Source of the DNA: Sedimentibacter sp. MB31-C6
GTDB lineage: Bacteria > Bacillota > Clostridia > Tissierellales > Sedimentibacteraceae
DNA: 64,000 nucleotides
Reading direction: 5' to 3'
Assembly (NCBI RefSeq): GCF_035934735.1
Contig: NZ_CP142396.1
Span: forward strand, 1,116,001 to 1,180,000
Part shown: positions 1 through 64,000 of the stretch, piece by piece
How positions within the stretch are numbered: position 1 is the stretch's first letter
How the letters are laid out: each line of letters starts with the position of its first letter
Made by a program: the position numbers and the translations under genes
The notes under the pieces: model-generated
Databases searched by the model: none
Told to the model about the DNA's origin: nothing
The model's input: only the letters and a program-made list of their open reading frames with translations

Positions 1-1739
1 AATATTCCTTCTTCCAATCCTGTCAAAAATACAGTATCATATTCCAGTCCCTTAGCACTATGCACTGTCATTAATGTTACGCTATCCTGTTGTGATTCAT
101 CTGTTTTATCAACATCAGCCAGCAAAGATGTATGTGATAAAAAGTCTTCTATACTATTTTCTTCATATCTTTCTTCAAAGTCCATTGCTGCTGATAAAAA
201 TTCATCTATATTTTCTACACGACTTCTACCCTCTATTGTAACATCTTCAGATAACATTGATTTATATCCAGTATCTTCATATACTTCTTGAATAAATTCA
301 CTAAGAGACATTACATCCTTTTTTATCATTAACATTTCCATTATAGATATGAAGTTTTGAACACTTCTTGTAGCAGAAGGAGTAATGCCAAGTTCTTTTA
401 CATCATAACAAGCATCAAACATTGATATGTTATTTGATATTGCATATTCATAGATAGTATCAATTGTTTTTTGACCTATTTTCCTTTTTGGCACATTTAT
501 TATTCTTTTAAAACTAATATCATCTTTTTGATTAAATACTAGCATCAAATATGCCATTATATCCTTAATTTCTCTTCTTCCATAGAACTTCAGACCACCA
601 ACGATTTTATATGGTATTCCTTCTCTAATTAAACCTTCTTCTAATGCTCTTGATTGAGCATTTGTCCTATAAAGAATTGCCATATCAGAATAAGAAATAT
701 TATTTTCTCTTCCTTCTTTTCTCATTAATGCTGCAACTGTAAAAGCTTCAGCTTTTTCATTATCAGTTTCAAAGAGTCTAATTAAATTTCCCCCTTCGAA
801 ATCAGTATAAAGATTTTTTCCTTTTCTTTGGCAATTATTTTTAATAACACCGTTAGCAGCATTTAAAATAACATTTGTAGAACGATAGTTTTTTTCTAAC
901 TTAATCGTTTTTGCTTTTTTGAAATCTTTTTCAAAATCAAGGATGTTATTTATATCTGCCCCTCTCCAACCATATATGGATTGATCTTCATCTCCTACTA
1001 CAAATACATTACTTTCACCTGTTTTTTTAATCCCTAGTATTTTTACTAAATTATATTGAACATTATTAGTATCTTGATACTCATCTACAAGTATGTATTT
1101 GAAACGTTCTTGATATAAATGCAATATTTCCTCATCAACTTCTAAAAGCTTAAGTGTTTTAATAATTAAATCATCAAAATCAAGTGCATTAGCTGATTTT
1201 AATTTTTTTTCATAAAGAGAAAACACCTCTCCAGTATTTCGTAACTGAAAGTTACCATAATTCTCTGAAATAAATTTGTCAGGAGTATTTCTTTTGTTTT
1301 TTTCATTACTTATAATGCTTTTTATAACATTTACATTATACTTTTTTTTATCTAAATTTACTTCCTTTATGCAATCTCTCAATAAAGTTTTTTGGTCATC
1401 AGAGTCATAAATAACGAAATTTTTATCATATCCTAATCTATCTATATCTCTTCTCAATATTCGCACACATATGGAGTGAAATGTTCCTATCCACATTTTA
1501 TCAATTGAGTAGTCTATAAGTTGTCCAATTCTTTCTTTCATTTCATTAGCTGCTTTATTTGTAAATGTAATGGCTAAAATCTCCCATGGCTTTGCTTTTC
1601 CTGTTTCAATTAAGTTTGCAATGCGATGAGTTAAAACTCTTGTCTTCCCAGTGCCTGCCCCTGCTATAACAAGTATAGGACCTTTATCATGAGCTGCAGC
1701 TTCTCTTTGTTTTTCGTTTAATCCACTTAATAAACTCAT
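1..1739 (-). CDS. pcrA: ATP-dependent DNA helicase PcrA/UvrD (C-terminus beyond window)
   Basis: This is a superfamily 1A 3'-5' DNA helicase that unwinds DNA in nucleotide excision repair and in plasmid or replication-fork processing. About 579 N-terminal residues are visible out of roughly 730 expected; the 3' end runs off the left edge. Reading the complement gives MSLLSGLNEKQREAA, then Walker A (AGAGTGKT, about residues 27-34), motif Ia with TFTNKAANEM, the DEYQDT Walker B box, motif III GDEDQSIYGWRGAD, motif IV NYRST and motif V VTLMTVHSAKGLEYD near the window edge. The ATG at 1739 is preceded by a GGAGG ribosome site at 1743-1747, which fixes the start. Nothing looks broken. PcrA and UvrD cannot be told apart without the C-terminal part, but PcrA is the usual Firmicute form. 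Confidence 0.95.
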   Translation of the reverse strand, partial: MSLLSGLNEKQREAAAHDKGPILVIAGAGTGKTRVLTHRIANLIETGKAKPWEILAITFTNKAANEMKERIGQLIDYSIDKMWIGTFHSICVRILRRDIDRLGYDKNFVIYDSDDQKTLLRDCIKEVNLDKKKYNVNVIKSIISNEKNKRNTPDKFISENYGNFQLRNTGEVFSLYEKKLKSANALDFDDLIIKTLKLLEVDEEILHLYQERFKYILVDEYQDTNNVQYNLVKILGIKKTGESNVFVVGDEDQSIYGWRGADINNILDFEKDFKKAKTIKLEKNYRSTNVILNAANGVIKNNCQRKGKNLYTDFEGGNLIRLFETDNEKAEAFTVAALMRKEGRENNISYSDMAILYRTNAQSRALEEGLIREGIPYKIVGGLKFYGRREIKDIMAYLMLVFNQKDDISFKRIINVPKRKIGQKTIDTIYEYAISNNISMFDACYDVKELGITPSATRSVQNFISIMEMLMIKKDVMSLSEFIQEVYEDTGYKSMLSEDVTIEGRSRVENIDEFLSAAMDFEERYEENSIEDFLSHTSLLADVDKTDESQQDSVTLMTVHSAKGLEYDTVFLTGLEEGI

Positions 1740-1885
1740 TTTTCCTCCGTATCTATATTAAACTTTTTTTACTGAACATATTACTAAATTATATCACATG
1801 GCTATAGTAGTCTCAATGATTTTCTCGTCAGGAAAATTTTGAATTTATCATATTTTAACAGATTCTTTCAAATTCTTATGTTAAT

Positions 1886-1925
1886 AAAAACCATGAAAGT
1901 TCTTAATTAGAAAATCCATGGTTTT
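1886..1925 (-). terminator. Intrinsic terminator of the DUF3842 gene
   Basis: On the minus strand AAAACCATG pairs with CATGGTTTT across a loop of about 22 bases and is followed by TTTTTATT. The first arm lies inside the last codons of the DUF3842 gene. The stem is A+T-rich and the loop large, so this is a moderate call. Confidence 0.45.
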
Positions 1926-2337
1926 GCTCTTTTAATATTTTTTTTATTGTTTCTGTTAATTCAATAAATATTGTTTTAAACTGCAAGTTATCAAGTCCAA
2001 TAACATCTATATTACATTTACTGACTGGCAAAAGAAGTTTTCTAGCACTGCTACTAGCAACAGCTTCTGACATTTTAGGACTAATTTCACCCATCATAGA
2101 ATTTGCAGAAATAATTGCCAAAGGTCCAATTATTATATCAACTTTACTACTCATCCATGCAATTGCATTTTCTCCAGTTGATCCATCATCAGCTCCAGCC
2201 TTCAACATATTAGAAGTTGCTTGAGAGTTCGTCCCCAGTGCAATCACTTCAATATCACTGTTTTTCAAAGATTTCAACCTCTCTACTACTTGACATCCTA
2301 TGCCTCCGCCTTTACCGTCTATTACAGCTATACGCAT
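1903..2337 (-). CDS. DUF3842 family protein
   Basis: A 144-residue cytosolic protein that I recognise as the DUF3842 family of clostridia, whose function is unknown. It opens with MRIAVIDGKGGGIGCQVVERL, a strand followed by a glycine-rich loop of Rossmann or P-loop type, and has a second strand-rich segment with VDIIIGPLAIISANSMMGE. No signal peptide or membrane segment is visible. It stands alone between pcrA and a divergent usp gene, with its own promoter (2426-2454) and terminator. The glycine-rich start suggests nucleotide or dinucleotide binding, but that is inference only. The length is normal for the family. Confidence 0.85.
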   Translation of the reverse strand: MRIAVIDGKGGGIGCQVVERLKSLKNSDIEVIALGTNSQATSNMLKAGADDGSTGENAIAWMSSKVDIIIGPLAIISANSMMGEISPKMSEAVASSSARKLLLPVSKCNIDVIGLDNLQFKTIFIELTETIKKILKEQNHGFSN

Positions 2338-2425
2338 ACTATCACCCTTTTAATTTTCTAAAAATTTGAAATGCCTTCAGTAAGTCATCTATATTATTAA
2401 CACCAACCTACTTTAATTAAAAGTT

Positions 2426-2454
2426 AGTATATATCATTTTTTTTAGTATTGCAA
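2426..2454 (-). promoter_or_regulatory. Sigma-A promoter for the DUF3842 gene
   Basis: On the minus strand TTGCAA (2449-2454) and TATACT (2426-2431) are separated by exactly 17 bases. It lies about 90 bases upstream of the DUF3842 start. The rest of the 480-base gap 2338-2822 is A+T-rich and holds only this promoter and the divergent usp promoter. Confidence 0.5.
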
Positions 2455-2755
2455 GTATACTTTTCTACTCTTTTTCTTTTAGGTTTTTCTTGTTTAGGTA
2501 ATATATAATTAATCAACATTGGATATGGGTTTTCATTAACTACAATTAGATTTTTCTTTGTTAATTTTTGTATATTTTTTAAATATTCTTTTTTTTATTA
2601 AAGTATTATACTATATTACCTTAATAACATTAAAAATGCAATAAAATGATGATATTTGTATTAATTTAAAATCTTGATACCTTATTATACGTTAGTAATT
2701 GCTAGTATTAGCAAATTTTTTTTGTATTCAAATATTTGTAACAAATGAAGTTATA

Positions 2756-2784
2756 TTGACTGTTATTCAATTATCTGATAAAAT
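2756..2784 (+). promoter_or_regulatory. Sigma-A promoter for the universal stress protein gene
   Basis: TTGACT at 2756-2761 and TAAAAT at 2779-2784 with a 17-base spacer, followed about 30 bases later by AAGGAGG at 2811-2817, five bases before the ATG at 2823. This is a near-consensus housekeeping promoter. Confidence 0.7.
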
Positions 2785-2822
2785 ACAATAAATTCCATAT
2801 AGTGGATACAAAGGAGGAAGTT

Positions 2823-3275
2823 ATGAAGAAAATACTAGTTCCAATTGATGGGTCAACTGCTTCTATTAAAGCGGCAGAAAAGGCTATAGAATTAGCAAAA
2901 CTTTTTAATAGTTATGTTACATTTGTTACAGTAGTAAATTTACCATCAGAAGATAAGTATTCTTATTTTGGTTTAAATGTTCAAACTGCTTTTGAATCAA
3001 ATCGAAAAGTAATGTTAAAAGAATTAATAAATGAAGAAACTAAAATGCTGAATATTATAGTAAATGATCTTGATGTTTCCAATCTAAATATAGAAAAAAA
3101 AGTTATTGTTGGCATTGCATATAAAGAGATATTAAAACTATCAAATAATGAGAAATTTGATTTGATTATAATGGGAAGACGTGGTTTTTCTAATATAGAA
3201 AGATTCTTTGTCGGTTCTGTAACTCAAAGAGTTTTATCTGAAGCTTCTTGTCCAGTATTAGTTGTTAATGACTAA
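2823..3275 (+). CDS. Universal stress protein (UspA family)
   Basis: A 150-residue single-domain universal stress protein, a small nucleotide-binding cytosolic protein linked to survival under starvation or redox stress. The N-terminus KKILVPIDGS is the first strand and phosphate-contact region. The C-terminal MGRRGFSNIERFFVGSVTQRVLSEASCPVLVV holds the G-x2-G-x9-G-[ST] ATP-binding signature, so an ATP-binding type is likely. I start it at ATG 2823 because AAGGAGG sits five bases upstream; an in-frame GTG at 2802 would put the ribosome site inside the gene. It is monocistronic, with a strong promoter upstream and a terminator downstream. Confidence 0.93.
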   Translation: MKKILVPIDGSTASIKAAEKAIELAKLFNSYVTFVTVVNLPSEDKYSYFGLNVQTAFESNRKVMLKELINEETKMLNIIVNDLDVSNLNIEKKVIVGIAYKEILKLSNNEKFDLIIMGRRGFSNIERFFVGSVTQRVLSEASCPVLVVND

Positions 3276-3300
3276 TTTTAAAATTAAATAGATATAAATT

Positions 3301-3342
3301 ACAGCTTATTGTTTATCTTTATTGATAAAATAAGCTGTTTTT
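3301..3342 (+). terminator. Intrinsic terminator of the usp gene
   Basis: ACAGCTTATT (3301-3310) pairs with AATAAGCTGT (3329-3338) and is followed by TTTTT. It lies 25 bases past the usp stop codon. Confidence 0.8.
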
Positions 3343-3361
3343 GCCTTTTATAAATCTCGTC

Positions 3362-3389
3362 TTGCTTTTTAAAAATATAGTTTTATAAT
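3362..3389 (+). promoter_or_regulatory. Putative promoter for the hydroxyacid dehydrogenase gene
   Basis: TTGCTT (3362-3367), a 16-base spacer and a perfect TATAAT (3384-3389), about 90 bases before the gene. Confidence 0.45.
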
Positions 3390-3482
3390 ATATTATATAG
3401 AAAGACTTATCAACTGAAAGTTTGAAAAGTTAGTAAAAATCAGTTTTGGATTTTGAAAATATAAAAAGGAGAAATGAAATAT

Positions 3483-4424
3483 ATGAAATTAGTTATAATT
3501 GAACCACTAGGAGTAGAAAAAGAAAAATTACTTAATATGGCGAAAGATACTTTAGGAAATTCTGTAGAAGTTGTATACTACGATACTAAGGTAACAGATA
3601 CAGAAACGTTAATTGAAAGAGGAAAGGATGCTGATATTATTGCTGTTTCCAACCTTCCTCTAAATGGTGATGTTATCAATGGATGTAAAAACCTTAAGAT
3701 GCTAGCAGTTGCATTTACAGGGGTTGACCATATTGCTATGAATGTTTGTAAAGAAAGAAAAATTACTGTATGTAATTGTGCAGGATATTCTAATGCAGCA
3801 GTTAGTGATTTAGTATTCGGATTGTTGATTTCTATATATAGAAATATAATTGATTGTAATAAAGTTGTTAGAGAATCTGGAACGAAAGATGGATTAGTTG
3901 GATTTGAATTAGAAGGGAAAAATTTTGGCGTTATAGGTACTGGAGCAATAGGAACTAGAGTTGCTACGATAGCTAAAGCATTTGGTTGTGACGTGTATGC
4001 TTATTCTAGAACAATAAAAGAAATTGAAGGTGTGAAATTTGTTGATTTAGATACCTTACTGTCTACCTGTGATATAGTGTCACTTCATGTTCCATTAACC
4101 AATGAAACAAAAGGTTTAATTAACTCAGAACGATTATCAATGATGAAACCTAATGCAATTTTAATCAATACATCTAGAGGGCCAGTTGTAGATAGTAATG
4201 CTTTAGCAGAATCATTAAACAATGATAAAATTGCTGGTGCCGGAGTAGATGTATTTGAAATTGAACCGCCTATTGCTAAAGATCACCCTCTTTTAAATGC
4301 AAAAAATTTAATAGCAACACCTCATGTTGCATTTGCAACTAAAGAAGCTCTAATAAAAAGAGCTGTCATAGTTTTTGATAATATAAAAGCATTTTTAGAT
4401 GGAACTCCACAAAATATTATTTAA
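3483..4424 (+). CDS. D-isomer-specific 2-hydroxyacid dehydrogenase
   Basis: An NAD(P)-dependent dehydrogenase of the D-2-hydroxyacid family (D-lactate, glycerate/hydroxypyruvate or phosphoglycerate type), about 313 residues. The nucleotide-binding fingerprint GVIGTGAIGTRVA sits in the middle. The catalytic Arg is in NTSRGPVVD, the Glu in VDVFEIEPP and the His in ATPHVAFAT, so the active-site triad is complete. There is no C-terminal ACT domain, which argues against a regulated SerA. The ATG at 3483 lies 11 bases after AAAGGAG; an in-frame ATG at 3474 is only two bases from it, so I prefer 3483. The gene is monocistronic and its exact substrate cannot be read from sequence; a 2-oxoacid of amino-acid fermentation is a reasonable guess. 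Confidence 0.9.
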   Translation: MKLVIIEPLGVEKEKLLNMAKDTLGNSVEVVYYDTKVTDTETLIERGKDADIIAVSNLPLNGDVINGCKNLKMLAVAFTGVDHIAMNVCKERKITVCNCAGYSNAAVSDLVFGLLISIYRNIIDCNKVVRESGTKDGLVGFELEGKNFGVIGTGAIGTRVATIAKAFGCDVYAYSRTIKEIEGVKFVDLDTLLSTCDIVSLHVPLTNETKGLINSERLSMMKPNAILINTSRGPVVDSNALAESLNNDKIAGAGVDVFEIEPPIAKDHPLLNAKNLIATPHVAFATKEALIKRAVIVFDNIKAFLDGTPQNII

Positions 4425-4518
4425 TCAATTTAACAAAAATATATTTAAATCACATTATGACGATTTTTGTTGAAAAAGGGTTTATTTAAGTGATATAATA
4501 CAACTTGGGGGGTACATT

Positions 4519-6093
4519 ATGTTTAAGAAAACTATATCACTAATAATTGTAATTATGATGGTATTCACAATTGTTATTCCAAATGAAGCTATTGGATTCA
4601 GTATGGAATATAACGAATATTTAGGAGAAGTAATTAAACCGTGGATTGAAAACGGCTATGTAAATCCATTTGGTGCTACATTGAATACAAGCATTATGAA
4701 AATAGTTGAAAATCATCTATTAAGTAATTTAGAACCATCTAGTTTATTAGTCGATAAAGCCAATACTGTTATCGAAAATAAAACTGTAAAAAACTTACAT
4801 ATTACGAAAAATGTTGGTAATGGAGAAGTTTATTTAAAAAATGTTACTATAACAGGTGAATTGCTAGTTGAAGGTGGTGGAGAGAATTCTATTGTTATTG
4901 AGAATTCCATAGTTGAACATCTAATAGCAAAAAAAGCCAATGGAAAAGTTAGAATATTAATTAAAGGTAATACAATAATAGATTTAACTTCTGTAGAATC
5001 TGATACAGGTACTATCATTGAACAACAAGATTTAACTGAAATAAGGTTGAAAAAAATAACAGTAGAAAAAGGTTCATCCGTTTTTATCGTCACTGATAAT
5101 GATATATTAACATCAAGCAATACAGATGTTGCTGATGTAAATACAGATGGCATAGTAACTGCAAAAAATATAGGCTCATCTGTTATTTCAGTAAATGCAA
5201 TAGATGGTAATGAAACTATAATTTGCGAAATTACAGTAATAGATTCTGCAAATGAGCATACTCCCGAACCAATAGATACAACAAAGGAAATTAAAATTCT
5301 TACAATAGGGAATTCTTTTTCCGAGAACGCATCTCGATGGATATATGACATAGCTAAATCTGCAGGTGTAAATGTTACTATTGGTAATTTATATATTGAT
5401 GGATGTTCATTAGAAAAACATTGGGAAAATGCCAGTAATAATAATAATGTTTATACATATCATAAATGGATATCTTCTAATGTAACTACAAAAACATATT
5501 TATCAATAAAAACAGCTATATTAGATGAAGATTGGGATTATATAACATTCCAACAGGTTTCAGGTGATTCTGGCTACTATATAACATTTCAGCCATATCT
5601 AGATAATTTAATATCCTATGTTAAGGATATAGCACCTAATGCAAAATTAGCTCTTAATATGACATGGGCATATGCAGAAGACTGTGCTAATGAAAACTTT
5701 AATAAATATAACAATAAGCAAAAAACCATGTATAATGCTATAACAAATGCTTACCAAAGTGCCATAGCAGAAACTGACATTGATATAATAATACCATGTG
5801 GAACTGCTATACAAAATGCAAGAACTAATCAAATACTTAAAAAAATAGATAACGAATTAACTCGTGATGGTTACCACTTAAATGAAAAAATGGGAAGTTA
5901 TATTGCTGGACTCACTTTTTTTCAATCATTAATTATTAACCATGAAAACTTAGAAAAAGATTTGTATAAAGATGTTACATTTTATCCAGAGATGTCTGAC
6001 GTTAAGTCAAATTCAATCTATTTAGCTTATTTAGCAAAAAAGTCAGCAATACGTGCTGTTAACAATCCATATAAAACTTCATTTATAAGATAA
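4519..6093 (+). CDS. Secreted protein with Big_2-like and DUF4886 (SGNH-like) domains
   Basis: A 524-residue exported protein. Residues 1-26 form a signal peptide (MFKKTISLIIVIMMVFTIV...). Residues about 85-165 are a run of short beta strands rich in Asn, Val and Ile (VKNLHITKNV, VYLKNVTITGELLV, SIVIENSIVEHLIA) that looks like a small parallel-beta stack. Residues about 170-245 resemble a bacterial Ig-like group 2 domain ending in ICEITVIDS. From about 255 comes a DUF4886 domain: LTIGNSFSENA supplies the putative nucleophile Ser, and RDGYHLNEKMG supplies the D-x2-H block of SGNH hydrolases. An esterase or deacetylase acting on surface glycans is inferred. There is no anchor or SLH domain, so it is probably released. 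The ribosome site is the G-run before the ATG. It is followed by a shared hairpin terminator. Confidence 0.82.
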   Translation: MFKKTISLIIVIMMVFTIVIPNEAIGFSMEYNEYLGEVIKPWIENGYVNPFGATLNTSIMKIVENHLLSNLEPSSLLVDKANTVIENKTVKNLHITKNVGNGEVYLKNVTITGELLVEGGGENSIVIENSIVEHLIAKKANGKVRILIKGNTIIDLTSVESDTGTIIEQQDLTEIRLKKITVEKGSSVFIVTDNDILTSSNTDVADVNTDGIVTAKNIGSSVISVNAIDGNETIICEITVIDSANEHTPEPIDTTKEIKILTIGNSFSENASRWIYDIAKSAGVNVTIGNLYIDGCSLEKHWENASNNNNVYTYHKWISSNVTTKTYLSIKTAILDEDWDYITFQQVSGDSGYYITFQPYLDNLISYVKDIAPNAKLALNMTWAYAEDCANENFNKYNNKQKTMYNAITNAYQSAIAETDIDIIIPCGTAIQNARTNQILKKIDNELTRDGYHLNEKMGSYIAGLTFFQSLIINHENLEKDLYKDVTFYPEMSDVKSNSIYLAYLAKKSAIRAVNNPYKTSFIR

Positions 6094-6102
6094 ATAATTA
6101 TA

Positions 6103-6160
6103 AAAAAAAGATGGTTGAGATTACCGAGAAATACGGTAAAATCACACCATCTATTTTTAT
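6103..6160. terminator. Bidirectional terminator carrying repeat copy 1
   Basis: AGATGGT (6109 on) pairs with ACCATCT (ending 6152), with an inner pair TTACCG/CGGTAA. It is flanked by an A-run on one side and ATTTTTATTTT on the other, so it can stop both the secreted-protein gene and the convergent aminotransferase gene. A close relative lies at 22043-22088. Confidence 0.8.
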
Positions 6161-6177
6161 TTTAATTGTATATTAAT

Positions 6178-7494
6178 TTAACGACTTGCTTCATACTGTC
6201 TTAACAGCTTAACAAATAACTCTGGTACTTTTTCCATGTTTTCAGGAGTTTCAACAAATGCGATACGGAACTGAGTACTTCCAGGATTATTCTCACCAGC
6301 TGGTATATCATAGAATCCTTTTAATGGTGCTACTAATAAGGTTGTTTCAACTCCATTATAGTTCACAGATCCTTCTTGTGCACAGTACAAAACAAAATCA
6401 ATTGCATCAAATCCAGGTTTTACAACATCTCGAACATCAACAACTGTATATATAGATGCATCGGGACTAGAAACAATCAAACCAGGCTCCTGTTCTTTCA
6501 AACCATTATATACTTTAAATATCATTTTCTTATAATATTCACGAATACTCTTACACCATGAAGCAATTTGTTCTTTACTTTCATGAGCAAGTGCTCCAAA
6601 TATATACTGTCCTATTGCATTAGCACAAAGGTTAGCAGTATATTCAGCTACTGAACGATTATTAAACTCTGGGTTATCAGTAATCAAAGCACCTATTCTT
6701 AAACCACAAGCATTCCAAACCTTAGATGTAGTCTCTATACTTATTCTTCTTCCTTCTATCCCAGGTACATCTTTATCAGTAACTCCCCAAATACTTACTA
6801 GCTCGCTATCTTCTACATAATATAATTCACGATAAGCTTCATCACTGACTATCCACATGTTGTATTTTACACAAAGTTTTGCAAGGCCCTTTAATGTTTC
6901 ATAGTCATAAAGCTGTCCCGTTGGATTGTCATAAGGTATAACTAGAAGCGCACCAGGATTATGTTCTTTTATAACTTCTTCAATTTTATCCAATTCTGGA
7001 AGACTAAACTTGCCATCAACACCTAATTTACGTTTTACTGTAACAGTTTTACGTCCTATTCTTTCTGCAAAAGAAATATAATTAGTGTATGCCGGATCAA
7101 TCATCATAAGAGGTTTATCATTAGTACCTGGACCACCGCAAACTCCAAGTATTAGCAATTCCATAGCACTAGAGCCACCGTCAGTTATCTGTACTTTCAA
7201 TTTACTAGTGTCAAAGCCTTCACAATTCAAAATATTTAAAAATGCATCTTGAGTTTCACTAAAACCAGCAGTCCCAGTATATCTTACAACACCTTTAGCA
7301 AATGGACTTTCAGGTGCATTAAGTGAAAACATCCTTTTTTGCATTGCAGGATTTGTTGGAAGTGAAACATTACCTATACCTACATTGATTACCGCCTCTG
7401 GTTTTACTTTACGTTCATCATATTTCATTTGTGCTAATCTAACATCTGATGGTGTCCTTGATTTAAAACGTTCTGACAATATTGGTTTATTCAT
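6178..7494 (-). CDS. PLP-dependent aminotransferase, class I/II
   Basis: A 438-residue fold-type I aminotransferase of the aspartate/aromatic group. It moves an amino group between an amino acid and a 2-oxoacid with pyridoxal phosphate. Key residues are visible: the Asn of YDNPTG (about 190), Asp 218 and Tyr 221 in SDEAYRE, the Schiff-base Lys 258 in ETTSKVWNACGLRIG, and the substrate Arg in FRIAFVETPE near the C-terminus. The N-terminal GNVSLPTNP and TGTAGFSE stretches match the family. AGGAGGG lies eight bases before the ATG. It is transcribed alone, toward the terminator at 6103-6160. The substrate is undetermined; the length is slightly above the usual 390-400 because of an N-terminal extension. 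Confidence 0.88.
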   Translation of the reverse strand: MNKPILSERFKSRTPSDVRLAQMKYDERKVKPEAVINVGIGNVSLPTNPAMQKRMFSLNAPESPFAKGVVRYTGTAGFSETQDAFLNILNCEGFDTSKLKVQITDGGSSAMELLILGVCGGPGTNDKPLMMIDPAYTNYISFAERIGRKTVTVKRKLGVDGKFSLPELDKIEEVIKEHNPGALLVIPYDNPTGQLYDYETLKGLAKLCVKYNMWIVSDEAYRELYYVEDSELVSIWGVTDKDVPGIEGRRISIETTSKVWNACGLRIGALITDNPEFNNRSVAEYTANLCANAIGQYIFGALAHESKEQIASWCKSIREYYKKMIFKVYNGLKEQEPGLIVSSPDASIYTVVDVRDVVKPGFDAIDFVLYCAQEGSVNYNGVETTLLVAPLKGFYDIPAGENNPGSTQFRIAFVETPENMEKVPELFVKLLRQYEASR

Positions 7495-7799
7495 TAATAA
7501 AACCCTCCTAAAATATATTATTATTGAGTCATAATGATTTAATTATATCAGTAACTTATCATCTTATAATCATTATAATAAACTTTAATATTTTTGTCTA
7601 TTGTTTATTCGTATTTCGTATAAACTAAAAATTTAAATTAAATATTTTTTGGTTATTTTTTAGTAATTCCACCATTTTCTAACTCAATAAATTTTTTATT
7701 AAACAAATCAATAATATCCTTATTATTTTTAATCTTAGAAAAATGGAGCAGTTGTAACTATAATTTTTTTATCATCAATTTAGGGGACTCAATTTACGG
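7495..7799. other. Intergenic region with possible coding remnant
   Basis: A 300-base A+T-rich gap upstream of the aminotransferase. On the minus strand between about 7765 and 7653 a frame reads FSKIKNNKDIIDLFNKK and ends GGITKK before a stop, and the preceding bases give IVTTAP in another frame. This could be the degraded end of a lost gene with one frameshift, but the stretch is too short and A+T-rich for certainty. No family is assigned. Confidence 0.2.
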
Positions 7800-7875
7800 G
7801 ACGTCAATTTACGGGACGGTTCTTTTTGATTGATATCGACGTCAATTTACGGGACGGTTCTTTTTGATTGATATC
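7783..7875. repeat. REP-like tandem repeat, two perfect 38-bp units plus one partial
   Basis: Two identical 38-base units lie end to end at 7800-7837 and 7838-7875. Each starts GACGTCAATTTACGGGACGG and continues with TTCTTTTTGATTGATATC. A partial third copy (GACTCAATTTACGGG) precedes them at 7786-7800. The CAATTTACGGGACGGTTCTTTTTG core is of the kind I know from palindromic repeats near REP-associated tyrosine transposases (RAYT, IS200-like Y1 family), but no such gene is in this window. The array lies just past the stop codon of the histidine kinase. Confidence 0.75.
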
Positions 7876-7913
7876 TAATCAAATTTCGCGTTCGTGCCTC
7901 CATAATTTATATT

Positions 7914-9728
7914 TTATGATATTACAGGAAGCTGTACCGTAAATACTGTACCCTTCCCTAGTTCGCTTTTCACAGCAATACTTCCTTGATGTTGCTTTAA
8001 AATTTCTTGTGCTATTGATAACCCCAATCCTGTTGACTGATGTTTTTCAGTTCCACTTACTCGATAATAACGGTCAAATATTTTATCTAAATCTTCTTCA
8101 GATATACCAACACCTGTATCAGTTATTGTTACATAAGCCATATTTTCAATAGACTTTAAATCTATATAGACATTACCCTTAGGTTTTGTATAATAAATAG
8201 CATTAACAATAATATTTTGAAATGCCTGCTCTAAGCGATATTCATCACCCCAAGTTACACAGTCATTATACTTTTTATATTCCAACAAAACTTCCTTTTT
8301 TTCACTTACCAATAAACAAGACTTTATTACTTTATCTAAAAGCTCCCCTAACGGAACGCGTTCAGTTTCAAGAATTAACTTATTATCTTCCAATTTAGCC
8401 ATTAAGAATAAATCTTCCACTAAATGTTGCGTAAAATCCAACCTTTCCATTATTACAGGTAGCTCCTGATTGATTTTTTCAGGATCTGAGTTTATTCTCT
8501 CAACACATCCGTTTAAAACAAAAAGTGGAGTTCGTAAATCATGAAATATATTCATCATAAAAGTGCTCCTTTGTCTCTGCTGATTTTTTAATTCTTTTGT
8601 TCTTTCTGCCACCTTAACTTCCAGCATTTGGTTTGATTGCTCCAATTCTGCAGCTAAATCCTCTGATTCCGAAAACTTTTCTGCAAAAAGACGATTAATT
8701 AATAATAAACAACATATTACAAAGGGAATGTTAAATGATTTTGAATACCTCATAACTCTCATCCAATAACCGACTTGCATGGTATTAATAGGAGAAAAAG
8801 TCACGACTAACCTCATTCCAAGACTGATAGTTTGTCCTAAAAGAAGCATCCATGCGCCTTTACGGTGTTTTGCACATGCATATATAAGAGCCCCAATAGA
8901 AAAAAAGAATAAATATGAATAATCTCTGAAGGTATTTGGCGTAAAAGTTTCAAATAATGCCCAAATAAATAGAATTCCCAACACTCCACGACTGCTTAAC
9001 AACTTATCTAAACGTCCCGGAAGTTTAGTTTTAAATATTTTAATACAAATAATAATATCAAGCAATGCACTCCAGCCGTATGCATGTGATACCAAATGTT
9101 TAATAAGGATTGAATTTGTATCCAAAAGAATTGAGCCAACACTCCATAAAGTAATTGCTCCTGTATATAATGAAAACCATACTAAATATTTTTCGCTTGG
9201 TTTATGAAAATAAAGGGATGCCCCATATAGTGATATTAAGAAGGTCATACCAATATTAAATGCAAATATTGTATCATAGGCAGAAATACCATTTTTAGCT
9301 CCAGTTACAGTTGTTAAATAAACAGGTTGATTATAGGGATTATCTTTGCTGTTAAATTCTAATGTTACAGAATTTGTTTGCATATCAAACAATCCTGAAT
9401 CAATGGTTACGCTATGAAATTTTGACGAATTATAATTTGCGGAATGAATAAGTATACTTCCATTAATTTTTATATCCTCTGGGATAAATCCATAAATTAA
9501 TGATAATTGTATATTTGTATCTTCTACAACAATATCAAAATAATATTTTCCAGTATTTGTATCTTTACTGTATCCCACTAAAGAATAAATTTGATCTTCA
9601 TCAGTTATATTTAAAACTTGTCCGCTTTCATAAACACTAAGACTATTATTAACTGTAATAAATGCTAAAAAGGTAATTGCTAAAACTATTATAAAAACTA
9701 ATAGTGGTTTCCCATATTCTTTTATCAT
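7914..9728 (-). CDS. Membrane sensor histidine kinase with 7TM module
   Basis: A 604-residue sensor kinase. Residues 8-28 are a membrane anchor; 30-165 form an extracytoplasmic beta-rich domain like the 7TMR-DISM extracellular domain. Residues about 165-345 contain seven hydrophobic helices (7TMR-DISM type), followed by a coiled coil to about 385. The phospho-acceptor is His 396 in FHDLRTPL (HisKA). The ATPase part has the N-box FQNIIVNAIYYTKP, G1 DTGVGIS and G2 STGLGLSIAQE, so it should be active. It is divergent from a response regulator gene 144 bases away, and an exported flavin reductase follows that regulator, so the three probably form one sensing unit. The ligand is unknown; 7TMR-DISM modules often sense small molecules or carbohydrates. 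Confidence 0.92.
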   Translation of the reverse strand: MIKEYGKPLLVFIIVLAITFLAFITVNNSLSVYESGQVLNITDEDQIYSLVGYSKDTNTGKYYFDIVVEDTNIQLSLIYGFIPEDIKINGSILIHSANYNSSKFHSVTIDSGLFDMQTNSVTLEFNSKDNPYNQPVYLTTVTGAKNGISAYDTIFAFNIGMTFLISLYGASLYFHKPSEKYLVWFSLYTGAITLWSVGSILLDTNSILIKHLVSHAYGWSALLDIIICIKIFKTKLPGRLDKLLSSRGVLGILFIWALFETFTPNTFRDYSYLFFFSIGALIYACAKHRKGAWMLLLGQTISLGMRLVVTFSPINTMQVGYWMRVMRYSKSFNIPFVICCLLLINRLFAEKFSESEDLAAELEQSNQMLEVKVAERTKELKNQQRQRSTFMMNIFHDLRTPLFVLNGCVERINSDPEKINQELPVIMERLDFTQHLVEDLFLMAKLEDNKLILETERVPLGELLDKVIKSCLLVSEKKEVLLEYKKYNDCVTWGDEYRLEQAFQNIIVNAIYYTKPKGNVYIDLKSIENMAYVTITDTGVGISEEDLDKIFDRYYRVSGTEKHQSTGLGLSIAQEILKQHQGSIAVKSELGKGTVFTVQLPVIS

Positions 9729-9872
9729 TTTTTCACCATTTTTTATGAAATATTATAATATGATTATAACCCATATCAAGCAATATGTAAAATGAATGTT
9801 GCAAATATAAGCTTTTTAATATATTATTAATTTATCATAAAAATTATCGTTAGCTAAAAAAGGGGTGAATTT

Positions 9873-10577
9873 ATGACACGAGTATTATTAATTGAAGATG
9901 ACCCATTAGTGGCAAAAGTAATTTTGTATTATTTAGACCAATCTGAAACATATGAAGTCGTTTGGGCAAAAACAGGCGGAGAAGCTTTTGCTAATGCAAG
10001 AGATAATTACGATGTTATATTACTTGATGTACTCTTACCGGATGTAGATGGAATTGAGCTTTGTGCACGACTTAGAAAATGGCATGATTGTCCCATAATA
10101 TTTATGTCCTGTCTTGACAGCAGCGATACTATAGTTCGTGCTTTAGATTTAGGCGGAGATGATTTTCTCGTTAAACCCTTTGATAATAAAGTTCTTGAAG
10201 CCCGAATACAAGCTAATTTAAGGCGTTACCACAATAAAATCCCACCAACACAAAACGAGCTGAAATGTGAAGGTTTTGTCTTAGATGTAGACAGACATAT
10301 TATAATAAAAAAAGATGAAGAGATTAAACTATCCAATACAGAATTCAGAATCCTTTCATTTTTAATGCAAAATCATGGCAAGTATTTTACACCAAAAGAA
10401 CTATATTTAAAAATTTGGGGTGAAAAAAGTTATGGAGATACCCGAACTGTAATAGTCCATATACACAATATACGCAACAAAATTGAACCAGACTCTGAAA
10501 ACCCTGTTTTTTTGAAGATGGAATGGGGCAAGGGATATTATTTTGATTCATCAGGCAAAATAGAAATGAAAAGCTAG
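9873..10577 (+). CDS. OmpR-family response regulator
   Basis: A 234-residue response regulator with a receiver domain (1-120) and a winged-helix DNA-binding domain (about 130-228). The acidic pocket Asp 9/Asp 10, phospho-acceptor Asp 52 (LLDVLLPD), Ser 79 and Lys 101 (LVKPFD) are all in place. The effector has the usual FRILSFLMQNHGKYFTPKELYLKIWG and TVIVHIHNIRNKIE recognition-helix region. A GGGGTGA ribosome site precedes the ATG. Its likely partner is the divergent kinase at 7914-9728, and its likely target is the flavin-reductase gene that starts 243 bases downstream, where a near-perfect palindrome sits just upstream of the core promoter. Confidence 0.93.
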   Translation: MTRVLLIEDDPLVAKVILYYLDQSETYEVVWAKTGGEAFANARDNYDVILLDVLLPDVDGIELCARLRKWHDCPIIFMSCLDSSDTIVRALDLGGDDFLVKPFDNKVLEARIQANLRRYHNKIPPTQNELKCEGFVLDVDRHIIIKKDEEIKLSNTEFRILSFLMQNHGKYFTPKELYLKIWGEKSYGDTRTVIVHIHNIRNKIEPDSENPVFLKMEWGKGYYFDSSGKIEMKS

Positions 10578-10730
10578 ATAAATTAAACTACTATTAATTT
10601 TTTTATAAATACGATTAAGATTCCTTAATCCCTTGATACTTATTTAACGAATTTCGAGGGATTTATGCATTTTTTGATATAAATGAATTATACTTTTTTG
10701 TCGTTAACTGCAAGTGAATGTAAAAAAATC

Positions 10731-10783
10731 AAATAAATATTAATATTCATTTAACCGTCTTGTCCGAAAAAGTATGTTATAAT
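10731..10783 (+). promoter_or_regulatory. Palindromic operator and extended -10 promoter of the flavin-reductase gene
   Basis: A 22-base A+T-rich near-perfect palindrome at 10731-10752 (half-site AAATAAATATT; only one mismatched pair) lies just upstream of where the -35 box would be. TG at 10775-10776 and TATAAT at 10778-10783 form an extended -10 element, with no good -35 box, which is the usual picture for an activator-dependent promoter. Binding by the adjacent OmpR-type regulator is inferred. Confidence 0.5.
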
Positions 10784-10820
10784 TTAGGCACTCTTAAAAA
10801 TTAAGAAAGGATGTAGACTT

Positions 10821-12920
10821 ATGAAAAAGAAAAGAATTATTTCATTATTTTTATGCTGTTGTATGATTATTTCAATTGTTGGATGTGCTCAGCAAGCTGA
10901 AACACCTGTAATTGAAGATAAACCAGAACCAGTAGAAGAAGACACACTTATTAACGGCAGTTTTGAAGGTACTTCTAATGGTATGCAAGGTCCCATAACT
11001 GCTAAAATTACTGTAAAAGACAGTAAAATAACTGCTATAGAATTTACAGAAAACAATGAAACTCAAAATGTTACGGCAGTAGCATTTGAACGAATCCCTA
11101 ATCAAATAATAGAAAACCAAAGCTTATCTGTAGATGCTGTAACAGGAGCTACATTATCAAGCTTTGGAATTATAGGTGCAGTTACAGATGCAGCAAAATC
11201 TGCTGGTTTAGATGTTGACTTGTTAAAAGCAAATGAAGTTACTGCTACACCAAAGGATCCTCAGACATGGGATACAGATGTATTGATTATGGGAGGCGGA
11301 GGCGCCGGACTTACTGCAGCTATAAGTGCAGCTGAAGAAGGAGCTAAGGTTATCTTAATTGAAAAAGGCTCTGTATTAGGTGGCAATACAATGATGGCTG
11401 GAGCAGCTTACAATGCAGTTGATACAGAAGCGCAAAGCGTCATGATTTTGACAAAATCTCAAAAGGCAACAATGGATTCATATTTAGCTTTGGATCCAAC
11501 TGATGATAGTTTAAAATTCGATGTTTATCCTGAATGGGAAGAAGTATTAACAGAATTAAAAGCTGATATTAATGCTTTCTATACTGCAAACGAAGGAACC
11601 GAAGCAGGAGTTGATATGCCTGGATTTGACTCTGTTGCATTACATATGTGGAACATATATACCGGAGGATTACGTCAATTAGCTAACGGTTCATGGCTTG
11701 CTCCAAATATTGAGTTAGCAAGAACACTTGCATCAAGTTCACTTGATTCATTTAAATGGATGGGTGAAATTGGACTTAAAGCTTCATATGGCGCTGAAGC
11801 CGAATATGGCGGATATCCAGGAATAGGAACAGTTTTAGGCGCTATGTGGCCAAGAACACACAGCTTTATGTCGGGAGCTGAACGTATACCTCATTTGGCA
11901 AAAGTTGCACAAGATAAAGGTGTAACTATTTATACAGAAACAACAGGTACAGAAATAATAGTAGATGATTCCGGAAAGGTTGTAGGCGCGAAAGCTGAGC
12001 AAATTGATGGAACACAAATTACTATAAATACAACAAAAGGAGTTGTTTTAGCTACAGGAGGATATTGTGCAAATCCTGCAATGGTTAAACAACATGACCA
12101 ATACTGGGGTGATGACTTATCAGACAGAACATTATCAACTAACATGGGAACCAATGAAGGTGATGGTATTGTAATGGCACAAGAAATCGGTGCTGATGTA
12201 ACAGGTATGGAAGTAGCTCAAATGATGCCTTCATCATCTCCAGTTAAAGGAACTATGACTGATGGTATTTGGGCAGATGCTGCAGAACAAATATGGATAG
12301 ACGGAAACGGTAACCGTTTCGTTAATGAATATGCAGAGCGTGACGTACTTGCAAAATCTTCATTAGCACTTGAAGATGGTATTTTCTACATAATCTATGC
12401 AGGTAGAGGAGATGTTGGTAATCCTGAACAACTAATAAAGGGTACCGATTATAGTGAAAGAATTGCTCCTATGGTTGAAGGTGGACACATATGGTACGGC
12501 GAAACTCTTGCAGAATTAGCTGAAGCTTCCAAAACAAAAGCTGCAGGTGTTGCACCAGGATTTACCGAAGAACAATTACGTGCAACTATTGAAAAATACA
12601 ATAGTTATGTAGCTAACCAAAAAGATGATGAATTTGGAAAAGAAGTATTGGCTGGTGCTATAGACCTTGATTATATTGATGCTACTGAAGGTGTTGGAAT
12701 ATGCATAAGCCCAAGAAAATCTTCACTTCATCATACAATGGGCGGAGTTGTTATAAATACTGAAACTCAAGTTATCGATACAAATGGAAATACTATACCG
12801 GGTTTATGGGCTGCCGGAGAAGTTACAGGCGGAATTCATGCCGGTAACAGACTTGGCGGTAATGCAATAACCGACATATTTACTTTCGGACGTATTGCAG
12901 GTACAAATGCTGCACAATGA
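10821..12920 (+). CDS. Exported FMN/FAD flavoprotein reductase (fumarate/urocanate reductase-like) lipoprotein
   Basis: A 699-residue surface lipoprotein with lipobox IVGC (Cys 22). Residues about 45-130 form an FMN_bind domain with the ApbE flavinylation motif DAVTGATLSS (Asp 105, likely FMN-bearing Thr 111). From about 150 comes an FAD_binding_2 flavoprotein domain with the dinucleotide loop GGGGAGLTAAISAAEEG and EKGSVLGGNT. It ends with HHTMGGVVIN and GLWAAGEVTGGIHAGNRLGGNAITD, the active-site His and Arg region of soluble fumarate reductases. There is no haem domain, so electrons must come from another carrier; a flavinylated lipoprotein such as that at 45922-47019 is a candidate. The substrate could be fumarate, urocanate, an acrylate derivative or similar. 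It is monocistronic and closed by a terminator. Confidence 0.9.
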   Translation: MKKKRIISLFLCCCMIISIVGCAQQAETPVIEDKPEPVEEDTLINGSFEGTSNGMQGPITAKITVKDSKITAIEFTENNETQNVTAVAFERIPNQIIENQSLSVDAVTGATLSSFGIIGAVTDAAKSAGLDVDLLKANEVTATPKDPQTWDTDVLIMGGGGAGLTAAISAAEEGAKVILIEKGSVLGGNTMMAGAAYNAVDTEAQSVMILTKSQKATMDSYLALDPTDDSLKFDVYPEWEEVLTELKADINAFYTANEGTEAGVDMPGFDSVALHMWNIYTGGLRQLANGSWLAPNIELARTLASSSLDSFKWMGEIGLKASYGAEAEYGGYPGIGTVLGAMWPRTHSFMSGAERIPHLAKVAQDKGVTIYTETTGTEIIVDDSGKVVGAKAEQIDGTQITINTTKGVVLATGGYCANPAMVKQHDQYWGDDLSDRTLSTNMGTNEGDGIVMAQEIGADVTGMEVAQMMPSSSPVKGTMTDGIWADAAEQIWIDGNGNRFVNEYAERDVLAKSSLALEDGIFYIIYAGRGDVGNPEQLIKGTDYSERIAPMVEGGHIWYGETLAELAEASKTKAAGVAPGFTEEQLRATIEKYNSYVANQKDDEFGKEVLAGAIDLDYIDATEGVGICISPRKSSLHHTMGGVVINTETQVIDTNGNTIPGLWAAGEVTGGIHAGNRLGGNAITDIFTFGRIAGTNAAQ

Positions 12921-12969
12921 AAAAATAATTATGCTAAATCAAAGATAATATAATAAAGAGAATACAATA

Positions 12970-13000
12970 AAAAATGGCTTCTTTTAAAGCCATTTTTTAT
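12970..13000 (+). terminator. Intrinsic terminator of the flavin-reductase gene
   Basis: AAAATGGCTT pairs with AAAGCCATTTT over a short loop and runs into TTTTATTTTTT, about 50 bases after the stop codon. Confidence 0.85.
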
Positions 13001-13007
13001 TTTTTGC

Positions 13008-13058
13008 AAAAAAGAGAGCTGTCTCTCTTAGAAATTTAATTTTCTGTTTTAAGACAGC
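13008..13058 (-). terminator. Intrinsic terminator of the giant surface protein gene
   Basis: On the minus strand GCTGTCT pairs with AGACAGC across a loop of about 27 bases, followed by TCTCTTTTTT. It starts ten bases past the stop codon. Confidence 0.6.
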
Positions 13059-13067
13059 CCCTTAAAT

Positions 13068-16000
13068 TTATCTGTTTACTTCTAGGAATCTCTGTAGTAT
13101 TACAGCTGTTTCTGCCCTAGTGGCATTACCTTTTGGAGCAAGGGTAATTTCTCCTCTTCCTTTAATTAACCCTACTTTGACTGCCCACTGCATCGCAGGC
13201 AGTGCATATGGTGATATCAAATCAGTATCCTCAAATTCAGACAAATCTGCTCCTGTATCTACTGCACCATTGTTTTTATATAGGTAATATCTAAAAAGAA
13301 TTGTTGCTAACTGCTCACGAGTTATGCTTTCATTTGGACCGAATTTTGTTTCACCGATACCTAAAATAATATTATTTTGTTGAGCCCATGCCACGGCATT
13401 ATAGTAATAATCACCGGGCTTAACATCAGCAAAATTGCCGTTCAAATCTAATGGCTGATTTTCCAATCTATGAAGTATTGTAACAAGCATACCCCGTGTA
13501 ACTAATAATTCAGGTTCAAATGTATATGTATCTGTTCCAATCATTAATCCGTTTTCTATTGCAAATTTAACTGCATCATAGAACCAATCAGTCTCATTTA
13601 CGTCTATAAATAGATTTATATAATTCTTCTGCATATTGTCATCCTTCGGGTTATCTGAATTATCTTTGTCATCATCTTGATTCTCTCCTATGTACACTAC
13701 ATCAAAAGAATCACCCTCACTGTTAAAAGCAAATGTTTGAATAAATGTTTCTTCACCATCTAAAACTAAAGATGCCTTATCACCAAATTGCTTTGTTTGA
13801 ATTATCCTACCACTCTCACTCTTTAAGTTTACCACTATATTTCCACCTATTAATTCATTCATGGAATTATTCGTAAGCTCAACCTGCACGGATGTCTGAC
13901 CTGAATGAGATTTCATCCTGCTTGTTAGGGAAACACTCTCCATGTTTTTGCTGATAAGTCCTATTATTTTAATATAGTCCCAGTTATTGGATATATTTGA
14001 ATCTTCAATCTCTTCACTATCTTCTTCTATAACTGTTTTAAAAAATATCCGAGCTCCATCATCAGGTATCTCGCCTTCCTCATTAAGTATACCTTGCAAC
14101 GCTTCCTCATCTAACAATATATTCTTACTGAACATACCATTATTAATCATATCAAGAGAATTTGCATCACTTATTGTTTCTGCTACAATGGGCTCGGCTT
14201 CAGGATCAGAATCATCATATGCATAAAGCTTAACGACGTGTTTTCCTTCTTTCAACTCTGAAAAAGTGTTATTGTGAAGCATTACACTAAACATTCTCTC
14301 TCTATCTGCTTCCTTGACAACATCAATACCATATATGCCCACATCAGGAACATCCAATTTTATCGTACCTGTAACTGTATCCGTATCCAAAGACGGTGAA
14401 TACTCTGCAGTAATGGAATATGCAGGGTCTATAATAATCTCGGGAACTGAGTAAAATATATTGATATCCTTATATTGTCCAGGCATTATATAATCATCCT
14501 CTTCAAATACGTGAACTACTTCTCCAAAATTAATACTAACACTATTAATTGGTTCAATTCCTCTGTTATAAAGGCGGAACATAAAAGGCATTTCATTGCC
14601 GGGAAGTATTTCATTACGAGAATAATAAACTTGTTCAAGAGATAGCTTATTTGAATATTCTGACTGTCCATAAATTATGTTGCTATACTCTTTTTCTGTA
14701 TTATAATCGGTTGTTTGAAGTATAAAACTGATTTTTCCTGCATTTTCAACATGTGCATCATAGAAATCTATTAAATTATTATCATCAAGTTTTAAAAGCT
14801 TGATTTCTGGAGAAATCATAATTTCGTCTTCTTGAAGTGAAAACTTCCTTCCCCATAATGCATGGCTGTAATTATCTTCGGTATCAAATTCCGGTTGAGC
14901 CCAAACAATTGACAAATCCTGTAGCTTTTTTGAGCCTTTTGTGAACTTGAAATAACTGTAATCCGCTGTATCAGAACCTGCAATTTCATTGTCAAAGTCA
15001 GTATAAACATTTCCATTTCCATCAACAGCTGTAACTCTTATTATACTTTTCCCCATAGTATCTTCAGTTTCTGCTTCCATAAATGAATTCCATCCTATAA
15101 CAAAGCGCTCTATTTCATCAGGGAATTCTATAGATGTTATTTGTGGATTTTCATTTCTTTTTTCGTTGTTACTTAATCTTATATTTTTTAATATATTACC
15201 GTCATCACCAATTATTGCGCAAAATATTTCAGTATTGTCAGTGCCATCCATTGTTATCTCATATGTAATGGCAGACGTTCCGTCTGAAAGCATCTTTGTA
15301 TTAAGAGTATTCAGCATTTCAACGCTTCCGTCATACAAGCATTTCTCATCACTCCATTCACTGCCATCAAATATCTTGTACATTATATTATCCCTACCGT
15401 CAAAGCTCAAAGGACTATCCATATCAACCATATCCCCCGAATAGAAGTTTCTCCATGCAACTATGGTTTTTTCTCCGTTTGAAGCAACTACAGGAGACAT
15501 ATCTGCAGTAGAATTGTCAGTCAGACGTGTTGTAATAAATTCAGAGCCATTATATATACCCGCCATAATTTCTGTGCTTGAAATCATATTTTGAATATCT
15601 TCTAATGTTGCTTCACTTCCCTCGCTTAGCTCCATATCCGTTATAACTCGCGTCCATGCTACTGCCGCACAGTCAGTTGTACCATCAATCACTACATCTG
15701 TATCAGCATAGCCAGAATCATCTATTTTTGTACCTTCAGGAAATATTCCCCCTGATTTTACTGAAAAGCATACAGATGTTTGATTTAAGTCATAGCTATC
15801 CATATCTGATATATATACCATCAGCTCCCCATCAGTACTTAAAACTGGATTTGAATATGGATAAGAATTTGATTGAAGAACAATTATGCCTCCTGCTAAG
15901 GAGCTTCTTGCCATATGTGAATTCCAATTTCTTTCATTAGATAAATATGATCTGTCTTCAAAAGTTGCCTGCTTGTTACATTCATCACTATTTAATCCCA

Positions 16001-19000
16001 TATATTTATCTAATACTAAATTATACTTAATAGTATCGTATTGTTTTTTTATGTCATTGTAATTATTGAATTTCCATGTCTTGCTTCCTTCTCCTATTTC
16101 ATAAGTGCCTTCAACATTAACAAGAACAAGTTTTATTTTGTATTCAATTCCTGTTTCACCTGCCAATGTTATTTTTTGACCATTACTGTTTTTTTGTTCA
16201 CTCTTAAGCCACAGATACTGTTGGTCAAGTGATACTTTTCCGTAAACTCCTGCCTTTAAGCTCACTATTTTATAATCACGTCCAACGCCGCCAAACCCTC
16301 GAATATAAATGTATGGCTGGAACTCTGTTATATATGTACTACCTTTACCGCTTCCTTCAGATACTGTCTTTAAATTCAGTTGTCCTGTCCCCCCTGCCAA
16401 GAACTCTGCTGTTACTGGAACTGGTCCTATCCATGTATTGTATATTTTTTTATAATGATAACCCCCTCCTACATGCATGAATGATTGCAACACAACAATT
16501 TTCCACTCGCTGTCATCAATATCATAAAATATCTCACAGTCAAAATATGCCCCCCCGCCGTATATTTTACTGTTAGACCCATATCCACCCATATAAGCAT
16601 CCATAAATATTTTACTGTTACCTATAAAATCACTGTTATATATTTCATAGTCAGGCATATAGTCATACAGGAGCGATACCTTTTCGTCCCTACTGTACAC
16701 TCCCGACTTCATGTACTTACTCATCTGTCCAACTCCCATCATTATAACCCCTTTAAATATTAGGGGGTCATCAGTAGGAGTTATTTCAAGCCGCAATTTA
16801 TCAGAATCTACAGAAAATCCACTTAAATAATTAAGAGATGTTTTAATATAATCAGCTTTGCCATCAGAATCTATCATAGATGGTCCATTAATAGAATTTC
16901 TAACGTCCTGTCTAATTTTATTAAGTTCACCTGTTTCCAAAGTACTTAACTTGTCTACGCCATTTATTCGACTTACATTATGAACTGATGGGAGATTTAT
17001 AATCTCAAGTCCCTCATCACCTTTAACAGTTATTTGCATGCTTAAATTTTTTACCTCACCAAACTCCAAATTAGAAACATATTGCTGCAAATCAAAGGTA
17101 TTTTTAATTGATATGGTATCAGAAAATTCATATGACTCAACTTCTGTGTTTAAAGAGTCAACAAGAGCGTTGCTTTTTCTATCTAAAAATCTTACATTAT
17201 AGTTATTGTCTGGGTTACCCTTAAAAACCATGTCAGTATTTATATATGCTGATTTTGATATGTCTTCAATAATAATATTTTCAGGTACATCTATTATATT
17301 TTCTCCCAAAATAAGCTCCTGAGAAATTATGCTAATATCATTATTAATTTTGGAGTTATCACTGCTTTCTAAAAATATTGTTCCTGCAGGAACAGGAGTA
17401 TCGTAGTATTTTTTAAAAAATCGTATAGTTTCGTTATCTACCTTCATAAACTTTGAAAAATAGCCAGATATACCTATTTCGAAAACATATTCTATTTTAT
17501 CTTCAGAAGTAATAGGAGTATCATATTTGTCATTAACGAATTGATTCTGGTCGAACTTCAATATATATCCATAGCCGGTCTTTTTTACTATCTGTTCTTC
17601 TTGTCCGTTTTTTCCATTAATTGTTGCACCAGGACAATATATTCCGTTTCTGTATACTCCGCCTCTAATTGTTACATCACCTTCATGCAGGAATTTTCTT
17701 CCTTTCGAATCAACACGCCATACATAGAATATTGTTTCATAATTAGATTTTTTAAAAACAATATTGTTTTGAGGATACAATCCTAAATGATTTGTACTTT
17801 GCTGCATTGATTTTAATTCATTATTTTCAAGTATAAATTTATCATACAAATCAGTGTTTTCAGGTGTAAATATTATATCTCCTTTAATACCTGATTCCTC
17901 AAATATAGCAATTCTTCCTTTTTCATCTGTTTCAACTTCCTTGTAGCTGCTATCACCATTTAGATAGAATACTTTGCTCTTTTGTGCAGGATATACTTGA
18001 AATATGAACAGCTTATCCCTCGCATTATCAACAGTAACTTCGATTTTCTCTTCCATACCTGTCAAATTATGTGAAACTGTTATGTATGTCTTTCCTGGTG
18101 AAAGTCCTTCAAGTAATAATTGCGCATCAGGTGCAACTAAAATATTTTCATCTATGTTACTTAATAATCCCCCATCCTTATACTTAAGTGACAGCATGCT
18201 ATCATTTTGTACTAACCACTTTGTTTTATCAAACAATCTGCTCCACTTGTATTCATCATAATTAATATTTATTTCATCCGTTAAAGTTATATTTCTGTTA
18301 AGATTTAAGATTTCTTCGCTTGACATATCTTTCAGTACATTATCCAAACTCATTGTATGGCTTTCTTTTTTAACTCCGTTAATACTTATTTTAAGTGCAT
18401 CAGAATTATAAACATACATAATATACGAATCATATGAATAAGCTTCATCATATTCATTTTTTACCTTAAGTGATACCATGTATGTATCATATAAATTTAA
18501 GACAGGCACTTCATCCATATCAACCCGAATATCCTTTGCCCTATCAGATATACTATTCTTAGTAATTATAGTATTACCATTCTTTGTTACATTCAGCATA
18601 ACAGATGTATCGGAGTTATAATTATCAACATCAAAGTTTACATTAAAACTTTCAATTTCATCTGTTATATAATAACTGACTGGCTTGCTCAACATTGCTT
18701 TTGCAGGTAAACTTTTAACTCGTATAAATGCTGATGTTGTAAATACCATATCAGTTTTTAAATCTCTTGTAGATAATTCAAGTATGTAACTGAATTTTCC
18801 TCTTTCGGATACATTGCTTAAATATTGCCTATCCACTGAATAATACAATTCTTGATTTTCAGCAGTGAAGTTTTTTGTATCACTAACAACTAAATCACCT
18901 TTTTTAATTTCACCTGCTTCATATTCAACTTCATATAATTTAAAAAAGAATGTGGTTGCTGCTGTTTCATTATTAGCAGGAATGTTCGTAGAGTAATAAA

Positions 19001-21239
19001 CCTTGGCATCATTTCCTTTGACTATCTCAACGTTTTTTGACCACCCGCTTACATTTAAAAACACCTCATTAGTATCAATTACTTGTAGAGTATTACTATA
19101 TAAAGTAAATTTTTCATCTGGTTGTCCTGAGTTTAAAGCAGTTAAAGAAAACCTTACACTCCCCGGTTTCCCGGTTAATGAAATTGCTCCTGAAGTTGTT
19201 ATTGATGCAACTATATTGTCGCTTGCCATCCACTCAAAATCCTCTAACTCCTGCCATGTAGCATTGTTTTTAACGTTGTATCCTAATGAAATTAATTCAA
19301 CACTGTCAGAAGATATTTTATTTTCCACAGGCCAATTCTCATACACAATTTCTACGTCGGATTCATCATCAATATATATAATTTGAGGCAATATATATTG
19401 CTTTGACAACAAATATATCAAGTTAAAATTGTTAGTTTCGTTTTCATCAAAATAAATTTCAGCTACATAATTTGTATCTGATATTAAAGAACTTACAGGT
19501 GCAATAAATTTTCCTCTAAGCTTAGTAATTAAGAGTTCATCATTAGCATAAAGGTCAACATCAACAGCAGTTCCGTTCTCTCCTATTACTCTTGCCTTGA
19601 CTGTTTTTATACGTCCATCATCCGTTTTATGTGAAGTCAGATATTCAGAAAGCTCCTCATTTACTTTGAGAGAAAGATTTACTTCAACCTCAGCATTCAT
19701 GCTCTTACCCTGACTAACCTTTATATCTGTTTCAGCACAATAAGAAAAGAGTTCCTCTATGGTGTATGATTTAAGTTTAGTATTTGTAATTTGATTGCTG
19801 TAGGACATATTTTCCTGTTCATTACCAGATAAATCAATTGCACCTGTTACCTCATCTATATTAATCAAATCATTAAAATCAGCACCTATCTCATACAAAA
19901 AGCTCACATCTTCTGAAACTGTCCCATCTCTTTCAACAGGATACAAAACAGTATCATTTGCCTTTAAACTTATATTGTCTAACAAAACAGCTTCGTTAAA
20001 TGTAACGGTAATAGGTATATTCTCTCCTAAATAATATTCTCCTGAAGGCGCAGTAACATTTACAAGACATGGTTTGATTTTATCCTCAAAAGTCATCTGA
20101 TTTTGAACATAATTACCATCCTTATCATGAAACAATGTATATATATCACCGTTTATCATTGAATAGTTCAAATTAATGTCTATGGATTTAACAGCATCGT
20201 TTGCTTCAGAATTACGACCCAGTCCTAAATCACTCAATAAAACATCATTGCAATCAAAATCTATTATATTTTTTCCATCTATGGAAGCGCTCAAATCTAA
20301 AGCATTATTTGAGAAGGTAGCATAATTATTATCGATTTGCAAATTAGCTTCCCCTGTTGCATATGATTCATTTAAAAAATATACTGTAGGTAAATTCAGA
20401 TGAGAAAAAGTACCTGTATCTATCATTTTTCTAACATCCGCTGTTATGGCAGATGATGTTGCGATACTTATAGTGTTATTTATGTTAACATATTTGCCTA
20501 AAGTATCAGGAAAGCTTTCAGCATTTTTGATCTTCGAAATATCAGCCATATATACACTAGCCGCCCTTTCATATATCTGCTTAAGATTAAGAGCATTTTC
20601 AATCCTAACAGGAATAGTCATCACTTCTTTATTATTTTCAAATAAAGCATTGCTGACACCGTAGCAGCTAATATAAAATACTCTATCACCCATCCAAAGG
20701 TCTCCATATTCTGAAACTCTTGGATTATCAGCATCGTAATTATTGTTAATCTTAGGAATTTTAAACTCTAAGTTTTTTTCAACTTGTCCTGCTGTAAATG
20801 TGACACTACCATTTACAACCCCTTCATAATGTTTATAAAAAAATGCACTTCCTGAAAATATTTTATAATCAAAGGATACATCTCTGTCATTTGAAGAATT
20901 TAACTTAAATGTAATTATAGCTGTTACATCATCATTAGTATCAGTACTTATAGATTCATTAATTTCATAAGATACCCGTGCTTCAAAATTATATTCAGAA
21001 GGTGAGATAACGATATCCTCATCTGTAATTGAATACAGTCCTATACCTTTATTGTTAAGTTGTTCAGTCAAGGATTTCAATGCTGTGTCATGAGCAGGTA
21101 AATGTAATTCATAACCTAAATGATTAGTATCTAAATAATCAATATTGGTATAAGCAAAACCAGAAAACGAACTAAGAATAATACATAATAATAGTATAAT
21201 GCTTATAACTTTGTTTGTTTTTTTAACATAGCATTTCAT
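13068..21239 (-). CDS. Giant S-layer-homology surface protein (2,723 residues)
   Basis: A very large exported protein with a signal peptide (residues 1-29, VISIILLLCIILSSFSGFAY). Residues about 65-190 resemble a Calx-beta domain; about 390-440 and 660-740 resemble bacterial Ig-like domains (LGENIPITVTFNEAV; ITTSGAISLTGKPGSVRFSL), with another near 1020-1075. Residues about 1500-1700 are a Gly/Tyr-rich beta region. About 1780-2200 is a beta-propeller-like region with repeated SNGEKTIVAWR-type strands. About 2215-2360 contains two CARDB-like domains. Three SLH domains close the protein (about 2545-2723), with the LVTRG, SITRE and NATRAE signatures. SLH domains bind pyruvylated secondary wall polymer, so it sits on the cell surface. 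No catalytic motif was recognised. It follows the tetR gene by 38 bases, probably in one transcript. Confidence 0.92.
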   Translation of the reverse strand: MKCYVKKTNKVISIILLLCIILSSFSGFAYTNIDYLDTNHLGYELHLPAHDTALKSLTEQLNNKGIGLYSITDEDIVISPSEYNFEARVSYEINESISTDTNDDVTAIITFKLNSSNDRDVSFDYKIFSGSAFFYKHYEGVVNGSVTFTAGQVEKNLEFKIPKINNNYDADNPRVSEYGDLWMGDRVFYISCYGVSNALFENNKEVMTIPVRIENALNLKQIYERAASVYMADISKIKNAESFPDTLGKYVNINNTISIATSSAITADVRKMIDTGTFSHLNLPTVYFLNESYATGEANLQIDNNYATFSNNALDLSASIDGKNIIDFDCNDVLLSDLGLGRNSEANDAVKSIDINLNYSMINGDIYTLFHDKDGNYVQNQMTFEDKIKPCLVNVTAPSGEYYLGENIPITVTFNEAVLLDNISLKANDTVLYPVERDGTVSEDVSFLYEIGADFNDLINIDEVTGAIDLSGNEQENMSYSNQITNTKLKSYTIEELFSYCAETDIKVSQGKSMNAEVEVNLSLKVNEELSEYLTSHKTDDGRIKTVKARVIGENGTAVDVDLYANDELLITKLRGKFIAPVSSLISDTNYVAEIYFDENETNNFNLIYLLSKQYILPQIIYIDDESDVEIVYENWPVENKISSDSVELISLGYNVKNNATWQELEDFEWMASDNIVASITTSGAISLTGKPGSVRFSLTALNSGQPDEKFTLYSNTLQVIDTNEVFLNVSGWSKNVEIVKGNDAKVYYSTNIPANNETAATTFFFKLYEVEYEAGEIKKGDLVVSDTKNFTAENQELYYSVDRQYLSNVSERGKFSYILELSTRDLKTDMVFTTSAFIRVKSLPAKAMLSKPVSYYITDEIESFNVNFDVDNYNSDTSVMLNVTKNGNTIITKNSISDRAKDIRVDMDEVPVLNLYDTYMVSLKVKNEYDEAYSYDSYIMYVYNSDALKISINGVKKESHTMSLDNVLKDMSSEEILNLNRNITLTDEININYDEYKWSRLFDKTKWLVQNDSMLSLKYKDGGLLSNIDENILVAPDAQLLLEGLSPGKTYITVSHNLTGMEEKIEVTVDNARDKLFIFQVYPAQKSKVFYLNGDSSYKEVETDEKGRIAIFEESGIKGDIIFTPENTDLYDKFILENNELKSMQQSTNHLGLYPQNNIVFKKSNYETIFYVWRVDSKGRKFLHEGDVTIRGGVYRNGIYCPGATINGKNGQEEQIVKKTGYGYILKFDQNQFVNDKYDTPITSEDKIEYVFEIGISGYFSKFMKVDNETIRFFKKYYDTPVPAGTIFLESSDNSKINNDISIISQELILGENIIDVPENIIIEDISKSAYINTDMVFKGNPDNNYNVRFLDRKSNALVDSLNTEVESYEFSDTISIKNTFDLQQYVSNLEFGEVKNLSMQITVKGDEGLEIINLPSVHNVSRINGVDKLSTLETGELNKIRQDVRNSINGPSMIDSDGKADYIKTSLNYLSGFSVDSDKLRLEITPTDDPLIFKGVIMMGVGQMSKYMKSGVYSRDEKVSLLYDYMPDYEIYNSDFIGNSKIFMDAYMGGYGSNSKIYGGGAYFDCEIFYDIDDSEWKIVVLQSFMHVGGGYHYKKIYNTWIGPVPVTAEFLAGGTGQLNLKTVSEGSGKGSTYITEFQPYIYIRGFGGVGRDYKIVSLKAGVYGKVSLDQQYLWLKSEQKNSNGQKITLAGETGIEYKIKLVLVNVEGTYEIGEGSKTWKFNNYNDIKKQYDTIKYNLVLDKYMGLNSDECNKQATFEDRSYLSNERNWNSHMARSSLAGGIIVLQSNSYPYSNPVLSTDGELMVYISDMDSYDLNQTSVCFSVKSGGIFPEGTKIDDSGYADTDVVIDGTTDCAAVAWTRVITDMELSEGSEATLEDIQNMISSTEIMAGIYNGSEFITTRLTDNSTADMSPVVASNGEKTIVAWRNFYSGDMVDMDSPLSFDGRDNIMYKIFDGSEWSDEKCLYDGSVEMLNTLNTKMLSDGTSAITYEITMDGTDNTEIFCAIIGDDGNILKNIRLSNNEKRNENPQITSIEFPDEIERFVIGWNSFMEAETEDTMGKSIIRVTAVDGNGNVYTDFDNEIAGSDTADYSYFKFTKGSKKLQDLSIVWAQPEFDTEDNYSHALWGRKFSLQEDEIMISPEIKLLKLDDNNLIDFYDAHVENAGKISFILQTTDYNTEKEYSNIIYGQSEYSNKLSLEQVYYSRNEILPGNEMPFMFRLYNRGIEPINSVSINFGEVVHVFEEDDYIMPGQYKDINIFYSVPEIIIDPAYSITAEYSPSLDTDTVTGTIKLDVPDVGIYGIDVVKEADRERMFSVMLHNNTFSELKEGKHVVKLYAYDDSDPEAEPIVAETISDANSLDMINNGMFSKNILLDEEALQGILNEEGEIPDDGARIFFKTVIEEDSEEIEDSNISNNWDYIKIIGLISKNMESVSLTSRMKSHSGQTSVQVELTNNSMNELIGGNIVVNLKSESGRIIQTKQFGDKASLVLDGEETFIQTFAFNSEGDSFDVVYIGENQDDDKDNSDNPKDDNMQKNYINLFIDVNETDWFYDAVKFAIENGLMIGTDTYTFEPELLVTRGMLVTILHRLENQPLDLNGNFADVKPGDYYYNAVAWAQQNNIILGIGETKFGPNESITREQLATILFRYYLYKNNGAVDTGADLSEFEDTDLISPYALPAMQWAVKVGLIKGRGEITLAPKGNATRAETAVILQRFLEVNR

Positions 21240-21277
21240 TGATAATACCTCTTTCTTTATATTTTAGTATAGATAAA

Positions 21278-21886
21278 CTAAAAGCTTGTTAACTGTGGCT
21301 TTATTTGATTTAAAATCATGTATATCAGCTTCATACCATAGTCGGCAAGCTTAAACGAACCCTTTCTTAGACACCAATCATATATTACACCTCTAATGCA
21401 GGTTGTAAGAATCATAGTAATTTCATCGGTTGATAAATCGCTATATATCTCTTTGTTTTCCTTTGCCTCATCTATTAATAATTTTAGACGATTATTATAT
21501 TCCCTATCAGGTGAGGTAAGAAATCTGACAGTGTTTGAATCTTTAATCTGCGATGAATAAATTACAGACATAAACTCCAGTCCTACTTCATGTTCCATAA
21601 TAGAAAAAACATAACTAATAAATGCCGTAATTTTTTCCATTGTGTTCTGATAATTATTAGTTAACTTAAAAAAATCAATGTATATTTCATCAACCATTGG
21701 AACCATACTGTAAATCAAATCTTCTTTTTTTTCAAAATGATTATAAAAACCACCTTTTGAAGAATTTGCTTCATTTATAATTTCATCCACTGTCACATTG
21801 TTGTATCCCTTCTCCACAAACAACTTTCTAGCACATTCTATAATTCTTTTCTTCGTTTTATTACCCTGACTGGTTTTTTTATTCAC
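21278..21886 (-). CDS. TetR/AcrR family transcriptional regulator
   Basis: A 202-residue repressor-type regulator. The N-terminal helix-turn-helix is standard: RIIECARKLFVEKGYNNVTVDEIINEANSSKGGFYNHFEKKEDLIY. The rest is a helical ligand-binding domain with no family-specific signature I can read. It is the first gene of an apparent two-gene unit with the giant SLH protein. A consensus sigma-A promoter lies directly upstream, and two adjacent 12-base palindromes lie between its -10 box and the start codon. Autoregulation and ligand-induced release of the surface-protein gene are inferred. The start ATG at 21886 follows a CAGGAGGC-type ribosome site. Confidence 0.9.
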   Translation of the reverse strand: MNKKTSQGNKTKKRIIECARKLFVEKGYNNVTVDEIINEANSSKGGFYNHFEKKEDLIYSMVPMVDEIYIDFFKLTNNYQNTMEKITAFISYVFSIMEHEVGLEFMSVIYSSQIKDSNTVRFLTSPDREYNNRLKLLIDEAKENKEIYSDLSTDEITMILTTCIRGVIYDWCLRKGSFKLADYGMKLIYMILNQIKPQLTSF

Positions 21887-21905
21887 GTCTTGCCTCCTGA
21901 AATAA

Positions 21906-21942
21906 ATATACAGACTACAGTCTGAGACTATAGTCTGTATAT
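21906..21942. promoter_or_regulatory. Double-palindrome operator of the tetR-surface protein unit
   Basis: AGACTACAGTCT (21912-21923) and AGACTATAGTCT (21925-21936) lie one base apart. They are nested in a larger inverted repeat, ATATACAGACTA (21906-21917) and TAGTCTGTATAT (21931-21942). Two adjacent sites of this size fit two TetR dimers. The position right after the -10 box would block transcription starting there. Confidence 0.75.
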
Positions 21943-21945
21943 GTT

Positions 21946-21974
21946 ATTATAACTATTGTGACAATTTATGTCAA
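21946..21974 (-). promoter_or_regulatory. Consensus sigma-A promoter of tetR and the surface protein gene
   Basis: On the minus strand TTGACA (21969-21974), 17 bases and TATAAT (21946-21951): both hexamers are perfect. The start site should fall inside the double palindrome at 21906-21942, so a strong promoter is placed under tight repression. Confidence 0.8.
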
Positions 21975-22042
21975 TGAAAAAATAAATCATATCTTATAGA
22001 CCCAAATGCTCCCTTTATGATAAACAGTCATTAAAATAAAAT

Positions 22043-22088
22043 AGATGGCTCTGATTACCGAAAAATACAGTAAAATCATAAACCATCT
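22043..22088 (-). terminator. Terminator of guaA carrying repeat copy 2
   Basis: On the minus strand AGATGGT and CCATCT close a hairpin whose inside resembles the hairpin at 6109-6152 closely (GATTTTAC, GTATTT and CGGTAATC are shared). It is followed by ATTTTATTTTA. It lies 55 bases past the guaA stop codon. Confidence 0.7.
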
Positions 22089-22142
22089 ACCCAAAATTCA
22101 TACTAATTTAATGCTAAATTACATTGAAATTCCAACAGTTAA

Positions 22143-23675
22143 CTACTCCCACTCAATTGTAGCAGGTGGCTTGCTTGTAATGTCGTAAACAATCCTATTC
22201 ACATTATCAACTTCATTAACAATTCTGTTTGATACTTTTTCTAATACATCATATGGTATACGTGCCCAGTCTGATGTCATACCGTCTGTTGATGTTACTG
22301 CTCTTAGGGCAATTGTGTGAGAGTATGTTCTTTCGTCTCCCATAACACCAACGCTTCTGATGTTTGGAAGTGCAGCGAAGTATTGCCATATTTTGTTTTG
22401 AAGACCTGCCTTTTTTATTTCATCTCTAAATATAAAGTCTGCTTCTCTTACTATTTTTAATTTATCTTCTGTTATTTCTCCTAATGTACGAATTGCAAGA
22501 CCTGGTCCAGGGAACGGTTGTCTTTCAACAATTTCTTCTGGAATTCCAAGTTCTCTACCTACTTGTCTTACTTCATCTTTGAAAAGTTGTCTTAATGGTT
22601 CTATTAATTCAAAATCAACATCTTCTGGAAGTCCTCCAACATTGTGATGACTCTTTATTACTGAAGCTGTAGATGTACCACTTTCAATTACATCAGGATA
22701 AATAGTACCTTGTACTAAGTAGTCAATATGTCCGAATTTATCTTTTAGTTTTTGTTTTTCTTCTTCAAATACTCTTATAAATTCATTGCCAATGATTTTT
22801 CTCTTTGTTTCAGGATCTGTTACGCCTGCCAATTTTCCTAAAAATCTTTCACCAGCGTTTACTCTTATTAAATTCATATTGAATTTTTCTTTAAATACTT
22901 CTTCAACTTCATCGCCTTCATTTTTTCTGAGAAGTCCATGATCAACAAATACACATATCAGATTAGAACCAATAGCCTTGTGAACCATTACAGCTGCAAC
23001 AGAAGAATCTACTCCACCTGACATGGCACAGAGTGCTTTTTTATCTCCAACTTGTGATTTTATTTGAGCAATAGCATCTTCACAGAAATTTCCCATATTC
23101 CAATCACTTTCTAAACAACATATATTGAATAGAAAATTATTTAATATTTCTCTTCCTTTTTCTGTATGTTCTACTTCTGGATGGAATTGAACAGCATAAA
23201 TTTTCTTATCTTCATTTCTCATTGCGCAAACTGGACATGTTTCTGTTTTCGCAATTACTTCAAAATTTTCTGGAGCTTTTTCTATATAATCAGTATGACT
23301 CATCCAACATAATGAATCTTGAGGTATATCCTTAAACAATTTATCATCTGACAATACATTAAGTTCTACCCTGCCATATTCTCTAGAATCTGCCCTTTTA
23401 ACTTTGCCTCCGAATTCTTGTGCAATAAATTGTCCTCCATAACAAATACCTAGAACTGGAACTCCTAAGTTGAATATTTCATTTGTTATTTTGGGAGCAT
23501 TTTCTACGTAAACACTTGATGGTCCACCTGAAAGTATTATTCCTCTTGGATTTTTTTCTTTTATTTTATTAATTGTATATGTGTAGGGTACTATTTCGCA
23601 ATACACATTTGCTTCTCTAACTCTTCTTGCTATGAGCTGACTATATTGTGCACCAAAATCAACTATTAGTATCAT
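22143..23675 (-). CDS. guaA: GMP synthase (glutamine-hydrolysing)
   Basis: Converts XMP to GMP using glutamine and ATP, the last step of guanine nucleotide synthesis, in the cytosol. At 510 residues it is full length. The N-terminal class I glutamine amidotransferase has the nucleophile Cys 78 in [11 protein letters not shown] and the His 165/Glu 167 pair in QFHPEVEHT. The ATP pyrophosphatase P-loop is [12 protein letters not shown]. The C-terminal dimerisation part ends with the conserved [23 protein letters not shown] lies six bases before the ATG. It is transcribed alone from a sigma-A promoter with a leader of only about 50 bases, too short for a purine riboswitch. Confidence 0.98.
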
Positions 23676-23731
23676 ATTATTCTCCTCTTACGATTTAACA
23701 TCTACTGAATTCTGTATTTTTTTTTATACAT

Positions 23732-23760
23732 AGATTATCAAAAAAACTTGCAAGTGTCAA
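23732..23760 (-). promoter_or_regulatory. Sigma-A promoter of guaA
   Basis: On the minus strand TTGACA (23755-23760), 17 bases, TAATCT (23732-23737), about 57 bases before the guaA start. Confidence 0.65.
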
Positions 23761-23786
23761 TTAATTAATTATTTGTTCATATATAT

Positions 23787-23829
23787 AAAAAGAAGAATTT
23801 CATTAATTACAATGACATCGAAATTCTTC
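23787..23829 (-). terminator. Intrinsic terminator of gcvH
   Basis: On the minus strand GAAGAATTTC pairs perfectly with GAAATTCTTC and is followed by TTTTTATAT. It lies about 50 bases past the gcvH stop. Confidence 0.85.
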
Positions 23830-23880
23830 ACTTATTTAAGAATATTATAATATTTCTAAATTACATTCGCTATTAGCGTC

Positions 23881-24255
23881 TTATTCAAAGAGCTTTTCAT
23901 AGTCATCGGGAGAAAGAAGATCATCTGCTTCTGCTGGTAATGTCATTTCTAAAGCAACTATCCAAGCTTCATAAGGTGATTCATTTATTAATCCCGGATT
24001 ATCAATTAATTCTTCATTTATTTCTGCTACAGTTCCTGATAAAGGAGCAAATATATCTGATGCGTCTTTTTCTGATTCTAGAACTATAAATTGATCTCCT
24101 CTTTCAACTACTGTATCTATATCTGGTAAATCAGCATATACTATTTCTCCTAATAAATTTTGTGCATAATCTGAAATTCCAATATATGCAATATTACCCT
24201 CTATCTTCACCCACTCATGTAAATCTGAGTAAATTAATTCTTTTAGCACTTTCAT
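23881..24255 (-). CDS. gcvH: Glycine cleavage system H protein
   Basis: A 124-residue lipoyl carrier protein that shuttles the aminomethyl group between the P, T and L proteins of glycine cleavage. The lipoyl domain is intact, with the lipoyl Lys 63 in LESEKDASD, where most H proteins have ESVKAAS, and the C-terminal EAWIVALE strand. I start it at ATG 24255 because GGAGG lies five bases upstream; an in-frame ATG at 24267 precedes that site. No gcvT, gcvP or lipoate ligase gene is nearby, and its promoter and terminator show it is transcribed alone. Alternative carrier roles, such as in lipoyl relay or reductive glycine metabolism, cannot be excluded. Confidence 0.92.
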   Translation of the reverse strand: MKVLKELIYSDLHEWVKIEGNIAYIGISDYAQNLLGEIVYADLPDIDTVVERGDQFIVLESEKDASDIFAPLSGTVAEINEELIDNPGLINESPYEAWIVALEMTLPAEADDLLSPDDYEKLFE

Positions 24256-24317
24256 ATTATCCTCCATATTTTGTCAATTGTATGTTTTTATGATTAAAAT
24301 TATATTTACATTTAACT

Positions 24318-24345
24318 ATTATATTATTTTTTTATAATATATCAA
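24318..24345 (-). promoter_or_regulatory. Putative promoter of gcvH
   Basis: On the minus strand TTGATA (24340-24345), 16 bases and TATAAT (24318-24323). The leader of about 55 bases leaves no room for a glycine riboswitch. Confidence 0.4.
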
Positions 24346-24446
24346 TACCCAATAATATTTATTTAATTCTTATTATTTATATTTAAAAATTGATGATGAA
24401 ATAAAATTAAATACTTAATATTATAATTTCATAAATATTATACATC

Positions 24447-24475
24447 TTGACTTTTATCTTATATCCCATTATCAT
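24447..24475 (+). promoter_or_regulatory. Putative promoter of the flavodoxin gene
   Basis: TTGACT (24447-24452), 17 bases, TATCAT (24470-24475), about 50 bases before the start codon. Confidence 0.5.
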
Positions 24476-24527
24476 TTTATTATAACATCAGGGTAATAGG
24501 GAATTCATCAAAACAGGGAGTAGATAA

Positions 24528-25019
24528 ATGAAAATTTTAATTACTTATGCAAGTAATAATAAAACTACTGAAATATGTGCAAATATGTTAAAAGAAAGAT
24601 TACCTGAAGCTGACATAGTCAATCTTTCTGAACAAAAACCTAATGTCTCTTTATATGATATAATTATTATAGGTAGCTGTGTCAGATTTAATTGCATTCA
24701 TGAAGATGTGAAAAACTTTATAGGAGATAACATTGATGAGTTAATGAAAAAGAAAACTGCAATATATTTATGTTGTGCCTTTTCAGAAAAAGCAAATCAA
24801 TATCTTCTACACAACTTTCCTAAAAAACTTTTAAATAAATCTTTTTCCATCCAATGCTTTGGTGGTAGATTAAAAGTTAAACCATATAATTTATATGATA
24901 AATTTATTATGAGAACAGTTGTTAAAAATTTTAAACTTGATAATAGAAGTTTTCCTGATATTGATTTAAAAAGTATATCAAAGATGGTTGATGATATAAC
25001 TTTAGCTATTGAAAAATGA
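24528..25019 (+). CDS. Flavodoxin domain protein (HemG-like)
   Basis: A 163-residue flavodoxin-fold protein that should bind FMN and carry electrons or reduce a small substrate. The N-terminal KILITYASNNKTTEIC is the FMN phosphate loop, in the form used by the Flavodoxin_5 / protoporphyrinogen oxidase HemG group. IIIIGSCVRFNCIHEDVKNFI continues the fold, and CCAFSEKANQYLLHNFPKKLL with CFGGRLKVKPYNLYDKFIMRTV matches the HemG-like C-terminal half. No other haem gene is near, so a role in haem synthesis is not supported by context. A GGGAG site precedes the ATG, and a terminator follows. It is monocistronic. Confidence 0.82.
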   Translation: MKILITYASNNKTTEICANMLKERLPEADIVNLSEQKPNVSLYDIIIIGSCVRFNCIHEDVKNFIGDNIDELMKKKTAIYLCCAFSEKANQYLLHNFPKKLLNKSFSIQCFGGRLKVKPYNLYDKFIMRTVVKNFKLDNRSFPDIDLKSISKMVDDITLAIEK

Positions 25020-25030
25020 AAAATTATTAT

Positions 25031-25064
25031 AAAAAAACTGCTGCTAATTTGCAACAGTTTTTTT
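25031..25064. terminator. Bidirectional terminator between flavodoxin and decarboxylase genes
   Basis: AAAAAAACTG(C)TGC pairs with GCAACAGTTTTTTT. A-runs and T-runs flank both sides, so it can serve both the flavodoxin gene and the convergent beta-subunit gene. Confidence 0.75.
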
Positions 25065-25096
25065 ATAAATATATTAAAATTATTAATTATTAACTT

Positions 25097-26284
25097 TTAA
25101 CCAAAGAACATCAATAACAAACCTGCTGCAACTGCTGAGCCAATTACTCCTGCAACATTTGGACCCATTGCATGCATTAATAAGAAGTTTGCTGGATTAT
25201 ACTTTTGACCTTCTTTTTGAACAACACGAGCTGCCATGGGTACTGCTGATACTCCTGCTGCTCCAATAAGCGGATTAATTTTTCCACCGCTTGTCTTATA
25301 CATAATTTTACCGAATATAACACCTGTTGCTGTACCAAAACTAAATGCAATTAATCCTAATATTATAATCATAAGGGTTTTAGTATTAAGGAATGCAACT
25401 GCACTTGCCTTTGCACCAACTGTTATACCTAAAAATATAGTTACAATATACATTAAAGAATTCGTAGATGTTTCTGTAAGCTTTGGAACAACTCCTGATT
25501 CCTTAAATAAATTACCAAGCATAAGCATACCTATTAATGATGCTGCAGATGGTAATACTAATATAGTGAAAATTGTTACAATTATTGGGAATAATATTTT
25601 TTCTGTTTTACTAACAGGTCTTAACTGCTGCATTTTAACTTTTCTTTCTTCTTCTGTTGTTAAGGCTTTCATAATAGGTGGTTGAATTATAGGTACTAGC
25701 GCCATATAAGAATATGCAGCTATTGCTATAGGCCCTAACAAATCTGGAGCAAGTTTACTTGTTATATATAATGCTGTTGGTCCATCTGCTCCACCAATTA
25801 TACCAATTGATGCTGCTTCTGCACCTGTAAAGCTAACGATACCAGTTTGATTAAGAAAAATCGCTCCTAAAAATGTGAAAAATATTCCGAACTGTGCTGC
25901 GGCTCCTAAAAGCATACTTCTTGGATTAGCTATTAATGGCCCAAAATCTGTACTTGCACCTACGCATAAGAATATAAGAGGTGGATAAATTCCTAAATCA
26001 ACACCTTGATATAAATAGTACAATAGTCCTCCATTTTGGTCCCCTAAAGGCCCATCCATAAGTCCTGCTAATGGAAGATTTACTAATAACATACCAAAAG
26101 CAATAGGTATTAATAAATATGGTTCATAACCCTTTTTAATTGCTAAATACAAAAATATACATGCGATACCTATCATTATTAAATTGCCTGGTAACATTAA
26201 ATTAAAACCGAATAATTCCAATTCTACCAATTTAAATATTTGAGAAAAACCAGTCGTCTCCCAAAAATCAATAATTAATTCCAT
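25097..26284 (-). CDS. Na+-translocating decarboxylase, beta subunit (OadB/GcdB/MmdB family)
   Basis: A 395-residue integral membrane protein with about 10-11 helices. In this family it couples decarboxylation of carboxybiotin to export of Na+, so it makes a sodium gradient from decarboxylating oxaloacetate, malonate, glutaconyl-CoA or methylmalonyl-CoA. The ion-site segment [21 protein letters not shown] is present, as are [16 protein letters not shown] and the C-terminal [16 protein letters not shown] with [19 protein letters not shown]. The upstream 45-residue gamma subunit is 23 bases away in the same transcript. The carboxyltransferase alpha subunit and biotin carrier are not in the window, so the substrate cannot be decided here. 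Confidence 0.93.
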
Positions 26285-26307
26285 AATATTCTCCTTAAAA
26301 AATAATT

Positions 26308-26445
26308 TTAATTAGACTTCTTAACAAATAAATGAGTTAAATCTATTATGTAAGATATTGCTAGTAAGACTACAAATACTACTGCCATACTAAACAAAGT
26401 TACAACTAACCCATCAGATATATCTACAGCTATTCCTTTAAACAT
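26308..26445 (-). CDS. Decarboxylase gamma subunit (OadG family), short
   Basis: A 45-residue protein with one membrane helix ([24 protein letters not shown]), the form of the small OadG/gamma subunit that assembles the Na+-pump decarboxylase. It lies 23 bases upstream of the beta subunit gene and shares its promoter. I use ATG 26445, which follows a GGTGGTG ribosome site; a longer in-frame extension to 26535 would cover the promoter and encode nothing recognisable. It lacks the Pro/Ala-rich linker and the Zn-binding C-terminal tail seen in enterobacterial OadG. Confidence 0.8.
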
Positions 26446-26481
26446 TTTTTTCACCACCAATCCATAATTATAAACATTGTT

Positions 26482-26510
26482 AGTATAGACAATATTTTTT
26501 GTAAAGTCAA
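26482..26510 (-). promoter_or_regulatory. Sigma-A promoter of the decarboxylase gamma-beta operon
   Basis: On the minus strand TTGACT (26505-26510), exactly 17 bases, TATACT (26482-26487). It lies about 37 bases before the gamma-subunit start and inside the discarded longer reading frame, which supports the short start. Confidence 0.75.
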
Positions 26511-26655
26511 GCTTGTTTGTTAAATTGCAAGACATAATTATAATAATTCATAATTAAATAATCTAATATATTAAAAACGCATTATTTATGAAAGTACGTA
26601 CATTAATAATACTTTATACTATCAAAAAAATGCAAGTTTACGTTTAACTTTTTCA

Positions 26656-26688
26656 TAAAAAAAGGGTTAAGCTATTAAACTTAACCCT
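26656..26688 (-). terminator. Strong terminator of the Asn-rich protein gene
   Basis: On the minus strand AGGGTTAAG pairs perfectly with CTTAACCCT over an eight-base loop, followed by TTTTTTT. It lies about 20 bases past the stop codon of the Asn-rich frame, which supports that frame being transcribed. Confidence 0.85.
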
Positions 26689-26706
26689 GAATTATTATAA
26701 TAATTT

Positions 26707-27348
26707 CTATCTAAATTTATTGTTGTTATTATTGTTTTTATTGTTATCAAACCTATTATCATTTTTGTTTTCAAAATTATTTCTATTATTAGATTTATTT
26801 TGATTGTTATTATCTTTATCTTCAAACCTATTATTTAGTTCAAATCTCATGTAACTATTTCTATTAACTAAATCGTCATTATTTCTAAACTCATTATTGT
26901 TGTTTCTATTGTTATTTCTTAACTCATTGTTATTTCTATTGTTATTTCTGTCTCTAAATTCGTTGTTATTATTGTTTCTAAATTCATTATTGTTTCTATT
27001 TCTTAATTCATTATTGTTAATATTTCTTAATTCACTTTTATTATTGTTTCTTAACTCGTTGTTATTGTTGTTTCTTAACTCATTGTTATTAATGTTTCTT
27101 AATTCATTGTTATTGTTGTTGTTTCGTAATTCATTGTTTCTAAAATTATTATTATTGTTATTTTGATTGTTTTTATAATTATTTATCATGTTTTTCTGCT
27201 GTTCTCTAAAACTTTGCTGACTGTCTAAATTAACTTGATCCTCCCAATTTTTCATTTTTTCATTAATGTCATTTTTATTTTTGTTTTGATTATTGTTAAA
27301 ATTCTTTATAGTAATCATCCCTTCATAATTGATATATTGTAATTGCAT
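26707..27348 (-). CDS. Asn-rich low-complexity protein with octad repeats
   Basis: A 213-residue predicted protein, roughly half asparagine. After a mixed N-terminal part (EKMKNWEDQVNLDSQQSFREQQKNMI) come ten imperfect repeats of about eight residues with the core [NS]E[LF]R[ND] followed by Asn runs (about residues 70-155), then an Asn/Lys/Arg-rich tail. No signal peptide, membrane helix or known domain is visible. Net charge is near neutral with alternating Glu and Arg. The frame is open over 642 bases and a strong terminator follows, so it is probably real. The start is unsure: ATG 27348 has no good ribosome site, and ATG 27318 has GAAGGG directly adjacent. Composition resembles prion-like domains; function is unknown. 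Confidence 0.6.
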   Translation of the reverse strand: MQLQYINYEGMITIKNFNNNQNKNKNDINEKMKNWEDQVNLDSQQSFREQQKNMINNYKNNQNNNNNNFRNNELRNNNNNNELRNINNNELRNNNNNELRNNNKSELRNINNNELRNRNNNEFRNNNNNEFRDRNNNRNNNELRNNNRNNNNEFRNNDDLVNRNSYMRFELNNRFEDKDNNNQNKSNNRNNFENKNDNRFDNNKNNNNNNKFR

Positions 27349-27450
27349 TAAGCATCTACAAATATATTATTTGCAATAAATTTTTAATTATTAATTTCTT
27401 AATATATATTATGAATAATTAATTACCTTTTTTGTTATAAAATTCTTTTT

Positions 27451-28389
27451 TTAGATTAAGTTAATCATTTTTAATACATAAACAAACATGAAAATAGTTA
27501 TCGCACTAACTATTGTACTAACAAATACTAATTGTCCAGCCAATTCGTAATTACAATTATATTGTTGTGCCATTGTATAACTTGATACAGCTATTGGTGA
27601 TGCAGCAAAAATAAACAATATTCCTAAGTCTGAACCTCTAAACCCAAAAATTAATGAAATAATAATTATTATTACAGGTATTATTATAAGTTTCGTTAAA
27701 ACAACTGAAATAATATATTTTATATTATCTCCAATTTTCGTAATTTCTATTTCTCCCCCTAAAACCATAAGAGCAAGTGGAGTTGCCATAACAGCCAGAT
27801 CAGATATTGTTTTCTCTATTGAAGTAGGTAATTTTAAATTTATTGATGTTGCAATTATTCCAAGCATTGAACCTATAATTAAAGGATTTTTTAAAATATT
27901 TATTGTAATTCTTTTAATGTCTAATTTATCCTTAGAATACATTTCAAGAACTATCACTGCTGTAAAGTTGTAAATTGGAATTATTATTCCTATTAATGTT
28001 GAAGTCACAGCAACACTAGATTCACCGAATATATTTGAACATAGAGGAATTCCAAATAAAACTATGTTACTTCTAAATAAGCCTTGAATTATTACTCCAA
28101 TATTTCTTTTATCTTTTTCAAATTTAGGTATAATAATAAACAAAGCACCAATTGTTATTATCACTATGCTAATAGCAAATATAATTAATTTCAAGTTTAC
28201 AGCCTTTGAAATTTCACTATTGTATATATTATTAAACAATAATGCTGGTAATAATACTTTAAATGCGAACTTATTTGCAGTTTTTAAAAAGCTATCATTA
28301 AAAATATTTATTTTTCGTAGAAATGTTCCTAAACACATAATAAGAAATAAGGGCAAAACAACATTAATTGAGAATATTAAATTTTCCAC
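27451..28389 (-). CDS. AEC-family (auxin efflux carrier) permease
   Basis: A 312-residue membrane protein of the auxin efflux carrier family, with about ten helices in two five-helix halves. The N-terminal VLPLFLIMCLGTFLRK and the C-terminal FIFAASPIAVSSYTMAQQY stretch with SP in a broken helix are typical. Bacterial members move malate, malonate or other organic acids. The start is a GTG at 28389 with AAAGGAA upstream. It follows the M42 peptidase gene by 38 bases on the same strand, so the two are probably cotranscribed, though a joint function is not obvious. Confidence 0.88.
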   Translation of the reverse strand: MENLIFSINVVLPLFLIMCLGTFLRKINIFNDSFLKTANKFAFKVLLPALLFNNIYNSEISKAVNLKLIIFAISIVIITIGALFIIIPKFEKDKRNIGVIIQGLFRSNIVLFGIPLCSNIFGESSVAVTSTLIGIIIPIYNFTAVIVLEMYSKDKLDIKRITINILKNPLIIGSMLGIIATSINLKLPTSIEKTISDLAVMATPLALMVLGGEIEITKIGDNIKYIISVVLTKLIIIPVIIIIISLIFGFRGSDLGILFIFAASPIAVSSYTMAQQYNCNYELAGQLVFVSTIVSAITIFMFVYVLKMINLI

Positions 28390-28427
28390 ACTGATTTCCT
28401 TTCAATCCGTTGAATTTTGTTTTTTAA

Positions 28428-29465
28428 TCATTCAGTTAAATAAGCATATATTAATTTTATCGTATTTTCTAACCCTTTAACATGAGTTCTTTCCATTCCA
28501 TGAGAAGCGTGAACTCCTGGGCCTATTAGACCTCCTCTTATATTGTTTCCTGCCCTAAGAGAAGCTGTAACATCAGATCCGTACATTGGATAAACATCTA
28601 CTGCATATTTTAATTTATGTTTTTTAGCAAGATTAATTAATCTCGTTGTAATATCATAATCATATGGACCTCCACTATCCTTTGCACATATGGACACATC
28701 TTGTTCTGTACATGATAAATCAAGTCCTATACAACCCATATCTATCCCTATTAATTCATCAATGTCTTCAGGAATATTGGAACAGCCATGTCCAACTTCT
28801 TCATAAGTGGAAATTATAATTTTTACATTACATCTTGGTTTTTCTTCAAGTCTTTTAAATGTTTCCATCAAACTAAGAGCACAAGCTGTACCTGCCTTAT
28901 CATCTAAGTATCTTGATTTTATAAAGCGTGATTTTGTTATATTAAATTTAGGTTCTATAGAAATAAAATCGCCTGTTATAATATTTAGTGCTTCCACATC
29001 GGCTTTTGAACTTACAACTTCATCAAGTCTAACCATCATATTTTCTTCATTTCTTTCTTTATTTTTTGAATCAGGATAAACATGCGCAGCTGGTGAAGTA
29101 GAAAGTATTGTTCCTGTATAAACTTGTCCTATTCTTGTATGTATTTTACAATATTCCCCATCTAAAGTAGGAAATAAGTTTCCTCCTATAGTAGTAATTT
29201 TTAAAGTTCCATCACTATTTATGGATCTTACCATAGCACCAAGTGTATCTACATGAACTGGAATTCCAATACAATAGTTATCATCAACACCTTTTATTTC
29301 TATAATTCCATTTCCTTTATTATTTTTTTCAAACTTATATCCATATTCCTTAACAATTGACTCTATATGAGCCATTACATCTTTAGAAAATCCTGAAGGA
29401 CTTGGTATTTTGATTATCTCTTCTAATGTTTTCAAAGTAAATTCTAGGTTTAATTTAAATGACAT
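28428..29465 (-). CDS. M42 family aminopeptidase
   Basis: A 345-residue metallopeptidase of the M42 (glutamyl aminopeptidase/ endoglucanase-like) family, which cuts N-terminal residues from peptides in a large tetrahedral cytosolic assembly with two metal ions. Metal and catalytic residues are visible: His in PVHVDT, Asp in RYLDDKAG, the Glu pair in STYEEVGHG, Asp in IGIDMG and His in ASHGMERTH. The family's bound-state loop PMYGSDVT is also there. It is the first gene of a pair with the AEC permease. Together with the divergent S9 peptidase it suggests a peptide-degrading lifestyle. Confidence 0.93.
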   Translation of the reverse strand: MSFKLNLEFTLKTLEEIIKIPSPSGFSKDVMAHIESIVKEYGYKFEKNNKGNGIIEIKGVDDNYCIGIPVHVDTLGAMVRSINSDGTLKITTIGGNLFPTLDGEYCKIHTRIGQVYTGTILSTSPAAHVYPDSKNKERNEENMMVRLDEVVSSKADVEALNIITGDFISIEPKFNITKSRFIKSRYLDDKAGTACALSLMETFKRLEEKPRCNVKIIISTYEEVGHGCSNIPEDIDELIGIDMGCIGLDLSCTEQDVSICAKDSGGPYDYDITTRLINLAKKHKLKYAVDVYPMYGSDVTASLRAGNNIRGGLIGPGVHASHGMERTHVKGLENTIKLIYAYLTE

Positions 29466-29578
29466 TGTTTTCTCCCTTTTTCCATGTTATTTAAAATACT
29501 TAATTGCATATAGTTATTATTATATATATAATAATTATAATAACAGATAAAATAAAATAAGTAAATGGAGGAATGAAA

Positions 29579-31561
29579 ATGGAAAATTTGAAGTTGAAGG
29601 ATTTCTTAGATTACAAATTTTTATCAGAATTAGAGCTATCTCCAGATAAAAAATACGGAGCTTTTGTTATGCATTCTGCCAATTATGAAAGTAATAAGTA
29701 TTTATCAAACATTTGGATTTTGAATTGTGCTACTTTAGAATATAAAAAACTTACATCATTGAATGAAGAAAAAAACTTTATTTGGTTAGATAATAATACA
29801 ATTCTTTTCCCCTCAATGAGAGATGAAAAGCTAAAGAAAGAAATTAAAAAGGGAGAACAATGGACAGTTTATTATACTATCGATATTCATGGTGGTGAAG
29901 CCAATGAATATATGCGTATTCCAATGAAAGTTACAGATATTAAAAAAATAGCTGATGAAATGTTTTTGTTTACTGCTACATATGACCATTATGGTATTAA
30001 TTTACATTCAATAGAAGAAGAAAAATCAAAAGCAATTGAAATAATAAAAGATAATAAAGACTACGAAATATTAGATGAAATACCATTTTGGACAAATGGT
30101 GAAGGTTTTACTAATAAAAAAAGAAATATGCTTTATTTATATGATAAAGGAGCAAATAATATTGTTCCTATTTCAAAACAATTTGAAAACATTAGTATAA
30201 CCAGCATAAAAGATGGAAAGGCACTTTTTGTATCAGAATGTTTCACAAATAAGGCTGAACAAACTAACGAGCTATATCTTTATGAATTATATTCAAAGGA
30301 AGCCACTTGTCTAGTTGATGAAGAAGAAGGCTACAACATAGAATTTGCTGAATTTGTTGGTAATAATATCATTTTTAGTGGATCACTTATGGATGAATAT
30401 GGGTTAAATCAAAATTGCAATTTCTATAAAATTAATAATAATAACATAGTTTTGCTTTATAGACACGACTTTGGCTTAGGTGATTCAGTAGGTTCTGACT
30501 GCAGGTTTGGAGGAGGTGCAGATGTAAGAGTATATAACAATTCGCTGTACTTTATTTCAACTGAGTCCAAAAGTTCTTACATAAAAAAGCTATCCCTTGA
30601 TGGTGAAATAGAAAAACTTACTACAGATAACGGCTCCATAGATTGCTTTGATATATGTAATGAAGGAATTCTATTTATAGGTCTTAGAGGAACTAAGCTT
30701 CAGGAAATCTATAAGTTAAACTCTGAAACAGAAAAACAAATAACAAAATTTAATGAAATAATATTAGAAACAAAAAATATTATAAAACCTGAACCTATTG
30801 AATTTATAAATGATGACATGAAAATTGAAGGTTTCGTATTAAAGCCTGTTAATTATAATGAAAACAAATCTTACCCAGGTATCCTAGATATTCATGGAGG
30901 TCCTAAAACTGTCTTTGGTGAAGTTTTTTATCACGAAATGCAGTATTGGGCAAACGAAGGGTATTTCGTATTTTACTGTAATCCAAGGGGAAGTGACGGA
31001 AGAGGTGATGAATTTGCAGACATTAGAGGAAAATATGGTACAATTGATTATGATGATATAATGAAATTTACAGATTTTGTACTACAGAAATATCCTCAAA
31101 TTGACTCTAAACGTATTGGGGTTACTGGCGGTTCGTATGGTGGTTTTATGACAAACTGGATTATAGGTCACACTGATAGATTTAAATGTGCAGTTTCACA
31201 GAGAAGTATATCAAATTGGATTTCTAAGTTCGGAACAACTGACATTGGATATTATTTTAATTCAGACCAAAATCTATCAACACCTTGGGATAATGTTGAA
31301 AAAATGTGGTGGCATTCTCCACTAAAATATGCAAATCAAGTAGTTACACCTACATTGTTCATTCATTCAGAGGAAGATTACCGTTGTTGGCTAGCAGAAG
31401 GACTTCAAATGTTTACCGCTCTTAAATATCATGGAGTTGATGCAAGACTATGCATGTTCAAAGGTGAAAACCATGAATTAAGTCGAAGTGGAAAGCCTAA
31501 ACATAGAGTTAGAAGACTAGAAGAAATGACTAATTGGTTCAAAAAATATTTAAGCATATAA
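29579..31561 (+). CDS. S9 family prolyl oligopeptidase-type peptidase
   Basis: A 660-residue serine peptidase of the S9 family (acylaminoacyl peptidase/dipeptidyl peptidase-like). Residues 1-390 form a beta propeller that gates the active site. The C-terminal alpha/beta hydrolase has the nucleophile Ser in VTGGSYGGFMTNW, the Asp in HSEEDYRC and the His in GENHELSRSGKPKHRVRR, and DIHGGPKTVFG gives the oxyanion region. It has no signal peptide, so it acts on peptides in the cytosol. I start it at ATG 29579, seven bases after GGAGG; ATG 29573 is only one base from that site. It is monocistronic. Confidence 0.93.
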   Translation: MENLKLKDFLDYKFLSELELSPDKKYGAFVMHSANYESNKYLSNIWILNCATLEYKKLTSLNEEKNFIWLDNNTILFPSMRDEKLKKEIKKGEQWTVYYTIDIHGGEANEYMRIPMKVTDIKKIADEMFLFTATYDHYGINLHSIEEEKSKAIEIIKDNKDYEILDEIPFWTNGEGFTNKKRNMLYLYDKGANNIVPISKQFENISITSIKDGKALFVSECFTNKAEQTNELYLYELYSKEATCLVDEEEGYNIEFAEFVGNNIIFSGSLMDEYGLNQNCNFYKINNNNIVLLYRHDFGLGDSVGSDCRFGGGADVRVYNNSLYFISTESKSSYIKKLSLDGEIEKLTTDNGSIDCFDICNEGILFIGLRGTKLQEIYKLNSETEKQITKFNEIILETKNIIKPEPIEFINDDMKIEGFVLKPVNYNENKSYPGILDIHGGPKTVFGEVFYHEMQYWANEGYFVFYCNPRGSDGRGDEFADIRGKYGTIDYDDIMKFTDFVLQKYPQIDSKRIGVTGGSYGGFMTNWIIGHTDRFKCAVSQRSISNWISKFGTTDIGYYFNSDQNLSTPWDNVEKMWWHSPLKYANQVVTPTLFIHSEEDYRCWLAEGLQMFTALKYHGVDARLCMFKGENHELSRSGKPKHRVRRLEEMTNWFKKYLSI

Positions 31562-31573
31562 CATAATCTATAA

Positions 31574-31617
31574 ATAAAGCAAAGATTCTCATACTCATAA
31601 TTGAATCTTCGCTTTAT
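31574..31617. terminator. Bidirectional terminator between S9 peptidase and liv operon
   Basis: AAAGCAAAGATTC pairs with GAATCTTCGCTTT (one mismatch) over a 14-base loop. It can end the S9 gene and the convergent liv operon. Confidence 0.75.
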
Positions 31618-31624
31618 CTTAATT

Positions 31625-32272
31625 TTATTTTTTATCATTTTTTAAAACATGTTCTATTCTATATCCATGTTCTAATAGTCTTTTTTCAATTTCATTTGTA
31701 TTTAGTGTATTTGTTCTAATAACTACATCACTTTTACCGTTATCACCATGATAAGCTACAATATGAGTTATGTTAGCATCAAAAGATTTAAAAATATCTG
31801 CCATGTCTGCAAGAGCACCTGGTACATCTTTAGATTCAACTGTTATTCTGCTTCCATTCTCTTTGAATCCTAATAAATCTATAAAAGCATCGAAAATATC
31901 ACTCTCTGTGATTATTCCAATTATTTTATTATTTTCAACTACTGGTAATGTACCTATTCTATTTTTTCTCATAATTACTGCTGCTTCTTCTAATAAGCTA
32001 TCTGGAGAAATAGTAATAGGGTTTTTGCTCATTGCATCTTTTACTGTAACTTTTGATAAAAGATAATTAATTTCAAATATACTTAAAGATGTTGCCTTTG
32101 TTGGAGACACTTTTTGTATATCACCTTGAGTTAATATACCAATAACTTTTTCATTATCAGTGACAGGAAGTCTCTTAAGATTATTATCTCTAAATATCTC
32201 TACTGCATCATTAATTGGTGCATCATAAGCAATCGTATACGGATTTACAGTCATCCTATTTTTAACATACAT
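31625..32272 (-). CDS. CBS-pair and ACT domain protein (AcuB-like)
   Basis: A 215-residue cytosolic sensor-like protein. Two CBS domains fill residues 7-57 and 77-130 (RLPVTDNEKVIGILTQGDI; TLPVVENNKIIGIITESDIFDAF), and an ACT domain follows (about 140-212, ITVESKDVPGALADMADIFKSFDANITHIVAY). CBS pairs bind adenine nucleotides and ACT domains bind amino acids. It is the last gene of the liv operon, starting two bases past the livF stop with an AGGAGGAG ribosome site. An amino-acid and energy sensor tied to the transporter is inferred; the similar AcuB of Bacillus lies with acetoin genes, so the name does not carry a function here. Confidence 0.88.
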   Translation of the reverse strand: MYVKNRMTVNPYTIAYDAPINDAVEIFRDNNLKRLPVTDNEKVIGILTQGDIQKVSPTKATSLSIFEINYLLSKVTVKDAMSKNPITISPDSLLEEAAVIMRKNRIGTLPVVENNKIIGIITESDIFDAFIDLLGFKENGSRITVESKDVPGALADMADIFKSFDANITHIVAYHGDNGKSDVVIRTNTLNTNEIEKRLLEHGYRIEHVLKNDKK

Positions 32273-32274
32273 AA

Positions 32275-32982
32275 CTATTCTCCTCCTAAATATGATTTTT
32301 GGATTTCATCACTATTAATTAATTCCTCACCAGTACCAGTCATAGCAATTGACCCAGTTTCAATTACATAAGCTCTATGTGCAATTGATAATGCCATCCT
32401 AGCATTTTGCTCGACTAGTAATATTGTAACGCCTTCACTATTTATATTCTTTATTATTTCAAAGATTTCCCTTACAAGTAGCGGTGCAAGCCCCATTGAA
32501 GGTTCGTCTAGTAATAAAATTTTAGGTTTAGACATAAGTGCACGACCCATAGCTAGCATTTGCTGTTCTCCACCAGACAAGGTACCAGCTAATTGTTTTT
32601 TCCTTTTACCTAGTATTGGAAAAAGTTCATATACGTGTTCTATGTCCCTTTTTATTATAACTTTATCTTTTCTTAGAAATGCACCCATTTCTAAGTTTTC
32701 TAACACACTCATATCTGGAAATATTCTTCTACCTTCTGGAACTTGCGAAACATTCATTCGAACCCTCTGAGGAGCTGAAAGATTAGTTATATCTTTTCCC
32801 TCTAGTATAATCTCGCCACTTGTAGCCTTATTTAATCCAGAGATTGTACGTAGAGTAGTTGTTTTTCCTGCTCCATTTGCTCCAATTAAAGTAACAATTT
32901 CGCCTTCATTTACAGTTAAAGAAACGTCCTTTAAAGCATGGATAACTCCATAATGCACATTAAGGTTCTTTATCTCAAGCAT
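32275..32982 (-). CDS. livF: Branched-chain amino acid ABC transporter ATP-binding protein LivF
   Basis: A 235-residue ATPase subunit of the Leu/Ile/Val ABC importer, bound to the cytosolic face of the LivHM permease. It has Walker A GANGAGKTTTL, the Q-loop VSQVPEGRRIFPDMSV, the signature LSGGEQQMLAMGRAL, Walker B ILLLDEPSMGLAP and the switch His region VEQNARMAL. EGRRIFP after the Q-loop is the LivF hallmark that separates it from LivG. The ATG adjoins the livG stop codon (TAAATG), so translation is coupled. Confidence 0.95.
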   Translation of the reverse strand: MLEIKNLNVHYGVIHALKDVSLTVNEGEIVTLIGANGAGKTTTLRTISGLNKATSGEIILEGKDITNLSAPQRVRMNVSQVPEGRRIFPDMSVLENLEMGAFLRKDKVIIKRDIEHVYELFPILGKRKKQLAGTLSGGEQQMLAMGRALMSKPKILLLDEPSMGLAPLLVREIFEIIKNINSEGVTILLVEQNARMALSIAHRAYVIETGSIAMTGTGEELINSDEIQKSYLGGE

Positions 32983-33759
32983 TTACAAATCCCCTCCTAA
33001 GTAGGCTTCAATAACCTTTTTATTTTTTCTAACTTCTGAAGGAACTCCAGAAGCAATCATCATGCCGTAGTCCAAAACATAAATACGTTCACAAATTTTC
33101 ATAACTAAAGACATATCGTGTTCAATTAAAAGAATAGATAGTCCAAATTCTTTTCTTATCTTTGCAATAGTATTTGTAAGATTTTCTGTTTCTTTAGGAT
33201 TCATACCAGCAGCAGGTTCATCCAAAAGTAACAATGCTGGTTTTGTAGCCATAGCCCTTACAATTTCTAGATGTCTTTGTTCTCCATATGGAAGATTTTT
33301 AGCTAACTCATTCTTCTTATGGGTTAATTTAAATATATCCATTAATTTTTCAGCTTCACAGACTAGTCTTTCTTCTTCTTTGTAGAATTTATTAAATCGA
33401 AAAAGGGCAGATGGCATATTATAATCAATTTTTTGATGCATTGCAATTCTAATATTATCTAAAACAGATAAATCTTTAAAAAGTCTAATATTTTGAAATG
33501 TACGACTCACCCCAGATTTAGTTACATTATATGGTTTGAGCCCTCCAATTTCCTTTTCATTTCCATTTATATTTAACTTTATACTACCTTTTGTAGGCTC
33601 ATATACTCCAGTAAGCAGATTAAATAAAGTTGTTTTTCCTGCTCCATTTGGGCCTATAAGTCCTATAAGTTCTCCTTTTTCAATATACATACTTACATTA
33701 GATACTGCTGTAAGTCCCCCAAAGGACTTTGTTAATTTATCAACTGAAAGCAACGACAT
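32983..33759 (-). CDS. livG: Branched-chain amino acid ABC transporter ATP-binding protein LivG
   Basis: A 258-residue ATPase subunit, partner of LivF. It shows Walker A GPNGAGKTTLFNLLTG, the Q-loop GVSRTFQNIRLFKDLSVLDN typical of LivG, the signature LPYGEQRHLEIVRAM, Walker B LLLLDEPAAGMNP and the switch His in LIEHDMSLVM. The signature is LPYGEQ, which is normal for LivG. AGGAGG lies eight bases before the ATG, 14 bases past the livM stop. Confidence 0.95.
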   Translation of the reverse strand: MSLLSVDKLTKSFGGLTAVSNVSMYIEKGELIGLIGPNGAGKTTLFNLLTGVYEPTKGSIKLNINGNEKEIGGLKPYNVTKSGVSRTFQNIRLFKDLSVLDNIRIAMHQKIDYNMPSALFRFNKFYKEEERLVCEAEKLMDIFKLTHKKNELAKNLPYGEQRHLEIVRAMATKPALLLLDEPAAGMNPKETENLTNTIAKIRKEFGLSILLIEHDMSLVMKICERIYVLDYGMMIASGVPSEVRKNKKVIEAYLGGDL

Positions 33760-33773
33760 TATGGGCTCCTCCT

Positions 33774-34724
33774 TTATTCAATTTTCTCACCTTTTTTCTT
33801 AAATTTAAATAAATCACTAACTTCTTTAGTTCCCATTAAACCTTGCGGTCTAAATATCATTATAGCTACTAACAGAATAGCATATATTATCATTCTTAAT
33901 TCTGCATATTTTTGTAAAGCTGTTGTTATTATAGCAAGACCTATTGCTGCAATTACAGATCCTGTAATACTTCCCATTCCTCCTAATACAACTATTACTA
34001 AAATATCTATTGATTTTTGAAAGCTAAATAAAGTTGGTTTTATAAAGTAAAAATAGGATGAATATAAAGCGCCAGCAATTCCTGCAAATAATGCACCTAA
34101 TGCAAATGCCATAACTTTATATTTTGTTGTATTTATTCCCATTGATTCAGCTGCAATTTCATCTTCACGTATTGAAATACAAGCTCGTCCTTGTGAAGAT
34201 TTTATAAAGTTATTTATTAATATAATAGTTCCAGTAGTAAAAATGAATAACCATAGCCAATTTGTATATCTTGGTATTCCATTTAAACCAGCTGCTCCAT
34301 TTGTAATCTCCATATTTAAAAATATTACACGGATAATCTCTGCCATACCTAATGTGGCAATAGCTAAATAATCACCTTTAAGTCTTAAAGTTGGAATACC
34401 TATTACTACCCCTACAATTGCAGCTGCAACAGCACCAGCAAAAATACCAATAAGGAATCCAGAAGTTGAATTCATATTCATATTAATAATTGCACCAACA
34501 TAGGCACCTATTGACATAAAACCAGCATGGCCTAAAGAAAATTGTCCAGTAAAACCTGTAACTAAATTTAAACTTACTGCTAATATTATATTAATACAAA
34601 TGGTAGCTAATGTAATTTCATAAAAACTATTTATGATTCCTGTAGAAATAAGAGCTTGGACAGCTGCATAAAACAATAAAATCAAAACAAAAATTATTAT
34701 ATTCTTTTTATTAAATACTTTCAT
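33774..34724 (-). CDS. livM: Branched-chain amino acid ABC transporter permease LivM
   Basis: A 316-residue inner-membrane permease with about nine to ten helices. LGHAGFMSIGAYVGAIINM near residue 65 and LRLKGDYLAIATLGMAEIIRVI are the LivM signatures, and ISIREDEIAAESMGINTTKYKVMAFALGA is the cytosolic coupling loop that contacts the ATPases. It ends with LVAIMIFRPQGLMG and a charged tail. It starts one base past the livH stop, so the two permease subunits are translationally linked. Confidence 0.95.
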   Translation of the reverse strand: MKVFNKKNIIIFVLILLFYAAVQALISTGIINSFYEITLATICINIILAVSLNLVTGFTGQFSLGHAGFMSIGAYVGAIINMNMNSTSGFLIGIFAGAVAAAIVGVVIGIPTLRLKGDYLAIATLGMAEIIRVIFLNMEITNGAAGLNGIPRYTNWLWLFIFTTGTIILINNFIKSSQGRACISIREDEIAAESMGINTTKYKVMAFALGALFAGIAGALYSSYFYFIKPTLFSFQKSIDILVIVVLGGMGSITGSVIAAIGLAIITTALQKYAELRMIIYAILLVAIMIFRPQGLMGTKEVSDLFKFKKKGEKIE

Positions 34725-34725
34725 A

Positions 34726-35604
34726 TTACACCTTCTCTTTCGTATTCTTACCTAAAAGTCCTGACGGTTTTAAGATAAGTATTAAAATTAAAAATGCAAA
34801 TACTGCAGCGTCCCTATACATTGAATTACCATATCCAGAAACCAAAGTTTCCATAACACCTATAGATAATCCACCTATCATAGCACCTGGTATACTTCCT
34901 ATACCCCCAAATACTGCCGCTATAAAAGCCTTTAACCCTGGCATCATTCCCATTAATGGATCTATTGAATTATAATAAATACCAACTAGTACTCCTCCTG
35001 CGCCTGCTAAAGCAGAACCAATAGCAAAAGTAAATGATATTGTACTATTTACATTGATTCCCATTAATTGAGCTGCATCTTTATCGGCTGAAACAGCTCT
35101 CATTGACTTTCCAACTTTTGTTTTCTTAACAATAAACTGTAGTATTATCATCAATACAATTGCAGTTATAATAATATAAATCTGTTGCATGCTTATAACA
35201 ATACTTCCAAAATTAAATATTTCCTCTGATAATAGTTTTGGATAAGACCTTACTTCTGCACCTACAAAAAACATCATAGTATATTCTATAAGTAAAGACA
35301 TTCCAATTGCAGTAATTAAAACTGCTATTCTTGATGAATTTCTTAATGGCTTATATGCTATTTTTTCAACAAGCATTCCAAGTATGGCACATGCAACCAT
35401 AGAAATAATAAGAGCAGGTATAAACCCTAAATTTGCATAAGTTGTAACTGCAAACCCAATATAAGCACCAATCATATATACATCTCCATGGGCAAAATTA
35501 ATAAGTTTTATAATTCCATAAACCATTGTGTATCCTAAAGCAATCAAAGCATAAATACTTCCTAAAGAAATTCCGTTAATCATTTGTTGTAATAATTGAT
35601 CCAA
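34726..35604 (-). CDS. livH: Branched-chain amino acid ABC transporter permease LivH
   Basis: A 292-residue permease with about eight helices. It begins QQMINGISLGSIYALIALGYTMVYGIIKLINFAHGD, the standard LivH start, and has the coupling loop MRAVSADKDAAQLMGINVNSTI and the C-terminal LILILKPSGLLGK. The start codon is a TTG at 35604, with AAGGAGG seven bases upstream. A 14-base-pair hairpin in the 100 bases after livK may lower expression of livHMGF relative to livK. Confidence 0.95.
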   Translation of the reverse strand: MDQLLQQMINGISLGSIYALIALGYTMVYGIIKLINFAHGDVYMIGAYIGFAVTTYANLGFIPALIISMVACAILGMLVEKIAYKPLRNSSRIAVLITAIGMSLLIEYTMMFFVGAEVRSYPKLLSEEIFNFGSIVISMQQIYIIITAIVLMIILQFIVKKTKVGKSMRAVSADKDAAQLMGINVNSTISFTFAIGSALAGAGGVLVGIYYNSIDPLMGMMPGLKAFIAAVFGGIGSIPGAMIGGLSIGVMETLVSGYGNSMYRDAAVFAFLILILILKPSGLLGKNTKEKV

Positions 35605-35637
35605 AGTAGCACCTCCTTACGATACAATAAATTAAAG

Positions 35638-35672
35638 AATTAAGTTAGTGTAACAAGCACACTAACTTAATT
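35638..35672 (-). promoter_or_regulatory. Intercistronic hairpin between livK and livH
   Basis: A perfect 14-base-pair stem (AATTAAGTTAGTGT with ACACTAACTTAATT) encloses a seven-base loop. On the minus strand it is followed by CTTTAATTT, a weak U-tract. It could be a partial terminator or a 3' stabiliser that leaves more binding protein than permease, as is common in importer operons. Confidence 0.7.
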
Positions 35673-35704
35673 AATAAGTTCCTATTAAATTAAATTCAAA
35701 AACT

Positions 35705-36898
35705 TTATTTTGGATCTACTTTAACACTTGATGATTGAACACCATTGTCTAATTTAATAACAACTGCAGACTTTATTGGATTATGATCTTGTCCCATATC
35801 GAAACTACCAGTTACACCAACAAATCCTTTCGTCGAAGCTAAGGCATCTTTAATAGCTACTGGATCTGTTGAATCGGCACGCTCAATTGCATCAGCAATA
35901 AAGTATCCTAAGTCATAGCCAAGAGCATTAAAGGCATTAGGTTCAACACCATTTTTTTCTTTGAATGTAGTTATAAATTCCTGAACTAATGGATCTTCGT
36001 CTATAGATGAATAATGGTTAGAGAAATATACATCAGTTAAAGCTTCAGCTCCAGCTAGTTCTAAAAGAACTGGTGAATCAAAACCATCTGCTCCAAGTAT
36101 AGGAGCATCAATTCCTAAATCACGAGCTTGTTTTATAATAAGACCAGCTTCTTGATAATATCCAGGTATAAAAATTACGTCAAAATCCTCGCCTTTTATA
36201 CTAGTTAAAATAGCCTTAAAATCTTTATCTTTTGCTACATAACCTTCTTGAGCAACTATTGTTCCTCCAGAGCCTTTGAAAGTTTCAACAAAATTTTCTG
36301 CTAGTCCTTTTCCATAATCACTTGAATTATCCTGAATTATTACTGCTTTCTTAGCATCAAGGTTATTTAAAGCAAAATTAGCCATTGTAACCCCTTGGAA
36401 TGAATCATTGAAACATAAACGAAATACATAGTCATTTACATTTCCACCATTATCCACAGTTACACCTTTATCTGCAGTTGCAGAAGCAGATATTACTGGA
36501 ATTTCATTTTGCATAGCTACTGGTATAGTAGCCATGAAATCACCTGATGTTGCAGGACCAAGACAAGCAACAACTCCTTCTTGAGTCATAAGTCTTGTTG
36601 CTAATGACGTCGCTTCTGCAGAATCTGACTTGTTGTCTACTTCTACAGGAACAATCTGCATACCATTAATTCCACCATTAGCATTAATTTCGTCAAATGC
36701 CATCATTATACCATCAACATTAGATACTCCATATGATGCAACTTCACCAGTTAATTCAAAATTTATACCTATCTTAACTTCTGTCGCAGAGCCATTTTCA
36801 TCTGTGTTTTCATTTTTTGCTTCGCCACCACTACAGCCTGCTAATAATCCTATTATTAATATAACTGCTAGTAATGATAAAAAAGATTTTTTCTTCAT
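35705..36898 (-). CDS. livK: Branched-chain amino acid ABC transporter substrate-binding lipoprotein LivK
   Basis: A 397-residue binding protein with a lipoprotein signal peptide (lipobox LLAGC, Cys about 22) that tethers it outside the membrane. After an acidic linker comes a periplasmic-binding-protein type I fold: VKIGINFELTGEVASYGVSNVDGIMMAFDEINANGG, then PVISASATADKGVT at the ligand site and VIIQDNSSDYGKGLAENF. Length and features are normal. It heads the liv operon behind a near-consensus promoter. Exact specificity among Leu, Ile, Val or other amino acids cannot be told from sequence. Confidence 0.94.
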   Translation of the reverse strand: MKKKSFLSLLAVILIIGLLAGCSGGEAKNENTDENGSATEVKIGINFELTGEVASYGVSNVDGIMMAFDEINANGGINGMQIVPVEVDNKSDSAEATSLATRLMTQEGVVACLGPATSGDFMATIPVAMQNEIPVISASATADKGVTVDNGGNVNDYVFRLCFNDSFQGVTMANFALNNLDAKKAVIIQDNSSDYGKGLAENFVETFKGSGGTIVAQEGYVAKDKDFKAILTSIKGEDFDVIFIPGYYQEAGLIIKQARDLGIDAPILGADGFDSPVLLELAGAEALTDVYFSNHYSSIDEDPLVQEFITTFKEKNGVEPNAFNALGYDLGYFIADAIERADSTDPVAIKDALASTKGFVGVTGSFDMGQDHNPIKSAVVIKLDNGVQSSSVKVDPK

Positions 36899-36940
36899 TT
36901 GTGTAACACCACCTTGCTGTTTTTTATAAATTTAAAACTT

Positions 36941-36969
36941 ATATTAATACAGGGATTTGTTTTTGTCAA
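36941..36969 (-). promoter_or_regulatory. Sigma-A promoter of the liv operon
   Basis: On the minus strand TTGACA (36964-36969), 17 bases, TAATAT (36941-36946), about 43 bases before livK. The short leader has no room for a T-box. The remaining 36970-37183 is A+T-rich with nothing further recognised except a small TTGTATACAA palindrome near 37097. Confidence 0.7.
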
Positions 36970-37183
36970 CAACTATTTTTTTGTTAATTTTTAGCCATTA
37001 TCAGTTTCAAATAATTATGCAATAATATTAATTTTTGTAAAACAATTAGTAAATATGCATTTTCCAAGACTTACATCAGCTACATGCGTATGCGTTTTGT
37101 ATACAATTATAATGATTTGTTTCGCATTTTATTTTTAATAAATAAAATAACCTTCAATATATTAAAAATTTCAATAAATATGC

Positions 37184-37214
37184 AAAAAGTTTCTTGGACT
37201 CCCAAGAAACTTTT
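37184..37214 (-). terminator. Terminator of the small membrane protein gene
   Basis: AAAAGTTTCTTGG pairs perfectly with CCAAGAAACTTTT over a four-base loop and runs into TTTTT on the minus strand, about 30 bases past the stop codon. Confidence 0.88.
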
Positions 37215-37241
37215 CACTAATGTACTTCAATTTCTTAAAAA

Positions 37242-37457
37242 TTAGCAACCACGTCTATCCCTAATATCATCGTTGTCGCAGCATAGGAACAATACTATTA
37301 ATAACAAGAAGAAGAATAACAGGCTGTCACCATCTCCAAATCCACCAATACCTCCAACTAAACCGTCATCTCCACCACAACATGTAAATAAAACAACTAA
37401 TAATAAGAAAAAGAATAATAAGTTATCTCCGTTGTCTCCTAATATATTGTTAAACAT
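37242..37457 (-). CDS. Small hydrophobic protein with internal duplication
   Basis: A 71-residue protein made of two near-identical hydrophobic helices, LLFFFLLLVVLFTCC and LLFFFLLLIVLFLCC, joined by a Gly/Asp-rich linker (GGDDGLVGGIGGFGDGD) and closed by an Asp/Arg tail. Each helix follows an Asn/Asp-rich lead and ends in a Cys pair. A perfect AGGAGGT lies seven bases before the ATG and a strong terminator follows, so it is surely expressed. Small LLFFFLLL proteins of this sort occur in clostridia and are often thought to be spore or coat related, but I do not know a proven function. The upstream 132-residue gene may share its transcript. Confidence 0.8.
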   Translation of the reverse strand: MFNNILGDNGDNLLFFFLLLVVLFTCCGGDDGLVGGIGGFGDGDSLLFFFLLLIVLFLCCDNDDIRDRRGC

Positions 37458-37520
37458 TTAAAGACCTCCTAAATAATTAATTTTTCTATATATTATTCAG
37501 CACCTTCCTTAAGTGTTACT

Positions 37521-37919
37521 TCATTCTTCATCATTTAAAGATTTTAAAAAAAATATTAATTTATTAAATAAACCATCATCATCCTCAGCATACAAATTTC
37601 CCTTAAATTTCGGTTTTAAATATAACTCATCTCTTTCTTTATATTCATTATGATGTAAGTTATTTATACCATATTTTACTGAATCTATATCTTGAATAAG
37701 ACTCAAGAATTTCTTTGCACTTTCTTTTGTTTTGTTATCTTTATTACTAAATAATAATTTTATAAAGTCTTCCAATCTGTCCATCTCTGATATTTTATTA
37801 ACATTTTTAACATAGTCATAATCATACGAATTATTCCTCATCCTATTCAATATATATAAAATTTCCATCATGTCTTCCATTATTAAAAAAGATTTAGGGT
37901 TCGTCTTTCCTCTATACAC
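37521..37919 (-). CDS. Hypothetical protein, charged, 132 residues
   Basis: I do not recognise this family. The protein is soluble-looking and helical, rich in Asp, Asn, Lys and Tyr, with MMEILYILNRMRNN, FIKLLFSNKD and FLSLIQDIDSVKYGINNLHH as amphipathic helices. The C-terminal LFNKLIFFLKSLNDEE is weakly hydrophobic. It lies 63 bases upstream of the small LLFFFLLL protein on the same strand with no terminator between, so they may be cotranscribed. A GAGGTGG ribosome site precedes the start. Confidence 0.65.
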   Translation of the reverse strand: MYRGKTNPKSFLIMEDMMEILYILNRMRNNSYDYDYVKNVNKISEMDRLEDFIKLLFSNKDNKTKESAKKFLSLIQDIDSVKYGINNLHHNEYKERDELYLKPKFKGNLYAEDDDGLFNKLIFFLKSLNDEE

Positions 37920-38075
37920 ATTACCACCTCATATACTTTTATTTATTATATGTAATTTGTAATAAAGTTGTCATTGATATAAGAATGAGATTAATTAACA
38001 AAATTTATCTATTTTTATTGTTTTTTTTAAGCTTTGTTATATAATGTAGGTATAAGATATAAACGAGGTATATAT

Positions 38076-39422
38076 ATGAGGATAATTAACAATATTATAA
38101 TAATCTGTTTAATAGGTCTGTTATCAACTACATATTTATTTAATTTATCACCTATAAATTACAAGGATACTATAGAAATCGAAACTCCAACTGAAACAAG
38201 CACATTAAAATTAGAAGTTGATTCAACTGATTTCACAAATCCTGAATCAATAATAGTTAAGCATATTGCAAAAAAGGATGAAGTAACTAAAAGTGTTTCA
38301 AATAGTGTATTTACAGCAAATATATATCAGCAAGACACATTAATTAGTAGCAATATTACTGATTTAGAACTTTTATCACCTTCATCTGATATGAATATTT
38401 CTATAAACGAAGATAATCCAATGATAACCACATTAGATGTAAGCCAAAAAAAGTTAAAACTTGATGATGGTACATACAAAATAGTACTTCAATCAAATCT
38501 GATAAGTAATCCTGAAAATTCTAAAGTAACAATTAATGTAACATATGATACGAATGGAGCTTATTATTCAGCATTGAATTCTGCTCCAGCTGGTACGAAA
38601 GGTTTAACTTTATACTTTGCTACAGAGAATATCGATACATTGATACCTGTAACAAGATTTGTTGTAGAAGATAAATCAATTACTAGAATGGCAATTGAAC
38701 AACTTCAAAATGGACCACTAAGTAATAACATGAAAACATTAATAGGTGACGTTGTAAATACAACCTATAATAACGGTAATGTAGTAATTGATCTGCCAAG
38801 TAGTTATGAAGAATACAACAATAGTAATTATGGACAAAAGTCGCATCAATCATTTGTTAAATCAATTTTTGCCGTTGATAGATATTGGCCTATATATAGT
38901 GTGAAATTTACTGTTGATAGAAAAATTGTTGATACATATTTTAACAATGTTGATACAAAAAAACCTATACCAAATATTGAAGATTATTATATTTATTTAG
39001 CTTATAAAATTGATGATAGATATTTCTTGTTTGATTATAATGTAGATACAAATTTAACTGGAATTACCAATAATGATTCCACTGAAATAATTGCTCAAAA
39101 ATTATATGATTTATATTTTGATTTAGAACTAAACTTTGGAAGAAATCCAATTCCTGAAAGCATTATATTGAAAGGAGTATCTGCTGAAGGAAATTATTTA
39201 AAATTAGATTTTAATGAAGCTTTTAAAAAAGCCTATGAAAATAAAGATGATTTAAGAATGATGATGATTGAATCATTAATTTATACATTTACTACAATTC
39301 CAAATATCGATGGAATTTTAATAACTGTTGATAATGAACCTTTAAATAATTATGTTAAAAACGTGGATTTAACAGGCATTTTATATCCACCTGAATTTAT
39401 TAACCCAGAAGTAATTCAATAG
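38076..39422 (+). CDS. Double GerMN-domain extracytoplasmic protein
   Basis: A 448-residue protein with an N-terminal membrane anchor or signal (IINNIIIICLIGLLSTTYLF). Residues about 45-165 are a beta-rich Ig-like region. Two GerMN (sporulation/germination GerM) modules follow: about 175-310 (GLTLYFATE ... IARMAIEQLQNGP-type helix, then VVIDLPSSYEE) and about 315-440 (FFDYN-type strand, IILKGVSAEGNYLKLDFNEAF). GerM binds the cell-wall side of the SpoIIQ-AH complex in spore formers; GerMN is also found in LpqB-like lipoproteins. The lipobox Cys is missing. I use ATG 38076, after ACGAGG, not the upstream TTG at 38034. A TATAAT box at 38039-38044 supports this. It is followed 33 bases later by a membrane zinc-ribbon gene. 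Confidence 0.82.
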   Translation: MRIINNIIIICLIGLLSTTYLFNLSPINYKDTIEIETPTETSTLKLEVDSTDFTNPESIIVKHIAKKDEVTKSVSNSVFTANIYQQDTLISSNITDLELLSPSSDMNISINEDNPMITTLDVSQKKLKLDDGTYKIVLQSNLISNPENSKVTINVTYDTNGAYYSALNSAPAGTKGLTLYFATENIDTLIPVTRFVVEDKSITRMAIEQLQNGPLSNNMKTLIGDVVNTTYNNGNVVIDLPSSYEEYNNSNYGQKSHQSFVKSIFAVDRYWPIYSVKFTVDRKIVDTYFNNVDTKKPIPNIEDYYIYLAYKIDDRYFLFDYNVDTNLTGITNNDSTEIIAQKLYDLYFDLELNFGRNPIPESIILKGVSAEGNYLKLDFNEAFKKAYENKDDLRMMMIESLIYTFTTIPNIDGILITVDNEPLNNYVKNVDLTGILYPPEFINPEVIQ

Positions 39423-39455
39423 TCATTTAACTTGTCTTAGAAAGGAGGGATTTAA

Positions 39456-39848
39456 ATGAACCCTTTTAGAAATTTTATGTTAGGAAGATATGGAACTGAT
39501 CAATTGACTTTAGCATTACTTATTTTAGGAATTATTTTTACCTTTATAGGTGATGCTTTAGATATTATTATATTGACCTTATTATCATATATAATATTTG
39601 GAGCTTGTGCTTTCCGAATGTTATCTAGAAACACTTCTATAAGACAAAGTGAGAATATTAAATTCTTAAAGTTTTGGAATCCAATAGGTGCTTGGCTTAA
39701 AGTTAAGTTTAGTGAAATTAAAAATATCAGAAATTATAAATATTTTAAATGTCCTAATTGCAAACAAAGTCTACGTGTTCCAAGAGGTAAAGGTAAAATA
39801 GCTATAACATGCAAAAAATGCAACACTAAATTTATCAAAAATTCATAA
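39456..39848 (+). CDS. Membrane protein with C-terminal zinc ribbon
   Basis: A 130-residue protein with two membrane helices (about residues 17-35 and 37-55, LTLALLILGIIFTFIGDALDIIILTLLSYIIFG) and a cytosolic zinc ribbon (CPNCK ... CKKC, about 98-122) surrounded by Lys and Arg. The arrangement suggests a small membrane-bound nucleic-acid- or protein-binding factor; the function is unknown. AAAGGAGG lies eight bases before the ATG. It follows the GerMN gene by 33 bases, so they are probably one operon. Confidence 0.8.
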   Translation: MNPFRNFMLGRYGTDQLTLALLILGIIFTFIGDALDIIILTLLSYIIFGACAFRMLSRNTSIRQSENIKFLKFWNPIGAWLKVKFSEIKNIRNYKYFKCPNCKQSLRVPRGKGKIAITCKKCNTKFIKNS

Positions 39849-39853
39849 TCTAA

Positions 39854-39962
39854 CTGTAGGTATGCATTTCATCCATACCGCAGGACAATTATGTTTCGCA
39901 CTATTTCACTGTAGGGTATGCATTGCATGCATACCGCGGGGCGCATAAAATGCGCCCCCTAC
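39854..39962. repeat. Composite palindromic repeat element (three hairpins)
   Basis: Copy 1 (39854-39884) has the stem GGTATG/CATACC; copy 2 (39909-39940) begins with the same CTGTAGG and has a nine-pair stem GGTATGCAT/ATGCATACC, and both end in a CCGC-G tail. A third stem GGGGCGCA/TGCGCCCC follows at 39938-39958. The outer GTAGGG (39911-39916) and CCCTAC (39957-39962) are inverted repeats. The right end overlaps the stop codon of the ECF gene. It is far more G+C-rich than its surroundings. Relatives lie at 61878-61910 and 50616-50636. Confidence 0.7.
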
Positions 39963-40477
39963 TATTTTATTATATTTTTACCAATTGATGTATTTCTAAA
40001 TGCTACTACAAATATTACAGATACTATAATTCCAGCCAACGATTGAATAGTATTTCCTGGTATATCCATAAGAGTAGATATAAAACTTCCAACCATTATT
40101 GATCCTACAACATAATAAGCTACTACCTGCCATACGCTTCCTACAATTGCACCAAGTATCCAGCTTAATTTATTATTTTGTGGCATTTTCTTAATTATAT
40201 AACCCATGAGTAAGGCCATAATACCTTTAATAATGAATGTCGGTATAGCGTAATGACTATATCCACCTAATATATCTGCTAATGCAGCACCTATACTGCC
40301 AGCCCACGCACCATTCTTTCCACCAAGCAAAATTACTGCTATAAAAATAAAACCATCACCTAAATGTGTATATCCATTTGTTACAACTGAAGGAACTTTT
40401 ATTGTAAATGTTGCTACACACACTAATGCAGCTAATAATGAAGTATAAACCATACTTTTTATCATTTTATCACTCAT
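39962..40477 (-). CDS. ECF transporter S component
   Basis: A 171-residue membrane protein with about five to six helices, the substrate-capturing S component of an energy-coupling factor transporter for a vitamin or its precursor. The N-terminal KMIKSMVYTSLLAALVCVATFTIKVP holds the AxxxA contact motif region of helix 1, and NGYTHLGDGFIFIAVILLGGKNGAWAGSIGAALADILGG matches the ECF_trnsprt family. The energising EcfA/A'/T module is not in the window, as expected for a group II transporter. No vitamin biosynthesis gene or riboswitch is next to it, so the substrate is open (pyridoxine, pantothenate or hydroxymethylpyrimidine types are possible). Confidence 0.85.
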   Translation of the reverse strand: MSDKMIKSMVYTSLLAALVCVATFTIKVPSVVTNGYTHLGDGFIFIAVILLGGKNGAWAGSIGAALADILGGYSHYAIPTFIIKGIMALLMGYIIKKMPQNNKLSWILGAIVGSVWQVVAYYVVGSIMVGSFISTLMDIPGNTIQSLAGIIVSVIFVVAFRNTSIGKNIIK

Positions 40478-40603
40478 TTTTTCACCTACTTACATTATTA
40501 TTGTATTTTAATTATACAATATTCTGTACTCTATAAAAGATACAGTTTAATGTTTTTAATAGGTGACAAAATTAAAAAATATATGTGTATTTAAAAAATC
40601 GAT

Positions 40604-40629
40604 AAAAAAAAGAATATGTTTCCATATCC
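40604..40629 (-). terminator. Terminator of the SRP RNA transcript
   Basis: On the minus strand GGATATG pairs with CATATTC (one G-U) over a GAAA loop, followed by eight T. It lies about 50 bases past the mature RNA end. The other bases between 40478 and 40680 hold nothing else I can recognise. Confidence 0.8.
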
Positions 40630-40680
40630 ATAGTATTATCTTTTATTAAATTCTGCATTACTGCATTCTTAATTATTAAA

Positions 40681-40947
40681 GCTGTGCACCCTTTTTCGAC
40701 ATTAATTCACAAGCGTTACTCCAACAGTTAACTCAAACCCAGCAACCTTGCGACACACAAAAGGGTCTACTTACTGCTGCTTCCTTCCGGACCTGACAGG
40801 ATTCATAGGATTTTGTTGCGCAAGACCAAGTTCTCAACGTCACTTACTAAAGTCAGACCTCACAAACTAAGCCTCTAAAAGGGAATTCCACCTTGCTACA
40901 GCGGATTGCAAGTACAGGGCACCGCTACCTCCCCATGTAGCACAGCA
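40681..40947 (-). ncRNA. ffs: Signal recognition particle RNA, large Bacillus/Clostridium type (scRNA/6S-L)
   Basis: On the minus strand the helix 8 core reads GTCAGGTCCGGAAGGAAGCA (plus-strand positions about 40774-40793), the Ffh-binding motif. The 5' part has the Alu-domain sequences GGTAGCGGTGCCCTGTAC and CAATCCGCTGTAGCA, and the 3' part has TAACGCTTGTGAATT and ends AAGGGTGCACAGC, which pairs with the 5' GCTGTGC. With Alu and S domains the RNA is about 267 bases, like Bacillus scRNA. It guides membrane protein export with Ffh. The ends are inferred from the promoter and from the terminal helix and may need 3' trimming. Confidence 0.95.
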
Positions 40948-40953
40948 TAATGA

Positions 40954-40982
40954 ATAATATCATATATCAATCTTAGTGTCAA
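40954..40982 (-). promoter_or_regulatory. Sigma-A promoter of the SRP RNA
   Basis: On the minus strand a perfect TTGACA (40977-40982), 17 bases and TATTAT (40954-40959), placing the start near 40947 at the base of the terminal helix. Confidence 0.8.
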
Positions 40983-40992
40983 TGTAAAATAT

Positions 40993-42822
40993 TTACTTTA
41001 AAACTTCCAAAGTTTTCTCTTCTTCTATTTGTTTAGTATATAGATTATAGTAATATCCTTTTTTGTCAATTAAATCTTTGTGTTTCCCTCTCTCAGCAAT
41101 TTTCCCATCTTTTACTACTAAAATTAAATCAGCTTTTTTTATTGTAGAAAGTCTATGAGCAATTATAAATGAAGTACGACCTTTCAATAAATAATCTATG
41201 CCTTTTTGTATTAACCTTTCAGTATTTGTATCTATGGAGGAAGTTGCTTCATCTAATACAAAAATTCTAGGATCTGCTAATATAGCTCTAGCAATAGATA
41301 TCAATTGCTTTTCTCCTGTAGATAATCTGTCTCCTCCTTCACCTACTTGACTATTATATCCTTCTTCAAGTTTTTCAATAACTGTATCTACTGAAACTAT
41401 TTTAGAAGCTTTTTCGATTTCTTCATCAGTAGCATCTAATCTACCATATCTTATATTTTCTTTAATTGTCCCTGAGAACAAATGAGGATTTTGCAATACA
41501 TATCCTATATTTGAATGAAGCCAAAGCTGTGACCTTTCTCTATAATCTTTACCATCAATTAATATTTGACCTTCTGTAGGTTCAAAAAACCTACATGCTA
41601 AATTTACTAAAGTACTTTTTCCAGCACCTGTCTCTCCTACTATGGCAACATTAGTTCCAGCTGGTATTATTAAATTAAAATTCTTAAGAACCTCTTCGTC
41701 CCCATCTGGATATTTAAAGGTTACATCTTTAAATTCTATATCGCCTTTTATTGATTCCCAATTTTCTTTTTTAGGATTTATATTGTCCCCATATCTTTCA
41801 ACAACATCATCTCTATCTTTTATCAAAGGGTCTTTTTCCATAAGTTCAGTAACTCTCTCAATATTTGCCTGTAATGAAACTACTTCTGCGAAGATTCTTG
41901 CTAATTGTTGTATTGGTTCAAAAATATTTATTGCATAAGAAAGGAAAGCAGAAAGAGTTCCTAACTGTATCAACCCATTTATAGTAAGATGTCCGCCTCT
42001 TGCCAGCACAATAGCAGTAGCAGCAGAGCCAAAAAATACTATAATCGGTATAAAAATAGCATTTAATTTTGCCATTCTCATAGACTTCATATTCATAGAC
42101 TCTGTTACTTTTCTAAACTTACTATAATTATTATCTTCAATAACTAGAGTTTTAGTTGTTCGAGCTCCTGTTATTCCTTCATTAAACTCACCAGTCATTT
42201 TAGAATTAATTTTTCTTAATTCTCTATTTGTTTCAAGTATCCTTTTTTGAAAATACATAGTAATTAAAGCCATTACTGGTACTACAATAATAACTAACAA
42301 AGCCAACTTGTAGTTTAAAAAAAACATAGCTATAAATACTCCAATAACATAAGCTATAGCCCAGAATACATCAACTAATCCCCAAGCTATCATAGTTCCT
42401 ATTTTATTAGTATCACTCAATACTCTAGCCATTATATATCCTACTGGTGTAGTATTGTAATAAGATAAAGAAAGCTTTTGTAAATGTGTAAATACTGTTT
42501 CTCTTAAATCATAACCTAAACGCATTTCTATCTTAATAGCAAGGCGAGCAAAAATAACTATATTAATAACTTGCATAATAAGAGTAGCACCATACAAGAT
42601 AATAAAGCTTATTAGTCCTTCAGTTTTACTAGGTACAATAAAATTATCTACAGCATACTTTTGAAACAGAGGCATTAAAATGTCTATAAATGCCGAAAGA
42701 AGCATGAATATTATAATTCCAATCATCATTCTTGTATAAGGTTTAAAAAATGGAATTAGCTTCATCCATACCTTTGTATTAAATGATTTATATTTATAAT
42801 TATCTTCTTCATAATATGTCAT
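40993..42822 (-). CDS. ABC exporter half, heterodimeric multidrug type (canonical Walker B, altered signature)
   Basis: A 609-residue ABC exporter half with six membrane helices (about 20-320) and an ATPase domain (about 360-600). Walker A is GETGAGKSTLV, the Q-loop GYVLQNPHLF, Walker B IFVLDEATSSID with the catalytic Glu, and the switch His is in IAHRLST. The signature is LSTGEKQL instead of LSGGQ. That change, together with the Glu-to-Asp change in its partner, puts both defects into one composite ATP site, as in BmrCD, LmrCD and TM287/288. It is the second gene, 18 bases after the partner. The substrate is unknown; such pairs often export drugs or peptides. Confidence 0.93.
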   Translation of the reverse strand: MTYYEEDNYKYKSFNTKVWMKLIPFFKPYTRMMIGIIIFMLLSAFIDILMPLFQKYAVDNFIVPSKTEGLISFIILYGATLIMQVINIVIFARLAIKIEMRLGYDLRETVFTHLQKLSLSYYNTTPVGYIMARVLSDTNKIGTMIAWGLVDVFWAIAYVIGVFIAMFFLNYKLALLVIIVVPVMALITMYFQKRILETNRELRKINSKMTGEFNEGITGARTTKTLVIEDNNYSKFRKVTESMNMKSMRMAKLNAIFIPIIVFFGSAATAIVLARGGHLTINGLIQLGTLSAFLSYAINIFEPIQQLARIFAEVVSLQANIERVTELMEKDPLIKDRDDVVERYGDNINPKKENWESIKGDIEFKDVTFKYPDGDEEVLKNFNLIIPAGTNVAIVGETGAGKSTLVNLACRFFEPTEGQILIDGKDYRERSQLWLHSNIGYVLQNPHLFSGTIKENIRYGRLDATDEEIEKASKIVSVDTVIEKLEEGYNSQVGEGGDRLSTGEKQLISIARAILADPRIFVLDEATSSIDTNTERLIQKGIDYLLKGRTSFIIAHRLSTIKKADLILVVKDGKIAERGKHKDLIDKKGYYYNLYTKQIEEEKTLEVLK

Positions 42823-42840
42823 TAAATCACCTTCTTTCCA

Positions 42841-44652
42841 CTAATCATTATCATCATATATATTCATTTGAACATTATATATATTTTTATAAATACCATC
42901 ACGTTTTATTAACTCTTCATGAGTTCCTATATCTGATACTTTACCTTTATCTAGAACAAGAATAATATCAGCTTCCATTAATGTTGTAATACGATGTGAA
43001 ATTAAAATAACCGTAGATTTATTTTTTCTCTTTTTTAATGCGATACGAATATTAGCATCTGTTTCTGCATCAACAGCAGACAAAGAATCATCAAAAACCA
43101 TAATTGGAGTATTTTGAAGTAACATCCTAGCCATAGCAACTCGTTGCTTTTGACCTCCAGACAAAGTTACTCCTCTTTCACCAACTATTGTATCATATCC
43201 CTTAGAAAAATTTTCTATTGATTTATGTACCTGTGCTGTTGAAGAAGCCTCTTCTATTTCTTCGTCAGTTGCATTAGGTTTTACTATTTTTATATTTTCT
43301 TTAATAGTTCTTGAAAATAAAAATGGTTCTTGAAGTACCATTCCAATATTTTTTCTTAAATAATCTCTTTTTATATCCCTAATATCAATTCCACCTATTG
43401 TTATTGAGCCATTATTTTCTGTTAAATCATATAAACGGTTTAACAAGTGCATAAGAGTTGTTTTGCCAGAACCTGTACCTCCAAGTATAGCAAAGGTTGT
43501 ATTAGCTTTAATTTTAAAACTTACATCATTTACAACAGGATTGTTACCTTCGTAATAATAAGTTACATTGTTAAACTCAATATCACCATTCAAATCAGGA
43601 GTAATATTATCAGCTTCATCCTCTTCTGCAGGTTCTTTTAATATTTCGCAAATTCTGCCTACTGAAACCCTAGTTTTGCTTAATTCGCCTAATATTCGCC
43701 CAAAACTTCTTACTGGCCACGCAAGCATCTGATTATACGTTACAAAAACAAGAAATTCTCCTAATGTTATGACACCATTTACAGCTTGAATTACACCTAA
43801 ACTTATAACAGTCATAATTTGTAATCCTGTTACAAAATCTCCTAAACCCCAGTAATATCCCAATTGGTAACCTAATTTAACCCACAAATCAGAAAATTTA
43901 TTATTTTTCTCAGAAAATTTTTCTATTTCATAACTTTCTCGACCAAAAGCTCTGACTACCCTAACACCAGTTAAATTTTCCTGAGCAGATGTAAACAATT
44001 CACCTTCAGCCTCATCAGCAACTAAAAACTTCTTAGATAAAATACCATAAAAAATAGATGAATAAATTATTATAATAGGTATGAATATTAAAACAACTAA
44101 AGTTAGTTTAAAATTCATTGAAAACATTAGTAATAATGAAACTAAAATTAACATTACAGTTCTAAACATTTCCGACAACTGAGTAGAAAGAAAATTTCTC
44201 AAAATTTCTACATCAGATGTAGCTCGTTGTATTATATCTCCTGTTTGATTCTTAATATGCCAACTATATGGTAATTTTTGAATATGTTCATACAAACTAT
44301 TTCTTATGTTTTTTATAATTCCTTCAGAACCCTTCGCAATGAACGTTCTACCTATATAATCACAAATAGAAGTACTTAATGCTAAAAGTATAACTACAAC
44401 AGTACATAGCCATAAATTTAATCTTAAGCCTTCTCTACCACCAACAGCTTCAATTATATTCATTATCGGTACTGCATAATTCATAGGAATTTCACCTATT
44501 ACAGAGTCAACTGTAAATCTAATAACTTGAGGAGTTGCAAAACTAGTTAGAACCCTTAGAATCGTTGCAATTGCAGAAATAAATAAAAATCTTTTTAGTC
44601 CCCTTGAATATGACAAAATTATTCCTGCATTTGATTTGTTTTTATTTTTCAT
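42841..44652 (-). CDS. ABC exporter half, heterodimeric multidrug type (degenerate Walker B)
   Basis: A 603-residue ABC exporter half with six membrane helices (about 20-320) and an ATPase domain (about 355-590). Walker A is GGTGSGKTTLMHL, the Q-loop GMVLQEPFLF, the signature a canonical LSGGQKQRVAMARM and the switch His in ISHRITT. Walker B reads MVFDDSLSAVD, so the catalytic Glu is Asp, the mark of a non-hydrolysing site. I start it at ATG 44652, after GGAGG, because the upstream in-frame TTG at 44667 lies in the terminator-like leader. The leader hairpin may regulate both genes. Confidence 0.93.
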   Translation of the reverse strand: MKNKNKSNAGIILSYSRGLKRFLFISAIATILRVLTSFATPQVIRFTVDSVIGEIPMNYAVPIMNIIEAVGGREGLRLNLWLCTVVVILLALSTSICDYIGRTFIAKGSEGIIKNIRNSLYEHIQKLPYSWHIKNQTGDIIQRATSDVEILRNFLSTQLSEMFRTVMLILVSLLLMFSMNFKLTLVVLIFIPIIIIYSSIFYGILSKKFLVADEAEGELFTSAQENLTGVRVVRAFGRESYEIEKFSEKNNKFSDLWVKLGYQLGYYWGLGDFVTGLQIMTVISLGVIQAVNGVITLGEFLVFVTYNQMLAWPVRSFGRILGELSKTRVSVGRICEILKEPAEEDEADNITPDLNGDIEFNNVTYYYEGNNPVVNDVSFKIKANTTFAILGGTGSGKTTLMHLLNRLYDLTENNGSITIGGIDIRDIKRDYLRKNIGMVLQEPFLFSRTIKENIKIVKPNATDEEIEEASSTAQVHKSIENFSKGYDTIVGERGVTLSGGQKQRVAMARMLLQNTPIMVFDDSLSAVDAETDANIRIALKKRKNKSTVILISHRITTLMEADIILVLDKGKVSDIGTHEELIKRDGIYKNIYNVQMNIYDDND

Positions 44653-44665
44653 GTACACCTCCGTC

Positions 44666-44693
44666 AAAAAATCCCAAAGTATAACACCTTGGG
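44666..44693 (-). promoter_or_regulatory. Terminator-like hairpin in the ABC exporter leader (candidate attenuator)
   Basis: On the minus strand CCCAAGG pairs with CTTTGGG and is followed at once by ATTTTTT, only a few bases before the GGAGG ribosome site of the first ABC gene. The promoter lies upstream of it and the preceding apbE gene has its own terminator, so this hairpin sits within the ABC leader of about 75 bases. It could act as an attenuator, though a matching antiterminator or leader peptide was not evident. Confidence 0.55.
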
Positions 44694-44732
44694 CTCTTTT
44701 TTATATGAACAACTTATGCGGATTACTTATAC

Positions 44733-44761
44733 ATTTTATTATAATTATTACATAGTGTCAA
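44733..44761 (-). promoter_or_regulatory. Sigma-A promoter of the ABC exporter operon
   Basis: On the minus strand a perfect TTGACA (44756-44761), 17 bases and TAAAAT (44733-44738). The start would fall near 44726. Confidence 0.75.
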
Positions 44762-44785
44762 CAAATCATTAATAGTTCATTATAA

Positions 44786-44824
44786 ATAAAAAATGAACAC
44801 TCTCTATTTTTAGATAATGTTCAT
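44786..44824 (-). terminator. Intrinsic terminator of apbE
   Basis: On the minus strand ATGAACA pairs with TGTTCAT and is followed by TTTTTT. The first arm overlaps the apbE stop codon. Confidence 0.65.
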
Positions 44825-45873
44825 TCTTTTATTAAAAGTTCAAAGTTTTCACTGTATTTAATTGTTTTATCACTAAAAACCCACATGGCTTCAGTATTTG
44901 AAATATTATTAATAATTTCTATACCTTCTTCATACGGCATACTAAAAATAGCAGTAGAAAGTGAATCAGCTTTTCCTGAGTCATCACAAATTATAGATAC
45001 AGAAGCGAAATACTCTGAAGGAAATAGAGTTTCAGAATTAATAATATGATTATATTTTTTACCATCAACGGTATAATATCTTTCATAATTTCCACTTGTA
45101 ACAAGAGATTTATCTTTAAGTGTTACTATTTTCAATATTGATTCTTGACTATTAATATCAGGATTTTGTACTCCAACATTCCAATCTTCACCTGTACTTA
45201 TGTTATTGCTTATGGCAATTACATTTCCTCCGACAGATAAAAGTCCTGATGTAAGTCCCGCTTCTTTTACTATTTTACTTACTTCACCAGCAGCATATCC
45301 TTTAGCAATAGCACCAACATCCAAACTCATTTCTGAATCTTTTAGAAAAACTGTCGACTCATCTTCATTAATGATAATGTCCTCAATATTCGTATGTTCA
45401 TTAGCTATTTTAAGTTCATCAATAGAAGGTAGTTTTGCATTTTTAGGATCTTCAACTCCATTGTTTCGATATTCATGCCAAATTTTTAAAACAGACCCAA
45501 AAGCAATATTTGTTTTACCATCTGTAACTTTATACTCTTCTATTGCAAATTTGAGTAAATCTATAATTTTTTCATCAACTTTAACTGGAGCTATACCTGC
45601 ATTGTCATTTATTGTCTTAATATTGTTAATACCTTCATAATCATTATAAATGTCATAAAGCTCATGATACTCTTTTAAGTTATCATAAACATTCTGTGCA
45701 TATTCAGTAAATTCTTCCTCACTATCGGCATATCCAACAATCCTTGTAGCTGTGTCAAAAAGCAATAAAAACTCAGCCTCATAGCGAGTTTGCGTTTTTC
45801 CGTCACTCTTACAAGATGTAAGACTGCTGATAAGGATAACTAAAAATATTGTCGATACTACTTTTTTAATCAA
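44821..45873 (-). CDS. apbE: FAD:protein FMN transferase ApbE, lipoprotein
   Basis: A 350-residue flavinyltransferase that covalently attaches FMN from FAD to a Thr in exported flavoproteins. The signal peptide ends in the lipobox LTSC (Cys about 21), so it is anchored outside the membrane. Family marks are LLLFDTATRIVGYAD near the start, INDNAGIAPVKVDEKI, the GAIAKGYAAGEVSKIVKEAG FAD-site helix, LLSVGGNVIAIS and the C-terminal HIINSETLFPSEYFASVSIICDDSGKADSLSTAIFSM with the metal-binding Asp and Ser. It begins with TTG after AAGGTG and follows the tandem flavin-lipoprotein gene by 48 bases, so that lipoprotein is the likely substrate, together with the flavin reductase at 10821-12920. Confidence 0.94.
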   Translation of the reverse strand: MIKKVVSTIFLVILISSLTSCKSDGKTQTRYEAEFLLLFDTATRIVGYADSEEEFTEYAQNVYDNLKEYHELYDIYNDYEGINNIKTINDNAGIAPVKVDEKIIDLLKFAIEEYKVTDGKTNIAFGSVLKIWHEYRNNGVEDPKNAKLPSIDELKIANEHTNIEDIIINEDESTVFLKDSEMSLDVGAIAKGYAAGEVSKIVKEAGLTSGLLSVGGNVIAISNNISTGEDWNVGVQNPDINSQESILKIVTLKDKSLVTSGNYERYYTVDGKKYNHIINSETLFPSEYFASVSIICDDSGKADSLSTAIFSMPYEEGIEIINNISNTEAMWVFSDKTIKYSENFELLIKE

Positions 45874-45921
45874 AATATCACCTTCTTGAAAAAAAGAGGT
45901 AGATAACTACCTCTCAAGTTA

Positions 45922-47019
45922 CTATTTAGATGTTGCTTCAGCCTCTTCAATTATATACTGGAATGAACCGATTCCTACAGTAACAGAACTTGTTAAATCT
46001 TCTTCAGTAGCATGCCCAGATTCATCAACTGATAAACCTGTAACTTCTTCAATAGTTTTTCCAACTACATATTTTGAAAATGCATCAGCTTGCTCGTTCC
46101 ACTCTTTACCTATATCTGATACACCTTTCATCCCATAATCTTCACCTAATTCATTTTTAGTCAATACAGGAGCTGTTAAATCAGAAGTTATTTTTCCTTC
46201 TGCATCAAAGTTTACATTTGCCTGAGAAGCATCTATAATACTACTTGTAATTACACCATCTGCATCAAAAGTAGTAGCTGTATAATTTGAATAAGCTTGT
46301 GCTAAACCATCTTCTTCTCCAGCATCTTTAGACTTTGCTATTGTAGTTTCTATTCCTAGTCCTAATTTATCTTCTGCTTCTGCTCCTAAATATTGAGCAT
46401 TATTCATAGCTTTTTCAATAGCTTCAATATATGAGCTTACTTTAATTGTAACAGATGATGTCAAGTCTACTTCAGTTGGTACTCCAGATTCATCAACTGT
46501 TATTCCCTTTACTTCTTCTAATGTCTTTCCAACTACATATTCTGCAAGAGCGTTAGCTTGTTCATTCCACTCTCTTCCTAGTGAAGAAGCACGTTTCATT
46601 CCATATTCAGGTCCTAATTCTTGTTTTGATTTGTAATCTTCACTTACATCAGAAGTAATTATTCCTTCATTAGAAAAATTTATTTTGGTTTGTGCTGTAT
46701 CTATAGCAGCTTTTACTATTTTACCTTCTTGGTCTACTGTAACTGCAACAACTACTGAATCTGACTGACCTACTCCGTCTTCTTCTGCAGCATCTTTAGA
46801 TTTTTCAACTGACGTTATAACTGCTAATCCAGTTTTTACAGAATTTTCATTATCTGGTTCATCAACTGGTTCTTCTGTATCTGTTTCATCAGAAGGTTCT
46901 TCTGTATCTGGATTTTCCACAACTGGATCCTCTGTAGGTGGTTCTTGATCTTGTGCACATCCTACAAATAAAAATAGGGACATTGTTAAGATCAATGTTA
47001 ATAATATAATTTTTTTCAT
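45922..47019 (-). CDS. Tandem FMN-binding-like lipoprotein (PplA-like extracellular electron carrier)
   Basis: A 365-residue lipoprotein with lipobox FVGC (Cys about 21) and a long Pro/Glu/Asp linker (about 24-62). Two homologous modules follow, about 63-210 and 215-360. Each has SKDA-EEDG, a strand V-F/D-x-E/A-G-K/I-I, ELG-EYGMK, GKEWNEQA, YVVGKT-EEV and ends in VDESG...DLTSSVT, near residues 184-191 and 340-347. The DLTSSVT stretch lines up by position with the ApbE target D-x2-[ST]-G-A-[TS] and is a plausible FMN site. With apbE 48 bases downstream, it probably carries covalent FMN and moves electrons across the cell wall. This role is inferred from context. Confidence 0.85.
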   Translation of the reverse strand: MKKIILLTLILTMSLFLFVGCAQDQEPPTEDPVVENPDTEEPSDETDTEEPVDEPDNENSVKTGLAVITSVEKSKDAAEEDGVGQSDSVVVAVTVDQEGKIVKAAIDTAQTKINFSNEGIITSDVSEDYKSKQELGPEYGMKRASSLGREWNEQANALAEYVVGKTLEEVKGITVDESGVPTEVDLTSSVTIKVSSYIEAIEKAMNNAQYLGAEAEDKLGLGIETTIAKSKDAGEEDGLAQAYSNYTATTFDADGVITSSIIDASQANVNFDAEGKITSDLTAPVLTKNELGEDYGMKGVSDIGKEWNEQADAFSKYVVGKTIEEVTGLSVDESGHATEEDLTSSVTVGIGSFQYIIEEAEATSK

Positions 47020-47085
47020 TTTATTCCTCCATAAGCATTTTTAATTTATATAAAACAGCGTTTGCTGTATATACCGGCGTTTACA

Positions 47086-47114
47086 ATATTAGCAAATTGT
47101 ATTTATATAGTCAA
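47086..47114 (-). promoter_or_regulatory. Sigma-A promoter of the flavin-lipoprotein/apbE operon
   Basis: On the minus strand TTGACT (47109-47114), 17 bases, TAATAT (47086-47091). The leader contains a small ACAGC/GCTGT hairpin. Between it and the end of iclR (to 47315) there is only a weak CATTCGGC/GCTGAATG hairpin at 47263-47281 that may end iclR. Confidence 0.7.
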
Positions 47115-47315
47115 CATATTTTTATTGGAAATAATGACTATGCATTAAAATTTAGCTAAATTTTAACAAAGTATTTTGTATAAATTACTTTAAATTTTAA
47201 AACATATATCTTATTTTAAACAAAATTGCTTTTATTTATATTAAATATATAAAATAATTTTTCATTCAGCATTGCCGAATGGCGTTCTGATATATAGCCT
47301 TATAAAAAGGATATG

Positions 47316-48086
47316 CTAATGATATCCTCTATATCCTATTTCTTTAGAAATTTCCTTTGCTGCCTCACTAATAACTGTTATAGCTTCATTTATTTTTTCA
47401 TTATTAAATCTAATTGCGGGTCCGGTAACACTTAATCCATATTTGGCTTTACCACTGTAATCATAAATTGGTGCAGCTACACAAAATAACCCAACAACAT
47501 TTTCTTGATTGTCAATAGCAAACCCATTTTCTTTAATTTTTCTTAAATCCTGCATAAGCTTGTCCCTATCAGTTATAGTATATGGAGTTACTGCTTTTAT
47601 TTTTTCAGGTATTATTTTCAAAAGCTTATCTTCATCTAAATTAGCAAGCATTGCTTTACCGTCAGCAGTATAATAAGCAGGAATTCTAAATCCAATTTTA
47701 GTTGATGTTTTTATTGATCTGGTGCTTTCCTTCTTAAATACATACACAACCTCTGTCCCATCTAGTATTCCAATATGAACAGTTTCATCAAGTTTTTGAC
47801 TTATTTTATCAATTATTGGATATGCAATATTTCTCACATCCATCGAATTGATAACTAAATCACCTAGTTCTATTAAGTAAAGTCCTAATCTATATTTTTG
47901 AGTGTTATTATCCTGGTCAATTAAACCGTTATATTTTAATGTATTTATTATACCATGGACTGTACTTTTATTTAGACCTAACATTTCAGAAATTTCTGAC
48001 AATTTTAGTTCACTTCTACTTTCTGAAAAGCACTTTAAAACAGAAATAGCTCTATCTATTGATTGTACTCTTCCAACATTTCTCAT
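47316..48086 (-). CDS. IclR family transcriptional regulator
   Basis: A 256-residue regulator with an N-terminal winged helix (VQSIDRAISVLKCFSESRSELKLSEISEMLGLNKSTVHGIINTLKYNGLI) and a C-terminal IclR ligand domain of GAF type (about 80-250, with GFRIPAYYTADGKAMLA and GLFCVAAPIYDYSGKAKYGLSVTGPAIR). IclR proteins usually control catabolic genes for small acids or aromatic compounds. It is divergent from an HD-domain gene, 290 bases away, with no catabolic genes adjoining, so the target is unknown. AAGGGA precedes the ATG. Confidence 0.93.
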   Translation of the reverse strand: MRNVGRVQSIDRAISVLKCFSESRSELKLSEISEMLGLNKSTVHGIINTLKYNGLIDQDNNTQKYRLGLYLIELGDLVINSMDVRNIAYPIIDKISQKLDETVHIGILDGTEVVYVFKKESTRSIKTSTKIGFRIPAYYTADGKAMLANLDEDKLLKIIPEKIKAVTPYTITDRDKLMQDLRKIKENGFAIDNQENVVGLFCVAAPIYDYSGKAKYGLSVTGPAIRFNNEKINEAITVISEAAKEISKEIGYRGYH

Positions 48087-48241
48087 ATTATCCCTTTTTG
48101 ATTTAAGAATAGCATATTTTTAACAATAAATCAATGGTATTTTTTATGAATAATTTTTATGTTTAAACATAACTCACTATATATTATTTGTAATTTTACT
48201 TGATTTACCTGTATTTGAACTCATATTAATATAACTATTTG

Positions 48242-48270
48242 TAGACAAATTTATGAAAATAAGATAGAAT
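48242..48270 (+). promoter_or_regulatory. Putative promoter of the HD-domain gene
   Basis: TAGACA (48242-48247), 17 bases, TAGAAT (48265-48270), about 105 bases before the start codon. The rest of the iclR-HD gap is A+T-rich without other recognised elements. Confidence 0.35.
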
Positions 48271-48376
48271 TATACTAATATAACATTAGAATTTGATTAT
48301 TTTTATTCAATACAAAATATAAAGTTATAAATCTATTTATATAATTTATAAAATTTCTAACAGAAAGGATAATAAA

Positions 48377-48946
48377 ATGAGTAATATTACAAAAGACGAA
48401 GCATTAAATTTATTAAAAGAGTATAACAAAGATGAATTCCACTTACAACATGGTGAAACAGTTGGATTTGTAATGGAATATTTTGCAAAGAAACTTGGCT
48501 ATGAAGAAGAAGCAGATTTCTGGGGAATTGTAGGTTTACTTCATGATTTAGATTTTGAAATGTATCCCGAAGAGCATTGTGTAAAAGTTCAAGAAATTTT
48601 AAAAGAAAAAAACATTGACGAAAAATTAATTAGAGCAATAGCAAGTCATGGATATGGCCTAACTAAGGCTGATATAAAACCAGAACATACTATGGAAAAG
48701 GTACTATTTGCAGTAGATGAACTTACAGGACTTATTGGAGCTGCAGTATTAATGAGACCTTCGAAAAGCGCTTCTGATTTTGAAGTTAAATCTTTAAAGA
48801 AAAAATTTAAAAGTACTAGCTTTGCTGCTGGTTGCTCTAGAGAAACAATTAAAGATGGCGCTGAAATGCTAGGATGGGACTTGAATTATTTGTTTGAACA
48901 AACTATTTTAGCAATGAGAGAATATGAAAAAGCAATTCAAAGTTAA
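48377..48946 (+). CDS. HD-domain phosphohydrolase-like protein
   Basis: A 189-residue cytosolic HD-superfamily protein. The metal-binding set is visible: His in FHLQHGETVG, the HD pair in GLLHDLDFEMYPEEH, His in AIASHGYG and Asp in VDELTGLIGA. It is a compact helical protein of the HDIG type often annotated as a putative phosphohydrolase or hydrolase. Neither a nucleotide nor a cyclic-dinucleotide specificity can be read off. AAAGGA lies eight bases before the ATG and a terminator follows, so it is monocistronic. Confidence 0.88.
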   Translation: MSNITKDEALNLLKEYNKDEFHLQHGETVGFVMEYFAKKLGYEEEADFWGIVGLLHDLDFEMYPEEHCVKVQEILKEKNIDEKLIRAIASHGYGLTKADIKPEHTMEKVLFAVDELTGLIGAAVLMRPSKSASDFEVKSLKKKFKSTSFAAGCSRETIKDGAEMLGWDLNYLFEQTILAMREYEKAIQS

Positions 48947-48976
48947 TAAATAAATTTAGGTTATCCTAAATTTAAT

Positions 48977-49018
48977 AAAGAATCTCTTGTAATTAGTTAC
49001 GAGAGATTCTTCGATTCT
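48977..49018 (+). terminator. Terminator of the HD-domain gene
   Basis: AAAGAATCTCT pairs with AGAGATTCTT over a 14-base loop, followed by a T-rich stretch, 30 bases past the stop codon. Confidence 0.7.
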
Positions 49019-49040
49019 TTCTTAAGAATATAATAATATT

Positions 49041-50096
49041 TTAATGAGAAGTAACTGGTACTTTCTTTCTTTTTTTCAGCTTATTCTTTATGGCTACATA
49101 AATAAGACTCATAGCAACTGTCACTGGAATTACTGTTGCAAAGTATATTAATATTCTAGTTGTAACAGATAGAATCCCCTTATTTGTAGTGTAAATTGTC
49201 ATTATAGTTAATATTAGTGGATGCATCAGATAAATATAGTAAGAACTTTGACCAAACAATTTAATAAAACTGTAAATATTTTTTAGCCAATCCTTTAAAA
49301 TTAAACCAATATAATAAACGAAAAACACTGATACTGTAGAGAATAAAAACCACACAATAGTATATATTATCAAATCATAATAAGATACTATTGAATAAGC
49401 TAAAGCAATAATAATATATCCAACTATTACTAAAATACTATTCTTTTTTAACCACATAGTAAACTTATCATATTCAAGAGTTACAAAAATTCCTAACATA
49501 TAAAAGAACATATATTTTAAAAATATTCTATCTGATAACTCAAATCTTATATATTCAACACACAAAGCAGTAATTATAGCTGATATAACTAATACCATAA
49601 CCCTATTTTTAGAATTTTTTATTAAGTTATAAAATACTGGACCTAATATATAAAGTTGCGTAATGATTATTACAAAATAAAGATGATAAGACATAGTACC
49701 TTGAAACATACTCTTGGTAAAAAACTTTATATCAAAACCATAATATCCAAATCTTATATATGCCATATAATAAATTACACACCATACTACATATGCTACA
49801 AGAAGTTTAGATAATCTTTTCTTTAAAAAATCAAAATATTTAAATTCTCTATTGCCATTCCTGTATCCATAAAAGCTTGTCACACCACTTAGGAATATAA
49901 AAACTGGAGTAGTGAATTTTAAACTTCTATTTAATAGTAACATCAACATGTGAGGAAAACTACCATGTATATAATCCGTAACACCTGTAGCAGTAATATG
50001 AACTATCATAACAGCAAAACATGCAATAAACCGCATGTAATCAAGCTCATATAATTTTTCTCTTTTCATAAAAAGCTTGTCTGTATTTGAAATCAT
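49041..50096 (-). CDS. Acyltransferase family 3 membrane protein
   Basis: A 351-residue integral membrane acyltransferase with about ten helices. It begins KLYELDYMRFIACFAVMIVHITATG, with the Arg and catalytic His of the family; the SFYGYRNGN and FLKKRLSKLLVAYVVW loops and MSYHLYFVIIITQLYILGPVFY also match. It should move acetyl or another acyl group onto an extracytoplasmic glycan or lipid. The start is chosen at ATG 50096, ten bases after AGAAAGAG; a GTG at 50105 is also possible. It is monocistronic, so the acceptor is unknown. Confidence 0.88.
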   Translation of the reverse strand: MISNTDKLFMKREKLYELDYMRFIACFAVMIVHITATGVTDYIHGSFPHMLMLLLNRSLKFTTPVFIFLSGVTSFYGYRNGNREFKYFDFLKKRLSKLLVAYVVWCVIYYMAYIRFGYYGFDIKFFTKSMFQGTMSYHLYFVIIITQLYILGPVFYNLIKNSKNRVMVLVISAIITALCVEYIRFELSDRIFLKYMFFYMLGIFVTLEYDKFTMWLKKNSILVIVGYIIIALAYSIVSYYDLIIYTIVWFLFSTVSVFFVYYIGLILKDWLKNIYSFIKLFGQSSYYIYLMHPLILTIMTIYTTNKGILSVTTRILIYFATVIPVTVAMSLIYVAIKNKLKKRKKVPVTSH

Positions 50097-50286
50097 CAAT
50101 ATCACATCTCTTTCTTTAGTATTGCAAATCTCAGTTTAACATTAAACTTACATAAATGCAATGAAAAAATACTTTACAAATTGTTTAAATATGTATTCTT
50201 TAAAAGCATAAATATACATCAACTAAACATTATTTCTTGCATTTATGCATTATTTATAAGTTATTATGGTATTTTATAATTTATTT

Positions 50287-50326
50287 ACGTTTTAGCGTAT
50301 ACGTTTTTGCGAATTTATAGTATAAT
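50287..50326 (+). promoter_or_regulatory. Direct repeats and -10 box upstream of the XRE gene
   Basis: ACGTTTTAGCGTAT (50287-50300) and ACGTTTTTGCGAAT (50301-50314) are adjacent 14-base direct repeats, one over the -35 position. TATAAT follows at 50321-50326, with a poor -35 box. Placement suggests a binding site for the downstream HTH protein itself. No other element was seen in the gap 50106-50286. Confidence 0.55.
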
Positions 50327-50357
50327 AATACCATAAATATTTATATGGAGGGATATC

Positions 50358-50600
50358 ATGAGTGTAAAAGAAGCTGTCATAAGTAGAATTGATGAACTTT
50401 GTCTAGAAAAAGGGCTGGCAGTGAACAAACTTGCTAATTTATCAGGGATTACACCATCTACTGTTTATAGTGTTTTTGATTTAGATAGAAAAGATGTAGG
50501 AATTGTTCTCATCAAGAAAATATGCGATGGGTTAGAAATCTCACTTAAGGATTTTTTCTGTTCAGAAATATTTGATGGTTTAGATCAAGAACTTATATAA
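50358..50600 (+). CDS. Small XRE-family helix-turn-helix regulator
   Basis: An 80-residue DNA-binding protein made almost wholly of one Cro/CI-type domain: ISRIDELCLEKGLAVNKLANLSGITPSTVYSVFDLDRKDVGIVLIKKICDGLEISLKDFF. STVYSVF is the recognition helix. There is no ligand or dimerisation domain beyond a short acidic tail. GGAGGG lies eight bases before the ATG. Tandem repeats over its promoter suggest autoregulation. It is monocistronic. Confidence 0.9.
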   Translation: MSVKEAVISRIDELCLEKGLAVNKLANLSGITPSTVYSVFDLDRKDVGIVLIKKICDGLEISLKDFFCSEIFDGLDQELI

Positions 50601-50615
50601 TAATATAAAATAAAT

Positions 50616-50636
50616 AAGGGCGCTTAATGCGTCCTT
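50616..50636. repeat. Short G+C-rich hairpin, relative of the GTAGGG/CCCTAC elements
   Basis: AAGGGCGC pairs with GCGTCCTT (one G-U) over TTAAT. The GCGCxTAATGCG core is shared with the element at 61878-61910. It lies 15 bases after the XRE gene and on the minus strand it precedes a T-rich stretch after the DUF2508 gene, so it may act as a weak terminator for both. Confidence 0.5.
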
Positions 50637-50650
50637 CACTATAAGCATCC

Positions 50651-50905
50651 TTAATTTGTATTATCATTTTTTATTTGTTTTAATAAATATGTAAATTTCT
50701 TCTCTGCTGCAACTACATTATAAATTGCATAATCAACTAATTCAGGTTCAGATACATTTTCAAAAATATTTTTTGCCTCTTCCCATTCTTTTCTAGCCTT
50801 TTCTATATTAATATATATATTATCTTTAGGCTCTTCTTTTTTTTGTGAAACAACTTCATTAACTAAATCCCTAAAACATAATTTTTTATTATTTACATCA
50901 CTCAT
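50651..50905 (-). CDS. DUF2508 family protein (YaaL-like)
   Basis: An 84-residue helical protein I recognise as DUF2508, the YaaL family of Firmicutes. The diagnostic part is KEWEEAKNIFENVSEPELVDYAIYNVVAAEKKFTYLLKQIK. Its function is unknown. In Bacillus subtilis yaaL follows recR, and here it lies 82 bases after recR on the same strand, which supports the call. A GGAGG ribosome site lies upstream of the ATG. The length is typical. Confidence 0.88.
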   Translation of the reverse strand: MSDVNNKKLCFRDLVNEVVSQKKEEPKDNIYINIEKARKEWEEAKNIFENVSEPELVDYAIYNVVAAEKKFTYLLKQIKNDNTN

Positions 50906-50987
50906 GGAAAAAACCTCCTATCTATTATATTATAGACAAAAGGTTCCTTTTTATTCATTTGCTAAATAAAATTTAACAAATATGTAT

Positions 50988-51584
50988 TTAAAATTCACGT
51001 CTACCTTCTAAAGCACGCATCAGTGTAATTTCATCTGCATACTCAATATCTCCTCCAACAGGTATACCATGAGCTATACGAGTTACTTTAATTCCTATCG
51101 GTTTTATTAGTCGTGAAATATATACTGCAGTTGCTTCTCCTTCGATTGTAGGGTTAGTTGCAAGTATTACTTCAGAAATATCTTCATTGAGTCTGCTAAT
51201 TAAATTTTTAATATTAATATCATCTGGACCAATACCGTCAAGTGGTGATATAGTTCCATGAAGTACATGATAAACACCATTATACTCTTTGGTACGCTCC
51301 ATAGCAGCAATATCTCTAACATCTTCTACAACACAAATAGTAGATTGATCCCTTTTAATATTACTACAAATATTGCAAATATCACTTTCTGACATATTTC
51401 CACATGTCTTACAGTGCTTGGTAAGTTTTTTTGCATTTACAATGGCTTTAGCCAATTCAACTACGTCGTTTCCCTTCATATCCAATATATGAAATGCTAA
51501 CCTCTGAGCTGATTTCCTTCCAATTCCAGGAAGCTTCGAAAATTCTTCTATTAGCTTAGTTATTGGTTGAGTATATTGTTCCAT
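50988..51584 (-). CDS. recR: Recombination protein RecR
   Basis: A 198-residue recombination mediator that works with RecO (and RecF) to load RecA on gapped DNA. It has an N-terminal helix-hairpin-helix ([23 protein letters not shown]), a four-Cys zinc finger ([16 protein letters not shown]), a Toprim domain ([17 protein letters not shown] ... [18 protein letters not shown]) and the C-terminal Walker-like [30 protein letters not shown]. Its ATG overlaps the ybaB stop codon by one base (TAATGG), so it is translationally coupled within dnaX-ybaB-recR. Confidence 0.98.
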
Positions 51585-51934
51585 TAGAATAACCCTGGAA
51601 TATTTACTCCGCCAGTTACTTTTTTCATTTCACTATCCATCATTTCATCAGCTTTTCTAAAAGCTTCATTAATAGCAGCAACTATCATATCCTCAAGCAT
51701 TTCTACATCATCTTTGTCTACAACCTCAGGATCTATTTTAACTTCTAAAAGCGATTTTTTACCTGTTACTTTAACAGTTACTGCTCCACCACCTGAAGAA
51801 GCTTCTACTTCTTTCTGTTCAAGTTCGCTTTGCATTTCTTCCATTTGTTTCTGCATTTTTTGAACCTGTTTCATCATATTGTTCATATTTCCGCCACCTG
51901 GCATACCCATTGGCATTCTTCTACCTTTACCCAT
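51584..51934 (-). CDS. YbaB/EbfC nucleoid-associated protein
   Basis: A 116-residue dimeric DNA-binding protein of the YbaB/EbfC family. A Met/Gly-rich start ([20 protein letters not shown]) leads to a coiled helix ([48 protein letters not shown]) and then the C-terminal helix ([21 protein letters not shown]). It sits one base past the dnaX stop and overlaps recR by one base, the canonical order. The symbols ybaB, ebfC and yaaK are all used for this family. Confidence 0.97.
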
Positions 51935-51935
51935 T

Positions 51936-53594
51936 CTAATCCTCCTGATTAAATTCTACTTTGTCTTCACCAAATTCATTTTTTAAATCTTCATATATAT
52001 CTTCTATGGTTTGTTTAGGCTTATTGTTTTTTTCAGATGTTTTTAATATAAATTCTACTTCACATTCAACATTTAAAAAATCACTTAAAACCTCCTTAAA
52101 CTTCAATTTGTTTTTAGGTTGGTTAGCTGCATTTATATGAAATGTGAATTTTGGATCAAATTCAAATACTGCTTTACTATTTATAACTTCTATTAATTTA
52201 GATTCTCTTATAATAGCTTGAAGTCCTGCATTTTCACTTCTGATTTTCTTTAGAATTATTTGCCATCCATTTATAATAGCATTGTATATTGATTCATCGT
52301 CTTTATTTTCACTTACTTTTTTAACTGATTTTAAAGATTCCTTATTGCTTTTTAAAGGTTGTTCTTCTTTTCTTTTCACTGTAGTTGTTTTTTGTTTTTG
52401 TTTAGGAGTATGAGTTATCTCCTCACGTACGAAAGATTGACTTCCATTTTTAACTCCCATTTCAAGCTTTTCAATCCTCATTAACAAATCATTAATATCA
52501 ATATAATTAACTGATTTAAGCATTTTTATTAGTCTTGTTTCTAATAATATTTTAGGATTTAGTGCCCTTTTACATTCAACTTGTGTTGATGATAATTCCT
52601 CAATATAATATACAATTTCATCTATTGATAATTTTTGACTTTCAGCTTTTAACTCAAGTGCAGTATCCTCTGGTATTCTTATTAAATTATCTGTGGATTC
52701 AGTTGTTTTAATAATAAGCATATTTCTAAAAAAAATTATTAATTCATCTAAAAAATAAATTAACTCTTTTCCACTATTTAATATATCATCAACTAAAACC
52801 ATAGTGTTTTCGACATCTTTTTTCATTATTGCCCTGGCGACTTCTATAATTACTTGATAATTTACTGTACCAAGTAAGTTTATCACAGTATCATAATCAA
52901 TTTTATCCTCATTGAAAGACACACATCTATCTAATATACTTAAAGCATCTCTCATAGCTCCTTCTGAATTAGCGGCTATAAGCTTTAATGCTTTTTCTTC
53001 ATAATCAACATTAATTTCTTTGCATATGTTTTTCATATTTTCTACAATTACAGATGATTTAATTCTTTTTAAGTCGAATCTCTGACATCGTGACAAAATT
53101 GTCGCAGGTATTTTATGTGGCTCTGTTGTTGCTAATATAAATAGCAAATGCTCTGGTGGTTCCTCTAAGGTTTTTAGTAAAGCATTAAATGCACCTTTTG
53201 ACAGCATATGTACTTCATCTATTATATATACTTTATATCGACTACTAACAGGAAGAAATTTAACCTTATCTCTTAACTCCCTAATATCATCAACACCATT
53301 ATTTGAAGCAGCATCCATTTCTATTACATCCATGTTGGTTTCATCAAGTATGCTTCTGCAAACTTCGCATTCGTTACATGGGTTTCCTTTTTCATTATTA
53401 AGACAATTTACCGCTCTAGAAAAAATTTTGGCAGTTGATGTTTTTCCTGTGCCCCTTATTCCGCTAAATAAGTAGGCATGGGCAATATTATCTGTCATTA
53501 TCTGATTTTTTAATGTTTTAGTAACATGTTCCTGACCTAAAACGTCATCAAATATTCTAGGACGAAATTTCCTGTATATAGCTTGATGAGACAT
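51936..53594 (-). CDS. dnaX: DNA polymerase III gamma/tau subunit
   Basis: A 552-residue clamp-loader ATPase that loads the beta sliding clamp. AAA+ elements are complete: Walker [12 protein letters not shown], the zinc module [16 protein letters not shown], Walker [12 protein letters not shown], sensor 1 [21 protein letters not shown] and sensor 2 [14 protein letters not shown]. Domain III and a Lys/Gln-rich linker (about 380-425) lead to the tau-type C-terminal part. No A-AAA-AAG slippery site was found in the linker, so a separate gamma form by frameshifting is not supported. ATG 53594 is preceded by AAGGTGG. The gene starts the dnaX-ybaB-recR operon. Confidence 0.97.
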
Positions 53595-53643
53595 TATTAC
53601 CACCTTACCTTAAATCATACTTATATTATTGATATTTTAGATA

Positions 53644-53672
53644 ATTATAGCATAAAAAAATATAATGCACAA
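53644..53672 (-). promoter_or_regulatory. Extended -10 promoter of dnaX-ybaB-recR
   Basis: On the minus strand TTGTGC (53667-53672), 17 bases and TATAAT (53644-53649), with TG one base before the -10 box. Confidence 0.65.
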
Positions 53673-53753
53673 CTTTAAATATTCATTTATAAGCTATGGC
53701 AATATGTAAAAAACTGTGTTAAGATTATCATATAATTAGTGAAGGAGTTTACT

Positions 53754-54494
53754 ATGGAAATAACACAGATAAGGGATTTAACAGTAATTAACATTGACAA
53801 AGACAGGTATTTAGGTGTCGCTTGTGATTCATGTGGCGCAATTGGTTATAAGGAGCAGGATATAGTAAAGGCTTCTCCTCAACTTACAGCATATCACACA
53901 GCAAAAGTAGTATTTGCTGAACTTATGAGCATGGGATTCAAACCAATTCTTTTGTCAAATGGCCTTGCAGTTGAAATGAACGATACAGGAAAGCATCTGA
54001 TAGAAGGATTTAACGAAGCTATTTCTAAACTCAGAACTTCAAATGTTCATTTAACAGGAAGTACTGAAGAAAATATAATAACTGTACAAACTTCTATGGG
54101 CATAACTTGTATTGGAATATGCCAAAAAAATAAATTAAAATATAAAAAAACAAATAAAAATGATTTTTGTGTTCTAATTGGGTTGCCTTTAGTAGGAAAT
54201 GAAGTCGTTAATAATCCGGAAAGTGTAATGGATATAGAAGATTACGAAAGCTTATATCTTTGCAATTTCATTAAAGAAATATTACCTATAGGTTCAAGGG
54301 GAACAAATTCTGAATTAATGGATATGTGTAAATACAACAACTTAAATTTTAAGTATTATGATAAATTATCTACGGATTTAAATAAAACAGGAGGACCATC
54401 TTGTTGCTGTTTAGTATCTATAGATAAAAATGATATTAAAAAAATAAAAAGCTTAACTGATAAGCCTTTTGAAATATTAGGAGAATTTTATTAA
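53754..54494 (+). CDS. AIR synthase-related protein, CblS (alpha-ribazole kinase)-like
   Basis: A 246-residue protein of the PurM/AIR-synthase superfamily. The N-terminal half is ITQIRDLTVINIDKDRYLGVACDSCGAIGYKEQDIVKASPQLTAYHTAKVVFAELMSMGFKPI, with the ATP-site Asp and the dimer helix, and resembles CblS, the alpha-ribazole kinase that salvages the lower ligand of cobalamin. The C-terminal half is a weaker PurM-like lobe with CCCLV near the end. It lies alone between dnaX and rpmE, with no cob genes near, so CblS is a family-level suggestion only. I use ATG 53754, after GGAG; the upstream in-frame GTG at 53739 is discarded. Confidence 0.75.
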   Translation: MEITQIRDLTVINIDKDRYLGVACDSCGAIGYKEQDIVKASPQLTAYHTAKVVFAELMSMGFKPILLSNGLAVEMNDTGKHLIEGFNEAISKLRTSNVHLTGSTEENIITVQTSMGITCIGICQKNKLKYKKTNKNDFCVLIGLPLVGNEVVNNPESVMDIEDYESLYLCNFIKEILPIGSRGTNSELMDMCKYNNLNFKYYDKLSTDLNKTGGPSCCCLVSIDKNDIKKIKSLTDKPFEILGEFY

Positions 54495-54548
54495 ATTCTT
54501 AGGTTGCAGATAGTTTTCGAATCATCTTAAAAGATAGCTGAAAATCAC

Positions 54549-54585
54549 AAAAAGGCAAATCCGAGACAATTGCTTCAGATTTGCC
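54549..54585 (-). terminator. Intrinsic terminator of rpmE
   Basis: On the minus strand GGCAAATC pairs perfectly with GATTTGCC over a 16-base loop, followed by TTTTTGTG. It lies 22 bases past the rpmE stop. Confidence 0.85.
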
Positions 54586-54606
54586 AAAAAGTTTAAAAGT
54601 AAAATT

Positions 54607-54804
54607 TTACATGCCGTATTTTTTCTTAAATCTGTCAACTCTTCCGCCTTTATCGATAAACTTTTGTTTACCTGTAAAGAATGGATGACACTCTGAACAT
54701 ATTTCAACTTTGATTTCGTCCATTACTGAACCGGTTTCAAAAGTATTTCCACATGCACATTTAACTGTTACTGTTTTATAATCAGGATGTATTCCTTTTT
54801 TCAT
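54607..54804 (-). CDS. rpmE: 50S ribosomal protein L31 (zinc-binding type)
   Basis: A 65-residue ribosomal protein of the large subunit, starting [19 protein letters not shown]. It is the Zn2+-binding C+ form: Cys 16, Cys 18, Cys 36 and Cys 39 are present (CAC ... CSEC), followed by [20 protein letters not shown]. In many bacteria C+ L31 is replaced by a C- paralogue under zinc shortage. ATG 54804 follows AGAGGTG; the in-frame GTG at 54813 overlaps that site. It sits downstream of rho on the same strand with its own promoter. Confidence 0.97.
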
Positions 54805-54861
54805 CCGTTTCACCTCTTTCTCACTTTATATGAATTTTATTATCATCAATTTACTTCAAAC

Positions 54862-54890
54862 ATTATAACATATGGTTTTATAGATTACAA
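54862..54890 (-). promoter_or_regulatory. Sigma-A promoter of rpmE
   Basis: On the minus strand TTGTAA (54885-54890), 17 bases, TATAAT (54862-54867) with an extended TG. It lies just downstream of rho and about 55 bases before rpmE. Confidence 0.7.
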
Positions 54891-54932
54891 TATTTTTTTA
54901 TATGTATAAATCTTAACATTTTCTAGGGTTAT

Positions 54933-56417
54933 TTATAGAAAATCGCTTTTCATTTTATCTATATTCAACAATGTTGATGATGATTGTTCAATAAATTCAT
55001 CATTTGTTTTAGTTTTTATTAACCCATCTATAATTCTTTCTGTTACATCTGCAACTGAAAAATTACTCAATACTTTTCTTAACTGCCAAATTGTCTGCAT
55101 CTCATTTGGATTTAACAATAGTTCTTCTCTTCTTGTGCCTGATTTGTTAATATCAATTGCAGGAAATACCCTTTTTTCAGAAAGTTTTCTATCAAGATGT
55201 ATCTCCATATTTCCAGTACCTTTAAACTCTTCAAAAATCAAATCATCCATACGACTTCCTGTTTCAACAAGAGCGCTAGCAAGTATTGTCAAACTACCAC
55301 CATTTTCAATATTTCTAGCTGCACCAAAAAACCTTTTCGGTCCATATAATGCTCCTGGATCCAATCCTCCTGATAAAGTTCTTCCGGTAGGAGTTATAGT
55401 AAGGTTATAAGCTCTTGCTAACCTTGTTATACTATCTAGTAAAATCACAACATCTTTACCTTGTTCAACGAGTCTTTTTGCTCTATCCAAAACCATTTCA
55501 GCAACTTTAATATGATTTTTAGGTAACTCGTCAAATGTTGAATAAATAACATCTCCCTTAACACTTCTTTTCATGTCTGTTACTTCTTCCGGTCGTTCAT
55601 CTATTAATAGCATTATTATTTCTATATCTGGATAATTTTCAGCTATACTATTTGCTATATTTTTCAATATTGTTGTTTTACCTGCCTTTGGTGGCGCAAC
55701 AATCATACCTCTTTGCCCTTTTCCTATTGGTGCAATCAAATCTATTATTCTCATTGTGATTTCTATTGGTGACTTTTCCAGTTTGATTCTATTATTAGGA
55801 TATATTGGAATGAGTGATTCGAAATCTTTTCTATTTCTGGCATGCTCAGGATTTTCATCATTGACTTTATTAACATATAATAGAGCTCTAAATTTTTCAC
55901 TTTGTTTTGGAGGTCTTGTAATACCAGTAACTTTGTCTCCAGTTTTTAAATGAAATCTTCTAATTTGAGAGGGGGAAATATATACATCTTCATCGCTGGT
56001 TAAATAATTATGTATTCTTAAAAAACCATACCCATCAGAATGTGTTTCCAAAACACCTTCTACATTTACAACTTCCTCACTAGATTCTATTTCTTCAATA
56101 ATTTTTTCTGGTAAATCTTTTTTTTGATTATTTTTCCTTGAAACCTGCTTTTGTTCATTTTCAAAATCTTTTAATTTCTTAGCTTTTTCAACAAACTTTA
56201 CCTTTTCATTTCCTTCTTTTACTACTTTCTTTTCACTATTAACATCGTTAATTAAATCTTTATCATATTCAGATTTATTGGTATCTTCATAAATAATATT
56301 TTTCAATTTTAGTAATAATTCTTCTTTTTTATATTTATAAGCATTATGAATTCCTTTTGATTTCGCTAGCTCCTTAAGCTCAGAAACCTTTAAATTGGAT
56401 AATTCGGTTTTATCCAT
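54933..56417 (-). CDS. rho: Transcription termination factor Rho
   Basis: A 494-residue hexameric RNA helicase that ends transcription at Rho-dependent sites. Residues 1-37 are the Rho_N helix bundle, followed by a Lys/Glu-rich insertion (about 40-115) that is absent from E. coli Rho. The RNA-binding cold-shock fold (about 118-190) contains DGYGFLRI and DVYISPSQIRRF. The ATPase core has Walker A PPKAGKTTI, Walker B VVILLDSITRLARAYN, and the Q- and R-loop region GTGNMEIHLDRKLSEKR. ATG 56417 follows GGAGG; an upstream in-frame GTG at 56429 overlaps it. Unlike Clostridium botulinum Rho, the insertion is charged and not Asn-rich. Confidence 0.97.
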   Translation of the reverse strand: MDKTELSNLKVSELKELAKSKGIHNAYKYKKEELLLKLKNIIYEDTNKSEYDKDLINDVNSEKKVVKEGNEKVKFVEKAKKLKDFENEQKQVSRKNNQKKDLPEKIIEEIESSEEVVNVEGVLETHSDGYGFLRIHNYLTSDEDVYISPSQIRRFHLKTGDKVTGITRPPKQSEKFRALLYVNKVNDENPEHARNRKDFESLIPIYPNNRIKLEKSPIEITMRIIDLIAPIGKGQRGMIVAPPKAGKTTILKNIANSIAENYPDIEIIMLLIDERPEEVTDMKRSVKGDVIYSTFDELPKNHIKVAEMVLDRAKRLVEQGKDVVILLDSITRLARAYNLTITPTGRTLSGGLDPGALYGPKRFFGAARNIENGGSLTILASALVETGSRMDDLIFEEFKGTGNMEIHLDRKLSEKRVFPAIDINKSGTRREELLLNPNEMQTIWQLRKVLSNFSVADVTERIIDGLIKTKTNDEFIEQSSSTLLNIDKMKSDFL

Positions 56418-56487
56418 AAACACCTCCACGCATTGAATTGTTACAACATTATAGGGAAATAAAGGCGAGATTTTGATAAGTATGATA

Positions 56488-56516
56488 ATAATATCATTAA
56501 CTTTATTCTAAGTCAA
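56488..56516 (-). promoter_or_regulatory. Sigma-A promoter of rho
   Basis: On the minus strand TTGACT (56511-56516), 17 bases, TATTAT (56488-56493), about 70 bases before the start codon. Confidence 0.6.
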
Positions 56517-56596
56517 GAATATATTTTTATGTTAATATTTACTTAAGAATTTACAATATATAGATATTAACAATAAGTTAAATTTTAGACAAAATA

Positions 56597-56624
56597 TTGA
56601 CTTTAACACATAAACGTTTATAAT
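56597..56624 (+). promoter_or_regulatory. Sigma-A promoter of the hydrogenase-phosphatase cassette
   Basis: TTGACT (56597-56602), 16 bases and TATAAT (56619-56624), 38 bases before the first gene. It diverges from the rho promoter. Confidence 0.65.
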
Positions 56625-56662
56625 GGAAGTAAGCTTAACTAATTTATAATCAGAGGTATAAA

Positions 56663-56917
56663 ATGGTCGAATTAAGCATTTGCGTGGGAAGCGCATGTCA
56701 TTTAAAAGGTTCTTATGAAGTTATAGAAATATTTAAGAAGTGCGTAAGAGATAGAAATTTATTTAACGAAGTGGAAATCAAAGGAGCATTCTGTCTTGGT
56801 CGCTGCACAGAGGCAGTTTCTGTTATGTTCAATGATAAAATTTATTCTGTTAATCCAGAAACAGCTGAAAGCTTTTTCAATGATATTATTATTAAAAGTA
56901 TGAGGAATTTAACATGA
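56663..56917 (+). CDS. NuoE-like thioredoxin-fold [2Fe-2S] ferredoxin
   Basis: An 84-residue redox protein with the thioredoxin-like 2Fe-2S fold of NuoE and clostridial ferredoxins. The cluster ligands are Cys 7, Cys 12, Cys 44 and Cys 48 (CVGSAC and CLGRC). It is the fold alone, without the N-terminal helical part of NuoE. Its last codons overlap the start of the sensory hydrogenase by four bases (ATGA), so the two are translationally coupled, and it probably passes electrons to or from that protein. A GAGGT ribosome site precedes the ATG. Confidence 0.9.
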   Translation: MVELSICVGSACHLKGSYEVIEIFKKCVRDRNLFNEVEIKGAFCLGRCTEAVSVMFNDKIYSVNPETAESFFNDIIIKSMRNLT

Positions 56918-58629
56918 GAATACTAGATTTTTATCCTACTAATTGCAAAAATTGTTATAAATGTGTAAGAAATTGTTCTGTTAAGGCTATTAAAATGATT
57001 AATGACCAAGCCCAAATCGTTGAAGAAAAATGTATTGCTTGTGGAAAATGTGTTTTGGTATGCCCTCAAAACGCAAGAAATATTCATAGTGACTTGGATA
57101 ATGTTTTAAATGCCTTTAATAATGGAAAAAAAATCATTGTATCTATTGCACCGTCATATATTGGTGTTTACGAAGAACCATATAAACTTATATCTGCTTT
57201 AAAATATTTAGGTGTTCATTTAATAGAAGAAACAGCAATTGGTGCTGAACATGTATCAAATCTTTATAAGGAATACTTAGAAAAAACTAATTTAGAAAAT
57301 GCTATAACAACTTGCTGCCCTTCAGCTAATATGATGGTACAAGCATATTACCCAGAACTTATTAAATATTTAATACCATTAGACTCTCCTATGATTTTTC
57401 ATAGTAAAATGATTCGAAAACGTCACGGAAATGATGTGTATATAGTTTTTTTAGGTCCTTGTATTGCTAAAAAATGCGAAGCTTATAAATACCAAATTTC
57501 CGGAATTATAGATGCTGTAATTTCCTTTGAGGAACTCGATAAATGGTTTGAGTCCAAAAATATTGATATTTCTTCTTTTGAAGAAACTCATCCCGACCTT
57601 GAAGGTAACTTCGTCGGTAAAAAATATCCCTTACATCAAGGTGTGTTGTCAGGTATGAATGATGTATTGCTTGAAAATAATTTTACTCCAATATCTGTGT
57701 CAGGAACAGATGATTTGATAGGGGTATTTGAATCTATGTCTAAGGGAGACTTGAACAATGTATGCATTGAAGCTAATACCTGTATAGGTGGATGTATCGG
57801 AGGACCAGCCGTCCCCAAAAAAAGTAAAAATGTTTATGTAAGAAAAACTAATGCTAAAATTAAAATTGAACCTTCAAAAAAACATAAATATAAAAACTAT
57901 ACCTCTGAAGAAAAAAATTTAAATTACACTAGAAATTTCAGAAACAAAGAATATATACTCCCTCCATATACTGAAGATGAAATAAGAAAGATTTTAGAAA
58001 AATCGGGAAAACATTCAGAGGCTGATGAACTAAATTGTGGCGCATGTGGATATGATACATGTAGAGAAAAAGCTATATCAGTAATAGAAGGTCTATCACA
58101 CCCTCAAATGTGTATGCCTTACATGAGAAGTGAGGCAGAAAAAATATCAAATATATATTTCAAATATTCACCAAGTGTAATAATTATTGTAGATTTAGAT
58201 TTGAAAATACTAGATTTAAACCCTTTAGGCGAAGAAGTCTTTAAAACTAAAATTAATAATATACGAGGTAATCATGTTTCATCAATAATTCCTTACAATG
58301 ATTTTAAAATAGTTTTAAGTACAGAAGAAAACATTATTGGTAAAAAATTATCTCTTGATAATTATGGTGTAATTATGAATGAAAGTATTATATATCTCCC
58401 TAAAAACAAAATACTATTCTGTATATTAAACGACATTACTACTGATGAATTTAAAAAGGAACAAATTATCAGCATGAAGCTTAATACTTTAGAAACAGCT
58501 GATAGGGTAATTGAGAAACAAATGAGAGTTGCACAGGAAATCGCAGGTTTATTAGGTGAAACTACTGCTGAAACGAAGGCAGCTCTTCTCAAGCTTAAAA
58601 AAGTTGTGTTAGAGGAAAGTGAAGACTAA
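56914..58629 (+). CDS. Sensory [FeFe]-hydrogenase-like protein with Fes and PAS domains
   Basis: A 571-residue protein. Two [4Fe-4S] ferredoxin motifs come first (Cys 11, 14, 17, 21 and Cys 40, 43, 46, 50). The hydrogenase large-subunit domain keeps all H-cluster Cys: TTCCPS (134, 135), LGPCIAKK (183) and NTCIGGCIGG (290, 294). The L2 and L3 loops differ from catalytic enzymes (MPCTAKK and GCxNGGG elsewhere). A 4Fe-4S Fes domain follows (CGACGYDTC, Cys 375, 378, 383, and Cys 400), then a PAS domain (about 405-500) and a C-terminal helix. No small subunit, no membrane anchor. Group C/D (HsfB-like) sensory hydrogenases combine such parts. It probably senses H2 or redox state and signals to the overlapping phosphatase gene. 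Maturases (HydEFG) are not in the window. Confidence 0.92.
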   Translation: MRILDFYPTNCKNCYKCVRNCSVKAIKMINDQAQIVEEKCIACGKCVLVCPQNARNIHSDLDNVLNAFNNGKKIIVSIAPSYIGVYEEPYKLISALKYLGVHLIEETAIGAEHVSNLYKEYLEKTNLENAITTCCPSANMMVQAYYPELIKYLIPLDSPMIFHSKMIRKRHGNDVYIVFLGPCIAKKCEAYKYQISGIIDAVISFEELDKWFESKNIDISSFEETHPDLEGNFVGKKYPLHQGVLSGMNDVLLENNFTPISVSGTDDLIGVFESMSKGDLNNVCIEANTCIGGCIGGPAVPKKSKNVYVRKTNAKIKIEPSKKHKYKNYTSEEKNLNYTRNFRNKEYILPPYTEDEIRKILEKSGKHSEADELNCGACGYDTCREKAISVIEGLSHPQMCMPYMRSEAEKISNIYFKYSPSVIIIVDLDLKILDLNPLGEEVFKTKINNIRGNHVSSIIPYNDFKIVLSTEENIIGKKLSLDNYGVIMNESIIYLPKNKILFCILNDITTDEFKKEQIISMKLNTLETADRVIEKQMRVAQEIAGLLGETTAETKAALLKLKKVVLEESED

Positions 58630-59795
58630 TGGAACGATTTTTAGATATTAATTACAAAAGCATAAATAAATATGGAGAAGAACTTTGCGGAGACAATGTA
58701 GAATTCATCAACAGTGATAATGGTTGTATAATAGTTTTGTCTGATGGCTTAGGTAGTGGTGTTAAAGCGAATATTTTAGCAACAATGACTACTAAAATTG
58801 CTGTTACTATGCTTGAAAATGATGCTACAATAGATGATACAATTGATACAATAATAAATACACTTCCTGAATGTAAGATTAGAAAACTAGCTTATTCAAC
58901 TTTTACAATAATCAAAATAGATAATGATTATAATGCTTATATTGCAGAATATGATAATCCACCTTACTTTTATTATTCTAATAAAAAAAGTATGCCTATT
59001 GAAAAAAGAGAAAGAATTATAGATTCTAGAAAAATTTACGAGTCCAATATTCAACTTAAATTAGGAGATACTCTTTCTATCGTAAGCGATGGTGCTATTC
59101 ATGCTGGTATTGGTCAAATGCTTAACCTAGGATGGTCATGGGATGAAATTAATAACTATTTAGAGGATCTTAACAATGTAAATCGTTCAGCACAATTAAT
59201 TAATGGTAACTTTATAGGTGTTTGCAATAATTTATACAACAATAAACCTGGTGATGATACTACAATCCTTACTATTAAGGTAAGAATGCCTGAAATATTA
59301 GATATATTTATTGGTCCTCCTGCAGATAAACAATCGGATGCCATTTTAGGACAAATAATGAAATCAAGTGAAAATATGAAAATTATATGTGGAGGAACTA
59401 CTGCATTAATTGCTGAAAGGGAATTAGGCAAAGAACTTCAAGTGGACCTTGATTCTATTAAAGACGATGTTCCGCCATTAGCATATATGGAAGGCTTTAA
59501 TCTTATTACTGAAGGTGTATTAACTCTTGGTAAAACACTAGAAAATATTAAAAAATGTAATAAGACTAACTTTGAAGATTTAGTAGACTTTGATGATTAT
59601 GATGGCTGCTCACTACTAACAAAGTTTTTAACTGAAATAAGTACACATATAAATTTTTATATCGGACATGCCGTAAACCCTGCTCATCAAAACCCAAATT
59701 TTCCTACTAGCTTCAATATTAAGCAAAAAATAGTAGATGATCTTATAAAAGAATTGAAAAAAACAGGGAAAAAAATCACTACAACATATCTATAA
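58629..59795 (+). CDS. SpoIIE-type PP2C serine phosphatase
   Basis: A 388-residue PP2C-family phosphatase of the SpoIIE kind. The catalytic domain fills residues 1-215: CGDNVEFINSDNGCIIVLSDGLGSGVKANILATMTTKIA holds two metal-binding Asp, and LSIVSDGAIHAGIG and NKPGDDTTILTIKV hold further metal Asp residues. A second domain follows (about 220-385) with GPPADKQSDAILGQIMKSSENMKIICGGTTALIAERELGKEL, of unknown function. It has no membrane part, unlike SpoIIE proper. Its ATG overlaps the hydrogenase stop by one base, so it is almost surely the output of that sensor. Its target, perhaps an anti-anti-sigma or other phosphoprotein, is not in the window. A strong terminator follows. Confidence 0.9.
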   Translation: MERFLDINYKSINKYGEELCGDNVEFINSDNGCIIVLSDGLGSGVKANILATMTTKIAVTMLENDATIDDTIDTIINTLPECKIRKLAYSTFTIIKIDNDYNAYIAEYDNPPYFYYSNKKSMPIEKRERIIDSRKIYESNIQLKLGDTLSIVSDGAIHAGIGQMLNLGWSWDEINNYLEDLNNVNRSAQLINGNFIGVCNNLYNNKPGDDTTILTIKVRMPEILDIFIGPPADKQSDAILGQIMKSSENMKIICGGTTALIAERELGKELQVDLDSIKDDVPPLAYMEGFNLITEGVLTLGKTLENIKKCNKTNFEDLVDFDDYDGCSLLTKFLTEISTHINFYIGHAVNPAHQNPNFPTSFNIKQKIVDDLIKELKKTGKKITTTYL

Positions 59796-59796
59796 T

Positions 59797-59825
59797 AAAA
59801 CAACTCCTTTTTGGAGTTGTTTTTA
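59797..59825. terminator. Bidirectional terminator, phosphatase and glpX
   Basis: AAACAACTCC pairs with GGAGTTGTTT over a five-base T loop, flanked by A and T runs. It serves the phosphatase gene and the convergent glpX gene. Confidence 0.88.
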
Positions 59826-59828
59826 ATA

Positions 59829-60809
59829 TTATTTTACATATGCATATTTTGGTTTTTTGTCTAATGCATGAATAGTATCAATGAATCTTATTGTACCTGA
59901 CTTCGAACGAGTAACCATAGAATAAGTTTTTGCTCTATTATCTGACAAATATCTAACACCTTTTAATAATTCACCATCAGATACTCCAGTAGCTGCAAAA
60001 ATAACATCGTTACCTTTGGCTAAATCCTCCATCGTTAGAATTCTATCCCACTTTTCCTGTCCAGCCATTTTTTTACATCTTTGTTCTTCTTCTTCTGACT
60101 CTGGAATTAATATCCCTTGAAATTCGCCGCCTAAGCATTTCAAAGCAGCAGCCGCTATTACGCCTTCAGGTGCTCCACCCTTACCTATCATCATATCAAC
60201 ACCAGAGTTATCAAAACATGTGGCAATTGCTGCAGCGACATCTCCTTCACCAAACAATTTGATTCTTGCTCCTATATTTCTTGCTCTATTTATTAAGTCA
60301 TGATGTCTTTCTCTATCTAGCATTGTTACTGTAACTTCTGTAATATCTTTATTTAAAGCCTTAGCAACATTATATAGATTTTTTTCAATTGAAGCTGTTA
60401 TATCAATGTGCCCAGCAGCTTTTGGACCAACTGCAATTTTATGCATATACATATCCGGTGCATGAAGCAGACATCCTTTTGGTGCCACAGCCACTACAGC
60501 CAATGCCCCAGGTAAACCCTTTGCAATTAATTTTGTACCATCAAGAGGATCCACAGCAATATCTATTTCAGGTGAATTTTCCTCCCATGTACCGATTTTT
60601 TCACCTATATAAAGCATTGGTGCTTCATCTAATTCACCTTCGCCTATTACGACAGTGCCTGAAATATCTAGTACTTGAAACATACTTCTCATTCCGTCTA
60701 CTGCTGCCTGATCTGCTATTTCTTTATTTCCTCTTCCAAAATATTTACCTGAGCCTAGTGCTGCTGCTTCTGTAACTCTAACTATATTCAATGCTAATTC
60801 TCTATCCAC
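59829..60809 (-). CDS. glpX: Fructose-1,6-bisphosphatase class II
   Basis: A 326-residue lithium-sensitive, Mn2+-dependent fructose bisphosphatase that takes part in gluconeogenesis in the cytosol. The family start DRELALNIVRVTEAAALGSGKYFGRG, the metal sites GEGELDEAPMLYIGE and DIAVDPLDGTKLIAKG, and the C-terminal FAATGVSDGELLKGVRY are all present. I begin at GTG 60809, eight bases after AAAGGAG, because the family begins there (MDRELAL); an in-frame TTG at 60836 gives nine extra residues with no ribosome site. It has its own promoter and terminator. Confidence 0.95.
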   Translation of the reverse strand: MDRELALNIVRVTEAAALGSGKYFGRGNKEIADQAAVDGMRSMFQVLDISGTVVIGEGELDEAPMLYIGEKIGTWEENSPEIDIAVDPLDGTKLIAKGLPGALAVVAVAPKGCLLHAPDMYMHKIAVGPKAAGHIDITASIEKNLYNVAKALNKDITEVTVTMLDRERHHDLINRARNIGARIKLFGEGDVAAAIATCFDNSGVDMMIGKGGAPEGVIAAAALKCLGGEFQGILIPESEEEEQRCKKMAGQEKWDRILTMEDLAKGNDVIFAATGVSDGELLKGVRYLSDNRAKTYSMVTRSKSGTIRFIDTIHALDKKPKYAYVK

Positions 60810-60841
60810 AACTTGTTCTCCTTTAATCTTATTCAATATTT

Positions 60842-60869
60842 AGTATAACATATATTTGTTTTTTCGCAA
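60842..60869 (-). promoter_or_regulatory. Putative promoter of glpX
   Basis: On the minus strand TTGCGA (60864-60869), 16 bases and TATACT (60842-60847), with an extended TG, about 30 bases before the GTG start. Confidence 0.5.
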
Positions 60870-60994
60870 ATTATGATGTAATATTTATGTTAAACGAATA
60901 TTAATCTTTTATAGTATATCATCGTAACAAAACATTGTCTATTTTTTTAAAAAATAATTTATTTTTTTTTAATTATTAATTATTAGACATTCAA

Positions 60995-61023
60995 TTGACT
61001 ATACTATTTAAATATTGTAAAAT
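60995..61023 (+). promoter_or_regulatory. Sigma-A promoter of the beta-keto acid cleavage gene
   Basis: TTGACT (60995-61000), 17 bases, TAAAAT (61018-61023), 36 bases before the start codon. Confidence 0.7.
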
Positions 61024-61059
61024 AATAGTAGGCAAAAAATTATAAAAATGGAGGTTACT

Positions 61060-61872
61060 ATGGAAAAATTAATTATCACAGCCTGTCTTACAGGAGCAGA
61101 GGTTACAAGGGAACAGCAGCCAAATTTACCTATTTCACCAGAAGAAATTGCAGAAGCTGCATATCAGTGTTATTTGGCAGGTGCTTCAATGGTACATGTT
61201 CACGCAAGAGATGCAGAAGGTAATCCGACACAAGATTATGCTGTTTACAAGGAAATTAAGGAAAAGACTGCAGAAAAATGCAACATTATTTTCCAACCAT
61301 CTACTGGTGGAGCTACTTGGCATACACCAGAGCAAAGAATGCAACCAATTGAACTAAAACCAGAAATGGCAACACTTAGCATGGGAACATGCAACTTTGC
61401 AGATGATGTTTTTATGAACACTGAAGAGAATATTAGAATTTTTGCAAAAAGAATGAATGAACTAGGAGTTAAACCTGAATTAGAGTGCTTTGAAAAAGGA
61501 ATGGTTGATACAGCTGTTCGTATGGCTAAAAAAGGTATCATTAACACTCCAATGCACTTCGATTTTGTTCTTGGTGTACCAGGTGCAATGGGAGGAGAAC
61601 TTAGAGATTTATTGTATATGGTTGATTCAATACCAGCAGGTTCTACATGGACTGTAGCAGGTGTTGGAAGATATCAACTTCCATTAAATATGGCAGCTAT
61701 AATTCTTGGAGGCCATGCTCGAACAGGATTCGAAGATAATATTTATTATAAAAAAGGTGAAATTGCAACATCAAATGCTCAATTAGTTGAAAGAGTAGCT
61801 AACTTGTCTAGGGAATTCGGACGTGAGGTAGCTACACCAGACGAAGCAAGAGCTATTTTAGGATTAAAATAA
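61060..61872 (+). CDS. Beta-keto acid cleavage enzyme (kce/BKACE, DUF849 family)
   Basis: A 270-residue Zn-dependent enzyme of the BKACE family that cleaves a beta-keto acid with acetyl-CoA, giving acetoacetate and an acyl-CoA. The best-known member, Kce, acts on 3-keto-5-aminohexanoate in lysine fermentation. MEKLIITACLTGAEVTRE, MVHVHARDAEG (two zinc His), FQPSTGGATWHTPEQRM and HARTGFEDNIYY (third zinc ligand Glu and Arg) match the family. ATG 61060 lies five bases past GGAGG. No kamA, kamDE, kdd, kal or atoAD lies near, and the gene is monocistronic with its own terminator, so its substrate is uncertain. Confidence 0.9.
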   Translation: MEKLIITACLTGAEVTREQQPNLPISPEEIAEAAYQCYLAGASMVHVHARDAEGNPTQDYAVYKEIKEKTAEKCNIIFQPSTGGATWHTPEQRMQPIELKPEMATLSMGTCNFADDVFMNTEENIRIFAKRMNELGVKPELECFEKGMVDTAVRMAKKGIINTPMHFDFVLGVPGAMGGELRDLLYMVDSIPAGSTWTVAGVGRYQLPLNMAAIILGGHARTGFEDNIYYKKGEIATSNAQLVERVANLSREFGREVATPDEARAILGLK

Positions 61873-61877
61873 AATAA

Positions 61878-61919
61878 TTGTAGGGTGCGCATATAATGCG
61901 TTCCCTACAACATTTTTTC
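61878..61919 (+). terminator. Terminator built from a GTAGGG/CCCTAC palindrome
   Basis: TTGTAGGG (61878-61885) pairs with CCCTACAA (61903-61910) around an inner GCGCAT/ATGCG stem, followed by CATTTTTTC. The same outer arms bound the element at 39911-39962, so this seems to be a terminator derived from a dispersed repeat. Confidence 0.8.
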
Positions 61920-61927
61920 TGCAATTA

Positions 61928-62989
61928 TTATTTATCTATTGCTAACTCTACTAGTTTAACAATCAAATCCTTATATTCCATACCTATTTTCTTAAGCATA
62001 GATGGATATCTACTCAAATCTGTAAGACCTGGAATTGTATTTATTTCATTAAGAATTATTTTATTATCTAAAGTTACAAACATGTCTATTCTAGACATTC
62101 CTTTACAGCCTAAAGCTTTATAAACTTTTTCAGCAATTTCTTTTGCTTCTTGTTTTAACTCATCGCTAATTCGTGCAGGACAGTAAATTTTAGAATTGTG
62201 CTGACTATACTTTTCAACATAATCAAAAAAGTCATTTTTTGTATCTATTTCATCTACTTCCCCAATTATCAATTCATCATTACCAATTACAGCACATCCA
62301 ATTTCAAAACCTTCTATCATTGTCTCAATAACAACCTTATTATCATATTCAAAGGCTTCCATTATACCCTTTTCAAATTCATCGTAATTTCTGATTTTGC
62401 TTATTCCTAAGGATGAACCATTGTTAGCAGGTTTAATAAACATAGGAAGGGAAAGTTTTTCTAAAGCTTCATCATACAGTTTTTTAACATTAAGTTTATT
62501 ACTATTTACAGCTGCAATATAAGGTGCTGTCTTAATTCCAGCCATTTCACAAATTACATGAGTAAACTCCTTGTCCATAGAAACTGCTGAAGATGTCATA
62601 TCGCATCCTACATATGATATTCCAGTCATTTGACATAACCCTTGAATAGTTCCATCTTCTCCATTTCTACCATGAAGTACTGGAAAGATACAGTCTATAT
62701 CTATTTTTTCATAAGTATTTTTATCCTCATTTAACTTAATTAGTCCTTTAAATTGACTATCCATACTTAATAATACAGGACTTAATTTTTCTTTATGCCA
62801 TGTATCATTATATACCTTATCAGCATCACCTTCATAATGTAACCATTTCCCATCTTCTGTAATTCCTATTAACGTAACATCGAATTGTTCTTTTGGAACA
62901 TTTTTAATTATTGCTGCTGCTGAATGCAAAGATACTGTGTATTCACTTGATTTTCCTCCAAATAATATTGCCAATTTTATTTTATCCAT
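61928..62989 (-). CDS. ddl: D-alanine--D-alanine/D-serine ligase, VanG-like
   Basis: A 353-residue ATP-grasp ligase that makes the dipeptide (D-Ala-D-Ala or D-Ala-D-Ser) for peptidoglycan. KIKLAILFGGKSSEYTVSLHSA, PVLHGRNGEDGTIQG, CDMTSSAVSMDKEFTHVICEMAGI, PLPMFIKPANNGSSLG-type ATP-grasp strand and NEINTIPGLTDLSRYP are seen. The SEYTVSLHSA start, the FFDYVEKYS omega loop and FEIGCAVIGNDELIIGEVDEID look closer to VanG-type ligases than to the housekeeping Ddl of Bacillus or E. coli. The omega-loop Tyr of Ddl-type enzymes is present, so specificity is unclear. It overlaps murF by one base. The call of the ligase itself is firm; the VanG subtype is from memory of family sequences. Confidence 0.9.
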   Translation of the reverse strand: MDKIKLAILFGGKSSEYTVSLHSAAAIIKNVPKEQFDVTLIGITEDGKWLHYEGDADKVYNDTWHKEKLSPVLLSMDSQFKGLIKLNEDKNTYEKIDIDCIFPVLHGRNGEDGTIQGLCQMTGISYVGCDMTSSAVSMDKEFTHVICEMAGIKTAPYIAAVNSNKLNVKKLYDEALEKLSLPMFIKPANNGSSLGISKIRNYDEFEKGIMEAFEYDNKVVIETMIEGFEIGCAVIGNDELIIGEVDEIDTKNDFFDYVEKYSQHNSKIYCPARISDELKQEAKEIAEKVYKALGCKGMSRIDMFVTLDNKIILNEINTIPGLTDLSRYPSMLKKIGMEYKDLIVKLVELAIDK

Positions 62990-64000
62990 TAATTATCCTC
63001 CTTTGTTTTTAACGTATTTACTATATATTCAAGTTTTAAAAATCTTGAACCTTTAATGAGTATAGAACAATTTTGTTCTAAAAAGTTACTCAAATATAAT
63101 GTAGCTTCTTCTTTAGTATCAAATTCTGTAATATTTGCAATGCTAGTATTCTCCCTAGCACCTTTTGCTATAAATTTAGCCTCTGCACCTATTGTAATAA
63201 GTTCATCTATTTTAACAGATGATAGATACTTTCCAACATTATAATGAACTTCATGACTCATTTCTCTATAGCCTAACATATCACCAAGAATGACAATCTT
63301 TTTATCACTTTTAAAAAGTTTAAATATATCAAGGGCAGTTTTAATGCTATCAGGGTTAGATTTATAACAATCATTAAGTATTGTACTATTCTTAATTTTA
63401 ATAACTTCATTTCTTAATCCGGTCTTCTCTATTTTTAATAGTCCAAGACGTATTTCTTCATAATTCATACCTAGTTCTTTAGCAGCTAAGATAGCAGCCA
63501 GAGCATTGAGTGCCTGATGTTTTCCTAGCATTTCCATATGTAGTTCATCGCAATTTTCATCATTAATTTTAAATGTAATCCCTTGAATATCTTCATGAAA
63601 TTCTTTAAGCCATAAAGTATTATCTTCCCTAATGCCGAAGTTCTCTTTTCTTATTTTGCTACTAATTTGTGTATTATCAACAGTATCTTGAATTAATGGA
63701 TCGTCACCAAAATATATGAATAAACCATTGCTTTTTATTCCATTTACTATTTCGAGTTTAGATTTTGCAATTTCTTCTACTGAAGGAAAATTGTCTATAT
63801 GTACAGGTCCAACACTTGTAATAATTCCAATATCTGGCTTAACTAAATGAGTTAAAAAATCTATTTCACCAGCTCTTTCCATACCCATTTCAATTACCGC
63901 GACTTCACAATCTTCATCCAAACCCAGTAATGTATAGGGTACTCCTATTTCAGTATTATAGTTGCCAACAGTTTTCTGTGTTTTATATTTTTGAGATAAC
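62989..64000 (-). CDS. murF: UDP-N-acetylmuramoyl-tripeptide--D-alanyl-D-alanine ligase (N-terminus beyond window)
   Basis: About 337 C-terminal residues of the enzyme that adds the D-Ala-D-Ala dipeptide to the UDP-MurNAc-tripeptide. The reading frame stays open to the right edge (QKTVGNYNTEIGVPYTLLGLDEDCEVAVIEMGM), with VAVIEMGMERAGEIDFLTHLVKPDIGIITSVGPVHIDNF of the Mur ATPase domain and the ILNDCYKSNPDSIKTALDIF / KIVILGDMLGYREMSHEVHYNVGKYL C-terminal region. The Walker A and N-terminal substrate domain lie outside. An ATG at 63921 is internal, not the start. The stop TAA shares one base with the ddl ATG, so murF and ddl, which supply consecutive substrates, are coupled. Confidence 0.96.
   Translation of the reverse strand, partial: LSQKYKTQKTVGNYNTEIGVPYTLLGLDEDCEVAVIEMGMERAGEIDFLTHLVKPDIGIITSVGPVHIDNFPSVEEIAKSKLEIVNGIKSNGLFIYFGDDPLIQDTVDNTQISSKIRKENFGIREDNTLWLKEFHEDIQGITFKINDENCDELHMEMLGKHQALNALAAILAAKELGMNYEEIRLGLLKIEKTGLRNEVIKIKNSTILNDCYKSNPDSIKTALDIFKLFKSDKKIVILGDMLGYREMSHEVHYNVGKYLSSVKIDELITIGAEAKFIAKGARENTSIANITEFDTKEEATLYLSNFLEQNCSILIKGSRFLKLEYIVNTLKTKEDN

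Follow-up and report, generated by a model that had tools for sequence, protein, structure and literature searches.

In fermenting bacteria, the partial pressure of H2 helps to set the fermentation products, i.e., acetate and H2 versus ethanol and lactate. In a 64,000-nucleotide stretch of the genome of Sedimentibacter sp. MB31-C6 (contig NZ_CP142396.1, positions 1,116,001 to 1,180,000; "the window"), a hydrogenase-like protein is encoded between a small ferredoxin-like protein and a SpoIIE-type phosphatase, which raises the question of what this cassette senses, on what it acts, and whether it represents a new system. It is a gene set that is common, and has been described before, in fermenting bacteria, where it probably senses hydrogen by means of the hydrogenase-like protein and signals to the phosphatase. 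The cassette is not new; it corresponds to hfsABC without hfsD and fits the "phosphatase-linked" group C3 of HydDB as outlined in the excerpted text of PMC5037454, an assignment made from the group's description and from features (four cubane Cys residues, the spacing Cx2Cx4Cx16C, PAS, adjacent phosphatase, position in a tree).

Organization of the Cassette

The three genes are located on the forward strand, as are all features of the cassette described below, at positions 56,663–56,917 (84 amino acids), 56,914–58,629 (571 amino acids) and 58,629–59,795 (388 amino acids). These coordinates bear out the overlaps of four bases (genes 1 and 2) and one base (genes 2 and 3) that had been noted in a first-pass annotation of the sequence, and its single promoter and single terminator find their counterparts in a promoter-like site, TTGACT-16-TATAAT (11 of 12 matches; 56,597–56,624), and an intrinsic-terminator-like hairpin of 11 pairs with a T-rich tail (59,797–59,823). 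Terminator-like hairpins amounted to four sites versus 1.0 expected; promoter-like sites were not in excess of shuffled sequences (20 versus 22.2), so that the site at 56,597 is backed by its quality and position only. Within the window, there is no hfsD directly 3' of hfsC, no other hydrogenase gene near the cassette, and no adhE or catalytic hydrogenase gene adjoining it; the gene following hfsC, which we take to be of the glpX type, lies on the opposite strand.

The first gene (hfsA-like) encodes a NuoE-like, thioredoxin-fold [2Fe-2S] ferredoxin (PF01257, 28.9 bits, cut-off 24.8) that aligns to the latter half of the NuoE profile only (positions 67–138 of 145). Among relatives of the cassette, a NuoE-like gene is found 1.6–2.7 kb 5' of the phosphatase gene in 66 of the 73 loci with room for it.

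The Hydrogenase-Like Protein HydS (HfsB)

The second gene (hydS/hfsB; 56,914–58,629) encodes a PAS-bearing, putative sensory [FeFe]-hydrogenase of the group C type (PF02906, 6.2e-47). In a FastTree phylogeny computed without reference TmHydS or TamHydS sequences, it groups with PAS-containing HydS proteins and is separated from groups A and B and from the type without PAS (split support 0.995). Two [4Fe-4S] motifs supported by Fer4 matches occupy the N-terminus (residues 8–54; 56,935–57,075); their Cys residues 11, 14, 17, 21, 40, 46 and 50 are present in 74/74 aligned HydS proteins and Cys 43 in 66/74, with Asp in the other eight.

The H-cluster domain (residues 72–300; 57,127–57,813) contains all five Cys residues listed in the first-pass annotation, namely the cubane ligands C135, C183, C290 and C294 and the proton-relay residue C134. 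While the cubane ligands are invariant wherever aligned among 79 HydS sequences, position 134 is Cys in 37, Ser in 15, Ala in 14, Phe in four, Thr in three, and Asn and Tyr in one each of the 75 sequences aligned there, with a gap in the other four. In group C, the proton-relay Cys (C299 in CpI) is replaced, mostly by Ala (PMC10407848), whereas HydS of the window keeps Cys at this position, in which it differs from group C3; given the distribution above, the residue does not define the group in this sample. Loops L2 (LGPCIAKKCE) and L3 (EANTCIGGCIGG) are indeed altered and, according to our own position mapping, lack the two Met residues of group A, the role of which is treated in excerpts of PMC8163306.

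The additional FeS cluster assumed at the outset is matched by PF04060 above threshold (3.1e-8; residues 373–402). This C-terminal [4Fe-4S] site (C375, C378, C383, C400; 58,030–58,119) has exactly the Cx2Cx4Cx16C spacing defined in the excerpted part of PMC8163306, and all four Cys residues occur in 78/78 aligned HydS proteins. The adjoining PAS domain (residues ~405–525; 58,126–58,488) does not reach threshold when the window protein is searched by itself (PAS_4, E 0.16); it gains support from the family, since PF00989 was matched in 24/29 aligned members (E <= 0.01).

The best-conserved segment of HydS is neither the H-domain nor PAS but the C-terminal tail (residues 526–562; 58,489–58,599; core QMRVAQEIAGLLGETTAETK) with the motif LLGETTAETK. 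Across 79 sequences, the mean majority fraction reaches 0.81 in the tail, compared with 0.51 in the H-domain and 0.44 in PAS. Q536, I543, A544, L547, G548, E549, A552 and K555 are present in 79/79 sequences, T550 and T554 in 78/79 (one Ser, one Ala), and T551 in 76/79. The tail is likely to be an output element of HydS.

Maturases and Genomic Context

The first-pass annotation regarded a lack of HydEFG in the genome, combined with a loss of H-cluster binding, as evidence against a sensory hydrogenase; HydE, HydF and HydG were all found, far above their cut-offs, and the ligands are kept. HydG was matched in 72/86 genomes with HfsC versus 110/205 others, counts that are uncorrected for kinship. 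In the 14 HfsC genomes without a HydG match at E <= 1e-100, 13 loci (all but that of G248) were viewed; HydS could be aligned in 11, each of which keeps the four cubane Cys residues, and the two loci outside the alignment were L251 (no adjacent HydS) and L256 (a HydS-like frame overlapping the phosphatase gene beyond the filter). Since hydA-type genes are present in several of these loci (among them L139, L141, L142 and L251), threshold or assembly effects probably account for the missing HydG matches. The window's genome encodes, elsewhere, a group B hydrogenase (locus L040) and a PAS-less, 411-amino-acid HydS-like protein beside an RsbW-like gene (locus L039).

The Phosphatase HfsC and Its C-Terminal Domain

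The third gene (hfsC-like; 58,629–59,795) encodes a SpoIIE/PP2C-type phosphatase with an extra C-terminal domain, as initially proposed. The catalytic domain (residues 1–221; 58,629–59,291) is matched by PF07228 over residues 30–219 (52.5 bits, cut-off 25), and D22, D39, D154, D209 and D210 of the PP2C motifs, which presumably form the metal site, occur in 63/63 sequences. Against the sporulation SpoIIE model (TIGR02865), HfsC scored 27.6 bits, far under the curated cut-off of 490.8.

The last ~165 residues (222–388; 59,292–59,792) are a conserved domain with the invariant motifs GPP, CGGT, PP, TEG and NPAHQN. The first-pass annotation could not place this region, and profile searches of Pfam, NCBIfam and the PDB gave no convincing match for it. 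The best PDB match was the phosphoheptose isomerase 3trj (E 0.09), the best Pfam value for the domain alone was 0.043, and the best NCBIfam value 0.011 (2/31 members), with gmhA at 0.12 (one member). For whole HfsC, Pfam gave CCDC117 (0.0012; 7/63 members), DUF1846 (0.0037; two members), NBD_C (0.027; three members) and DUF2000 (0.065; four members), values reported without the position of the match in the protein. HHalign against self-built profiles returned 14% for NBD_C (30 sequences) and 0.2% for SIS_2 (23 of 24 sequences usable), with 6%, 2% and 0.2% for the controls PP2C, H-domain and PAS; a relation to NBD_C, suggested by 38 columns around GGTTA...LG...PxxP, may serve as a weak lead only.

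In three genomes belonging to a single genus, diverged, stand-alone copies of the domain follow hydA-type genes. Five short frames were checked, other frames (e.g., in G556, G620, G665, G403 and G319) being outside this check; those of G407, G438 and G488 were judged real, that of G533 is a frame-shifted phosphatase gene, and that of G670 runs to the contig end.

Distribution and Neighbouring Genes

Of the 291 genomes sampled from the class, 86 contained HfsC relatives; in the order to which the window's organism belongs, 0/12 further genomes did. In a search of genome contigs, 78 of the best 80 relatives had HydS encoded directly 5' of the phosphatase, with 77 of these 78 pairs overlapping or at most 41 bases apart. 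Among the 73 loci with room, an HfsD-type hydrogenase follows HfsC directly in 29 and was not found there in 44; another hydrogenase is encoded within 6 kb in a further 17, and no other hydrogenase gene was near HfsC in 27.

Three HfsC genes without an adjacent HydS (L048, L251, L121) are all located beside hydCBA, on the opposite strand in L251 and, in L121, ~1 kb away from a divergent HydS–HfsC pair. In G096, the sole genome of this kind, HfsC heads a DRTGG–RsbW–HydS–DRTGG–PHP–hydCBA run.

Two kinases were considered as partners. A gene of the APH/RIO-like kinase family—the name implies no role in drug resistance—adjoins adhE- and rex-type genes in some loci, but it was found in six loci (L252, L133, L126, L258, L119, L255; 72–100% identity; L105 only 23%) and not near the window cassette, and was dismissed as a general partner. 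The RsbW-like, 141-amino-acid protein of L039 was rejected as an obligate partner, since it is not significantly associated with HfsC among the 291 genomes (49/86 HfsC genomes versus 90/205 others, p 0.053; p 0.36 when restricted to genomes with HydG).

Proposed Mechanism and Alternative Explanations

From the gene order, domain make-up, conserved ligands and catalytic residues, maturases and linkage to hydrogenase genes obtained here, we infer every signalling step as well as the roles of tail, C-terminal domain and target. We consider it fairly probable that the cassette is an hfsABC-type sensory module, in which the H2/ferredoxin redox state switches HfsC via HydS. HydS would bind an H-cluster built by the HydE, HydF and HydG of the cell; H2 or ferredoxin would set its redox state via the N-terminal FeS clusters, with the small NuoE-like protein perhaps taking part. 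The redox change would then pass the C-terminal [4Fe-4S] site and PAS before reaching the conserved tail, which would switch HfsC. The phosphatase is predicted to dephosphorylate a protein belonging to the redox circuit of hydrogenase and fermentation, with its extra C-terminal domain probably selecting the target or binding a small ligand.

Most probably, this target is connected with the electron-bifurcating hydrogenase HydABC or its regulators; the stand-alone domains and the HydS-less HfsC genes, which may indicate this link, are few cases, noticed after the fact. In an extended version, which we regard as unlikely, two opposed arms would act on HydABC or a bound protein—PAS-HydS with HfsC versus PAS-less HydS with RsbW-like kinase/DRTGG—and the C-terminal domain of HfsC would be the HydABC dock. 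Such docking would account for the copies of the domain found alone behind hydA, for HfsC lying next to hydCBA without HydS, and for the G096 run.

The STAS partner suggested by the first-pass annotation would imply partner switching, with HfsC dephosphorylating an anti-anti-sigma factor, as RsbU/RsbP and SpoIIE do, and thereby freeing a SigB/SigF-type sigma factor. The window's genome does encode two STAS proteins, each adjoining a HATPase kinase gene and one pair beside a SigB/F/G-type sigma factor, and STAS was matched in 50 of the 52 HfsC-bearing genomes tested; however, the STAS genes of the window's genome are unlinked to the cassette, and two other well-matched SpoIIE-type phosphatases are available there to serve STAS switches. 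Moreover, the other two well-assembled genomes, G200 and G244 (98 and 100% complete), contain HfsC without any PF01740 match, so that STAS does not seem to be an obligatory partner. For HATPase_c_2, too, these two genomes gave weak best matches (E 1.1e-4 and 8.6e-5); with this domain above cut-off in 50/52 genomes, they are presumably the two below. The 40 ORF clusters that recur most often around HfsC include none that resembles STAS or RsbW by eye. Overall, partner switching appears rather improbable.

The Thr residues 550, 551 and 554, lying in the best-conserved segment of HydS, could alternatively make the tail a phosphoprotein, with a cellular kinase adding phosphate and HfsC removing it, so that the phosphorylation would report or lock the sensor state. 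Even the divergent HydS proteins of L139–L142 (HfsC 25–27% identical) retain Ser/Thr in their tails (LGxSTAxSEE or LGANTAKSEE), but an element for docking or dimerising would agree with such conservation too, distant HydS proteins drop single positions (L157 EATAET, L143 ETAAET, L158 RSAAET, L121 EHMVET) or have Gly at the 554 position (L159 and L160), and no kinase gene constantly neighbours HydS–HfsC; we therefore give this explanation little credence. Comparably doubtful is a role of HydS as a hydrogenase subunit that catalyses at a low rate, with the phosphatase as a passenger and the ethanol effects being metabolic. A functional HfsABC hydrogenase without HfsD has been raised as a possibility in excerpts of PMC13277313, and the proton-relay Cys is kept in the window protein and about half of the aligned ones; yet, HydS–HfsC pairing is near-universal among the best relatives, conservation peaks in the tail behind PAS rather than in the catalytic domain, and the two group A Met residues (PMC8163306, in part) are missing from L2 and L3.

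Comparison with Known Systems

SpoIIE, RsbU and RsbP share the PP2C-type catalytic domain with HfsC, and RsbP also takes PAS input; in the window, however, no STAS partner is nearby, PAS and phosphatase reside on separate chains, and there is an extra C-terminal domain. The group D protein TamHydS of Thermoanaerobacter mathranii shares the C-terminal Cx2Cx4Cx16C motif with HydS but is devoid of PAS, whereas HydS has a PAS region and thus departs from group D; the better counterpart of TamHydS is the PAS-less protein of L039.

HfsA of Thermoanaerobacterium saccharolyticum is, in our assumption, NuoE-like. The excerpted text of PMC11837493 describes it otherwise. The hfsABCD genes of this organism follow the same order of small gene, PAS-[FeFe]-hydrogenase and Ser phosphatase (PMC5707799, PMC11837493, both in part), with hfsD in addition, which the window cassette lacks. 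Similarly, excerpts of PMC5037454 describe group C3 as putative sensory [FeFe]-hydrogenases linked to a Ser/Thr phosphatase, and the group C HydS of Ruminococcus albus has been published as sensing H2, with a PAS domain and a subunit that is putatively a Ser/Thr phosphatase; according to the same part of PMC6776011, it is co-transcribed with hydrogenase and alcohol dehydrogenase genes, neighbours that the window cassette does not have. Conversion of an H2/redox signal into phosphatase activity, as inferred in the first-pass annotation, stands as the best reading, with maturases present and ligands kept, but it is a hypothesis already in print for group C3/HfsABC enzymes (PMC5037454, PMC6776011, PMC5707799, each in part).

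Deletion of hfsA or hfsB raises ethanol, while deletion of hfsC or hfsD does not, according to excerpts of PMC5707799. Deletion of hfsB already serves to raise ethanol yield. The missing link is the phosphatase substrate, a question that is now narrowed by the likely connection of the target with hydrogenase genes and by a STAS partner that does not seem obligatory. Both the tail of HydS and the C-terminal domain of HfsC, each strongly conserved, are small enough for direct testing. What is added here to the known systems is the C-terminal domain, its stand-alone copies, the hydCBA-linked, HydS-less HfsC, the conserved HydS tail and the apparently non-obligatory STAS partner.

Cassette organisation and host genome

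The three-gene cassette described in the first-pass annotation was borne out, both in its gene positions and in its overlaps of four and one bases. The products are an 84-aa NuoE-like [2Fe-2S] protein (HfsA-like), a 571-aa [FeFe]-hydrogenase-like protein (HydS/HfsB), and a 388-aa SpoIIE/PP2C phosphatase (HfsC-like), for which domain searches gave PF01257, PF02906, PF04060 and PF07228 above cut-off; PAS stays below threshold in the window HydS, although 24 of the 29 family members aligned do match PF00989. A promoter-like site of good match (TTGACT-16-TATAAT) starts at 56597, in a region where such sites are not more frequent than in shuffles; a strong terminator-like hairpin lies behind the genes, ending at 59823. 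Elsewhere in the window, the minus strand carries a very long ORF of 2723 aa (13068–21239), whose C-terminal end by eye resembles S-layer homology repeats, and the gene of a 213-aa protein rich in Asn, in which NNNELRNNN-type units recur (26707–27348) and which had no match in an NCBIfam search.

The host genome (two contigs, 3.02 Mb, 99.57% complete) encodes HydF, HydG and HydE in one cluster (locus L042, 5069–8798; 562, 937 and 594 bits, respectively, all above cut-off), so the H-cluster can be made; absence of these maturases, together with loss of H-cluster binding, had been named as an argument against the sensor reading. Further hydrogenase genes in this genome encode a group B enzyme (L040) and two group A HydA proteins (L039, L041), next to which, judging by eye, NuoE/NuoF-like genes lie. 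L039 (17388–18623) also codes for a PAS-less [FeFe]-hydrogenase-like protein of 411 aa that carries an FeS domain at its C-terminal end.

The hydrogenase-like protein HydS

The cysteines previously assigned to the H-cluster and proton relay are retained: Cys135, Cys183, Cys290 and Cys294 of the cubane are invariant wherever aligned (79 sequences), as are those of the Cx2Cx4Cx16C site (375, 378, 383 and 400), and Cys134 occupies the proton-relay position, which across the family is C (37), S (15), A (14), F (4), T (3), N (1), Y (1) or a gap (4). In an H-domain tree, labelled from architecture plus family scores for some members and built without a TmHydS or TamHydS reference, the window protein lies with PAS-HydS, split from group A, group B and the PAS-less type (FastTree support 0.995). 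The PAS-less type grouped with group B (0.68) and not with group C, unlike group D, which is placed with group C in the literature. The loops of the window protein read TTCCPS (L1), LGPCIAKKCE (L2) and EANTCIGGC (L3); if positions are matched by motif (our own mapping), Gly181 and Asn288 stand where group A has its two methionines, M353 and M497 of CpI (named in PMC8163306).

The best-conserved segment of HydS, ahead of the catalytic domain, is the tail behind PAS (residues 526–562), with a mean majority fraction of 0.81. The C-terminal FeS site (0.70) and the N-terminal FeS part (0.62) come next, followed by the H-domain (0.51) and PAS (0.44). Q536, I543, A544, L547, G548, E549, A552 and K555 are present in 79/79 sequences, T550 and T554 in 78, and T551 in 76. 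More distant HydS proteins have an altered yet recognisable tail, i.e., LGxSTAxSEE or LGANTAKSEE (L139–L142), LGEATAETK (L157), LGETAAETK (L143), LGRSAAETS (L158), LGENTAKGE (L159), IGESTAQGE (L160) and LGEHMVETE (L121), the Thr pattern being lost in some. Judged by this conservation, the tail is an obvious candidate for HfsC contact or for a phosphorylation site.

The phosphatase HfsC

Since D22, D39, D154, D209 and D210 are kept in 63/63 phosphatase sequences, the window HfsC is probably active. Its C-terminal domain (residues 222–388) has 13 invariant positions out of 167, versus 28 out of 221 in the catalytic part; the 13 comprise GPP, the GG of CGGT, a PP pair, the EG of TEG, T299, G346, and N350/H353 of NPAHQN. 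Pfam, NCBIfam and PDB searches gave no convincing match for this domain, comparing its profile with those of two candidate folds favoured neither clearly, and a combined-term literature search found no paper on it, which does not prove that none exists. Of 398 genomes sampled from the phylum, 122 contain a match to the domain. Three genomes of a single genus encode stand-alone relatives of 156–159 aa, each gene following a hydA-type gene immediately and lying between two hydCBA-type sets (L152, 8622–9101; L153, 8944–9414; L154, 8598–9074; genomes G407, G438 and G488); their motifs are changed to GPA and to CGSS or CGAS, and NPAHQN is absent.

Distribution and genomic neighbourhood

Of 291 genomes sampled from the class, 86 have HfsC relatives, and of the 12 other sampled genomes of the host's order, none; therefore, their spread is patchy. 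Among the matches listed from the genome collection, which may lack the window's nearest records, the closest phosphatases are three with 76–78% identity, including that of Sedimentibacter hydroxybenzoicus (76%). In the best 80 of at least 582 confirmed candidates, HydS lies directly upstream of HfsC in 78; a contig end cuts off L081, and L121 is a true exception. Where loci have room, HfsA is present in 66/73, and an HfsD-type hydrogenase directly follows HfsC in 29/73; in another 17 a different hydrogenase is encoded within 6 kb downstream, and 27, like the window, have neither. L068 (4207–7995) carries a tandem HydS pair, sharing 46% and 43% identity with the window HydS, before a single HfsC. 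Rex-like clusters were named by eye in 8 and AdhE-like ones in 5 loci of an 81-locus set; family-search confirmation of rex and adhE is limited to L252 of genome G200. There, a run (5775–14728) comprises rex, adhE, an APH/RIO-like kinase that recurs in five other loci examined, two NuoE-like genes, hydS, hfsC and an hfsD-type gene.

HfsC without adjacent HydS was found in three cases (L048 of G096, L251 of G121, and L121), all adjoined by hydCBA-type genes of the electron-bifurcating hydrogenase, whereas a HydB-type gene is in view in only 17/81 loci of the neighbourhood set. In L251, hydCBA is convergent with HfsC and does not share an operon with it; L121 has a second HydS-HfsC pair on the other strand, some 1 kb off. 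Named by likeness, the L121 region (4027–13514) has one HfsC paralog that shares its strand with HydS and another hydrogenase gene, while the opposite strand has a second paralog heading HfsC-hydC-hydB-hydA-NuoE-like. The HfsC–hydCBA link is suggestive but based on three post-hoc cases.

RsbW-like kinase and STAS genes

L048 continues behind HfsC with DRTGG, an RsbW-like kinase, PAS-less HydS, DRTGG, PHP and hydCBA, and the host genome has the same DRTGG-RsbW-HydS-DRTGG-PHP set without HfsC (L039, 16340–19417; C1:188340–191417) near hydCBA and genes which we take to be Rnf-like. All 9 listed loci of the RsbW-like gene show, by eye, a flanking DRTGG-sized gene and/or PAS-less hydrogenase; none of the papers listed by a literature search linked DRTGG and hydrogenase in its title, by which absence is not proven. 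Present in 139/291 genomes of the class, the RsbW-like gene occurs in 49/86 with HfsC versus 90/205 without (Fisher p 0.053; p 0.36 within HydG genomes); their co-occurrence gives no support to an obligate HfsC/RsbW-like pairing. A histidine-kinase-like ATPase beside TamHydS has already been reported (PMC8163306).

The suggested STAS partner (PF01740) was matched in 50 of 52 HfsC genomes tested; G200 and G244 had no PF01740 match and only weak HATPase_c_2 matches. Judged by PF01740, HfsC could thus have a partner-switching target in many hosts, yet such a target is not obligatory. In the host genome, regions with STAS/kinase-type pairs are L043 (7047–8134) and L044 (5858–7324). A SpoIIAA/SpoIIAB-type pair is followed after 344 bases, leaving no room for sigF, by a presumably SpoVAC-like gene; a SigB/F/G-type sigma factor elsewhere adjoins a second STAS/RsbW-like pair, whose neighbours we take to be gyrase-like genes.

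Comparison with known systems

The proposed conversion of H2 or redox state into dephosphorylation, as put forward in the first-pass annotation, has already been published: HydDB enters group C3 as “Phosphatase-linked (putative)” (PMC5037454), the same sensor–phosphatase proposal was made for R. albus in a rumen study (PMC6776011), and in T. saccharolyticum, the operon is named hfsABCD, where deletion of hfsA or hfsB raises ethanol about 1.8-fold, provided that hfsC and hfsD are wild-type (PMC5707799). The cassette is a correctly observed, ordinary example of an already published kind, to which three testable leads are added here: the tail of HydS, the C-terminal domain of HfsC and the possible connection to HydABC. 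While TmHydS and TamHydS are given with Ala at the proton-relay position (PMC10407848), the window HydS has Cys134.
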